Below are positions 1 to 64,000 of a stretch of DNA of 64,000 nucleotides, one piece after another (position 1 is the stretch's first letter; each line of letters opens with the position of its first letter). Origin of the DNA: Paramacrobiotus metropolitanus. Lineage: Eukaryota > Tardigrada > Eutardigrada > Parachela > Macrobiotidae. The notes under the pieces are model-generated. The model ran no database searches, was not told the origin of the DNA, and saw only the letters and a program-made list of their open reading frames with translations. The translations under genes were made by a program, and so were the position numbers. The DNA lies in the NCBI RefSeq assembly GCF_019649055.1, contig NW_026570287.1, positions 186,001 through 250,000 of the forward strand, read 5' to 3'.

Positions 1-111
1 ATGTTCATCGGCGAGGATGACGACGACGATGATGATGATGAGGAAGGGGACGATGACGATGAGGACGAGGAGGAAGGGGACGACGACGAAGAGGACGAGG
101 ATGATGAGTGA
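1..111 (+). CDS. C-terminal acidic tail of an unidentified protein (partial)
   Basis: The frame starting at base 1 runs 36 codons to a TGA at 109-111. After a short M-F-I-G-E lead, every residue is Asp or Glu apart from two glycines, giving a very acidic C-terminus. Such tails occur on histone chaperones, HMG proteins and other nuclear or chaperone proteins, so the family cannot be named from this fragment. An AATAAA polyadenylation signal lies at 294-299, about 180 bases after the stop, which supports a real 3' end of a plus-strand gene whose body lies upstream of the window. The ATG at base 1 is probably internal. The gene converges with the minus-strand p140Cap-like gene. A low-complexity GAN/GAY repeat could also mimic such a tail. 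Confidence 0.5.
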   Translation: MFIGEDDDDDDDDEEGDDDDEDEEEGDDDEEDEDDE

Positions 112-569
112 ACATCAGCTCTTGTTATCGTTTTATTGTTGCTACGTTTTGTGGTGTCTGCTTTTTTTGTTGTTTTACCCCCTGGATTTGATTCGGTTAA
201 TTCCAGAGCAAGTAACAAATGCGGAAACTTTATGGCACTTGGTTGTAGTTATCAAGTAAATTTTAGAAGTTGAGTTTTGTCGATGCGTTCCTTAATAAAT
301 CGTATTGTTAGCAGGTTCTTGCATCGTTTTCGTTGGTAGTACTTTAACGAAAGGCTTAGTACGGCTGCACCGAAGAGGGCTCTCAAATCGTTATGATTTT
401 AATTCTGCTTGTTCATTAAGAACATGATCAATCACAAAATTGTAGTTCAGTTTAGATTTCTCACAATGTCGTGCAAACCTGTGCAGCAAAGTGTAAAATG
501 CATAATAAGCTTTTTAAATATTGTTAGTAATGTCGTTCCTTAAACAGGAAAATTTTGATTTGGCACTTT
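112..569. other. Convergent intergenic stretch and 3' UTRs
   Basis: This stretch lies between the acidic-tail stop (plus strand) and the last exon of the p140Cap-like gene (minus strand). It contains the plus-strand polyadenylation signal AATAAA at 294-299 and a TTTATT near 131 that could serve the minus strand. No coding potential was seen. Confidence 0.45.
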
Positions 570-3500
570 TTAAAGAATATCTGTTTCGCAAATCTGTTGC
601 GCTGGCTCTCCGGTAGAACCATTGGACATTGTCATTGGGTGACGAAACGGTCTGGCCACTGATGTGGGCACCGCGTACAGTTCGTTCATCTTGGACATAT
701 GTTGACGTTTAAGGTCAGTAAGGGATCCGCTCTGGGGGGTGGTGGATGGTTTGTTTACAGGGGAAGATGGACGCAATTTTTGATCACGTTGCAGCTGCTG
801 TAATCGTGCGTATTGTTCCTATAATACAGAAATCTGTTTTATTGATTGTATTTCTACTGGTAGCGTATTACGTAATTTTTAGCTTTTCGGAACAGTGCCT
901 TATAAAATGAGCAGTGAAAAATAGGATGAGAAAAACAGGCTGAAGCAACCGTTATAAAGGTTAAGTTAGAAAGACCGGAAAATTATTAGCCAGCAAATAG
1001 TCAGTAAAAAAAATCAATCACCGCACAAAATCGACGTAAAACGCAAAATAAAAGCAATGAAAGAAAATCCAGCGACACGAAGCAAGACACAATTATAAAG
1101 GCTAGATTAGCGAGGAAAATTAAAGACATGCCAGACATATAAAAGCGCAATAAGACAGAACATGGCTGAAGAATTAGCGAACACAAAGAAAACACTGCTT
1201 ATAACAAAGAACACACTGCTTATAACTTCCTTCTCAGTTCGGACATCCGTTACAGTACCGTATCCTTGGCCCACTTGCCATTGGGCATTCTCACCAACAG
1301 TTCACCGGTAGCCAGTTCATAACCCACCTGCAGTTGTCGTTGCTTCTTCAGCAGCTCCTGATGGCGCTCCTCCAGAATTTCCTGCCGATTACGGGGCGGC
1401 AGCGGCGGCGCCACACCGGGATCCTCCTGACCGGGTTTGGGCGGTAACGCCGGCGGCACCCGGCGTTCGCGGGATTCCGAGCGGGCATAATTGCCCTTAC
1501 TGGCCTCAAAGGCCAGAATATCACTAGCAATATCATCGATCGGAGAGCGGAGCGTGTTGCCCGGATCGGATCCCTTGCGCAGTTTGGACGTGTAATAACT
1601 GGCAATCTTGTCCTGCTGCTGCGGGGTCAAACGCTGATCCTTAATGTTAGAGGCACGCAACTCCCGTCCGAGGTTGGTGTACTCGTTGTACGATAGACTG
1701 GCATAACTCTGAAAATCTCCCGGTTCCGACATGGTCGACGTCGAGCGGCCGTAATTACTGGGCAGCGTGAAAAATCCACTGGTTTTTGTCATCGGGGAGA
1801 TGAGCGGAGATTTACTGCTGGAACGCGGTGGCGGCGCCGGGAGATTGACGTTATTCAACCACGCCGATAGACTGCGGTCGGCATCGGAGCCCTTGCGGGC
1901 CGGCGTCGACATGCCGGAACTGGCGGCGGACCGGTTGGAGAAGGGCACCGGCGAGATGGTGGTCTTCCGATCGCCGACGCCCACCTGCAGCTTGGAGATG
2001 GTCGTGCCGCTGTCGGAGCCGGAGAAGTTGGAGGAGGTCTCCGTCATGGAAGAGAGCGTGGTGGCGGTGCTCTGCGACGAGTTGGAGGGGGTGATGCTGG
2101 GTGGCGAGAGACTGGCGTTCAGGTCCAGGAAGCCGGTGTCGGTCGAGGGATCTTGGCGGTGGCTTTCGGGGAGCGCTTGATGGTGGCGTCGCGGTCCGGA
2201 GTGGGCTCGCGGGAAGACACGTCCGTGAAGACTTCCAGCTCGGACAACAGGTCGTCCAGCATATCCTGGGCTTTCTTGTCCAGGCGGTGACGGCGGGTGT
2301 TGGGCGTGGCCAGGAGATCGTCGTTGGATTGGTCCACGCCGGGTTTGGATTTGTCGGTGGTGGTGGTCAGCGATTCACGCCGGGTGGGTGGGGCGGGGGC
2401 GGCTGGCTCGCTCGATGTGGGAGTCGATTCCGGTGGCAGATCAACGAGGACTTCCTCTTCCTTGGGAGAAGTAGCGCTATCCTGGACACACGCCAACCTG
2501 AAAACAAGACAGCAATCAACCAAGTCAACGAAATTTTTATTTAAAATATAAGCAAAAGTTTACCATACGTACTGTACACCGTTCAACGTTACAGTCATAA
2601 ATTAACAGCAAATTAAGACTAAAAACAATAATTAATGACGAAGAAAATTAATATAAAATGAACCATCAATAATAAAGAATCGAGTCGAGGCACATTGGCA
2701 CAACGTATAAGAAAAAAGTGCTATATGCTTTTTTGATATAACTGTTATCAAATTGCACGTTTAGGGATATATGGAAAAGCAGGAATGTGTTGTTATACAA
2801 TCGAAGTTATCGAACTACACATTCAGTACTTGTTCAGGCTCAGCAGAGTTCCGGTCAATTTCTGGCAGCGTTTAGCCATTTCCTCCAGTTTCTCCGGCTC
2901 CTCTTTGACAAACCTTTTATTACAAAATATACGGCAAATATGAATATCTGTGGTATGATTTTGATTGATCCAGTTTTAGTAAGCCGTGACCTACATTTCA
3001 TCGCGAATGACCATTTCCATATCGGCGGTCATAACGGTCTTGATCTTCTCCTGCAGTACTGGGAATTTCACTGAAAACATTGTTTACTAATTAACACACC
3101 ACACTACGACGAACAACCCGCAGCAACGTTGTCCGGGAAAAGAAGGAATCTGAAATCAGCGATAATCCGATCAAACGGCCACTCACAGCGTAGATCGGCA
3201 ATATTATTGGACAGCTCGTTGAGCTCGGTGGTGCAGCGCTCCACATCGCGCAGGCTAACCGGCTTCGACGGCGCCAGTGTTCCGGCCTGATCGACGGCCG
3301 CCGATCTGACAGTGTCAATGCTGTTCTCCAGATTAGTGAGATCGCGATGTAATCGGGCTCGATCCTGCTGGAAGATGAGTGCTTCGTTAGCGGTACGGGC
3401 GCGCTGCTGTGTGCCGGCGGCTGACGTTGTCGCCGCATTGGCCGGAAGTGCTACTAAGTTGAACTGAGTTTTTAATCGCTCGAAATTCTCCTTGATAATT

Positions 3501-6500
3501 TCACGCATGGATAGTGCCTGCGATTGCTGTTGACGCCGCAGGGCGTGGGTGTCGGCGCGCATGTCCCGTACTTTATGCTGTACGGCCTCCAAATACTCCA
3601 TCAGCATCGGGTCGGGATAACGCAGGAAAATCCCTACCACGAGGCAGATTAATTTTTGCGGTTGTATAGCTGATTTGTGTGTGGACAATAAGCCCGCTTG
3701 TGTGGCATGTATGTGTATCGCTCAATAGAGGCAACGGTTTGTTAGACACGCACAAGAAAAGTTACCATTTTCTGCCGGCTGAGACTGATTGTTAGGTAAA
3801 TCGCTGGCATGCTTTGTCAGTTTGCTTATCCCGTTAAGCGTGGCGTGAACGGGAGGAGTGATCGATTTTTGATCTATAGGATTAATAGCAGAAAAATTTG
3901 TTAAACAAATTGACAACACCAGACGTAAAACAAATAATACGCATCTGACTCAACGTGGAAATTTGGCGTTAACGTTATGTACCGTAGAGTGCCAGTATTT
4001 AATGTGCAACAGGATTAGCTTCACAACAAAGCTTGGACTTACAGATATGTTTACATCATCACATTAGAAAAAACAGAAGCAAAGATACTGGTTGCAGACA
4101 AAATTTTATCAAGAGCTACCATATCGGGCACACAATATGTCTGTCTACTCGTACCGAAATAACTAATTAAAACTTATGGTCGTAATTGCAGCTCCATTCT
4201 GTATAGGGTTAATTTTAGCTGTTATGAAAACTGATCCACTATCCAACAAATTGTAAATACAGTACTAAAGACGGCACAACACGAGATCGTTTTCATTTTC
4301 CTCCCACTCGGTTTCCACAATCAATTACGGCCAGTTTACAATAAGAAAGCCGATTCATATGTACGACGTCTATATGTATAGAGCACCGGTGCATTTACCC
4401 TGAGCTATAACAGTAAACGAACGATATATTAACTATTAACAATTTCTTACTTCTAGATAATATAAGAAACTGTCAGGTCGCAGCAGCAACTTACGTACCT
4501 TTTTGCACGCTATTTCTTTTGGGTGGAATAATAATATTGGAATAGTCCGGGCGGATGCCGCGCGGCGGAATCGCGGGCGCCGTGCTCCCGGATAGCGCCT
4601 GTTGTACTAGGCCGGTTAAATTAGCCAAATGACGCTCCATGGCGTCCACTCGATAGCGTGCCTCCTCATCAACAATGGGCGTCGCGGTGCCCGATCGACT
4701 CGGAGGACGTTTCTCCATGGTATTAGTATTAGCATAGATGGGCTCATCGTACAGCGATGCTGCAAAATTTGAATAGAATGACCATTGGAATTGTGATGGT
4801 TGCGGCAACGACGGTAACGACGTCGACGATGACGTACTCGCATAACCAAAACTACTCCGCTGCGGCTTCGGAGGCACATTGGGCGGTGATGAATAGGGCG
4901 GCGGTGGGATGGGATTGTTGGATGATGAGGGATACGAGTGGGACATGGTGCTAAATGACAGTGACCTTTAGAACTGTGGATGATAGCACAGTGAACGTGT
5001 GTAGCAATTGTATATAACAGCTACCCTTTCATCGGCGGGTAGACACGAGGACTCTTTGAGTGCAGGCCCGAGTAACGCAGTGATTCAGGAAGAGGCTCAA
5101 ATTCCGGCTCAGAGTAATAGTGCATCTCGTCGCTATTCAGATGGGAAAGTGGGCCGTGGGATGGGCCGTACACTGATGACGCAGCAGATGAGGATGCTTG
5201 AGCGATCTGATCGGATTCGAATATTTTCAAAACTGACCGATCGCGGATATCACTACAAATATGATTGTATGATATACACAGGCTACTGATAATTGTTTAT
5301 GCAGTCTTCAGCAATCAATACATTTTTCCCACTCTCGCCACGTACAGCCGCGTTTCGATACATTTTCAAGCGATCTCGAGTACGAGTCAAGTTGAATTGA
5401 TATCGGGTTGTTGCGCAATCTAACAGCAGTAAGTGGCAAAGTCAAAATAGATTTCGAGCGGAACGCAAACTAAACGTCTGTGTAATAATCTGGGGATGGA
5501 TGAAAATACGGTCTGTAATTTGTTCGTTAGGATGTGGACAATCACGCAATCATTCAAAGAATACGAAGAAACCGTTAATACAGCGATACCGCAACTACAG
5601 TACACATTTTTACAAAATTAAAAACTAATGTTATACAATTATAAATTATCGTTGTTTAGTCTCAAAAGGGTGTATCCCCGGAATTAACGTTAAAATCCTA
5701 AATGTACCTATTAATACTAATCAGTAACCAGATTCAGAGAACTCTAAAAGCTGACGAACTGAACTTTCGCTCTGCAAGCCAATGTTCCCGGTATAGGTCA
5801 ATTATCCGACGACTGATTGAGGAGAAATTCAGAAATAATTTCTGCTTATCAAATCAAAATTTACAGATTAATAAGCGTGCAATCTTTCAGTTTATAAGAA
5901 ATGGGCGTGTAGCTACCTACTAGTTCTGTGCTTCAGTGGTTGCTGTTCTATTGTTCAGACGGATTAAGTACTCTGTATATTTACGATTGCGTATTTCGAT
6001 TGCGTATTTCGATTGCGTATTTTAAGGTTACGGCAAGCTTCCTTTTTTTACGTATGCATTGCAAAAAGTCAAAAATTATAATTTTTCTATGGTTTACTCT
6101 TTGCTGCAGATTCGTAAAAATGGACCGACGACCACTCTGATTTTTCAAATGAAAATTAAAGTACTGTAAATGTTCGATCATTCTAAAAAGTTTGGCGTAA
6201 GAAAATTGATTCATTTGTCGGCAAACGTCAAATTAAGCCGCCAAAAACTATTTCCCATATTTTCCTGGGTAGCAATGATAGTAAACATAAGCCATCTACA
6301 ACTGTCTAAAAAGAAGGCCAATGGAAAGAAAATTTACAAGCATGTAATTATGGATGCATGGCAGCATGGGCAAACGCCTCATTAGGCGTACACAAACGAC
6401 TTGAAGTTGTAGAATTTTTCACTCGATTGCCTCTGACCGGCAACAGATAATGAAAAGACCTAACAGCCAAATGACTGGCTTCTCAATTGCACTTTCTCGC

Positions 6501-9500
6501 ATCCACAATAATTACCGTAAATCCTCCAGCTCATAGAACATATCCTTGCGCTGATCCAATATGTAAATCTTCCGCTTATCGGAACAATCCAAAAATTGCA
6601 TAGTCAACAAGCGGGGGAAAGCACGTACGAATAAGGCTTTGACCTGTGATCAACATAAACAACAACAACATAATTGGCACATGGCACAACGATATGCAAA
6701 ACAGGGGAAAAAAACAACATCATAACGGCGGTGCGTACGGTATCAAGTGTGGTGACTTCATTGGGTAAGACCGTGCGTTTGGTCTCGTCGCGATACTGCA
6801 AGAAGACGACACCTACGGGAGAAAAAGCGCGCACACTGTGAAACTGTCGCCATCAAGTTTACATTCTTAAATAGATCGTTGCCAACATCAACGGCCATCA
6901 ACGGCACCAAACTAGTTGGAGATATCCAGATGACTTGATCGGGAGAGCGCGCGAGTGCATGTGTTGCGCGATTGGGGCAAATGTACCAGCTGATTTATGT
7001 AGATTACTCGACGGCCACCGGAAACCGACTGACTGCTACATCCGCCGCTTCCCTTTCCCGCGCTCACATGCACTCGCTCCACACAACATATATACATGTA
7101 CAACTTGACTCTTTCATGCACTTCTAATCAATATTAATACACCCGGATGTACTTATGTAGGAAGCCCGGCGGATTTAGGGAAGATGGAAATTAAGTAGGA
7201 AAAAAATCCGCTTTACTTTGATGAAACCAGAAAATGTCGTGTAGCGTCAATATCAATTTACTTTTGCCTCAGCGCAAACAAAGGCGCATTTTACGAACAT
7301 TATAGCTTTTACCGTATTTGCAGAATATGTCGCCGTTGGTGTGCAGAACTATCACAATCCTGATGAATGATGATGCATAAAAATTTATTTACTGTCTTTG
7401 TGCACTTTAAAACGCGGCGAATTAAGCAAAACTGGCGTACTGGCATTTCCTGTCAGGTGTTGTACAGTTTGCAGCCAAATAATTCTATTTCCTACACATT
7501 TGTTGTAACAGAATCAAGTATATTCTGCAGATCAAGCATATTCTGACTGTTACTAATTAAACCTAATCAAACATAATGCACGAGTACTGATCACATATTT
7601 TAACTTGAGCGTACATATGCTGCCGTCTGATACAAATGTAATTAAATCAGAATACGGCAAATAAATACTTTTAGCGCCGCTTATGTCACTTCTGATAATG
7701 ATTTCTATCGTATCGAAATTTACCGCTAGACGCAGCAAAACATACCTTATAATATTATTGTACCGGTATACATACATTCAGAATGAAGAATATCGCATAG
7801 CTGCCATATAAACGCGCAAAAAAATTGTATTATGATGACTAAACAGCTAAATCGAAATCTATTTCGTAGCGCACCTGTATGGTGCATGTTCCTGCACGTG
7901 TCTAGCCTCTACATCTTTCTGATCATTGTCCGGGTGTAATACAATAGTTCACGCATCCAAAACGTCGTCTCGAACGGTTTGAACTTGATTTACACGTAGT
8001 GTTTGTAAATTTATATGCATACATTTTTTTCGAGCCAAAGGTTGATACATTTTTTTCGAGCCAAGAGCCAACTTGTTTTAAAAAAAACGAAAAGAAATGT
8101 TTTGGTAAAACTACCTGTAGTAAAACTAAAGGTATCAATTTTGTTTTCTTCGTTGACAACGGACATACCGAGCGGTTTTTCCAATGTTTTGGAGGGCGTC
8201 TTAAATGCCGGCAAGCTAGCCCGGGCCCTGCCACCGCGGTGGAAAGCGGTGGTTGTTGTGGTATCCACTTCGGACATTACGCCCGGATCATCATCATTGA
8301 ACGGCAAACGTGACCCCAGGGACTCTAAGTAATCCATGCGAGGCTGTAAAAGGCAAATCAATCGATCCACATCGTTGTGCGTAGATTAACATGAAATTTC
8401 TTTAGCTATCTGCCACTTGTTCATCTATTTGGGATTGCGGCCAACTATATCAATCGGGATGCTGGACAATCCATAGTGCAGCATGCTTTTACACCGACTG
8501 TCATGCAATGGGCCCGCGGGGAGACATCTTAATTTGTTTAATTAGCTAAAGTGCTGAAACTGCATTTTACTTAAATTGAGCGCAATAGAATAGTGAGGAT
8601 CAATGGGGAGGATCGGTGGTATGAAACATTAGTGGCATTGTGCATGTGCTTAAGCTGACCCACTTTGCCAACAACAGTGGTGGGCACGATGACGGGCTCA
8701 GTATAGACCGGCAAGTCCGGTCGCGGTGGTGGACCACTTGACAGCTGGGAGACGGGAGCGGGCTGGGAGAGCGGGGCGTGGCCGTTGCTAGCATACGGGG
8801 CGGGGGTGAGCGAAAGCTTGGCAGGCGGCACCGGGGCGGGGATTTGTGGTCCCTACAACAGCAAGTTCAATTCAATTTACGCGATGCAGGTTTTACGCAA
8901 CACTTGTGAATTGCCCACTCTGGGGTCACTCAGAATTTATTCGCAAGGCTGTGGTACCGGTAAAGTCATGCGTATAATCAACAAAAACTAACTGCCAGTG
9001 GTTCATTAAGTTAAACAACTACTGTATAGTATCTCTTACAGTTATTAAGAAACAATTATTCCTTTGCAACACATATGAGCAGATTCAGTAATACGTATAT
9101 TTTGTTGATGCGAAAATTCGACATTGGTCTATATAGCAGGGAGATGGCTTCTCAAGCTCCTGTATTTGAGCATGGTGCTACATAAGTTGAAAATCTGTAA
9201 TGTCTGTACTGATTATCTGGTTTGCAGTTTTAAAATTAAAATTATTTGGTTACAGGGCTTTCGAAAGGCAAACACTATCCGGAACTGTTAGGTTTATCTT
9301 AGGTTAGGGTTAAGATAAACCTAACAGTTCCGGAACTGACCACTCAATACTCGTAACAGTTTATATATGGGATCGGTGCTCTAGTATTGCATTTGTCACA
9401 ATTAAACAATGAGATGTAAGAAATGTGACAAGAATAAATTTTATCCCTGTGTCACTCGAATGCTAAAACAAATTCACACTGTATCTATGTACATAGTACT

Positions 9501-12500
9501 ACATACGTTGTACTATGTTTAATAATTATTGGGTGTTCTATGTACAGCACGAGATAAAGTACAGTATGGTAAGTACAAAGATCTGCTAATTATATTAAAC
9601 GGGGAGCCCGTCGCCCACTTGACGCGCTCAAGGAGGCCACAGACAACATTTTTCAAAATCAAATAATGCTGATTAGGCAGCTGAAATAACTGATTATAGT
9701 GGAGAAAATAATAAATCACTAACAGCATGCATTTATCCATGAACAAAAACAGAATATGCCAGAAAATTATACAAAGAACGTTTCATTAGCATCGTTTCCG
9801 CACGGTCGCCCGCGAGCATGCGAAGACGTCAGGCGCATCAACGGATCATCTTGCGGCGATTGCATCACGAGATCACACGCCTCAAGTACTATATCTCAAA
9901 GGTGAAAAAAATTAAGAAAAACTGATTCACGAAGCTTCTGCCTGAACTGCAGCGAAACAGAAATTTAGCATGTACATCGCACACACACAATTGTACAAAC
10001 ATATTCGATGTATTACCCAAACTATTAACTGAAACCCATTTTTTGATTGCAAAAATACTGAAATTCAGTAAAGTATCAATATTAATATAGTCTTACTATC
10101 AATTTTAATATAGTAGTTAAGTATCAGTATTAATGTAGTATTACTGACTTGTTAATATGGCGGAGTGCATTCAAGAATTATGCAGTATACCACCAGTGCA
10201 TTGCATAAAACACGTATCTATAATTTAAGAATTAACACTAGCAACGAATCGATAAAAAAACGGTTTCGCATCCCAAAATCTAGCGACCTCACTGGACCAA
10301 AACTGTTCGTTGACCTAACAACATACAGGTGCATCATCGTCAGTGCCAGGACGGTTCTACAGTTTACAGTCCAAACATAAAACCATTGTCACTGCATTTA
10401 ATGTTTGTTTCCGCCGTAATTCTACGAATGATCGTTTATCGGATTTCTACAAGTGTGCGTGCGTATACAACATTGCACAGAAAACCGCCGATGAGAAAAA
10501 CTGGAAAACTTATCCCGCACCAACAGGTCGGCATAAGCAACCAAGCAGCCGCTATCAGGGAGAACGGCAAAGAGTTTTTAGGGAAGTTTTTGGAATTTAT
10601 TTCCTGACGACTGCACACTTTCCAGTTAAACCACAAGTGTGTCACATGTACCTACTGCAAAAAAACGAAACTGCACTAAAATACAATACATTTAAAAATT
10701 TATGAACGTAAAAGAATTTGTTAAAATACGAGTTCTAAAATTGGATGTAACAAGCGCGTAGGAGCAATTGATCAATCTAGAACCAAAATAATGCCGACAC
10801 ATAGACGGCATACGCTGTTGTGTTTCCTTTCAGCTTGGAACAATTTTGGATACATGTTTGACGTCTAGCATGATCATGTTCCCGGCATGACACACCATCA
10901 ATTTGGCAAGGCCCGGGATCTGTCCCGGTGCCAAGAAGCTAATCGAGTCTGGTACGAGAGAAAAACACTTTGATTACGCCATAAACGAATGGCGATGAAT
11001 AAAGACTCATTTAGTTTTATCATCACGTATGACAGATCACAAGCCGCATAAACCATTAGCCTGCTGCCCCTGTACAATCGCCGCACGCCACGAAAAATCG
11101 CCCTCAAACAATATGTTCTTATACTACATTTTGCCGCACACTCTTTGTTCAAGGGGCTAGGATATGTCAATTTACATAAATCGATTTTTTTTCTTTCTGT
11201 TTGTATGTGCTTCAAGCTGTGAAAACTGTGTGGTGACACTCACTCACACTTTCTCAATGAATTATAAGTTGTTACACACGACATAACTTGTGTGCGGCAT
11301 CTATTGCTGCGAACAATTCATGACAGGCAATTTCGGCTGGGAAACAGGATGAAGTTAAAGTGTTTCGGGCGAAAACTACCTACTGTGCCTGTTCACACAT
11401 GCTAAACAATTTAGTGCGATCGTGATCGATTTTTTTTAGAATGTGCAATAATGAACGCAACAGTTTTACATTTGTATACCGAATAGCAATTCTGCGTCAG
11501 CATTGGCACTTGTATTTTAGCATATATACACATTTGCAAATTTCGTGTGGTGTACTCACTCATATACTTACAAATTTCAAGTCAAAAATATAACATTATA
11601 ACGGCACAGTTCCCATACTTTTTGCATAAGTTGTACAGTTTTCAGTTAAATTCTCCAGTGCATATAAAAACCGCTTATTTTTTAACTCAGAAAGCTCAGT
11701 CACATTTCTGTCATAAAATTCGTCCATCACAAATCTGTTGGATTAGAAAACATAGCAGAACGGAATATCGACTCCAAGAATCAGTGTGTTGTGTATATTT
11801 GCATACGTGCTGCCGGATTTAAAGGGTAGTTTTTCGCTGCCGCTACAGAGCAATTTAGGACAAAACTGACCGATGTACAAAATAAACAAAATGTAGAGTA
11901 GGTAATGTTTTCTTAAGTAAACACTACGTGAATGCAATGAACACGCATCATGCATAGCAAATGCGGTTTAGCGTGCAAGTCTCAATTACTGACTATGAAA
12001 ATAAGTAGTTATTTGAATGCATTTAGATTTCTAACCCCAAAAGCCACAGGGTTGTTTTTCCACCTAGAATCCTTCGTCAACAACACCGATCTTAACACGT
12101 TTTGTATTTTGGACAAACATGCCTTGATCGACCCTGCGGCTACTGCTTGCTCTGATTTAGAGGGATGCAGAATGCAGTTCAAAGCGAATAAATACAATCT
12201 AATGCGATACCAATGGGCATTTGTAGTACAGCGGCTCACCTCGACCGATCGATGCATACTGGTCCGGCGACTCGTGCATGAATTAGCGGCAACTTCGATT
12301 TCCACTTCTTCCTTAATCACTTCAATCCGACCGGGAGGTATGAGCTTAACAGGTGATTTCAGAATGGATTTGTGCTGCAGTGCACCGTTTTGATTAATCC
12401 CGGCTGCAGCAGCTTGCTGTATTTGGTCGACGGTAACGTGAGCCGTGTGCCGGCGAGCAGATGAACGGTTGGGCAATGTGGAGGATTTTGTCCCATAATT

Positions 12501-15500
12501 GTATTTGTGCACTTGGGAAATCCCGTTAGGTGGACAGGATGTATCGCGGCTGATTACGGTCTCCACATGCCGACTGCTCACTGTACTACGACTGGAGATC
12601 GATGCGGAACCGATGGCGACGTGCGAAGTTGAATTGTCCGGGACTGTTCAAAAAACATAAACCAGTAAAAATAGACCGTATTTAAAAATACATATCGGTT
12701 CGGACTGTTAACGTTCCGTGGCTACGACACGGAATTATGAGCGCATAAATCGTCCGATGTCAGAAATAACACTATTGACTTTGAGAAGGCATACAGCGAA
12801 TGCCACACGGCAGTGTATAGTGGGAGCTGCTTACAAGAATGTGTATTACCAGATAAGCCGGGTAAATAGCGTTCAATATTTGACTATGTCCCAATGACAA
12901 TCCGGGCTAAAGTGATTTTTAAACAAATTTACCTGAACCAGATCGCTGTACCATAGCACCGCGCCAGCGATGAGCTTTAAGACAAGCGACACTCGACGTA
13001 ACAGTTATCGTTCTCCGTAGACATTTCAGAGTACGTACAAACAAAGAAGATTTCCAAGATGTTCGTGCTAGTAGACACGTTTTTTGAACCTGGGCTTATT
13101 TTTAGAAATGTAACGTACATCCTTTGAACAGTTGGTACTATTAAGTTAATTTCGCAAACTGCGTTAGAATTGATTAAAATTGCCAACACTGAGTTTTCTA
13201 CGGCAAAACCACAACAGCAGGCATATGCAGTAACGCAAACTGTTGTGTGTGACCTGCACAGTTCACACACAGCAATATTGACTAACAGGAACAAAAGGTA
13301 GCACAGCACAATGATCGATAAATCACGCAGCGATATTGCTCCTGTTACACCGTTTCTATAGGATGTATATAGTGCACATGCTAACGAACGCAATCGTCGG
13401 GTCGAAATCGTTTAATTTGCCACAAAAGTGTATTCTCTTGATTTGATTCTCTTAATACTACTTTTCAGTGGATGACTTTTACCTTCATTCTCCACACACT
13501 TCCGGTTTTTTTCTTGATCATAAATACCACACTGATCCGCAGCCGGCAGCACTAACACTTCGTACTCGGCAGTCAGCTCTTGGCTGGCACAGAAAACTTG
13601 ACAAATCTGACTCATATTACGTTGCAGTGGTCGTCAAGCTTTGACTTTTAATGACGGGAAATTATGATAGGGCCTATCATTATCTGGGCAATTGCCGGGC
13701 AATCAGGATTACATTCTCATAAATAATCTCCAAAAAATTAGGTTTACTGCTCTTGAACGATAAGATAATTAAATCGGGCAGAAGGAAACGCCGATGAATA
13801 TTAGCCCAAACGACAGCTGACCGGCGAAATACACACTTGGCGAATAAGGAAATAAGGATCAAATGATCATATGTAATCCCATCAATATTGGGCTTTTCTT
13901 ATAGCACAGACGGCTATGCCGTTGCCCGGAGACTTTTATGGGGGCCTGTGTAAATTTTGCCATGGGATAGTTGTGGATGGGAGTTGGTTTTGGATCAGAC
14001 ATTTATGCGCCACAGTCTGGGTTGGTTTTCTTATATTGGGAATGTACGCTATCCTATGTATAGCGAATTTCCATACGACAGGGTCAAATCGATCACCTCA
14101 TTCGTGTGTCTGTGTTGTGTATATGCCAGCCGTATTCGGCCCCAATATATATACATACAGGGATGCACACTGGGATCAACATACACAAATACAACCCCAT
14201 TCCACTTTCATCATCATCAAAACTGACACCAGTGCAGGCGCTATCGTTTCCGGTCCTGGTTAGCGAGCAAGCGGTCACTTGTGACGGAGCCGGGCGGGAA
14301 CGGGAGAGTTTTAACGAATTCAATTCTGGGGGAAATGGCTAAGGCCGGGCCGGGAATGGCCACTCGACAATTCTGACCAACATCTTCCCCCTTCACACTC
14401 TCTTAATGGCGGGAAGAATGACGCTGACCCGCTGTTTGTGTATTTTAGAATTTAAATCTGCTTAAAACTGGCGAAAGTAATCGATAAGACGTTGTGGAAG
14501 ATTTTGTATTAGAGGAAATCAGGTCAGCAACCTGTCATTCATTTGCGATTTCTGGAGTGTGCAAAGTGCACTTACACGCATTTGCACCTGCAAGTTCTGT
14601 AGCGACGTAATTTGGCATTAATAACAGACCACTGAATGGCGTGTATGACGAGTGCATAGATCAGAAAACGATTCACTTTGCAGCTTTCCGAATTTACTAG
14701 AAGAAATTCAATTGCCATTTTGCTAAATCGTTTATGTTAATTAAAACATTGTGTTCCATTTAATTGGAAAGGGGGCAATTTTGGGAGTAAATTATCGAAG
14801 CCTAAGCAATGTAATTAGAAAAACCCGACCGAGAAATAAAGAAATGGAGGAAGATTCCGGGTGAAGCATTTTGATGTAACTACCGGTAAATACCGCAACC
14901 AAATGTTTTAAAATCGGGTGTGACTATTTAAAAGTGTTTTTGACGTAAAAGAGCAATAAAGATATAGTTTTCGCATAGTGAAGTTCTACATGAATAATAT
15001 CTTCCGTGATAGCGAAAATTATAATAGGAAACAAACTGTACCTTTGCAAACCCATATCGATCCACGATCTTCTGGACTCTTAAAGCGCACACGTTTCATT
15101 AATCATACAACTGCCTAGTTAAATATTCCACGCATTCACAGGTGAAAACAAACGGCTTTTCAGTAATCACAGCTCTTGCAAAACACACATTTGTCTACGC
15201 AAACAAATATGCGGTGCGCTGGACTCTCGGCACACAGCCGCTCCCATCACCATAAACATTCTGTACGATGTTTCCGGTCATAAAGAAATTCTCCGACAGT
15301 AACACAATCACTGAGCTAATATTCGTGTTAAAAGAAAATAATGCAAGAACGTTCATGGATGCATACAGATAATAGATGTCAAATACAGAAAGCAGGCGCA
15401 ACACATGTTGTTCAAGTATTCATGATATTCCGATACTTTTCAGAGATCATTTTACACAGCGCAGTTTTTTCTGAGTGAACACTATTCATGCGAAACAGCT

Positions 15501-18500
15501 GGACGCGGAGAACTTTCGAAAGTCAGTTCAAAATAAGTTCCGCTTTTTGCAACATGTTTCTCTCCGTTTGGGAGAATCTATTGGGCTTACACAACATACT
15601 GAGCAAATATAAGACAAAATAATTGACTATTCATTTTTTTCCTCCAGTTTATGAGCGGAACAACCAGCACCGGATGGGCACGCGCAATGGATCCATTTTG
15701 CATGCGCCAAAGTGAATTAGCCAACAGCCGCACAGCCAGCGCGCAGAACGTCATAAACTCATTAGTCGATTCTATCTGTCTTCGAGACCGTCAGACTTTA
15801 AAAAAATTAATGAGGATTAAAATATGCCTTGGTCAACAGACATAAGATAGATTTTAATGTTAGCGAAAAGTGCCGGTACTCGTACAGCAGCTCGATTACT
15901 ACGTTAATTACGGAGTGCGTATATACTGCGTTGTTATGGTCGTACATCGATGTACTACGTTAGCTGGGTTAATAGCAGGTGATAATTGATAACAAAACGC
16001 TTTCGATCAGGATCTTTTTCAAAGCTATGCGGTAATATAACAAATGTTTACACTATCAGAAGCATTAAAAAGTGCGGTGGAAAAGCTCGCAGAAGTTTTT
16101 TAGAAGCTGAAATTATTAATAATTTCAGCGTTGAGTGTAGTCTTGTGGCATGCACCGCACTTTACTCTGTACGAGTACGCATTCTTAGAGAGCAACAGGA
16201 GAATCCAAGTTCTGAATTCGAAGTCATTTCTTTTTATTGATTGGGGTGGCTTCTCCCATCTGTTAAATTTCTATGTAACAAACCTACCGATATGTATATT
16301 TCATTATTATTTATCAAAAAGCCATAATACTCACAGATATTATAAAGTTAGTAATATGTATAAGCGTAACGGATGCACCAAACACGCAAGGACAACAAAT
16401 TAAACGTTGCGGGTAAGCTATTGGCATCACGCTCTGCGTAAATCATCTTTCGCCTGGTCCTTTCTGTCATATGAACATCGCTTTAGACTTTCTTAATGAA
16501 TAAGTAAATTAGAAATTACGGCTTTAGCGACGCTGCAACCCATCTTAATTAGTTCTGCAGCTTTAATAAGAATTTTTGGCATGCCATAAACTGCCAAAAA
16601 TTTCGACACGGTTATTTATGTGAAAGGTGTCCAATAAGCAAACGAATCGTTAAATCATGTAAACTGTATTTGTACTGCAGATACTGTAAAAATTCATCAA
16701 CCTTTGTTGATTATCAGTTCAGTGGAACTACAATGGATATGAATAAAATTAAGGGAAATTAAATATGTAGAAAAGTACAATGCAGTACTTCCATAGAAGC
16801 GCTGAACATGAAGTTCAAAGCTATCGAGTTATGCTCACGTAGTATAGACAGAGATAGGTACCGGTAGTAGAAGAACCTGTAGTAGCAGAAGTACTTACTC
16901 GTATCACGTTTGTACAAGTTACAACTGTGTTGCAATTGTAAAAAAATGAAACCACCGTTATATAAGTACTTTCAGTTGGTAATTCACACCAATAATTAAA
17001 ATCGTGGTGGAATAATTTATTACCCAGGGCGCCATTAGCGGCGCGCAAGAACAGACGCATCACAAAAACATCAGCAACAAATTACTTAATTAATTATAAA
17101 TACGAAAAAAGCAATGCAGTTTTTACGAGCAGCATCTGACAGAGTCAGGTTATTCATATTTTGATAATAAACAGTTTGCCAGAAGATAACTAATAAATAA
17201 TATCACATAGACCGTTTTCTGCGAAATGGGACGAGTTTTTCATTCACATGAATTCAAACGAAAACTTGGTAAAGTATACCGGAAAACGTTTCACCGAAAT
17301 AAAAAATGAATCTCACCATTCGTATGTGCATGTCATTGCAAGTTTGCAACAGGTTTGCAATCTTCAGAATAGACCTCTAATGTGGCATAAAATAGCCCAT
17401 CATCAATAGTCTATCAAATATGCACGCGTAAATTCCGACTTTGAAATGCAATATCGTAAAGCAAATCGTATCTGTTTCGTTGGGATGTTACAGCTTTATA
17501 GCGTAAAATTAAGTTAAAACTAATACGCGATTGCGAACAACTTCACGTACTGGCGCTAACTTGTTCGGCTTTTGAATGATATGTACGTATGCGCCCATTT
17601 ACTGAGATATTGACAAAGGGAAGTAGAAATTATCAAATAATTATTTACAAATAAAAAATTTTCGTATGACGACGTACCGTACTTGCGACGTTGGCCTTTG
17701 CCAAGGTAGAAACTTTTATAGAAAAAAGTTACATGAGGTTTTTTAACGTTAACTAGAATTCGCTGTATAGTTCACTCAGCAGTAACCAAAAATTCCTAAA
17801 TATGCGTTTTACCGATTTAATACGCCGCAATAGGATGTACATGTGTACCAGCCACACTACACGTATATATGTAGTCTTACCTTATTAATGATATCCCGCC
17901 AGGAAAACCTTTTCAATAACCGCACTCGAAGTGTAGCAGTCGACAATCACCCGTTTATCGAATTCTCAAGTATATTACGCTAAGCAAGACAATAATTTCA
18001 GTGGGGTACACAGTACAACTACACACCACACAAGGACAGCGTTTATAACATAACTGTGTACATTATGAAATATCCGGCTGCGGTTTCCCAGCCGGTAACG
18101 AAGTGAACAATCATAACCCATTACATTTTTCCGCGGCTACAGCACACAGATGCGGTGGGAGTTGAAGAGAAAGTTCTACATACTCCAAACAAACTGGATA
18201 GACGAGGATCTATTCGTTGCAACCGCAGCATCATCATGCCAGCATTGGCTATACGCTTTATACTGTACTGTACACGGCATCACTCGATGGTCCCACAAGC
18301 ACTCTCTTCACTACAACATCCGCCACCAACTACACAACGGACCACAAGGCGCCGCGCTTCAGCATACTTCCCCCACTTGAAAGAACCAAATTAACGTATA
18401 ACGGATTTAGAATTGTCAAAGCCACTTAGCTTGTTGATACCAGCTCATAAAAACCGCCAGCATAAAATATTATTAATGGGTTATGTGGAACACCGTGTAT

Positions 18501-21256
18501 ACTCGTTCCAAATTCTGGTCTATTACTCTATTAGTATCGGGATCAGATCAGCAGGATGGGAGCAGTGCAACAGCGTGCAACCGAATGATTTATGTCGAAC
18601 CCATTCCGCACGCCATATCCATGATGCTAATAATTACGAGTATTACAACGAGATTTTCAGCCACAAAAAACCTAACAGTAACGTTTAAATAACCTCATAA
18701 TGTGAGCTTTAAAGTACGGTTTGGAAAAGATATACACTTCACAGTATTATGTCAAATCCGATTTAAATCTGCAGACAAAACATTTGAATCAGTTTTTTTC
18801 GGGAAGCCAGCAAACAATGATTGACCAGATGCCATTTAGCTACGTACCGTAAAAGGAGTGACTGACCTTTAAAGAAAGCAGGGCATGCTATATTTTGTAC
18901 GTAAATACAGCAAATAAAAAGTAATTCAGAAGAGCAACATCTGTATGATAAGTATGTTTCTGCTCATATTTTGTTGTTGCAATGCTATACCGGCTGAATC
19001 ACAATGCAGCAGAGTGAGAGCCCCGCAAAGGTTCGACCAGATATGAGACCTTGACAACATCGTTTGCCGGCTGATCTTTTCACAGTCCCCCGTGGCCATA
19101 TGCGCGCAACAGTGCTTCCGATATGGGAATGCCAGCTGGCAACTGAAGCGTGCCGTGGTGGGACCGGAACGCCGGTGGACCGACCAGCCGTTTTGCATCT
19201 GTACATCTTATATGGACTATTCATTAGGATATACAAGCATACAAGAAACCAAACCAGCTAACTGCCAGTTGAGCATGGAAAATGTGATTAAGCAGCGACC
19301 GAAATCGATAAATCGTTGCGGTTCATATTTCATCTTTCGTCCAATGAACCGCTATTGCCGCTTTTTATGTTCTACGTTGTTATATACGAGTATTTAAGAT
19401 GGACAAAACGTGATTCCGATGGCACTTAAAGCTCCAAAAATGGCGCAATTGCTACGATTTGGCATATGGTTCTGGTACAGACGAATTACCATGCAATCTC
19501 TACGGATCTGAAAACTGCGCTAAAGAACATAAACAGATCCCAAATGGTAAAATGGCAGGCTACATAGCTGACTGGGTTGTTGTAAACACTGACAATTAAC
19601 TAGCCCCGAAACTGGACGGCACAAGAAAAGACAACCGAAAGTTCTTGACGACTCCCGATGTTGCAGTCACATGCGTCCCACCCCACAAACCAAAGTAAAC
19701 AATCTTTAAGGTTACAAATTCATGTTATTTTTATAAAACAAGCACGAGTATGATGCGTCATACACTTTGCAGTTCATATAGAACTGTACAGAAATAATCG
19801 AGGGTATACATGTACAGATATTACATATATTCTTTAAAAAATGTGTATTCCTAAGAAACTTAACTTATATACTGTTCTGTTTGTCGTAGAGTAAGTATTC
19901 GATTCCAGTTTTCACGAAACTTTCAGTCGAATACATAATGATTTTTCCAGTCGAATTTTGCGAAGTAAAGCTCATACGGTTATACGGATCGAACGCAAAC
20001 GAACATACCAGATCAGCACGCATCTAATATGTCATTATATAGGTCAGTTAGTTAACTTGATTTAATGAGAACTATAATTTGGCTAATTCTCGCCTCTTCT
20101 AAGTTTAATATGATTGCTTCTCTATATGGCTGTAGCATGGTATTTGTGCGTCTCTTTAATGTAATAATCAGACTGAATATTTCCGTCAGCCATCATCGTG
20201 ATTCACTTTGTCGCATCATATATTCAGTACTAGATCAACAGATGGAATAGATGTTGCCGGCAGATCGACGAATAAGTCAAGCGGCATTTTCGTGTAAATT
20301 TCGGCGTTTCCTGTCATAGCTAATAAACTCCCTACTGTTTTCATTATGCTATTCTTTGTCCATAAATGCGGCATTTTTGACCGATTTGTAGCTGCACCTT
20401 GCGTTTATCCGTCACGCGTATGCGAACATCTGCCTTGTTCGCGGGACAAAAACCGTTCCACACCTTTAACTTCACGTTGTAAACGAGTCAATTCGGCTGT
20501 CCTTCAATGAACTACAGAAAAGACCTCTCTTCCCAATTTCAAGGGTTTGAATACAAGAGTGCTGCGTGAGAATAAAACTCCCAGTTGTATATTTATTATC
20601 ACATATTTATTAATTCTGCATTGCTGATATTTTACGACAGAGCGCTGGAGCGGTGCTAACACATACAGATTAAATGTGTGAATAAAACTAACTGTTGTAC
20701 CTGTTCCCTATCTGTTAAACGTTTAGCAGTAATATTTATATTGCATAATAATATAATTACAAACCATGCATGTATATATTTATTTATCTATAACTTTCTT
20801 TGACTGATAACCGGTTCTACCATGATTCGAAGTTTAATTATTGACTGGACGTTTATGCCGCCGCCAATTTTTAACACAGCGTTGATACAAAAAATGTTTG
20901 ATATAGCAGAATGTACGAGCAGTGACTTATAAACTGTGAACGCAAAACAGAGCTCAAGTTTTCGAAATTTTGTAAGCGAATTTCGTAATATACTGCCATA
21001 ATCTCATGCAAATGCGAGAAAAACAATTGCACAAGCAGGTTTTATTCTATACAACTCCCTTACCTCCTAGCAGTTTGTCCCGAATTAACCGCAGCAAATT
21101 CGTCTTCGGTCCCGGCGACGATGCAGGCGCCATGGTCGGGGCTTCCTTCCCAGCGGTGGTCGACGGCAGCAGCGAGCCATCCGGCGCATTTCCGTTGGCG
21201 GTGGAAATGGTGTCGCTGCTGCGACTATTAAGGTGTTTAAGGACGTCAATCCGCAT
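570..21256 (-). CDS. SRCIN1-like: p140Cap/SRCIN1 - KIAA1217 (sickle tail) family scaffold protein, 13 exons
   Basis: Exons, in transcript order: 21064-21256, 12240-12643, 8664-8852, 8169-8343, 6739-6812, 6516-6643, 5025-5252, 4499-4950, 3187-3633, 2995-3070, 2830-2913, 1259-2497, 570-818. Phases agree at every junction, about 1312 aa in all. Family landmarks are the RARASLP segment (exon 4), an FLQYRDETK then ALFVRAFPRLLTMQFL block (exons 5-6, the conserved AIP3-like N-terminal domain), MERHLANLTGLVQQAL (exon 8), a long coiled-coil (exon 9), FVKEEPEKL (exon 11) and proline-rich SH3 ligands PPALPPKPG and PPLPPRN (exon 12). Vertebrate relatives scaffold Src/Csk, cortactin and microtubule-end proteins at junctions and synapses; a similar cortical role here is inference. 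Exon 12 contains a one-base frame break (see findings). The low end of exon 3 is uncertain because two donors are possible. The ATG at 21256 is the first in frame of exon 1. Confidence 0.85.
819..1258 (-). other. Last intron of the p140Cap-like gene
   Basis: A+T-rich intron between exons 12 and 13. If it is not removed, translation stops at a TAA at 1250-1252 just inside it, giving a C-terminus ending DTVL. A 21-base unit is repeated in tandem at about 1183-1226. Otherwise nothing coding was seen. Confidence 0.55.
1183..1226. repeat. Two-copy tandem repeat, about 21-base unit
   Basis: A unit beginning ACAAAGAA and ending CACTGCTTATA occurs at 1183 and again at 1204 with one or two differences. 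It lies in the last intron of the p140Cap-like gene. Confidence 0.7.
3634..4498 (-). other. Intron 8 of the p140Cap-like gene
   Basis: The intron separates the exon ending in the LTGLVQQAL segment from the long coiled-coil exon. It is A+T-rich with no long open frame apart from read-through of neighbouring exons. Nothing further was seen. Confidence 0.6.
5253..6515 (-). other. Intron 6 of the p140Cap-like gene
   Basis: A 1.26 kb A+T-rich intron. It contains a three-copy 13-base tandem repeat near 6.0 kb. The short open frames in it show no protein-like composition. Confidence 0.6.
5985..6022. repeat. Three-copy 13-base tandem repeat
   Basis: The unit GATTGCGTATTTC is repeated almost exactly three times, the last copy lacking its final C. 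It lies in an intron of the p140Cap-like gene. Confidence 0.85.
6813..8168 (-). other. Intron 4 of the p140Cap-like gene
   Basis: A 1.36 kb intron between the RARASLP exon and the FLQYRDETK exon. A direct repeat of 20 bases lies near its upstream end (8019-8064). A somewhat G+C-richer patch at about 6.9-7.1 kb has no convincing coding frame. Confidence 0.6.
8019..8064. repeat. Exact 20-base direct repeat, 26-base period
   Basis: The 20-base unit starting ATACATTTTTTT and ending CGAGCCAA occurs at 8019-8038 and 8045-8064, separated by six bases. It is intronic. Confidence 0.85.
9279..9333. repeat. Perfect 23-base inverted repeat with 9-base loop
   Basis: The left arm at 9279-9301 is the exact reverse complement of the right arm at 9311-9333. 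The arms begin CCGGAACTGTT and end AACAGTTCCGG. The 9-base loop GGTTAGGGT, with the flanking TTA, resembles telomere-type TTAGG/TTAGGG repeats. It could form a stable hairpin or cruciform. It sits in intron 2 of the p140Cap-like gene. Confidence 0.9.
10074..10144. repeat. Degenerate AT-rich tandem repeat, about 3 copies of 24 bases
   Basis: Three successive units begin TATCA, continue with an ATTAAT-type core and end near TAGT. The copies differ at several positions. It is intronic, with no coding role seen. Confidence 0.6.
13483..13615 (-). CDS. Candidate alternative first exon of the p140Cap-like gene
   Basis: An ATG at 13615 (minus strand) opens 44 codons of ordinary, polar protein composition beginning MSQICQVFCASQELTAEYEV. 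It ends at a GTAAAA donor in phase 1. Exon 2 of the p140Cap-like gene (12240-12643) starts in exactly the phase needed, as does the upstream first exon at 21064-21256. This exon could therefore supply a second N-terminus from a promoter about 8 kb closer to the body of the gene. No family match was recognised for the peptide itself. The support is frame, donor and phase only. Confidence 0.35.
16106..16129. repeat. Perfect 24-base palindrome
   Basis: The sequence starts GCTGAAATTATT and is self-complementary over 24 bases with no spacer. It lies in the first intron of the p140Cap-like gene. Confidence 0.85.
18945..19397 (+). CDS. Candidate small secreted cysteine-rich protein (nested gene, 2 exons)
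   Basis: Exon 1 (18945-19013) encodes MISMFLLIFCCCNAIPAESQ, a classic signal peptide followed by a Cys. It ends at a good GTGAGA donor in phase 0. Exon 2 (19086-19397) begins after TTTTCACAG and stays open for 103 codons to a TAA. The intron is 72 bases, typical of this genome. The predicted product is about 126 aa, with nine cysteines after the signal peptide, an FCIC pair and several Trp/Tyr. I do not recognise the family. The gene lies within, and opposite in strand to, the 8.4 kb first intron of the p140Cap-like gene. The 3' end is uncertain because exon 2 could instead splice into a Cys-rich frame at 19432-19599. Confidence 0.35.
19432..19599 (+). CDS. Possible additional 3' exon, cysteine-rich
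   Basis: After an AAAG acceptor-like site, a 55-codon frame ends at TAA 19597-19599. It includes WRNCYDLAYG and LPCNLYGSENCAK, with spaced cysteines resembling an extracellular module. A phase-0 donor that is weak (AAT before GTGATT, near 19280) in the upstream secreted-protein exon could join to it. The alternative is chance open sequence. Confidence 0.2.
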   Translation, partial: LQKWRNCYDLAYGSGTDELPCNLYGSENCAKEHKQIPNGKMAGYIADWVVVNTDN

Positions 21257-23083
21257 TTCCCTCGCTGTGTACTACCGGGGCAAATTGCTTCTGCAACGGT
21301 GCCAGATCGGATAATATTAATGTGCAAATAATGACCATCAAATGCGGCACATCGGGGGCTTTACGGCTTACCGCATCCGATTTCACGTACAATGTAAATA
21401 TTCTTTCACACGGCAACGTTAACCATTACCCTTACATATGGTGACGAATGGACGATCTTTGCTTGCAACACTCCGTAGGTGCTGCAATATAACAATCAAA
21501 TTTTTAAAAATGTAAGGCAGTTGCTGAAACGATGCCACTCGTATAATCGGAGTATCACCAGCGGTCATTCGAAATTTCCAAGTGGAAAATGCAACTCGGG
21601 CTGGGATTGTAGATGAATGACACGGATTGAGAAACATAATCTAGTTTCCAGATATAAACAGCAGAACTGCGTTTATTCTGAGCCAAACACAAAATGGAAA
21701 CAAAGTGTGCACCTCATTGGAAAGGATGAAAAGGCCAAGCCCCGATATTCATGTCGACATATCCACAGTGAGCACTTTCAAGTGAGCATGCAGCTGATCA
21801 GACAGGCGTCCATCCTATATATCTCAATGCCGGTGCCGGCTGGACAACGGCGACTCTTATCAATGCCAAATGTACATATCAGATATTTCACATCAATTGT
21901 CTGCCACGAAAGGAAAGTTTGATCGGTGCACTGTATTGGACAGCCAGGATAAAATTAACAATAGCGTGTGCGAAATGCAAATAAAACTTTTAAAAATGAT
22001 TCTGTGTTCGCGGGATCTTCTACGGGGAAAAGAACTGCAATAATATTACTTGTACTTGGTATATATATTTACACGCACATATACAGTGGCCAATGTCCAG
22101 CCACAAGCATAACCTATTACAGACTATTGTTGTTCTGTACTGTACATGGCGCAAGTAAAATAAAGTGGCAAGATCAATAAGTACTCAACAGGAAATATGA
22201 AAGCCGACATCAGCCAATCATCGACGATCGCACTGTCCATGCTGTACACCAGTGTGGTCGACCATGCTAATTCGTACTGGGAGAAGGGATAAACACATCC
22301 TGACGGCGACATATAAGATTAGTCAGTCTGTGTATAAACATGCAGGATATAATGTAGTGCTGATTAAAACGATATCATTTAAATCCGGCAGCGCTGACAA
22401 ATATAAATATATGGGCATACATACATATCGGGATGGATTAAATTACCCACTGGTGGACTTAATTGACTTAATACTTTTCCCTTCTACAAATATTCCGGAG
22501 TTGCACTTCATCCGCACAGATTGACTATGTCAAACTACTGCAAACCATCGAAAGGCCGATGTGCAAATATTATTCTAAGCAGCGATCCCGGGAAGGTGCT
22601 CCACTTTGAAATCTGGAATTTACTCTGCTCCATTTCTGTATGCGCTAATTGCGAAAAATTCATAGTGTGAAGAGCTTCCAAAATCAGTTAAAATCGAGCT
22701 GGCATAAAAATCTTCAACAAATTTGTGGGGTATTGCTTAATTCAAGCAGAGCTCTAAGCAAGTGAACTTTCCCTAATTCATCAAATAATTAGCGCTTCCA
22801 CTGGCCTTATTTCTGCGTATCAGATATTGCTACATCACCACAGAGGTATAAACTGACCACTTAAATTACTCGAATTCCATCTAGTCAGCTTCCATTTTTT
22901 CAAACAGACAACCAGAAACAGCTGCATAATCCTTCTGAAAGACGGCAAAATTTTCGAAATTCAACATTTCTATCTCAGTGAACCAGTTGAAAAGAAAAAC
23001 GATAGATTACATAAAATTCTGCGAAGTATTCAACTTATTGACTAACAAACGAAGACACTGTTCATCACATCACCAGCAATGGA
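21257..23083. other. Intergenic region between the p140Cap-like start and the ORP stop
   Basis: Both flanking genes are on the minus strand, so this holds the promoter of the p140Cap-like gene and the 3' UTR of the ORP gene. It includes the weak cysteine-rich plus-strand frame at 21801-22043. No other coding signal was supported. Confidence 0.5.
21801..22043 (+). CDS. Possible cysteine-rich coding segment upstream of the p140Cap-like gene
   Basis: An 81-codon frame with no ATG start reads RRPSYISQCRCRLDNGDSYQ and continues with several more Cys and many polar residues before a TAA. Possible acceptors (ATCAG, GACAG) lie at its start. Another overlapping frame is also open, so the case is weak. 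Its Cys spacing loosely recalls the candidate at 18.9-19.6 kb. No family was recognised. Confidence 0.18.
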   Translation, partial: DRRPSYISQCRCRLDNGDSYQCQMYISDISHQLSATKGKFDRCTVLDSQDKINNSVCEMQIKLLKMILCSRDLLRGKELQ

Positions 23084-26000
23084 TCACCAGATGGCTTCGA
23101 TAGCCGGCACAACTCTCATGAAGCCCGGAGATTCCCGAAGTGTCCAGTAGCGGTAGGTAAATTCGTAAATATCAGGAATGTCGTTTCCGCTCGTCTGTTC
23201 CACTCGCCTGTTAAATATGACCAATTAGACGCATTACTCTACATACAGCATCTTCACACATTTAGGACAAATCTGCAATTTAACTCCTCGACTCTTTTAC
23301 TACTCCACAAGTACATACCGAAACCATCGCGGCTCATAAGGATAATGATCTTTGGTGTATTTCGCGTTACGCTCGCGCTGCGCCTGTTCCACACGCTTCT
23401 TCTCGATTTCAGCGGAAGCCAGGTTTCCACATTCCAGAAGCCTGTTAAATGGGAAGCTTCATTAGCCGTAACACTACAGAGACTGACCTATTAAAATTCC
23501 ATACATTTTTCCAAACTATTTTCACTTTAGAATGTCACCCCATTCATCAAAAAATGACTGGATCAAAGCAAAAGCAAGTGACACAAATCTACCCAAGGGT
23601 CCGAAGATCGGCAAATATAGTTCCCATCGTTTCTTAACAGAGGCCAAATAGAATCAAATTTTTCAAGTCGGCGGTGAGAAAAAATACAATTAACTGATTC
23701 TTGCATGAATGATATCCGTTAAATAAACGCTTTTCCATTAAATTTTGGATAATTACAACTCCACCAGCATTTTTCATCTGACTCTACTGAAGTCACACGA
23801 ACACCGACTGCGACTCTTCATAATTCATACTGACACCGTGACACGGTACCCAATCCCGTCGTACTGTACACTGCAATGCCGCTTTAATTACGTCATGGAA
23901 AATTAAAAAAATGGAAAATTCAAAAAATTACTAATCGAGAAGAAAGTACCAAAGTGCAGCAAGAATCTTCCACAACCCAGTCTTTTTCCAACTAAAGAAT
24001 TTGCGTACATGTTCGACCGAAATTAATGTGTCAGTACCACAACGGCAACCGGCACACACCGTAATGTGATCGCATTACTTACCTTTGGTCAGGCCGAAGC
24101 CTGGAGTCGGTACAGGGTAAAAATCGAGTCATTTCGTCGCTGATTTCGTTTAATTCAATGGCGAAACGTGTGAAGCCATAGTAAACATCGTGGTCAGCCG
24201 GCATGGCTCCAGCTCGCCAAAGAACCTTCGTCCCGGCGCTTCGACTGGTGCCCGTTCGCCCAGGATCCGTCCAATAAACACATTCATTCCAACTGCCAAA
24301 AATTGCAGTAACAGGTGCTCGATCCGGCCCATATACGGTACCTTCGACATGCGTTGGGGTGCCTTCACTGGATGACTAAAAATACGAAAAAATGTCAAAT
24401 TAATACAGAACAAACGTCACCTAATATAAATTACTATCAAAATTGTAGAAGCAACAAAAAGGGTTTTGCGTAAACCTATTCCAGTAGCTAGTAATGGAAT
24501 GCATTCTATTTGTTCTACAGATGTTTCGTCAAACTTCGGGTCAAAGTGCGCGGCTGCAAAACTTTTAAACCCGTTCAAACGTCACCAACGGACAATCTAA
24601 TTCATTCATCATTTCAACCCTTCTTTATAAAAAGCACGCGAACGGCTAACCTTTCCAAATGTCAAATTGGCGTAATAATCGTTGCTGCAGGTGATCTTGA
24701 TGGTTCCGTACACTTCCACGTGCCCCTTCTGAGACATGAGAGCCGAAACGGCAACGCGCGAACTCGGCTTATTCCAGCGATAATGCTCGCTCTTATTAAT
24801 ATTCACATGCACTTCGCCGTGGTTTGTCACTTCGATGGACCGTCCCCAGAAGCGTGTTTTCGGCCGAAAATCTGGAAAGGAATGTGCAAGTCAAAAAAAC
24901 CCAGCAGAAGATCCGGTAAAAATCATACCTTGCCAGTAACAATATTTGTCACTTAAGGATTCGGCGTGGCACGCGGAAATTGGCGGGTGATGACTAACTT
25001 GTTCGGCAACATACCGGAAGCCTTTATCTTCGCGGACGCATTCTGTATAGCATACAGAGTATTACCGTACAGCGTGATCGGCAGGTTCTTCTTGTTGATA
25101 TTCTTTTCTCACTCTCACCATATGTTTCGCCGAGTATTGGATTAAATGGCTTAGTGCTGGCTCGGTAGAATGTCGAAGCGAATCCGGAGACAGCGAATGT
25201 GGCCACGAGAGTCTAACGAGCCAAATTAAACAAAAAGCCCCGTCAATAAACTTCTTAATCCAGAAGTGTAAAGCCATCTTTTAAACACTAACCATCCGTT
25301 CAACTGGATCAGCACAATCCGCAGCGCGATCAAGCAATTCACAATATTCCAATTCCTCCGCTAGCCGCTGAAAACAGCAAACAAATAAATGGGTATATAG
25401 ATACCCATTTGTAAGCCACGAAGTGTAAAATATTCATGGTTATTACAGGGGCTCCCATACTGCCACGCTTACCACAGTCTAACACAAAACTATAAAAAAA
25501 CTGTTACTGTCACAAAATTGTAAATTCACAACAATTGTTAACTGTTAATTATGATATTATCAGATCAAGTGACATCATTACTACGTAATTAACACCGACC
25601 TGCAACATGCTTAGAGGCTCGTTCACTTTAACAGGGAGTGCTAATCTGGTCAAATCTTTGCCGATAAAACCGCCAATCATTTTTAGCAGGCTTCCGTCGG
25701 CAGGCGGCCTTTGGCTGGGGAGCACAGTGCGCCGTCCCGTCTGACGTTGAATGTCACCACGATTAAAATTCTCGTTATCGATATCGTCTACATCGGAATC
25801 CGAAGAACATCCTTCATCTCGCGAATGCGAACGCTACAAACATATCACATTCACACTACATTATTACGTACCTAAATAAGTACGTAATCGCTTGTGCGGG
25901 TAGTTCTTTTACTGCAAAAAATTCATTAAGCCAGAATCTGTATTAAACGCTCCGACGGCCAATACTGTGTTGTCGCTTTACATCATCATGCAACCGCCCA

Positions 26001-29000
26001 GCTCTTTCACTAGTGTCACAGAGAAAATAAAATCGCTTACACTCAAAGGAGATACAAATTCATGTGCAAATTTGCCCCAAGTGCACTTCAACCCCGAAAC
26101 ATGATCACTTACGTCGGAGGATGTATCGGACATAAGATGAGCACTATGCTGCATGCGGCTGCTGCTGAAATGACTGATGGCCGTGAAAAATGTGTCTCCG
26201 CTCCCAATTGTACCAGCGCTATCCGACGATAAAGTGTGCACGATTCGTGTCTACAATAAACAGCATCTGGAACAAGTAGTTCTACATGTAACAAGAATCC
26301 ATAATTTTTACACTACAGCACACATTTTTTTCCGGTTACAGTTTAATTTATGCAGATCAAAATTCGGTACTATAATTGTGAATAGAGTAAAAATTTGAAA
26401 GACAACTGTACTATTGCAACAATAAACTATATATATCAAATATTTATTACTCGATGGTAATGAATACTGTATCGGTGCATCCTATTAGTTTTTTATTAGC
26501 CGTAAGCCACGTCAAATCAAAAAGTACTAAGTGAGTCACCTCGTGTTTATAAATTATTGCATTTTATCAACGCTTTATCTGTTCGCATTTAAAATTTCAA
26601 ACAGTGGTCATACACAAAATTATATTGCAGACTGGCAGTAACACACGCACAATATCGAAAGTAATCTGGCTTGAGCGTACCTGAACCATACTGCCGGTTA
26701 GGGTCCCGTCATCCGATAAGGCACCATTAAATCGATTATATAGCTGGCGGAAATCATTGCCAATGACTCGAAAGGTTGAGATCACTGCAAAATAACCCAG
26801 ATGGCCACGCATTCGCACAACTGACGAGTGACAAATAAAGTTTTCGGTACGCACATTCCCGAGCCAGCAGTAAAGAATCCACATCCATGCGAGAAGTGGT
26901 TGCATTGTTCGGTTGACTTTCGTTATACTTCGTAAGACTTGACTGCGAACCGTGGCTAATATCACTGAGATGACCACCCAGACTGGGTATGGGGGAAGAC
27001 GGTATAGCCGGTATGTTATCCGGAAATGAAGCGGAAGCATTCGAACTGGGCAACTGCAGGGTTTCCATAGTGGGCGGGCGTGGTACCGTCTACAACAACA
27101 ATACCACGGCTCACCAACAAGCCCATTAGGCGCTTTTGAAGGAAATGGGTATTGTACCGATCCTTTTGATGAACTCCCACTTGATGCCATTAAGTCCTCT
27201 TTTTTATCAGGCTTCTTTCGCCTTGAGAAGAATTTCTTTATAGTACCTCTTTTCGAACCGGTATCATTCACGCTGTTCTGCTGCATCAACAAAAAAAGCA
27301 AATTACATACGATGCACTAAGCGCAATACTTGGTTTGTACTAGCGGGCTATTGCCGCGGTAAATATTACGCAAAATATGTGAGAAAACAAACAAAGAAAA
27401 TTCTGCGGCACCTGGATATCGCGTTCTGTTATTGGCTCATTGGCGGCCATTTCCCATTGTTCGACAAGAGCGGCTGCGCGATCGAGCTTCTTGAAAACAG
27501 CATCCAATTCTACATACCCAAAACAGAATACGGTGATGTACACACGCATGATACGCCAATTCTGGTTCCGCCACACTAAACAATTTGAGTACACACAACT
27601 CACGGGCTTTTGAGACGTCTAAACCAATTCGGCAACCGGCTGCGCTTGGCTGATTAAGCAGCGTTGCATCTTTCAGTGTGCCTTCCGCATCAGCGTCACC
27701 TAACAAGCTGGCCATCGTGGCTTGACGGTACAGACGATGATCGTATAGCATTTCACGCCATTTTGCAAATTGTGCATCCGAATATGCCTAGAGAATATGA
27801 AAAAAAACAGCATCAGACACAACCGACCAGAATCCGTCTGTCAGATTCGTTATGTACACGAAAGTGATGCACAGCTTCCGTTGCGTCGATTTCAATGCCA
27901 CGCTTCTTCTTATTGAGAACCACGAAAGACAATGCAATATCAAGTTTCCCCAAGTAATTTCCCTTCTCCATCTGCAAACACCATGATATGCAAGCCATCC
28001 ATTCAGAACTGTTCACTGATATCGTTTACCTCGCCGCGATTTTTTGCATAAATCAAATAGCCCTCCTCCAGACGGCAGAAACGCTGCAATGATAAATGCC
28101 GATACAGACCGGAACTGTAATCTGACAACCATTGGATAAATATGGCGGGGTAACATTTTTATTTCTGATACAGATCCATCGGAAGCTTTTTATTTCTGAA
28201 AAATGATACACACCACGAAGGATGGGTTGATGAGGAAAACAGACTACTTAGTCCGATCCGCAAATACTGTACTAAATATTACAACGTACAAAAACTGGTC
28301 GTTCAGCTTTATCTTGGCGATCAATTACGTATAATTAGTTGGACTAGGTGCGTTCATTCTACACAATTTCATAGCGGTTATACAATATGCAAAACGTAAC
28401 CGCTCACAATGCTATCTGGTCGTTAGTTTATTGCTGTTTTAATGTAAACTGTACACTGGGATCATAATCAATCACAAAAAATACAAATCTGACGAAAATT
28501 GCTCTTCTAAGAAATGGCTCTCACCTCTAGTAGTGCCGAATTAAAGAGCGCTTGCGACGCGAATAATTACTGTATTACAGTATGTTCATAGAAATCTTAT
28601 GACTTCTTTTCTGCCTATACGAATCAAGTCCATATGACTATTTGCATAAATAGCTGAATAATTGTAAGAAAACTCTACAAGTTCATACAAGCGACGGAAA
28701 ATAATAATATCATAATAATTAATACGAGTATAGTAGTCAATCAGAAATTATTAACTCACAAATCAAAAGAGAAAGCAAAACAGCATAATCAGGCAGAGTT
28801 TACACCATTCACAGCACACACATTTTTCAGCCGATAGCGGTCACATAGGGAAACGATTTCTCACAAATTAACCTACAAACCTCTGCTGAGTCTGCTCATT
28901 CGAACATAAACATGAACCGCAAATGTGCGTGACAAACAAGCTCTGATAGGATCAAGATGCAATCAACTGCTTACGCCTGTCATCCGCATGCCGTCGGATA

Positions 29001-29520
29001 ATAAAATAAACAATAAAAAAATTACACCACGACACATGCTTACTTTCTGGAAACCTGTTCCCCGTCGCCGACGCTTCTTCGACAGCAGCCCCTCAAAAAC
29101 AGGCACAACCTTCTCGAATGTCTCTCCGACGCGCAAACCCTTGATAATTTCATAATCCGTACCCACGGTCTGATTAGCCCGTGAATCGTCAAATAATCCC
29201 ACCGGTGACGGCTTGATCGAGCCACCGCTTTCCTCCGCTTCATAACTAAAATACTCGGACTGTGAGGAGGAGCCTTCTCCCGACGGCGTGGACGACGACA
29301 TGGAGACGCTGGATGGTGAATGGCAGTGGCCCTGTTTGCGAGCTGTGCCATTTTTACTTCCAACCGGACTGGACTGCTGCTGATTGACTCGGTTGGTCAG
29401 ATCCACCGCGATCGAATTGGGACGTGGCATGGTACTACCACGCAGAATACTAGTTTTATCTTTCGGATCGCTGACGGTGCGTAGCAGTTTCACAGTATCA
29501 GCAGAAGCAGTGTGGTCCAT
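23084..29520 (-). CDS. OSBPL6-like: Oxysterol-binding protein-related protein (ORP3/6/7 type), 17 exons
   Basis: Exons: 29044-29520, 28030-28083, 27858-27971, 27604-27787, 27412-27509, 27158-27280, 26855-27089, 26681-26784, 26113-26250, 25600-25833, 25293-25367, 25119-25212, 24929-25042, 24651-24871, 24083-24375, 23319-23441, 23084-23207. The phases close perfectly to 934 aa, the length class of human ORP6. A PH domain spans about 137-245 ([13 protein letters not shown] to YDHRLYRQ). A Ser-rich linker carries an FFAT-like TFFTAIS at about 483-489. The ORD follows, with [30 protein letters not shown] (633-644) and the lipid-headgroup signature EQVSHHPP (657-664), ending in the usual LRPDQR and charged helix. 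The family moves sterol or phosphoinositide lipids at ER contact sites; the ligand here is not determinable. The ATG at 29520 is the first in frame. Confidence 0.92.
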
Positions 29521-30289
29521 CGTCGTCGCCGTGGATGGCCGCAAAACTCCAACATCAAAACAAAACCACGAAACCAGTCTTATTACGGCGTCTACTTGAT
29601 GAAGTAATCGTCAATCCACAGATAAGATAACATTTCAGTTGGACTGTACGACAACTGTTATGCCAAATATTAAAATTTCAGTAATAATTACCGATTACAT
29701 GATCATGAATCGTGATAACGCAACTGTAACAATTACGTACATCGCACTGAAAAATCAAATGGGCAAAATAAAATTGGCAGCGCTGTATAGCTGGCACGAA
29801 ATATTTCCAGAATGGTAGTCGATTTCTATTCGGAAGCTGAAACACGTCACATAGTGAAACACGAGTCGAAAACTACGTTGCGCTGACACCGACTTCGTTT
29901 CGCGAACGGAAATTCTGTAAAATGTTGTCTTCCAAGTTGGCAGCCAATAAAATTTTTCCACACACTGCTGAATATTAGCTGTTTTTCATTTTTGATTTAT
30001 TGAACTAACAAAGAGAATTTCCATAAAAAAGATTACAAAGTTCTGTTTTCCGGAAATTTTGCGAGCGAAGGGATCGTTATCCGTTGATACTGCCTGGTGA
30101 GACGTGGGTGCACAACCTGGGGTTGACAGTTACACCTTCGGGGTGTTTGGATTTATTTGTTTTTGGGCTTGTTGCTGGTTGCACAACAGGCGCAAGCAAG
30201 ATCGCCAACTCGTTTCCGGATCTCTTTTTGGACTTTTTTGTTTTTGTTTGAATACTCCCGCATTTACTGATTGTGCTGCTCACCAGAGA
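29521..30289. promoter_or_regulatory. Divergent promoter region between the ORP gene and syntaxin-5
   Basis: The ORP start codon (minus strand, 29520) and the syntaxin-5 start codon (plus strand, 30290) lie head to head across about 770 bases with no supported gene between. The stretch must hold both 5' UTRs and probably a shared or back-to-back promoter. No TATA box could be assigned with confidence. The promoter role is inferred from orientation. Confidence 0.45.
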
Positions 30290-31645
30290 ATGTCTAAGGA
30301 CAGGACGCAGGAGTTCAGCAGTATTGTCCGGAATCTCCAGCAGAGCCATCTGCATCAAAATGGATACCGTGCACATTCCCCTGCTGCTGCTGGCCAGACT
30401 GCCACCAGACAGCGACAAGCGCAGTTTGCCAAGGAGTTTATGGGCTATGCCCGGAATATTGGGAAAGATCTGTCACAAACCTATGCCAAACTAGAGAAAC
30501 TCACGCTGTTGTCTAAGAAAAAATCCCTGTTTGATGATCGGGGATCGGAAATCGAGCACTTGAGCCAGATGATCAAGGAGGATATACAGCATCTCAACCA
30601 GCAGATTTCTAAACTGGAAGAACTAAAAAAACACGGTCATAATGTCCAGTCGACACCTCGTCATCATTTGGAGTCGCATTCGACATCCGTTGTAATCGGA
30701 TTACAGTCGAGTTTAGCGAAGATGTCCACCAAATTTAAGGAGGTTCTGGAGATTCGTACGGAGAACATGAAGCAGCAGCAAGAAAGACGCGACAAATACT
30801 CTTCTTCGGTTCCAGCCAGCGAGTATATCCCTTCACGTCCTACTAACTCCATTCTCCTGCAGCCGGATATTGTTCCTGGAGATGCGCCGGTGTCCATTGA
30901 TATGTCCAGTTTGACACGACGCAATACATCGCAGCAGCAGCAGCAGATGCAGCTGATTAACGAGCAGGATGCGTACATTCAGTCCCGAGCGGATGCCGTT
31001 CAGAATATTGAGTCGACGATTGTGGAGCTTGGAGGCATCTTTCAGCAGCTGGCACACATGGTTAAAGAGCAGGTAATTGTGATTTCAGAAAATTCTGGGA
31101 AACAATGTTAAGTATTTTTATTGTCCATGTTTTTCATTACTGTAATGGAGTAGCAGTTTATAAATCATCACAATTTCGAAGATTTTCCGAAAATAGTATA
31201 GCTGTGGATGGTTAATCTTATTCGGCTTATTGCGACTGTTGAACGAAAATGCTTGGCACCATCGTTCACTCACATAATTTAGCTTACGCGGGGTGGCCTT
31301 TTTGTATTGCCTTAGAATGTATTATAATAATTGTGTTCTTTATTCTTTAATATTTTACGGGGCATGTTGTTTGAAGTCTTGAGATGTATCTGAATTTTGG
31401 AAATTTGATGCGTATGTTATTTTTTCTTTTAGGAAGAAGTCGTTCAGCGTATCGATATGCACGTGGAAGACGCGGAGAGTAACATCGAAGCCGCCCACGA
31501 CGAGCTGCTGCGTTATTTTCGCTCGATATCATCCAATCGTTGGCTCATGGCCAAGGTTTTTGGGATCTTGCTGGTTTTCTTTTTTGATTTTTGTGATCTT
31601 TTTTGCTTAATCATTCATTTTAAATCGAGAGACTATTCCAGATGA
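30290..31645 (+). CDS. STX5: Syntaxin-5 (Golgi Qa-SNARE)
   Basis: Exon 1 is 30290-31072 and exon 2 is 31433-31645, joined in phase 0 for 331 aa. The start MSKDRTQEF matches the family start. Next come the Habc helices with the near-invariant IGKDLSQTYAKLEKLTLL and KKSLFDDR segments, then SLQSSLAKMSTKFKEVLE-like sequence and the Qa-SNARE core from INEQDAYIQSRADAVQNIES through the layer-zero glutamine region IFQQLAHMVKEQ. The short lead NRWLMAK precedes the C-terminal anchor. Syntaxin-5 drives ER-to-Golgi and intra-Golgi fusion. The anchor is unusual: two Asp lie inside the hydrophobic run and a charged tail follows, so the last 25-30 codons may be mis-spliced or divergent (see findings). Confidence 0.93.
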
Positions 31646-32419
31646 ACCTAGTAAAAGATTATTTATTTCTGTGGAACAACTTTTAAGTTTAATGTGATTC
31701 TATCATGAACACGTTTTGGTCACCCGTTTTATAAATCGTAAGGTGTGATTGTGTAAATGAACGAGTCCTTCGCAGCGACACGGAATGGATTAAAAGCGGT
31801 GTAAGTTTTTCTTGTATCCATTGTTTTGATCATCAGTCAGTGTCCTGCTGGGTGTGACTACTCTGGCTTAAACTGCTTCGACCCAGGAAAATGTGAATCT
31901 CTTTTGACAGCGATTTTTTATTAAACAGATGCTTATCCTTTACAAACTGGCAAGTGAACACAGTCATCGAATAAACAGCTAAAAAAAGTAAAAATTAGTC
32001 GTTGAAAATACGAAAGTAAAAATAAAAACCAGTGCCAGAATATGTATCCTCGCTTCAAGGCAGCAGCAGCCCATTAAACACCCCACAGCATCAGCCGTTA
32101 AACACCAAGCCGAAAGAACATGACAACCATTCAAAAAGGTTCACAAGTGGACTAGAACTGATAAAACTGTAGTTCTAAAATTATGTACGATATTAAATGA
32201 ACAAATCGGCAGTCCATGAACACCATAAATAGGCGCGGCGTGGACCATTCGACAGGCACAACGGCAACGAAAGAACTCGTTTCACCATTACTGCGCAGCA
32301 GGCTGTTCTGCTCGCTCAATGCAAAAATATCGCTTTCCATTATCCATATGCAAATAAGGCACCAAAGAGGAATCAGCTGCGTTATATCATCACCATCGAA
32401 GGATTTCAGTAGGCGCTCC
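31646..32419. other. Convergent 3' region between syntaxin-5 and LRRFIP
   Basis: Tail-to-tail spacer. AATAAA at 31970-31975 is a plausible syntaxin-5 polyadenylation signal. No coding sequence was supported, and open frames on the minus strand near 32.2-32.4 kb are downstream of the LRRFIP stop. Confidence 0.5.
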
Positions 32420-35306
32420 TTATTCATCCTTATTGCCCCCAGACATCACCGCCAGTTTGGATTGTTTAAGCTTGTCCAAGCGTTTTTGCAGGTGGTTGTA
32501 AGAATTCTGCGATTCTTCGGCTTTGACTTGGGCATCCCGAAGCTGTGAAGAAAATTTCCTCATGAATCTTGAATTTTCCACACAAAAAACTCCCGCTACC
32601 CCCCATTTACAACATAAAAAAGCATACCTCACGCTGAAGTTTACGCTTCTCAGCTTTCAGCTCTTCTTCGGATGCTTCCGCTTTTTCAGCAGCAGTCTTG
32701 AAACGTTTCACCTGGCCTTCTAACCGGTTTATTGTAGCCTGTAAAGTACTGTTGTCCTGTTCCGCCTTTTGCAGCTTCAGTTTGAACTCGTTGACTTTCT
32801 GGGCTGCTTCCTCTGTAAAAAAAGTAATAACACACTGTTAAACGCATACCCTTCACATTGTTCCCACGACTTTAACCGCTATCGACTACCGAGACAACTA
32901 CTAATTAAAGTCGGCCACTTTCCGGGGTAGCAAAAAACCAAACGACACATGCTACAACGTTTTACAGAAAGGAAGAAAATAATTAATACTTATAGAAAAA
33001 AATTTATTACATTTACATCAATGATAATTATACTTACACTTGCTGTTGCTCACAGTCTGCGACAACAAACTTTTGACAGATTCGACAAAATTATCTTTCT
33101 TACTTTGGGCTGCAGCAACTATATTCGAATCCGGTCCATTGAGCTGAAGCGTTTTGCCAATCAGATCTCGTCCAGCACCGCGAGCTTTCTCCTCCTCGTA
33201 ATCTAACTTCAAACGGTGAAGCTGATCCGTCAGTTCCTGTTTCTCATCAGATAATTTCTTTAGCTTCTTATCCAGAGATCCTTCTCCCGCGTCTTTAAGG
33301 ATATCCGCAGCTTCTTTGGTAATTAGCGCAGGCTTCTGCTTTGGTTTGGGAGTACTTCCCGAAGCATTACTGCTGATACTTTCGTCCTCCTCCTCGTCGT
33401 TCGGCTTCTCCTCACCGACTAGCACCAAGTTGTTCTCGGCAATTAAACGATCTCGAACATCCAGTTGATATTTGGCAGCCTCCAAATCTCTTTGCAGTTT
33501 TTCGAAATCGCGTTTAAGCAACTCGTGTTCCTGCAGCCCATAAAAACTGCGTCAATGTAATTAAATTAAAATCATAACCACATTTCCGGAACACCGATGT
33601 CTGAACAATACAATCATTCGAAATACCGGTACCTAAACTTTCTCGTACTCAAATCAAGTCTCTGGTTTAAGTCAATAAAGCGTAAACCTTTCCTGAACAA
33701 CACAGCCAAAAATTCGTAAAAGGCATTACATATGCCATAAACAAGTTCGTGCAAAAAAATCCTGTACATTCATTGTCAATATCGCAAGAGATCACAACAA
33801 ATGCAATTTTACCGTGCACTTTTTCCGATGTTCCTTCACCAAACTAATGTGCTTCTCGTCTATCTCTTCCATATCATCCTTAATATTCTCCAGTTCAAAT
33901 TTCAAACAGACTTTCTCATTGTCAAGTTGAGCATTATTCAGTGTGGCTTGTTTCAGCTTTTCCTGGACTTCATTATAACGATCCTGCAAAATCCGCATGA
34001 GCAGTTAAGATAACAGAATACAAACTGAAACAACGCATCCATGTGCACAAAACCACGATAACCCACCCTCAGATCTTTGTCAGCATCTGTCGTGGTATCA
34101 CTACTGCCCCTCCGAGAGCCGTAAGAAGCAGTGTAGCGAACTCGACTGGAACTCGGAGGCGGCAAAGTGGATGGCATGGATGTTCGGTAAGACCGGGAGG
34201 ATGAATCGGCGCCGTGATCGTCATCCATTTCGCGCTGCTGTTTTTCAATTTCCTTCATCCTAGCTGAGCGATATTCTGCACGAGTGGCTTTCATGGCTTG
34301 CAAGCGACTTTCCGCCTGTAATAAATCGGCTGGTAGGTATTGACAAATCAACAAAATTAAAAAATAATACTGCGGAATTTCCGAAATTTCGGATTCCGAA
34401 AAACCCTGATGCAGCACGACTGTTTCATTTTCACAAAGCAGATCGTACACACCAGCACCACAGCTGAGGAGAATGATCCGAGCAAACGATTCTGCCGCGT
34501 TGTGTAAAATAGCCAGTCCAGATATGCAATAAAGTCTATAATCAATTTATACTATAATCTACTTATACTTAAATGCAAGCTTCTTGTGCCGGTTATCAGA
34601 TTAATCTCAAAAGAAAAATCAATATTTAAAAAATAATATGGTTATTCGAAATTTACCACAACATATAAAAATCCATCCCATCCTAATTTGCTAAACAATG
34701 TTTACCTTATTGTTAACAGCTCAAATTGCACGCACTTTTGAACATAATAGCTGCTTATTTGCATTACCGCTTAGCACACCAAACCGACATCGAAAAGAAA
34801 ACACTCGCGCGACCAATACAATCGCCCGCTAGTTGAATCGAATACTTCTTCATTTTCTTTATGTAAACAAGACAATTCCATAAAAAAGACCCTTAAGTGC
34901 TGATAATCAGCAAAAATGGAGCCTGTTACCATTTTTTAACCTGGCGTAATATTGGATTGTTAATTTTTTCTACAATATTTTCTGTGATCAAGCGATTTTC
35001 GCAGCATCCGACTACACCAAGACTTAGTATACTGTCGTGTGAATCTAAACAACAGGCGCCTGAAACGGCGTAAATAATTGCTAGTTTCCAATTAGAGACT
35101 ATTAATAGCAGAACTAACGAAATACGACTATCATGATGCCATCCCGAACACGAATACGTCGTACGATCCGTGCACACATAACACATTCAACACCGACGAG
35201 TGTAAACTGTAACCCATTTACGATTTCAGCCTACCTCTCGTGTAATCGACGAAAGGGCCTGGTCCTCGGCGGAATACCGCTGTCCCGGACGACGTCTGCC
35301 CGACAT
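32420..35306 (-). CDS. LRRFIP: LRRFIP1/2 family coiled-coil protein, 6 exons
   Basis: Exons: 35235-35306, 34067-34315, 33813-33983, 33054-33530, 32628-32810, 32420-32542, giving about 424 aa. The N-terminus has basic residues then [15 protein letters not shown], followed by [20 protein letters not shown] and EIEKQQRE, the recognisable LRRFIP head. A Ser-rich linker comes next. A long coiled-coil then includes [41 protein letters not shown] and [20 protein letters not shown], ending in [14 protein letters not shown]. Vertebrate LRRFIPs bind Flightless-I and take part in actin-linked and innate/Wnt signalling; only the family is shown here. The exon 4/5 junction is the least certain: the GTGAGC donor at 33054 keeps frame, while the stronger-looking GTAAGT just downstream makes a stop with the next exon. 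Confidence 0.88.
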
Positions 35307-37405
35307 TGCCCCAATAAATTAACTGCAAAATAAATTTTTCATTAACGATAAGAAGGCAGGATTCAATTAACGATCACGGCTTCTCAAACCACCAAAACCT
35401 GGAATTTCGAGTTACGCTACAAGGAAAGTCTAATTTTAAAGCAATAAAACGAAACTTAGAAATCCAGTCATTACCTTTACGCCGCAGATTTCCACAGATA
35501 TTCCAGACTGTTGGATAGAAAGACTGAATCATTCGATAAATTTCATAAGTAATCCTGGATAAGATAGCGTTCCCGTAAACTTGCGAAACGGATCATAAAT
35601 GTGAACAGCAGCAGCTAGTGAGATTCCCACTGAGATTAGGGCATGTTCCGCTCGTTAGTATCTCGTACTCAGGCAAATACTCGTGTGAATGATTCGTCTT
35701 TCTGAAAACAATTCGTTCAACAGGGATTCTCGAATATAGGGAGATTATGGTAGTCGAAAAAATCCTGATTCCGACGAAAATCCAAAAGCAAATAACTTTT
35801 TAGCAAATACTAATCAGTACAATACGCGCGTATGCATACACAAACAGTACAACAGCCGAAATACCGTTTCTTATGATAAACCGCAGCAATATTAAAACCG
35901 GAAATGCTGTGCTGTAGTCGAAGTTCGACTGTACAAGTCGCAACTCACAAGCCACGGACGAGATATGCGGACTTGTGGTGAGCATGGAGCGCCCACGCAA
36001 AGCATGCGGCTTCATATCTGTACTTTACGAAGCACCACCATCTGTAATTTCATTCGATATTTTTTTCTCTGCAATGCAGATAGATAACTACGGTAATTAT
36101 AGTAATATATTTGACCGTTATGTAGATATTTCTAAAAAAATTGCGTTTAACTCTAACATTAAGTGGGTTTAATAAGGTCTGTACTGCATTGCTTTTTTAT
36201 GAACCGCCAGTGAAATGAGTGAATACAATCGATTATCTGCGCCTTTGTCAACGATTGCTTGTCTAGTAAGTATAGTGTCTACCGGTACAAATGGCACTTT
36301 GTACCGGTATATGCTATGCCTATGGACGCAGGAAAGATATCTTTTAAAACCTGAGTAAAAAAATTCTTATGTTATACTCATTCTCATATAATACATAAAA
36401 CATTACACATCGAAGCTGGACTTCAATTATTTATATCTAAATCGCCAACTGATGGTTAAACCGTAAATGCGTCTACCATTATTTTTAGCCTAAAATATTT
36501 AATGCACGCAATGCGGTTTAACTGGGACAATATTGCACAATTGTATTCCCAGCGGTAAACGGCATTTTTATTATACTGATAAGCACTCGTTTCATTATTT
36601 TGTGATCCAAAGAGTACGTATACAGTCACGACAGCATATACGACTACACAACCGGCACTGTTGCAAATGTAAACTACTTGTAATACTGTAAGCACAAAAA
36701 CTGCATTTCTGTATACCCAATTGCGGCAGGCATATTAATTTGATTACAGTTCTATGAACGTCAGTTATTAACGACTTAAGCAGCTAAGAACGTCTTGTCA
36801 TCCACAATTGATTAAAATTCCAAACGATCTCCTACGATCTCGGTGAGAGTGTGTGATGCAGCTGTGCCCAAGTTTTACGGACCGAGTAACCTTTCGACGC
36901 ACCTCTGCGGATCAGCTACGCGCGTTTGTATAATCCCGGTGGTCGATTCCGTTACGGGATGGATCGAGTGATGGTATGCGACCAAAAACCACGTTTACAC
37001 TATTCATGACGAGAAAATGTGCGCATTGATCGGTAATGCATTGACCCATGGCAGAAGCCACTGCTCTGCATTTTTGTCTCTGCAATATGCATATATTATT
37101 GCATATTTAGTATCAACTATCGAATGCAGCCATCATCTATACCGCACTATCGATTTATCAAAATAATATTTCGGAATCGAAGCGGAAAGGCATTTTACTT
37201 TAATAGCTTGACAATACTGTTTGTGTGATTGGATAACCCGCTCAGGATTGTTGTCAATAATGTCCCAAGGTTTAGCGGCTACCAGGTTTACCGAAAACGC
37301 GAAATTCAAACCCGGGCGCGGTGCTCGCATGTCACTTGATGTTGATTATGAACTCAGTCAGGAGAAGGGATGTTTGACTTTCATAATTGCAAATGCTGGA
37401 GGCAT
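35307..37405. other. Divergent intergenic region, LRRFIP and first guanylyl cyclase
   Basis: About 2.1 kb between two start codons that point away from each other, so it holds both upstream regions. A slightly G+C-richer patch lies at 36.8-37.05 kb. No coding sequence was recognised. Confidence 0.5.
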
Positions 37406-40400
37406 ATGCACAAATTATTGCGTCCACCGGAAGTTGCACTATTTTTTTCGTTTTTTTTATTACGAACTCCGTGGGCTATGACAGCAGATGTGATATTAAT
37501 TAGTGTGCATATTGGTAATAATCCTCTGTATGGATACTTTGCTGCGGCACCTGTCTACAATGTTGCGGTTAAACACATCAAGCAAATATATCCAACAACG
37601 TTAAGCAGTCTGCGGCACATACCGTTATTCTTACCTGGATATGACCTTTGCGCCGATGGTGGTGATCGTATGAATGAATTTGTTACGGCTTTTTATTTTA
37701 CTCATCCGGAAATATTTAAAAACAAAAGCGTATATCCAGTTTTCGGAAGCCCAGGTAAACCGTCCAGTTTTTCAAGTACTAGAGCGGAATAACAACTTTC
37801 CTCAAACACTTATTTATAACCTATAGTTTTAAGGGGCATTTTAGTTTCTCGCCAAGTGCATGACAAACCAATTGCATATTATTACACGCCGCCGAGCATT
37901 AAAAATAATGTTATGCTTTGCAATCGACTAGTACTCTGAATTTTTTGCTGAAAGCGGTTCTGTAATTTTTAGAATGCACAAATCAGGCTTTGGCACTGGC
38001 TGACTTGTCACGAGGTGAGACTTGTAATTTAGATCTAGAATTAGATCTAGCATGTAAAATTTTCTTGTACAGCTCGCAATTTTAATACTGTTTCTTAATG
38101 AAACATATTGGCAGGGATTTTACGTTTTGGTGATTTTACTCACGGCATTAAAACGTTTGCCCACATCAGTTTGTTTTAATTTTATAAAGGCACTACACAT
38201 TTAACAAAGATATAATTCCTAAATGAAGCTTTTGATACTACATTTTTGCATTCCTTTTATGCATCCTCACGCTTCTAACTTTTATACAGAGTTCGATCTG
38301 CCGCTTTTCACAAGGTAAGGGAGGCTATAATTTACCGTTGTATTGGACATATTGCATTGACGTCATCCCTATTTTGAAAGTTTCATATTTGGTAAGATGA
38401 CTAAAATATTTTTGGTCGACGAACACTAATTTCACCAGCTATCTATTCCTCGAATATTGAAATTTCTTTGTAAAAGCGGTTTATAATCGCACCACTGGGT
38501 CATAACCTGCAACCATTTTGACATTTAGTGTTGCCGGTGATTCACGTTTGACCAACCGCAAACGTTATCCCACAACTTCCGCAATAGCACCTCTTGCCGG
38601 TCCTGATGTGTTAGGCTGTGTTGACGCCCTGTTGAAGCGCTTCAACTGGAAAACGTTAGGCTTAATCTGTGATAGTATGAGCCATCTTCCGGGTCTTGCA
38701 AATTTCTTTTACGCCCGGTGTGTGGATTTACGGAAGTTTCTTACAAATCAAAAATACAACTGGTACAATAAAGAATACGACTCAGCAAAGGAGCGAGATT
38801 TTCATAGTTATCTGGCCTTCCTGAAAGATTCTGTTCGAGGTGACTACATAGTGGGAAAATGCTTGTCCAAGTAGGAAACGGCTAATTTAACTAACGTTAT
38901 TTCACAAATTTTGCATTTTTCGCAGTGTTCCTTATATTGACCATTCCGGAATACCTTTGGGAGTTTATGGTAAGTTAAAATACTTCTATCGCAAGTCATT
39001 GCATGTATGCAGCTACCAAATTACCTTCTAACTGCATTTGATAAAACTTTCCATCACATTTTATATTTTTTTCGTCCAAGCAAATCCATAATGACAGGGA
39101 ATTACAGGACTCAGTAGCTTATCATTAACGATTTTAAAATATGTCTGCGTGTAATGTACTATGCTCTCGCTTTTCCAGGTTACCGCTTATTCGATGGGTC
39201 TGACGAATGGAGAATACGTAAGCACGAAATAAAATATAATTATAGTAGTACTACTCTAGTTGCCTAGAATTCAACTAAAAAAATTTTGCAGCATCATAAT
39301 GCGTTAACATGCAGAGTCAAAATATTTGATCCCGTTTTTCAAAGTTTTGCGTTTTGAAGGAGATACCTTCCGTACTTCAGTGCTCATATATCTGTACTGT
39401 ATGACATATTTTATAAAGCAGTATGATGCAGCTGCGTATTAATACTGGCAATAACAGATAGCAGCGGAAGTCAGTTCAATCCACTTTGAAAATATATTCT
39501 TTTAACATTACCAGCTAAAGTGGAGTAAGGGGGAATGGCATTGTTGATGACACTTTAGGATCCAAATCTAGCACGTGCTCAAGTCCCTATCATAATCAAA
39601 CAGCATATAATCCTTTTCGATTTCACTAAATTTGATGACAGCGGAAAAAATACATTGCAGGTATTCATCGCTATACAGCCCACAAAACGACCCGGCATTG
39701 ATACTGTTTCATGGAGCGCCGGAACAAACAATGACCTGGTAAAAAATGCAAACGATCTATTAAAACGACGTATACCGCAAAATAACAACTGTTGTTAACT
39801 TATTGCGTATAACAATTATTTGTCCGTCTGTATGGGTTTATAATAGTCGACCAAATTCCATAACTACGGAATACTATGATTATCGATAATATGATGTCGA
39901 CTTTGGGTAAAATTCAGTTTTAGTGATCGTGCTCATTAATTTATGCGCTGCGTGATATTTTTGATTTGACAAAGTGAATTTTATTCGGTAATACACAGAC
40001 CTGAAAATCGTAAGTAAAAAGTACGGCTCGCAAAATCATTTACCGGTTTATACCGATCACTGAGGGTATTTTTAGGGTGCAATGGAGGCTTATAAGACGC
40101 TGATTGTCGTAACTGGTGTTGTCCCCAATTGGAACACAATAATTAACCTAACGTCGGAAATATCTACTACAGCACAGAACTTGTTCAACTATTCATATCC
40201 GCCTAAAGATAAGGTAAGAGCTCTCATAAATGCAATTCGAGGACCAAAAACTGAAAATTAATAACGTAGCACTTGCTAGCTTTTTTACTCCCATCATAAT
40301 CAAGCTACTTGATCTAACGTGCACGGTAAAAATTTTCCTCGAATCACTGCAGCAGAATTTTAAAGACTTTTTTAAAGTGGAGCAGTTCCTCATAAACGAT

Positions 40401-43400
40401 AGCACTAGTTTTATTGCTGAATAAAGGTAACGCTAAATAAGGGATACAAATCATAAAATCGCATTTTCGGTGGAATAAAAAATCTGTACCAGTAATAACC
40501 TGCACAAACCGCACCATGAATTTTGCTTAGTCGATGCTTCTCTAGTAAATTTTTGCGGATTACAGGAAAATGACATGCAAATTGGAATTTACGAATCGAC
40601 ACGGATGATGGCTCAGGTACAAAAACATGAATGATTTGAGTTTCCCCGCACAAGGTCAAAATGTGCACTACATTAATTAAAGTAGCAAACGATTTATGTT
40701 TATAAAAATCTAACGAATTCACTTCGCCCGCCAAGTGCAAATCTTTGCATACTCTAGAAAAAGTGGAATTTTTATAGCAACCAAATTAAGAAATCTACAA
40801 ATGGGCAAGTAGCAAAAAATATCGTTATGGAATTGCAGGTATTCGACGAAAACTATCCTGCAGTACTGGGAATGCCGAAAGCCAAATTCATACAAAAGTT
40901 TTTCAATCGCTCATTTAATTTTGCTGCCCGAAATTTTTCACTGGATGCTGTGGGTTCGAAAATAAATGATGTTCCTGTTCTGAGACTGAATTTGCTGACA
41001 AAAATAATGGAGGTGCGTTAGAAATATCTTGTACCCTATTAGCAATTTAAACCGCGACAAAGCTCCATTAATACTTCAAAACATACGAAATATGTGCTAT
41101 TGTTTCGTAGCCGGCCATGGTGTTCGATACTGTGGCAATGAAATTTTATGGTGTCAAAAACGAACTGTGGTACTGGGTCGGCAGAAACACTTCTCCTCCC
41201 GACAAGCCTTTATGCGGTTTTCGCGGAAACGAATGCGACAACAGTAAGCAAGCAGGATCCCACTTACGTCTGGATGATAGGGTGTTTGTCGTCATTCGTA
41301 CGCTGACCGGTGCTCAAACGAATGCTGCCATCCTTCTAGGTTCGCCCTTAATGCTTGGAGCCATTGCCGGTGGAGTTGCAGCAGGGGTTATTATTTCACT
41401 GACTTTGGGAATTGTTTGGTAATTGTCAAATTGTCCTGTTTTACATTTTGCTCAGTGATATGCAGATATATGCTATGCGAATAAGTGTGACTTAACATTT
41501 GTATATGGCCATACCGGTATACACGCCCGCCACTATTATTTTAAAGCGGGTATATGGTAACCTTTGGGCTGCAGTTACATACGTTACTGCGGACACGACG
41601 ATCACATGCGCTGGCTGCTGGATCCATCAGTTGTGACCCTTCAGACTAATGCACTTACGGTTGAGGACTCTCCCTGCAAGATGTATCTGGGCCGGAAGGG
41701 ATTTTTAGGCACCCACGAGATCTACGCTCTTCCAATTAAGCCGACTACTACTGTCGATGGCGAAGCAATCAAGAAAAACAAGAGACTTCGTAGACTACTT
41801 CATGAGGTGGAGTTTCACTTTAAAATTAAACGAAATCAGAATCGCTTGACGTGCATGCTGTTTTCACTATAGCTACACCATCTTCAACATGCGAATATTT
41901 CTCACTTTTTCGGAATTGTTTGTCCTGTTAAGAGCAACGAAATTCTCTTAATATCCAGTGGAGGCGGTAAAGGAAGTCTACGGTTGTTGTTGGATGGACA
42001 GATGCAGATGCTATCGGATGAAAGAGTCCTGTCATCCGTTTTAAATGATTTGCTTGAAGTGCGCCCTGCTACTGTATAATTTTTTCTGCAGGACAGATAC
42101 ACGTATCTGCAAAACATTTTTTCTTGTAGGGCATGGATTACCTGCATGGAAAACATCACGGTCATCATGGAAACATTACCAGCCTCAACTGCATTATCGA
42201 TTCCAGATATATTTTGAAACTATCCCACATAAATCACTTGAGACTTTATCATGACCTTTATGCAACGAGACCAATAATAAATTGGTCTTCAGCTGATTAT
42301 CGGACTATTGACATGTTATGGAAAGCGCCGGAAATCCTTGTTGTACGAAATAATATCGAAGCATTTCTGAGGAAATGCTCCACTAAAGAATGTGACGTAT
42401 ATGCATTTGGAGTTATTTTCTTGGAAGTAATAACAAAATTCGTGCCTTATAATGTGATTTTTGACTCGGAAAAATCAGTGGAAGGTAAAACAAACACTAA
42501 TTTTATCCGCACTGGAAACTAATTTAGGTTTACTGTATTAAGCTGCTGTCTTTGTAGCAATTTTGCAATATCCAAACCCATCTGAATAATCAAAGTTCAT
42601 AATTCTGAATTCTGTATTATTACAGCTGCGCTACAAATAGCCGCTCAAACTGGTTCGCATACCAAAGTTATTCCCATTCCGTTTGATCAACTTCCGGAGA
42701 ATGCTGTGTACTTAGTCAACAAGTGCTTTTTACCGCCGCATAAGCGACCAACAGTCAAAACGCTCAAAAAAGATCTCCAAAAATATCTTCCGAAATCACA
42801 CGACCTAATAAGGTATTTAAGCAAGAAACTACAAGAGTATTCTGAAGAATTAGAAGTGCTGGTATTGGAAAAAACGCGGGAACTTGAGATCCAGCGGTTA
42901 AAAGTGGAAGATATACTCAGCGAAATTTTGCCCAGGTAATTTATTGGGGTGCCATATCACTGGTGTGAAAATTTACAGAATAAATACGTTTCTAGCATCG
43001 TGATCCAAAAATTACGCAGCAAGGAAACTATTTCGCCGGAGCTGTACAAATGTGTGACCATCATGTTCAGCGACGTCCCGGCATTTTCTGATATGGTACA
43101 ACGGCGTCCACCCAGTGATTCCATATCGTTTCTGACACTGCTGTATTCCATTTTCGACGAGATTCACGGCAACTTTGACGTGTACAAAGTGGAGACCGTG
43201 AAGGACATCCATCTTGTAATATCAAGAGAGTGACCTTTTCGGAATTGTGTTCACATTTGATTTACATAAAACTTTGGTACATTAGTGGCGTTGTTGCAGG
43301 TTGTTAGTGGTCTGCCCCAGCGCAATGGTGATACGCATGTCTTCCACATATGTGATTTCTCGTTGGCGTTCCTACATTCCGTTAAACGAACTAACAGCAT

Positions 43401-44435
43401 CGCGACATCCCAATTCGACACCACATTGCGTGTAGGAATTAATTCAGGTACTGCACATAAAACAAAAGAACTAGTACTGCGTAGTATGCGCTGTTTAGAG
43501 ACCGCAATATAAAATGCAGTCCATATAAATCGCTGCAGTTACTGGACTTCCGGTGTATCTTTACATGCTTCTGAATACCGTGTATTAACCATATCATAAT
43601 TTTTTGTTAACTTAGGCCCGTGTGCAGCGGGAGTTATTGGCCTAACCTTGCCAAGATATTGCCTGTAAGTGAAAACTGCGCAGTAATTTATTGTACATAT
43701 TTACAAAATACGTGCATTTTTTGAAAAGTTAATCCGTACTGTTTATTGTTTATCATTTATAACAGTAGGCGGCAGATACTGTCGGTTCTACATGCATATT
43801 GCAGCCAATGAGTAATGTTTTATAATTTCTCAGTTTTAAATCGGTTTAGCTCTCCAGGTAGAGTATAAGTGCTAAATTGCTTCGCTGCTGATCTGCGAAG
43901 ATCCATAATTAATGACTTTTGTCAATCAGCATTAATTTATCCTTTAAGACGATAATTTTATTGTTCTCAGATTCGGGGACACGCTTAATACCGCTAGCAG
44001 AATGGAAAGCACTGGAGAAGGTGAGAACGATCTCATACATTCACTCGACTAAAGCATTTCGGTAGTTGTTGGTGTGTGACTCGTTGTTTTAATCACAGTG
44101 ACCCTTGATAAAAAACGTTATTTTGCAGCTGGTAAAATCCAGATCAGCCAGTTTACACGGGAACTTATTGGAGACTATTCTCCATATAGCATAACCCTGA
44201 GAGGGTTTGTGGAAGTAAAGGTGCGCGCGCAGTCACCACAAACAATTGAATGCACAATTATCGATTGTATATCGTGTATTTTATAACTGAAAGAAGCAAT
44301 TCCTACAATTTCTTCAGATAGTGTGATACCTTTAGCTTTTTTTAGTAATATGTAGTTCAAATTAATTTTTAACTTCACTTTTAGGGTAAAGGCTCGATGC
44401 GCACATACTGGCTATCAAATTCTGATACGAACTGA
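37406..44435 (+). CDS. Receptor-type guanylyl cyclase, copy 1 (22 exons)
   Basis: Exons: 37406-37754, 37973-38014, 38290-38314, 38529-38839, 38926-38969, 39179-39217, 39661-39738, 40076-40213, 40566-40616, 40839-41012, 41111-41243, 41340-41418, 41575-41806, 41873-42058, 42130-42484, 42626-42935, 42996-43215, 43300-43447, 43616-43664, 43971-44020, 44129-44220, 44385-44435. The frame closes to 1051 aa. Order: signal peptide, ANF-receptor-like ectodomain, one TM (about 463-487), kinase-homology domain (IYALPIK, HGNITSLN, no DFG), signalling helix (LEVLVLEKTRELE), cyclase. Metal-binding D875 and D919, guanine-selecting E915, LPRYCLFGDTLNTASRMES and the final GKGSMRTYW are present, so cGMP synthesis is expected. 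The ligand is unknown. Confidence 0.93.
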
Positions 44436-46761
44436 CAACAGACCCGAAGGAGCCAGTTACAACCTTAAAAAATTCTTAATGCCGGAGGAATTTTTTCTAC
44501 TAGCGCATCTTCCGTTCTGTAAGAGATGCGGCGTGCTGTTGGTGTTTTATTTTCTTGAATAACAATTTAAATGCCAAGCATATTTGTATGGAGATGTGCA
44601 TATCAGCGTGCAAGAAAGTACTCTTTTGAGTTATGAATCAACTGCAGTGGCTAACGTGCAGCATGCTTCCTGACACATCAACAGAATGCAGCATTCAGCA
44701 TTGTACGAGCGTTTTTAAAGTAGAAAAAATCATGCAGTAAATTTGATGCCAGTGGATACAACATAGTAGAATATCGTTAAGTACACACTAGAATTACGCC
44801 ATATCAATAGCCTTGCTACAAACTGAACAGACAAAATAAAGATCAGGTTAATTATACATCGCTGACTTATTAATTATATTTGCCATATCATATATCACTT
44901 AATACCTTTGTAATTATATCATTACATGCTCGCTGTTTGAGGATTCTGGTTTAGGTATATGGAAGCTGTATACTGTACTTGTCGTTACTTAATTACATGC
45001 GAGTGCAAAGGGTACTAGACACTGTTAAACTTTTTTTCAGCTTTTAGGACTCGTACAATAGCTATAATGGTAAGCAGCTGGCGTATAAGCACGGCATACC
45101 ATTTATACTAGCATAGCGCATTCTTATTCTTGTACTACGTTATAGTGTGTGTATTATGCCATGGTGCACGCATGTATTCGCTGTCAATAAGCGATTGTTC
45201 CCGAAGTTGTTGTGAAAATTTTTGTGAAGAGATAATAAAATTTGCAAATCCGTAAAAGTACATTTAAAATCATTTTCCGCTGGTGTACAAGCAATACCAT
45301 GCATAAATGCTGTTGCAATGGGCTAACATAAATACGTAATTGTTCTGAAGCGCAATAAATTAAGCATATCCCACTCGAGCAATGAAATTTGTTTTCATAT
45401 TTTAAAATCAATATTTTACCATACAGCCCAGAAAGCGTGGAAGCATTTACGATAATTATCCCTTGGTCGTACAGAGTACAATGGAATTTGCGTTACGCAC
45501 GACACATGAAAATGATCCTATGGAACAACCGCCCAGGTCAAGATCATTGTATCATTTCGCTGGAACTACAATCCTTCGCAAGTCATCAATACCGAAATAA
45601 AATTGCTCAACATCGTTTTGGAGGATTTTTTTGCACTACAGAGTACATACAGTCTGACGTACCTTCAAACTGCCATTTAAACGCAAAAAATATCTTTAGA
45701 TTCCATGCCCTCCATCAGGACTTACGTACTGCCCTCCATCAGGACTATTTCTTGCACTTTTGGGCGAAAAATTGTGCAATAAGGTGTTCAGGTTATAAAG
45801 AACATAGCCGTACTTTGCGATTGCTGCATCTAGTTTCACTTACAATAAACAGACATGAGCACATATCTCGCATTTTATCAATTCGTATCAAGGGTCACTA
45901 AATTTCCGAAAGGCCTTGGGAAGGGGATAGTACTGCATTATACGAGTGCTGTATAAATAGAGCATTTTTTCCTGGAACAGATTCTCTGATCTTCCAAGCT
46001 ACTTCCGATTATGGTGGAGAAACTGGAAACCATAACGCCTGCTGCACTAATATTATTCCTGCGCCTGAGCCGTTACGGCTAGTTCACGCTTTGCTGAATA
46101 ATAAAAGCCTTGCACATTTTATTTGGCATTCCTTCGTTATTAATTTGCTATTTGACATCGAAGTGTTAAGCACCGATTTAAGCAACTGCCGAAAGCCGAG
46201 GATGCGCCGTGGCTGTTAGTAATTATTTTATTCCGTAATATAAAGAGTAGAAGTACAGTATGTGTATGACTGCAGTTATATGCAGATGTCCCATACTAGA
46301 ATATCCTACACAGGCCGTCAGTGCTGTACGTTCACTACGTTGTGCATTAGTTATTGTACGCGCGTGCTTTAGAAGATTTTGCTATTCGGAGTTTGTGTAC
46401 GATCCTGTTAACTCAAACAAAACCGCCGACGTATCCGATGTGCTCCTTCCTACTCTCCCGCTTGCCGCAAGTAACCGGAAGCGCTGTGCAGATGCCGGTA
46501 TAATAATGCAGGTATATGCACAGAGTACATGCACAGAGACGTCAGCACATTTAAAACCCAACAAAGCAGTTTATCGCTGCAGGTATATGGGAATTCGAGC
46601 AGTTATTTTGATAATTGAGATCACTTTGGGAATTGCACGGCACATTATTCCAGAAAAACCATCCGACCAGTCCGTGATTCTATTGAGACATCCGGCATTT
46701 GCTGTAGCATTTTTAGCAGACAGTAAATATTTTTTCTCAGCATTTAAACGATCGGGACTCC
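44436..46761. other. Spacer between cyclase copies 1 and 2
   Basis: A 2.3 kb spacer. AATAAA at 44835-44840 may end the copy 1 transcript. A 17-base direct repeat lies at 45706-45746. Open frames at 45389-45901 and 46260-46761 have no family resemblance and no cyclase-like remnants. It presumably also holds the copy 2 promoter. Confidence 0.5.
45706..45746. repeat. Exact 17-base direct repeat, 24-base period
   Basis: TGCCCTCCATCAGGACT occurs at 45706-45722 and 45730-45746, in the spacer between the first two cyclase genes. Confidence 0.85.
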
Positions 46762-49700
46762 ATGCATGCCTGGCACGACCTACGTTTAATACACATATTA
46801 GGCGTCTCATTATTGTTAATATTTTGCTGCTTCAAATTACTGGATTCCCAGCTAATGAATGTCACTTTAATTACCATACATATTGGTTCGAATCCACTGT
46901 ACGGATATAATCAGTCTGCTCCCGTTTTTTCGGTTGCGGTTGATCATATCAAAGCCCTGTATCCGAATAGTTTGAGCAATATGCGGCATGTGCCGTTTTT
47001 CTTACGTGGCCATGACCTTTGCCGGGAAGGGGGAGACTTCACACCAGGTAAGAATAAATTTAGAAATTATATCCGTATCTGGAAATTGGATACGAGAATG
47101 AATTCAGTTCCGGAAAATAATTTCGTCACATATAAGGTAAACTTGATTAGATTGCAAATGGAAACGATGCAAAACACCATGATAGAAGTACATGCTGTTG
47201 CTTAATATGGTTTTCGTTGAAATAAACAGTTATTAAAGTCTAAACAAAATCGACCTACCTAAATTCATTATCTTGCAAAACCAAATCTGTTTCAGAATTC
47301 ATCGCCGGAGTCTATTATAACAACACAGAAATTTTCGATAACACAACTCAATTTCCAGTGCTAGCCCACGCCGGTACGCAGAATATATTTAGTGAATATT
47401 TCATGTTTTTATTGCAGCGCTCAAAGAAACCCACTGTTGCATGCACAATTTTTAATACCCTTCTGATCATGAGTGTATATTGTGGCTGAAGTCGAAATTG
47501 TTATTGTAGTTATCATACCCGCTTTTGTATCTATTTTGACCGTATAGTCTACACATATTCAATAGAGCACGTGAACGATTTATGGGCATAATTACGATTA
47601 AATGCGTTAACATCTTGCAGATTGCTCAGATCAAAGCATGCCCCTTGCAGATCTAGCACGAGGTAAGATTTACTTTTTATTCATCGCTAATATTGACATA
47701 ATTTGCGAACAAGCCTTTGTGGCTCCTGGGAATCTTTAGAGTGTCTGACATTTTTTACCACATTGTTGATTTTCCATGTATCAGGAGGCTATGCAAACAG
47801 TCTACAAAATTATTGCGGACTGCAGAGCTTCTGCTACGTACTCCTTAAAATGTACCCTTTTATATATACATCCATATGTAAAAACATAGATGTATTGAGA
47901 AATCGTAGAACGACAGAACTTTTGAATGGCAACGTTTTATTATAACTAGAACCAGTTTTTATGTTGCAGAATGGAATTTACCCACTTTTTACAAGGTAAA
48001 TATCCGGTACATGTTCCTATACCGTGGTATTAATGTCTGAACAAGTGTAATACCGATGGGATTACATAAAGTCCGTACACTTTTGCTATTTAAATATAGT
48101 GTTGCCGGGGACACTCGACTGGTGAACAAAAACCGCTACAGTACCACTTCCGCTATTGCTTCGCTGTCTGGACCTGACGTTATTACGACAATATATAAAC
48201 TTTTCGAGAGATTTCGATGGCGTACGATAACCTTGATCTGCGACGAGCTGAAACAGTCACCCGGCCTATCCAATTTCTTCGTCATACAGTGCGGGGATGC
48301 CAGGAGAATGCTGGCCGACCGTGGTTACACGTGGTACTTTAGACAAATTAACACCGCCGAGGAACAACGGTTCCATGACTATCTGACAGAATTTAAGGAC
48401 AGATGTCGAGGTAGGAACTCATCAATTATTCCTACGCGCTTTTGTGCAAACTCCCCATACCGGATAACATGTCAGAAAATTTTATATGTGTTATGCATTC
48501 GGAATGACATAAAAGACAATCGGTGTCAATATTTCATAGAAGCATAAGTCAGGTCCTTTTCGATCTCAGAATGCACGAACCGTTAAATTAGTAAATCCTA
48601 CTCGGATAAACAACCGGAAGGTCAAAGATGTTGTGTGCTACAAAACGCAGCTATCGGCCACTTTCCAGAAATACGTCTTATACAATTAGTGCGAAATATC
48701 TTCTGTGCAAAGCACATATTGATACTGAATACATATCGTATGCAGGCAATGACCAAAAGGAATACATATCCAGAAATAGCAAGTCTGTTTTCATTACAGT
48801 GTTTATTTTCCTTACTTTACCAACGTTTCTCCGCAAAATAATGGTAAGTGTCTTTCTGCAATGATTCTTACCATGCACTTAGTCAAATACCTACAAAATG
48901 CCGCCTTATACCTGTTTGGAATATTTTCTCAGCTTGCAGCAAGCGAACTAGGATTAACGCAAGGAGACTATGTAAGTTGTGACAAACGGTACAAGTACAA
49001 ACGGTCTACTTCTCGTGCAGAGTAAAGTCCATTAACGAAGGGTAATTGCGCCACGTAACGTTTCTTTTTTCTACTATGATGGTCCGCCATGAAGGGTATA
49101 ACAGCTAATTTAATGAAGATGCTCTATGTGTTTTTACATCAAATCGATCCATACAGTCAGCGCTATTGCATTAAGTCGCTCGAAGTAGTTTGTGCTCGAA
49201 TTTAAAACCAACTATGCTGACAACGACGTTCACACTCGACGCACCGTCGCACCTACTGCAATCCTAGCTACATCATCCGTATATTCGTTTACCTTCTCTG
49301 AGTCCTTGACGCGAAAATTAAAGGTTCACTTAAACATGACCGCCTGTTTGAGTTGATATATATGTAGGTATTCGTTACACTTCAGCCCACCACGAGACCA
49401 GGCATTTCTCCAATTACCTGGATGACTGCTCCGGATGGCAATCGTAGCTATAATAATATCAGCCGCGAAGATGAGGTACTGTATTTCCCATGCCAGCAAT
49501 ATAGGCCGGATCGCTGCAACACATTATATTTCGGCAGCACTGCACTGTCATCCAGGCCGCTTCATTTCCTTTTTTAATGTTTCTAGATCATATTCCGGGC
49601 TTATCAAAACCTAATTGTCTTGACCGGTGTTAATCCTGACTGGAACGCAATAACCAACTTAACCGATGAAATTGCCAGTAAAAAAAGGAAGCTCTTTGAT

Positions 49701-52700
49701 CAGTATACGCCGGCAGGGGACGAGGTGCGACACATGGCATGCAATACTGCTATTGCTCATTATTTAGCATTTTCGGAACATTCTTCTCTTGCACATAAAT
49801 AATATTTAACTTTCCGTGGTGCTAAGGCAATTTCATTTCTGACCTTTTGTGCCCCATTATATTTCTGTGTATTTAGCGGAACGAACTCCAGATATGTATA
49901 TACGAGTCGACAATGATGTTCGCACAGGTAAATGCGAGACTCCAGCAACGACTACATACGTAACTCGGTCAAATAAATTAATGTGTTGCGTATATGTTAA
50001 ATTTCTGTTGTATTCATAATAATTGACAATCTGTATCATGCATATATTATTTATAATGTTGTAATTATTTATTAGTGGTAGAAGTACATACTTACAAGTG
50101 GGTATATACTTCCAGATTTATAACGAAAATTATCCTCAAGACCTGACCATGGCTAAACCGGAGTTCATATCCAAAACCTTCAACCGGACATTCAATTTCG
50201 CAGCAAGGAATTTTTCTACGGATAAAAACGGTGCCATGATAAACTACATTGTTGTCCTTCGCTTGGACCCCGTTAGCAAACTTTTCATGGTAGGTTGTGC
50301 TTAGCACCTTTATTGTATGTTGTGCTTTATGTATATCACATATTTTTTATAACATCAGTATTTGAATCTTTGGATATAAACGCAATCATAGAATGTATAC
50401 TTCTACGCAATTTTTTTGTTATCGGCAGACAGCAATGATATATAATCCGATGGTAGAGGCGTTCACAAATGTGAACTATTCCTTGTGGTACTGGGTCAAT
50501 CGAAATGATACGCCTCCAGACAAACCGCCTTGTGGATTTGCCCATAATGAATGCTCATACACCGAAGCAGGTAATTTACAATCTATAGTGACCTATACAG
50601 GTTAAGGCTTACCTCTGCGAGATATTTTGTTTTTAATTTAAAATTTACCATATCAACTGGTTACAGAATCGGCCATGACCAAAGGTGTTGCGGCAGCATT
50701 CGCTTTGGCAGTGGTAACGATTGGAACCGCGGGCGTCATCTTGTACGAGTTTTAAATAAAAACATTTAAGCTTTAAACAAAGACATTTTTTTATATCCAT
50801 ATTACATATTTAGATTGATAAAACGTCAAAGAGATTTAGCCGATTTATGGTGGTACATTGAGCCGGGCGCTTTGACATATCCTGCTAACAAAGCCCACAT
50901 CCAAAGGATAGAATCGTTTACGGCTGTGGAAGACGGAATTGTTGGCCTTAGGATGCATTATCGTTATCAAAACGTTTATGCGACGATACTGTCTATGAAC
51001 AATGGACAGGGCATTCCGCTATCCCGGCATCGGAAGTTACTTGCGTATTTGTACAATGTAAGCGCCAGCGTTGACCTTTATGAGTAAGACATGAATGCAA
51101 CGATTACGGAAAGAGAAATATTTATAGTTACGTCACATCGCACACGAAAACATTGCTCCACTTGTCGGCATTTCCCAAATTGAACACACGGTAATACTGG
51201 TAAGCGAATATGGCTCAAAGGGCACTTTACGCCATCTGCTGAGTATGGGAGAATTCAGGATGGATCCTAAATTGCACTGTTCACTGTGTTGGGATTTATT
51301 TGAGGTACGTGAGCGGCGAATGTACTTTTCCGAGGTTCGTGTCCAGTATAAGATTCTTTTGATTCATTAATTTCAGGGTGTGGAATATTTGCAGAAAACA
51401 GTATTCGGCGGTCACGGAAATCTAAGCAGTTTTTTATGTTCAGTTAACTCAAGATTTTCACTTAAAATTTGCCAAACCGGTTATGATAAAATTTACGAAA
51501 TTCTTAATGCTGTCAAAGAAGTCCATGACGCTGGGCATCTGGAAGCTGTACAGAGTTTATGGAAGCCTGTCGAATTTATTCGGTTGAAAGGTCAAAGTGC
51601 CTACTTTCGCCAAACGCTCAAAGATATAAGGGATACTGATATCTTCGCTATGGCGATGATAATTTATGAAATTATCACGCACAAGCTGCCGCATAACATC
51701 GAAGATTTTTCTTTCGATGTTGTAAAAGGTAACCACATATTCGACAACTGTTTTTTTTAAGCAGCGGGTTAACGTTGATGATGTATAAAGTATTGTCTTC
51801 ATTACAGTAACTTCAGCCAAAGTAATTTACGAAGGAAATTTTCGTATCACGGAAGAGGAGTTGTTGGTTGCGTTCCCCTTGCGGCACTTACTGAATTCGT
51901 GCTTTTCGAGTCTTACTGAAAATCGTCCAAACACCAAAGTTTTTCGTGCTAAACTACAGAAAATCATGATCAAGCCAAAACCGTATTTTGAACAAATTGC
52001 TCGGGATCTGGAGTCCCATTCCAGGCGACTGGAGGAAGCGGTCAGGGACAGGACTCTGGAACTTTTGGATGAAATAGAAAAAGCTGATTTGCTTCTGCAG
52101 GAATTACTCCCACTGTACGTACCGGCTATAATATATTGTACTTGTGTATATAGTCGATCAGCTTAGGATCTCTACCTGTACGTTAGTGAATCTTTCTAAG
52201 TACCGTACAAATACTTATCATTAATGCAGGTGGTTGTCCTAATTTTATTTATCACAATTTTATTTTCCTATAAAGCATTAAAGTTTCAGAAATTCTTTTA
52301 ATTTATTGCAGACCACTCGTAAAACAACTTCGCAACAAGGAATTAGTTGCACCGGAATATTATGATGGCGTGACAGTATTATTTAGTGATCTACCGGAAT
52401 TCGCACAAGTCGGCTTGCAGTGTACACCCATGGAAGTTATAGGTTTTCTCAACACAATTTACTCAACGTTCGACGAGGTCATACCACAGTTTGATGTGTA
52501 CAAACTGGAAACTATAAACGATAGTTATGTTGTAAGCAAAATAATTTGCATAAGTATTTCATAAGTAGTAAAAATGCGACAACATTTAAACTACGAAGAC
52601 AGGCTTAGTAGTGCAAGTGCTGTTCTGCATGTTCTATCGTTATAAGACACCTTTTGTTGTGACAGATTACAAGTGGAGCACCGGTCCGCAATGGATCCGA

Positions 52701-53475
52701 GCATGCCGTTGTGATATGCAATCTGGCTCTGGAACTCATCAAAACATCGAGGAAAATACACAGTCCTCTGGATGCGGACCGCCCGGTGGAAAGTCGCATC
52801 GGCGTAAACACGGGTCAGTGGCACGCCCATGTGTCCTTTATCCTTTGTGTGGCTGAAATAATTGCTACTTTGTAGTACTGTTTGTCTGCAGGTCCAGTAG
52901 TGGCTGGAATCGTTGGGAAGAAAATGCCGCACTACTGCTTGTACGCATTTGCTCATCTATGAAACCTAACTATTATTTTTTTGTACTAGTATAGTAATGA
53001 CTTTTAATCTATGCAGGTTTGGGGATACTATCAACATATGCAGTAGAATGGGAAGTCTCGGAGAAGGTAAAAAAATCGAGCACGTCTTGAAGTTTTTAGT
53101 ATTACTGTAATTTGCAATGATATGTGCGGCTTGCGCACCACTCCACCACTTATACGAGTATACAAACAGTAGAGTACAATAGATGCATAAGCGGTGACAG
53201 GTAACTCGTTACAATTTGAATGTTACTACACATTGTGTCTATCCTTATAAATGTTTTGCAGAAGGAAAGATTCACCTCAGCGAAACAACTAGTGCTATGA
53301 TAATGCATCGAAAGGATTTTTTTGTGATACCACGAGGAGAAATATATGTCAAGGTTCGATTTATTGTTCTTTATCTATTGCTGCTTTGTTGGATGTAGAC
53401 GCTTTCGTTGGGTATTCATAGGCCTTGTTTTTGCAGGGTAAAGGAGTGATGAACACGTTCTGGCTGACGAAATAA
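46762..53475 (+). CDS. Receptor-type guanylyl cyclase, copy 2 (23 exons)
   Basis: Exons: 46762-47047, 47296-47373, 47621-47662, 47956-47995, 48100-48410, 48800-48843, 48933-48971, 49368-49475, 49587-49724, 49877-49927, 50116-50289, 50429-50570, 50667-50742, 50814-51057, 51128-51304, 51377-51728, 51808-52114, 52312-52531, 52666-52813, 52892-52940, 53017-53066, 53262-53353, 53437-53475. The product is 1068 aa with the same architecture as copy 1. The first exon is split by an intron absent from the other copies. Exon 4 keeps frame only from the acceptor at 47955; the site equivalent to the other copies (exon from 47970) gives 26 instead of 25 bases and shifts frame. The cyclase keeps FSD, LETIND and NICSRM. 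It has MPHYC in place of MPRYC, and the kinase-like domain lacks the usual lysine. Confidence 0.88.
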
Positions 53476-54846
53476 TTAGTTCGATTTATGTTTTTTCGCC
53501 TTTAATATACGATGTGCGCCTGTTTCAGTTGCCTCGCAAAATGTGTTCTGATAAAATTACGCATTTTTCTCCTAAGCGCCGTGAAAAATTTTTTGTGCTC
53601 ACAATCAGCGAAGTTTTTCATTGCCGCAATTCTTTGCACACTTAACATAAACCGATGGCTACTGGCTGCAATATGTGAATATAAGGACTAGCTGGACATC
53701 TCATTTGCTCGCGCAATAACATAGTTTTAAATTCAAACACAGTAGCTGTATTAGATTAGTGCAAAAATATAATTTGTAGATGCGATTCATTCAGTTTCAG
53801 AACGTGTGGCATGCATAGTATTATGAATATCCACAAAGCACAAAAACAAGTATTAAGTCATTCTAGGTCTATAACAATTACGCAAAAATCCCATATAATC
53901 ATGACTCAATTACCATATGTACGGTAATAAACATTATAAGCATAAAAGCGTTAAGCCAATCGATTTGCAGCCATTTGTACGGCACGAAAAAACCGCAGAT
54001 TCACGATAAATTGGAAACTAAAGGCACTGTAGGAAATACTACATAGTAACAGTTCTTCTTTGTGGTAAGGTTTCAAAAGTTAAATTTAGTATTTTCTCAG
54101 TTTTGACTTGATGTAATTATTTTCCGGAGCGAGTGCGTGTTTTGAGGTTTTAATTCTGAAAGAGCAAAGCAAGGCTGCGTGCATTAACGAAATCATACTT
54201 TCTCGATAGCTATAGCGGGCAGTGTATTTAAGACGTAGCGGCTAGCGTTAAGTATACGAGTATCTTGGTAATTCCGTCTTGTCTATTAGATCTGGACAAC
54301 TGATGCTGGAACCATGTTTGGTTCCGACGACGTCAAGTAAGCTTACAATCAGAAGCTTGTATCCGATATTATCCTCTAAAATGCACCATAGTTTTAATTA
54401 ATGCATGAAAAATGCACTGGTGCATATGTGGCTGCACGCATCAGGTGTCTGTTGTTCGGGATAGACGACATTAGAATCTGCTTATTATATGTTGGCAGCC
54501 TCGGGATGATCATATAGACTTCCGATTTCCGTTAAGCGGCATATTTGATATGAAGCGTATTATTGTTATCATTGCATGCTCCCCACTTCAGTATCAAGTT
54601 TCATTAGCCTATGTACGTGGTACCCACCGATAAACTTTTCTGGTACATGCACATTATTTGCTATGACAGTTCCCGTGAGAATTAAAATCTGACGGCAGCG
54701 ATGGTTACTCCCTTTTGGTTATTAGACCGTACTTGTCGTTCCAGCTGCAACTACAGTACCTGTATTGTTAACCACATTCTTATATTATCGAACTCAAAAG
54801 ATGCTCACGTTGAGCGTGTTGGTCATGTATAGTGGATATTATCAAG
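53476..54846. other. Spacer between cyclase copies 2 and 3
   Basis: A 1.4 kb A+T-rich spacer with an AATAAA near 53925. It has no supported coding sequence and presumably contains the copy 3 promoter. Confidence 0.5.
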
Positions 54847-57800
54847 ATGCTGTTTATTGTAATCCGTTTAATATTTTTCGGTGTTTGTGGAGTGCAAGGG
54901 ATAATTAAGAACGTGGCCTTAGTATCGGTTCATGTCGGCAACAATCCCATATACGGTTATTTTTTGGCTCGACCTGCTTATGAAGTTGCCGTTAGACATA
55001 TCAAAAAGCAGTATCCGCTATCTTTGGGGAATATGCAATACTTTCCAGTGGTCAAAGAAGGCTACGATCTGTGTGCCGAAGGTGGAGACCATGTGCCTGA
55101 AGCTTTCTTGGATTTTTATTATAATCGCTCGGATATATTTAAATCCGATGATGTCTATCCTGTCTTAGCTAGCCCTGGTATGCATACAGTACAGAACTCG
55201 TACAATCACGCTCAGCTAACATTTCTTTAAAACTTGATTTAACCGTATTCGTCTACAAAATATTGTTCTGCTGTATACAACAAGTATTGGATTTCTAAAA
55301 GCATATAAGCATTACTTTATAAGAGACCGGCTCATTATCAGATACGTGAACTATGAAACACTACTTGCACTAGTTATATTCCTGTTTCTGAAAATTATAA
55401 GATTTAAAGCTAACATTACGATTAATTAATTAATATTATTGAAGCATACACGAACCCAACCTTTATAATTTGCAGTTCACGGATTATGTAGTAATGTGAT
55501 TGAGTGATTCAATAAATTTTGTGTCAGGGATGATATAACCAGTCGGTTATAAGTTTTCCGTTTGTTAGTTCATTACCTGGTTCTACCCTATTGCAAGCGC
55601 GTAAATTTTGAATTTTCAGAGTGCTCCCTTCAAGCAATCCAGCTGGCTGATCTTGCTCGTGGTAAATGAAATTGCTTCTTGTAAATAGCTGTTGTTCCGT
55701 ATCTCGATTTTTCAAAATAACTCCTGAAATTTTTGTTTCAGAATACGATTTACCTTACTTTACAAGGTATGATTAGGTCCTATTTTAGCTGACTGGCTGA
55801 TTGTGGTGACTAATTTTATTAAATTAGCGTGGCAGGAGATCTGCGACTGACAAACAAAACACGATATTCCACAACAGCCGCAACAGGTAACGTCGAAATT
55901 ATGTAAACACTTTGTAAAATTACTTAAGTTTTATCATAGTGTGTTGCTGGTACGAGTAATTCTGAGAAAAGCTTTTCCTGACCATATCTTGATCAATGCA
56001 GCTTCTCTTGCCGGGCCGGATGTTGGAGCCGCCATTGCCGCTTTATTAGAATTATATTCTTGGAGAACGATAACCTTAATCTGTGATACACTTTCCCTTC
56101 ACGTGGGATTAGCCAATTTTTTTGTTGTTCAATGTGGGGATGCCAAAAAGTTAATGGACAGAGAAAAATATCCAGGTTATGTTCGGGAAATTGACTCTTC
56201 CATTGGACAGGATTACACTGAACTCCTACAAAGTTTTAAAGACCGTAGCAGAGGTAAAATAAATAAACCGCATCGATTTAAACTAAAATTAACCACTTAA
56301 ATCAATAACACTGCTTTACTTTCAGTGTTCATATTCCTTACAATGCCGGTTTACATAAGGCGTTTAATGGTGAGCAGATGCTTGTTAATGAGTGAACCCA
56401 GCACCAATAAATTACTAATATTGTTGATGGTCAAGAGCTTTGCTTTCCTAGCAAATCTCTTCCACTTGTGAATTTGATCCAATTTTTGTATACTTTTTTA
56501 GATAACGGCACATCTGCTAAACATGACGTCTGGAGGATTTGTAAGTGGCGGTTGTTTCCGGTCGATTCACTTACATTTTAAGAGTGTTTTGCGAACGTAA
56601 ATGTTACACTTAAAATGTATTGATCATACCAATTAGTCCTAATTAATGTATTGCTTCATCGATAAATTCTTAATTGTGGTGTTGTATAAAGAAAGCGCTG
56701 CTTCTGTTAAAGGTTTTTATCACACTTCAACCTACCGAGCGTCCCGGTATACAAGCTGTCAACTGGAACCAAAAGGGAGACGAAAAGAATAACGCGGTAA
56801 GCGACGTGGTTATAAAATTTTTAACAGAATATCTGTAGACGACAGTTCTTGCACACTTTGTTAAAAAGTATATAAAATATCGCTGCCAAGAGGTGCACTC
56901 TAAATAGTTGTACTCAGCTTTTAATTATTTTAATTTGGTGGATTGTTTTAGATAGCGTCAGTAGCGTACCGGAATCTAATCGTTCTTAGCGGAATGAATC
57001 CGAACTGGACGGAAATCAAGAATTTGACAGATGAAATAGCCGAAGAGGGAAAGCGGCAGTATAACACGACAACTCTTCCCGGGGACGAAGTAATTCCCGA
57101 AATGTCTTCCTTGAAATACATAAAAATATAAGGAAGTCTGTTTACCCTTTCCGGCATCTTTCCTTGTAGAAGAACGAACAAATAACATCGGTTTATGAAT
57201 CAACAATGATGTTTGCTCAGGTATGCAATCTCTCACGCGCAGCTGTAAGATTATTCACATGCATATTGCATATGCAGCTCCACGAAAACGCCTCGGCACA
57301 GATATTAAACTTTAATTATTATGGAATTTTCTATGCAGATATTCAACGAGTCTTATCCGGAGGTGTTCACCATGCGTAAAAGTGATTTTATTAAAACGTA
57401 TTTCAATCGGGAATTTAATTTTGCCGGACGGACATATGCTACGGATGAGAATGGGGGCATGGTGAACTACATTGTTGTCAGCCGATTAAACCCTAATACG
57501 ACAAACCTGGAAGTACGAAAATAGTATTATTGCTCTAATGCGTTAGCTGGCTAAATATCTGAGTTTCTGACTAGTTAAGTGCTACTTGTAGGTAGCAATG
57601 ATCTACAATGCCACATCCCGAAGTTTTGTTAATATCGTGCCAGAATTGTGGTACTGGGTTAACCGAGACGATCCTCCTCCCGATAAACCGTTGTGTGGAT
57701 TTCGAGAAAACGAATGCGATGTTTCCCACATAGGTACGCTAGCGTAAGCGCAATAATATGGCATATTGCCCGTAATCATAAAAGGCACATGTGCAAAAAT

Positions 57801-60800
57801 ATTAACCTGATGTGTTTTGTCAATCTGCGTTTGCCTGCGTAATTTTTTTTGCGTTTTGTGATGATTACTACTTCATGCACTGTTGCTTCAGGTTCGGCCA
57901 TAAAAACTGGAGTTTCGGTTGCGGCGGCTTTTATTGCTCTGGTGACCTTTGCCAGCTTTGCTTATTGGTACTGAAGTACATACGGTTGCAACATGGTGTT
58001 TGGGTTTACAATCGTATACCTGCACATGTACTGACAGTACAGTATGAAACAGCTGATTTCAGTCTGTGGTTTGCAGCTGGACAAAACGGCGCCAGGAGCT
58101 TTATGATCCATGGTGGATACTTGATCCTGAGAAATTTAGTTTTGCTCCAAGATATCAAGATACGACCGACAACTTTACTAAAAAGCTTGCGGACTTGAAG
58201 CTAGGAGTTGTTGCCAGATACACTACGCGGCACGTCTATGCTTTAAATATTTCCAAAACTCCAGAGATGGACATCATCCAACATATCGCAAATAAAAAAC
58301 AACTTCTCATCACGCTTTATCAGGTATCATATAAATAGTATTTGGTACCTGTCGAGTATCGAACTTCTCTGATGCGTTAGTTCAGCGATAGCGAAACTAA
58401 TATCTATAAACAGCGACAACATATGTACACGTATGTACTGTTGTAATTAATTAAAGAATCTATTAACCATAACGCGTAGCGTATAGTAATTTTTAAAATA
58501 CATGAAGAAGTTTTGAAAGCAGACAACGATTCTAGAACACTCGTATAGTATTCGCTCATTATACAAGGCACAGTAACATGGTGCATTGACTGCATTCATT
58601 CGAATAGCTGAGGGGCGTATCTCACTACAACATCGCACGCTTTGGAGGCATTGTTCGGTATACGGCGGATTATTTTCTTATTTCCGAGTACGGTTCAAAA
58701 GCAACGCTGCGCCAGTTTATTGAAAAAGAACATATAGTGATCGATAAAGATCTAAAGTCCTCGCTGATGTGGGATATATTAGAGGTAACTCGCGTCGTGA
58801 TACTTTAAGAGAAAAAACATACAAAAGTTACTATATTGTATCGGTGTGTGCATGTGTGCTGTTACCATTAACAAAAAATTGCGATGAAATTCATTGACTG
58901 ATTGATAGGGTCTGGACTACCTGCACCAAAGTTCAGCTGGACTACACGGAAACTTGAACAGTTTATCTTGCATTCTGGATGCCAGATACTGCTTAAAAAT
59001 AGCTCAAGCAAAATATTGCAAGTTTTTTGACTTGCTTAACATATCAAGAAGTCTCGAAGTCGATTGCGTGGAATTACTGTGGAAATCTCCGGAACTATTG
59101 CCCCATAAAACAACTAAAGGAGAAAAGCATAAAAAGATTCATTTAGCAACTAAAGAAAGTGATATATATTCGCTGGCAGTCATATTTTGCGAAGTGTACA
59201 CCAGATCTTTGCCCCACGGAGCGACTCTGGATTCAATCAACTCTATTCATGGTAACTGCTCTCTTTTCAATTAGCATTTTCAACTAAGAAATTTAAATTA
59301 ATTTTTTTCTACACACGTTGCATTTGATACTTGTAGAAGCTGTTAACAAAATCATCGACAATCATGGATACAGAATACCTGCAATACCCGAAAAGGTCAT
59401 GCCTGAGAAGCTGCAGTATTTACTCCGTTTGTGCCTTGGTATTCCGAGTAAACGTCCAACGATCCGGATATTCCGCAAACACTTCCGCTCTGTCCTACGA
59501 AGACCAACTACGTACCTGGTTCACATAATGAAAAGGCTCGAAAAGCAAGCCGAAGATTTGGAACATCTGGTTGTCGAGCGGAACCGCGAACTGGAAGGAG
59601 AAATGCACAAAGCGGACTTGTTATTACAAGAAATGCTTCCGCTGTACGTACTGTTACATTTCCGCATCCGGGTTATACACGAAAAGAAAAATCCAATAAT
59701 TAACTTTTAATAACTATAATTAGGCAATAGACCGCGAGACACTTTATTAAGCGTGTAAAACGATTTACACTAACTATTAGAAATTAATATTCTAGTGCTT
59801 ACAGCATTGTGCTTAATTTTCGTACAGTTCATTATTTTGTGTTCTAGATCGATTGTTAGACGTCTTCGCAACAAACTACCAATTGCTCCTGAATTGTTTG
59901 AAAGCGCTACTATCATGTTTTGTGATATTCCTCTCTTTCAAGACATCGTTGTTACCAGCTCACCATTGGAGATTATTATTTTTCTCAATATGGTTTATTC
60001 CCACTTTGACCATCTTATCGAAGCCTTCGACGTTTACAAAGTTGAGACCATAAACGATTCCTATGTAGTAAGTGAACGACACGCATTTATATATGTATTC
60101 TGCTAGGCAAAATATCTACCTGTTCTTACAAATTAAAATTACTAATTATAACGAACTTTTATAGATTGCGAGTGGTCTTCCAATGCGCAACGGAATAGAA
60201 CATGCGTATGAAATTAGCAAACTTGCACTGTCGCTTGTCAAGGCAGTGAGAAGGCTTCCGAACGCTGGTCTTGCCGAGCGAAGTGTGCAATTAAGAGTTG
60301 GAATTAATTCAGGTACAAATAAAACGGGCAATAAAACAAGTACTACTTTATTGTTCTCGCTACGTTTATGAAAATTAAATATGTTAATTTATTTTTATGC
60401 CAACGGTGAATGTGCGTTTCTGACGGCTTAAAAGTATTCTTGGCAATATTTAGGTCCCGTTGTGGCCGGGGTTATAGGAAAGCGTATGCCGAGATATTGT
60501 TTGTGAGTATAATGCATGGCAAATACTACAGTACAGATAGATCAGTAAATTGCAATATTTGATTATTCTTATACATCACTCTGTGACATACAGACATGGC
60601 CTTTTAATGGCAGGGAGTGCCTTGTTATTTTTGTAAGATTGTATAATTTAATATTTTCAGGTTCGGGGATACAATGAATACAGCAAGTCGAATGGAGAGC
60701 AATGGACAAGGTAAGCTAAGAGAGTAATTACAGCGTACTCTGGTAACATTTAAATGGTACGGCCATAGTGTAACAAATTACAACTGCCACTATAGTATTG

Positions 60801-61516
60801 CGATAATGATGACATTCAGAGGTTACTAGTGTCAGTAAAGGTCAAGTTTCACCGACAAACTTGCAGTACTCCCACTATAACGAGGGGAAAGGAGAAATAC
60901 TGCAGTGTACTGTATACCCAGGATTAATATCCATGAATAGATTTTTTTGTGCAGAAGGAAGAATCCACATTAGCATGGCGACAAAGGAAATGGTCGAGTC
61001 AAGCTTTTACACTGAAGCCAGAGGATCTGTCAATATTAAGGTACCTTTCTACCAAACTACAGTCGAAGACTTGCAGCTAAATAATAAGAAAATTAATACA
61101 GAAGTGTTTTACAGCACTGCATAAAGCGTTGTGTTGAAACACATTTAATTCACTTCTTGTCGTTAATTTATTGCTACTAGTTATAATTCAAAATCTTAAC
61201 TGACGTCAGTTAAGATTTTGAATTATACCTTATTATTTTTGATTATTATACCTATTTTTGAACTATTCGTCATATGACGAATATCTGTATTTACATATAC
61301 CGAGAATTTAGAATCAAATTGTCACAGCAGATGCACAAGTTGAAAATATCAGCGTTTTAAACATTGCTAAAGTCTTCAATTCATATTCATAAAATTGGTG
61401 CTACAGTGATTCTGCACTTCTTGCTTGGTATGCTCAAATTTTCTGCCGCACAGGGAAAAGGGATAATGAAGACCTTCTGGCTCATCGAGAACTACGAGAA
61501 GGCGTTTGCTCTGTGA
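54847..61516 (+). CDS. Receptor-type guanylyl cyclase, copy 3 (23 exons)
   Basis: Exons: 54847-55177, 55620-55661, 55742-55766, 55828-55886, 56002-56253, 56326-56369, 56502-56540, 56713-56796, 56952-57089, 57170-57220, 57339-57512, 57592-57733, 57892-57967, 58077-58323, 58608-58784, 58909-59251, 59337-59643, 59848-60067, 60165-60312, 60454-60502, 60661-60710, 60955-61040, 61454-61516. The product is 1048 aa. ATG 54847 opens MLFIVIRLIFFGVCGVQG, a signal peptide. Exons 4 and 5 total 311 bases, exactly the single exon of copies 1 and 2, so an intron was gained here or lost there. The kinase-like domain has VYALNI (no lysine) and HGNLNSLS. The cyclase has FCD, KVETIND, MPRYCLFGDTMNTASRMES and GKGIMKTFWL. 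AATAAA follows the stop at 61528. Confidence 0.93.
61182..61227. repeat. Perfect 46-base palindrome centred on TGACGTCA
   Basis: The sequence reads TATAATTCAAAATC outward from each end and meets at TGACGTCA, with no mismatch and no spacer over 46 bases. It lies in the last intron (61041-61453) of cyclase copy 3. The centre is a CRE-type octamer, but the extent of the palindrome is far more than a transcription factor site needs. Confidence 0.92.
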
Positions 61517-63310
61517 TGAAAAAACAAAATAAAGGACACCATGCCGGACGTAACGGAGCGATCTCAAGAATGCATTTCCAGACCAAACAACGTTGAATGT
61601 TGACACTCTTAAAATTTTTTATTTGTATAATGTAATGTTTTTTATCCAGCTTATGGAACGGTATTTTGCGGAACACTTGATTCGGTGACTGATGTATATG
61701 CTACAATATTGAAACCAATAATTTATTAACAACAGAAGAAAACCCGGCGTCTATCCCACCAGTACTGTGATTCCCCGACACCCTCGACAAAAATTATTAT
61801 GAACGTTCTACATAAGCATGCAAAAGAATATCCACAGTAATACTACCTAAGTACATACTACATATAAATGTGGTGGCGACGGTGATGCAGAGGAAGTTGT
61901 GAGTGTTCGCTGCTTGGCATTCCATTGTTATCAAAGTGCATGCTTTCCGAAATTTTAAGGCGTCGCTATTGCGCGAATTAGGTGCGCTCTGGCTTTTTTT
62001 AACCAACGACAACGCACATTCACGTACGTTTCGGCTTCGAAGCCGCAAAATCGTTATAGGAGATTTCTGTACTCTTACAGTAATCCCAATATACAAATTT
62101 CAAATCTATCGTAGTTAGAAATTATATTAATTTTGTAAAACAATCAAAATGCGGCTGTCAAGCTATAGCGGCTATTATTATAACTTTTTCAACCTTGTCA
62201 CACAACAAAATGAAGTAATCGCACAATGCAGTGCGGCTTTATTTTAGGAAAACCCTAATGAAATCATGTTTGTCACAGTTTTGCCGCTGCATGTGTAAGA
62301 GAATTTAAAGAATTTTTATCTAAAACTATTCTGAACAGCGTCTATAACACAATTTGTTGGGTAGTAGTATTCTATTTGCCGTTATAAATAATCCGATGGG
62401 TGTGCCCATTGCGAAGGTATGATCACCCCAGGGACCACAGATACCCATAGCCAAAGGTGTTTCTTTGGTACCATACTTGATCGTGCCAGAATATAATTCA
62501 AAGATGATTAATTAGCGATACTGCTAATTTACTTGTAGGTTTTGCGAATTTGTACCGTTATTTAAAAACAGCGCATGCATTCATAATTATTGGCAGTGCC
62601 TTACAGTCTGCATATGAAATCTTTTATTACTTTATATACATACACAAGAAGTATAAATACATAGACTACAGAACACCCAAATATAACATACTCTGTATAA
62701 TTGCGTATTGTTGTAAGGCACTTCAGGTGAGCGTTTCCCCATATTGCTTACCATATCTCATACATGCATTTGGCTGCCATGTTCATTAGCCGAATTGGTT
62801 CAGAGCAGTTGTGTATCTCGATCTTCTCGTTATAATGCATGCGCTATGGATAAGGTCTGATATACTGGCGAGCGGCCGAAGTCCGCTGACATGCCTAGCG
62901 GAAAGTTGTTCGAGCTGAATGTGTCGGACCACATGCAATCAACACGAATGATGTACTGTACCAACGTTCTACCTCGAAGTCCCGGCCGGCTTACAATCTA
63001 CTACATGCTACGGTAGATTACATTATTGTTTACGGCTCCGGATTACACCTTATACGAATTCGTGAAATATTTCATAATTTCGCCATAACGCTCTCCTGCA
63101 AGACTCAACTGCAACATGCAATTTAACGAACGAGTTTCTCGGGATTTGATTACGCAAAGTGAATTTTCGGTTGTTTCCCGATAGTTAATGCGGGCACCTG
63201 TAATTTTCAGGCATGCAAATGCTAACTGAACGTTAGGAGCGATATTTTTTTGGATCGGCAGTTGGGAAAACATACTTTTGGAAGTATATATACTTGCATC
63301 GTACTCCAAA
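61517..63310. other. Spacer between cyclase copy 3 and the ABCC transporter
   Basis: The spacer begins with the copy 3 3' UTR (AATAAA 61528-61533) and ends with the presumed promoter and 5' UTR of the transporter gene. Open frames on both strands look like chance, including one antisense to the transporter start. Confidence 0.5.

Positions 63311-64000
<690 letters not shown>

Follow-up and report, generated by a model that had tools for sequence, protein, structure and literature searches.

Three receptor guanylyl cyclase genes in tandem

The window, by which we mean the whole 64,000-nucleotide stretch of Paramacrobiotus metropolitanus DNA analyzed here, contains three receptor guanylyl cyclase (rGC) genes, c1, c2, and c3. 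According to our splice models, they stand in tandem, head to tail, on the + strand (Table 1). A first, automatic set of models was scored on codon use, splice consensus, and cross-copy homology. We then revised each exon manually while comparing it with the other copies, a procedure that favored conserved sites. In the final models, GT-AG borders are found in 65 of 65 introns, and the frames of c1, c2, and c3 are free of internal stops. Every gene was modeled with a start, a terminal exon, and a stop of its own, and the intergenic gaps measure 2,326 bp (c1-c2) and 1,371 bp (c2-c3). One AATAAA per gene is present less than 600 bp past the stop (at 399, 450, and 11 bp), which is weak evidence in DNA that is AT-rich. 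An earlier note on this DNA had described three full-length rGC genes arranged head to tail; our models bear this out, and its outer limits, 37406 (the ATG of c1) and 61516 (the stop of c3), match them exactly.

A tblastn search of the whole window with the three proteins gave 110 pieces at an E value of ≤0.05, all within 37.4 to 61.5 kb. None of these pieces lay on the minus strand, and the window showed no fourth copy or remnant. The region from 45386 to 46907 (+), in the gap between c1 and c2, has open frames of 171, 105, and 219 codons, the last of which runs, in a different frame, into the start of c2. The 171- and 219-codon frames gave no Pfam match, and these open frames are probably due to chance.

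Table 1. Genes, domain-encoding exons, and copy-specific features of the rGC cluster (positions are those of the window)
Feature	Position	Strand	Description
rGC gene c1	37406-44435	+	22 exons, 1,051 aa; 21/21 introns GT-AG; Pfam ANF_receptor, PK_Tyr_Ser-Thr, and Guanylate_cyc above cut-off
c1 ectodomain exons 1-11	37406-41243	+	ANF_receptor match at residues 69-359; aligned to NPR-A (1dp4)
c1 transmembrane exon	41340-41418	+	Hydropathy peak of 2.26 from residue 462
c1 kinase-homology domain and coiled-coil linker exons	41575-42935	+	PK_Tyr_Ser-Thr match at residues 556-796; D(F/H/Y)G without aspartate
c1 cyclase exons	42996-44435	+	Guanylate_cyc E 3.9e-50; eight catalytic residues kept
rGC gene c2	46762-53475	+	23 exons, 1,065 aa; 22/22 introns GT-AG; Pfam ANF_receptor, PK_Tyr_Ser-Thr, and Guanylate_cyc above cut-off
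c2-only intron	47048-47295	+	c1 and c3 continuous there
c2 exon via upstream acceptor	47956-47995	+	40 bases; keeps frame open
c2 transmembrane exon	50667-50742	+	Hydropathy peak of 2.48 from residue 486
c2 kinase-homology domain and linker exons	50814-52114	+	Model, Pfam
c2 cyclase exons	52312-53475	+	Guanylate_cyc E 5.3e-54
rGC gene c3	54847-61516	+	23 exons, 1,048 aa; 22/22 introns GT-AG; Pfam ANF_receptor, PK_Tyr_Ser-Thr, and Guanylate_cyc above cut-off
c3-only intron	55887-56001	+	Divides 311-base exon into 59 + 252
c3 transmembrane exon	57892-57967	+	Hydropathy peak of 2.05 from residue 460
c3 kinase-homology domain and linker exons	58077-59643	+	Model, Pfam
c3 cyclase exons	59848-61516	+	Guanylate_cyc E 3.1e-57; best PDB match GC-A, E 2.2e-63

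Exon lengths and phases

Ten exon lengths (42, 44, 39, 138, 51, 174, 220, 148, 49, and 50 bases) are identical across c1, c2, and c3 in the final models, just as the earlier note had listed them. Once the two c3 pieces of the split exon are merged, an eleventh slot of 311 bases is also equal, giving 11 equal slots out of 22. When the exon order was shuffled in 20,000 trials, the mean number of equal slots was 0.02 and the maximum was 2, compared to the 11 observed, a contrast that overstates the case because the hand refinement favored splice sites conserved between the copies. The automatic, unrefined models had made use of cross-copy homology and of neither exon length nor phase; in these, only the lengths 138, 51, and 49 are equal in all three copies. 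The phase is the same at 21 of 21 shared junctions of the final models, again in agreement with what had been proposed. The homology of the copies is independent of splice refinement, as seen in cross-copy protein matches with E values down to 3e-36 and in strong Pfam matches.

One ectodomain exon differs by a single base. It has 25 bases in c1 (38290 to 38314) and c3 (55742 to 55766), and its c2 counterpart, when read from the homologous acceptor (exon from 47970), has 26 bases and is out of phase. The c2 frame stays open only by use of an upstream acceptor (exon from 47956, 40 bases), which costs a conserved segment that gets replaced. The one-base difference could stem from an error in the sequence, from genuine change, or from alteration of a splice site, and these three look alike in the DNA.

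Encoded proteins and their likeness to known receptors

All three proteins match the ANF_receptor ligand-binding domain (PF01094), PK_Tyr_Ser-Thr (PF07714), and, at the C terminus, Guanylate_cyc (PF00211) above the Pfam cut-offs, and two of the three also match PF00069 above its cut-off. By hydropathy, each protein has a single hydrophobic span between the ectodomain and the kinase-like domain, with peaks of 2.05 to 2.48 from residues 460 to 486. Weaker peaks of 1.56 to 1.60 (residue 719 of c1, 253 of c2, and 176 and 877 of c3) lie inside folded domains. The N termini of c2 and c3 are strongly hydrophobic, while that of c1 falls below the same threshold.

The domain order is the same as that of GC-A (atrial natriuretic peptide receptor 1, PDB 9bcv), which we take to be the human protein. 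GC-A is the best PDB match of all three cyclases (E values of 4.7e-55 for c1 and 1.2e-53 for c2; for c3, see Table 1), and it aligns with c3 along most of its length (E 1.6e-102). Guanylyl cyclase C (GC-C, PDB 8fx4) aligns with c3 through its cyclase and kinase-like domains (E 7.8e-77). The juxtamembrane Cys pair of GC-A and the cysteine of its GPGC motif align with the copies. The chloride-binding rGC motif is defined in PMC5225109 as S(x)nGPxC; GPxC was found in none of the three copies, in which SPEC, HADC, and SPEC (c1, c2, and c3, respectively) stand for the GPGC of GC-A.

The cyclase active site and the kinase-like domain

The catalytic residues D, D, E, R, C, N, R, and K are retained in all three copies. 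They comprise both metal aspartates, the E and C that specify guanine, and the further R, N, R, and K. The DIVGFT of the phosphate loop, as found in GC-A, has become D-x-P-x-F-x (DVPAFS, DLPEFA, and DIPLFQ in c1, c2, and c3, respectively), with G and T gone from all three copies and T replaced by S, A, or Q. In GDAY (KDIH, NDSY, and NDSY), the glycine preceding the second metal aspartate is replaced by K or N in every copy. GC-C, unlike c1, c2, and c3, retains both DIVGFT and GDAY. Since the GFT of the phosphate loop and GDAY are usual in the rGC family rather than defining, their change weakens the claim of normal catalysis and leaves rGC membership untouched. The P of DxPxF and an H-to-N change (GINSG/GVNTG) are common to all three copies and absent from GC-A and GC-C, which points to a common ancestor of the three copies after their divergence from those receptors.

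In the kinase-like domain, HGN is retained in all three copies, and D(F/H/Y)G is without its aspartate in all three, the residue that GC-A has in DYG. According to PMC8045692, D(F/H/Y)G is believed to be a sign of basal activity in the rGCs of C. elegans. Judged from the residues kept and lost, the cyclases most likely work with altered or weak catalysis; erosion of the phosphate loop would have weakened or changed their activity without abolishing it.

PMC5225109 and PMC8045692 describe changed active sites also in DAF-11/ODR-1, an obligate heterodimer of C. elegans. There, each subunit gives essential residues to one shared site, whereas c1, c2, and c3 keep the eight residues and have a changed phosphate loop. 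The hallmark of an obligate heterodimer, subunits without essential residues, was thus not found among the eight positions checked, all of which are kept in all three copies.

The ectodomain is the most conserved large domain within the cluster

In the part aligned to GC-A, the ectodomains are 49 to 55% identical between copies, compared to just 20 to 22% identity to GC-A. For the kinase-like domain, the corresponding values are 25 to 32% and 20 to 26%, and for the cyclase, they are 42 to 53% and 47 to 48%. The mean identities, between copies and to GC-A, are 51% and 21% for the ectodomain, 29% and 23% for the kinase-like domain, and 48% and 48% for the cyclase, an equality that in the cyclase is partly apparent and due to saturation, because a fixed core sets a floor to identity (73 positions are invariant in the copies, 62 of them common to GC-A). 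We also computed the within-cluster identity minus the identity to GC-A on the sites present in all four sequences (c1, c2, c3, and GC-A). This difference is +0.295 for the ectodomain (95% bootstrap interval, 0.247 to 0.347; 343 sites), +0.06 for the kinase-like domain (0.024 to 0.097; 295 sites), and +0.005 for the cyclase (−0.039 to 0.052; 198 sites). The interval for the ectodomain overlaps neither of the others.

Branch lengths under LG+G give a similar picture. In the ectodomain, the branches of the copies are 0.38 to 0.47, compared to 3.1 for GC-A. In the cyclase, they are 1.09 (c1), 0.83 (c2), and 0.43 (c3), compared to 0.36 for GC-A and 0.77 for GC-C, values in which fast cyclase evolution throughout the lineage and acceleration after duplication look alike, because GC-A is the sole reference with all domains. 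In the cyclase tree, with these two outside cyclases, the three copies lie on one side and GC-A and GC-C on the other of a split with 100% ultrafast bootstrap support. The closest pair is c2-c3 in both the ectodomain and cyclase trees and c1-c3 in the kinase-like tree; support values, computed for the cyclase tree only, are 54% by ultrafast bootstrap and 0.883 by FastTree. The domain trees thus disagree on the closest pair and support no single order of duplication.

Within the cluster, conservation among the three large domains is therefore highest in the ectodomain, and the intracellular half is the part that has diverged most, relative to GC-A. The earlier note had held that the proteins diverged widely outside the key motifs and that the ectodomains were free to diversify. 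Wide divergence does apply to the kinase-like domain, with the low identities given above, and does not apply to the ectodomain in the part aligned to GC-A. The idea of freely diversifying ectodomains is contradicted by the comparison with GC-A, in which conservation is greatest in the ectodomain and least in the intracellular half.

Age of the duplications

At codons for the same four-fold-degenerate amino acid, the third base is identical in 56 of 162 cases (c1-c2), 48 of 175 (c1-c3), and 66 of 181 (c2-c3), against an expectation of 0.25 to 0.26 from composition. The copies are thus at or near saturation at synonymous sites, which makes old duplications probable. In the ectodomain, four-fold identity lies above expectation for the neighboring genes (39/91, z 3.8, for c1-c2; 37/93, z 3.3, for c2-c3) and shows no excess for the nonneighbors c1-c3 (23/88, z 0.1). 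Six tests in the other two domains gave z values from −0.9 to 1.3. At six linker-and-cyclase positions, the three copies agree with one another against GC-A and GC-C. An old local expansion had been suggested before; within the limits of the method, the exon phases, these six shared positions, and the four-fold sites at or near saturation all support it.

Tandem expansion of rGC genes in other animals

Tandem rGC expansion is already a known kind of event, and what is unusual in the cluster is that the pattern of divergence is inverted. In C. elegans, too, the gcy expansions are local and intrachromosomal: according to PMC1435932, rGC genes form large clusters on chromosomes II, IV, and V by lineage-specific local expansion. 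RGC-group kinases number 3 in Trichinella, 27 in C. elegans, and 28 in Haemonchus contortus, according to PMC5015942. The 27 rGCs of C. elegans have greatly heterogeneous ectodomains, and all but GCY-11 are found in sensory neurons, as stated in PMC8045692. The gcy ectodomains are thus heterogeneous by description, whereas those of the cluster are its conserved part. By analogy with nematode rGCs, a chemosensory role of the cluster is possible.

Among the matches listed in a search of open-licence literature, we saw neither an account of this cluster nor one of any rGC family in which the ectodomain is conserved and the cyclase has diverged; this does not prove that none exists. Relatives were also sought in viral and prokaryote contigs, where 40 and 429 stretches, respectively, matched a pattern; none was confirmed in either set, as expected for an animal gene.

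Interpretation of the cluster

We consider it probable that the locus holds three complete, separate, paralogous rGC genes that arose by old tandem duplication, with ectodomains conserved and roles split mainly on the output side. An old local tandem duplication would have produced the three genes, each of whose products, as far as the sequence can tell, would be a single-pass membrane receptor that dimerizes and makes cGMP. A similar ligand-sensing shell would have been kept, for the same or a related ligand or for a common ectodomain dimer surface. The roles would then have split mainly at the output, that is, in basal activity, kinase-like regulation, catalytic strength, and perhaps mutual pairing, together with different expression. 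Mixed dimers could form via the conserved ectodomains, and heterodimeric rGCs are known in C. elegans (PMC5225109 and PMC8045692). We suggest more tentatively, as a rather speculative extension, that one conserved sensor shell stands before three fast-diverging output halves whose phosphate loops are altered, so that the same signal might meet different catalytic strengths or regulation, possibly in mixed dimers formed via the ectodomains.

Duplicated rGCs are usually held to acquire new ectodomains. In this cluster, change fell instead on what was expected to be fixed, while the supposedly variable part was kept. If this is true in related species, the cluster would be a test case for diversifying receptor output behind a shared input, as well as a test of how much phosphate-loop change a cyclase tolerates.

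An alternative close to the reading of the earlier note is that of a chemosensory or peptide-receptor family whose ectodomains diversified for different ligands around a fixed cyclase core. Such an expansion matches the pattern described for the C. elegans rGC family in PMC8045692, and the copies' ectodomains do differ at about half of their sites, which leaves room for changed specificity. We find it unlikely here, since it is the ectodomain that is most constrained within the cluster relative to GC-A and the intracellular half that is least constrained.

Divergence of the intracellular half might instead reflect decay or loss of catalysis in at least one copy, with cyclase and kinase-like domains drifting once no longer needed. 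Three losses common to all copies would fit such decay: that of G and T in the phosphate loop, that of the glycine preceding the second metal aspartate, and that of the D(F/H/Y)G aspartate. So would the 26-base exon of c2, compared to 25 bases in c1 and c3. Frames that stay open for 1,048 to 1,065 aa, GT-AG borders at every intron, and eight of eight catalytic residues in all three copies are not expected under drift to saturation, however, and make decay a doubtful reading. A pseudogene reading for all three copies was considered and is unsupported, given the open frames and the retained catalytic residues.

It is improbable that the likeness of the ectodomains comes from gene conversion rather than from constraint. 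The four-fold excess in the ectodomain, confined to the neighbors c1-c2 and c2-c3 and absent from c1-c3 and the other domains, is what conversion might leave behind. The longest identical nucleotide runs in the three pairs (14, 14, and 15), however, fall within codon-shuffled ranges (95% points of 17, 18, and 17), and amino acid support for the three pairings is unordered along the ectodomain (P values of 0.46, 0.58, and 0.20), so neither the run-length test nor the order test detected conversion there. The synonymous excess between neighboring ectodomains stands unexplained beside these two negative tests.

Exon shuffling could have placed the intracellular halves of different rGC genes behind a common ectodomain, and the cyclases are indeed no closer to one another than to GC-A, and the closest pair in the kinase-like tree is not that of the ectodomain and cyclase trees. 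The equal phase at the 21 shared junctions, the common P of DxPxF and N of GINSG/GVNTG, and the grouping of the copies against GC-A and GC-C, the two outside cyclases, argue against this origin, which we regard as very improbable. That the cluster is one long gene with alternative modules is hardly credible, for although all exons are on the same strand, each copy has a separate start, terminal exon, and stop, and strongly hydrophobic N termini recur in c2 and c3 (with c1 below the threshold).

Other features of the window

A tRNA scan and an Rfam scan at gathering thresholds found nothing in the window. Tandem repeats occupy seven rows of the repeat list, none of them past 34.6 kb. On the minus strand, an open frame at 3107 to 3721 has a weak AIP3 match (E 0.004, below cut-off), and two open frames at 33021 to 34546 are pieces of an LRRFIP-family gene (Pfam PF09738, E 9e-24 and 3e-11). 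On the + strand, a 336-codon open frame at 30101 to 31108 resembles syntaxin 5 in part (Syntaxin-5_N, 16.7 bits against a cut-off of 16.6), and we presume the remainder of the frame to be syntaxin 5-like as well. Beyond the cluster, an open frame at 63451 to 63813 (+) looks like the TMD0 at the N terminus of MRP/ABCC transporters, with a TMD0_ABC match (E 0.014) that stays below the cut-off; if it is MRP/ABCC, the gene continues beyond the window.
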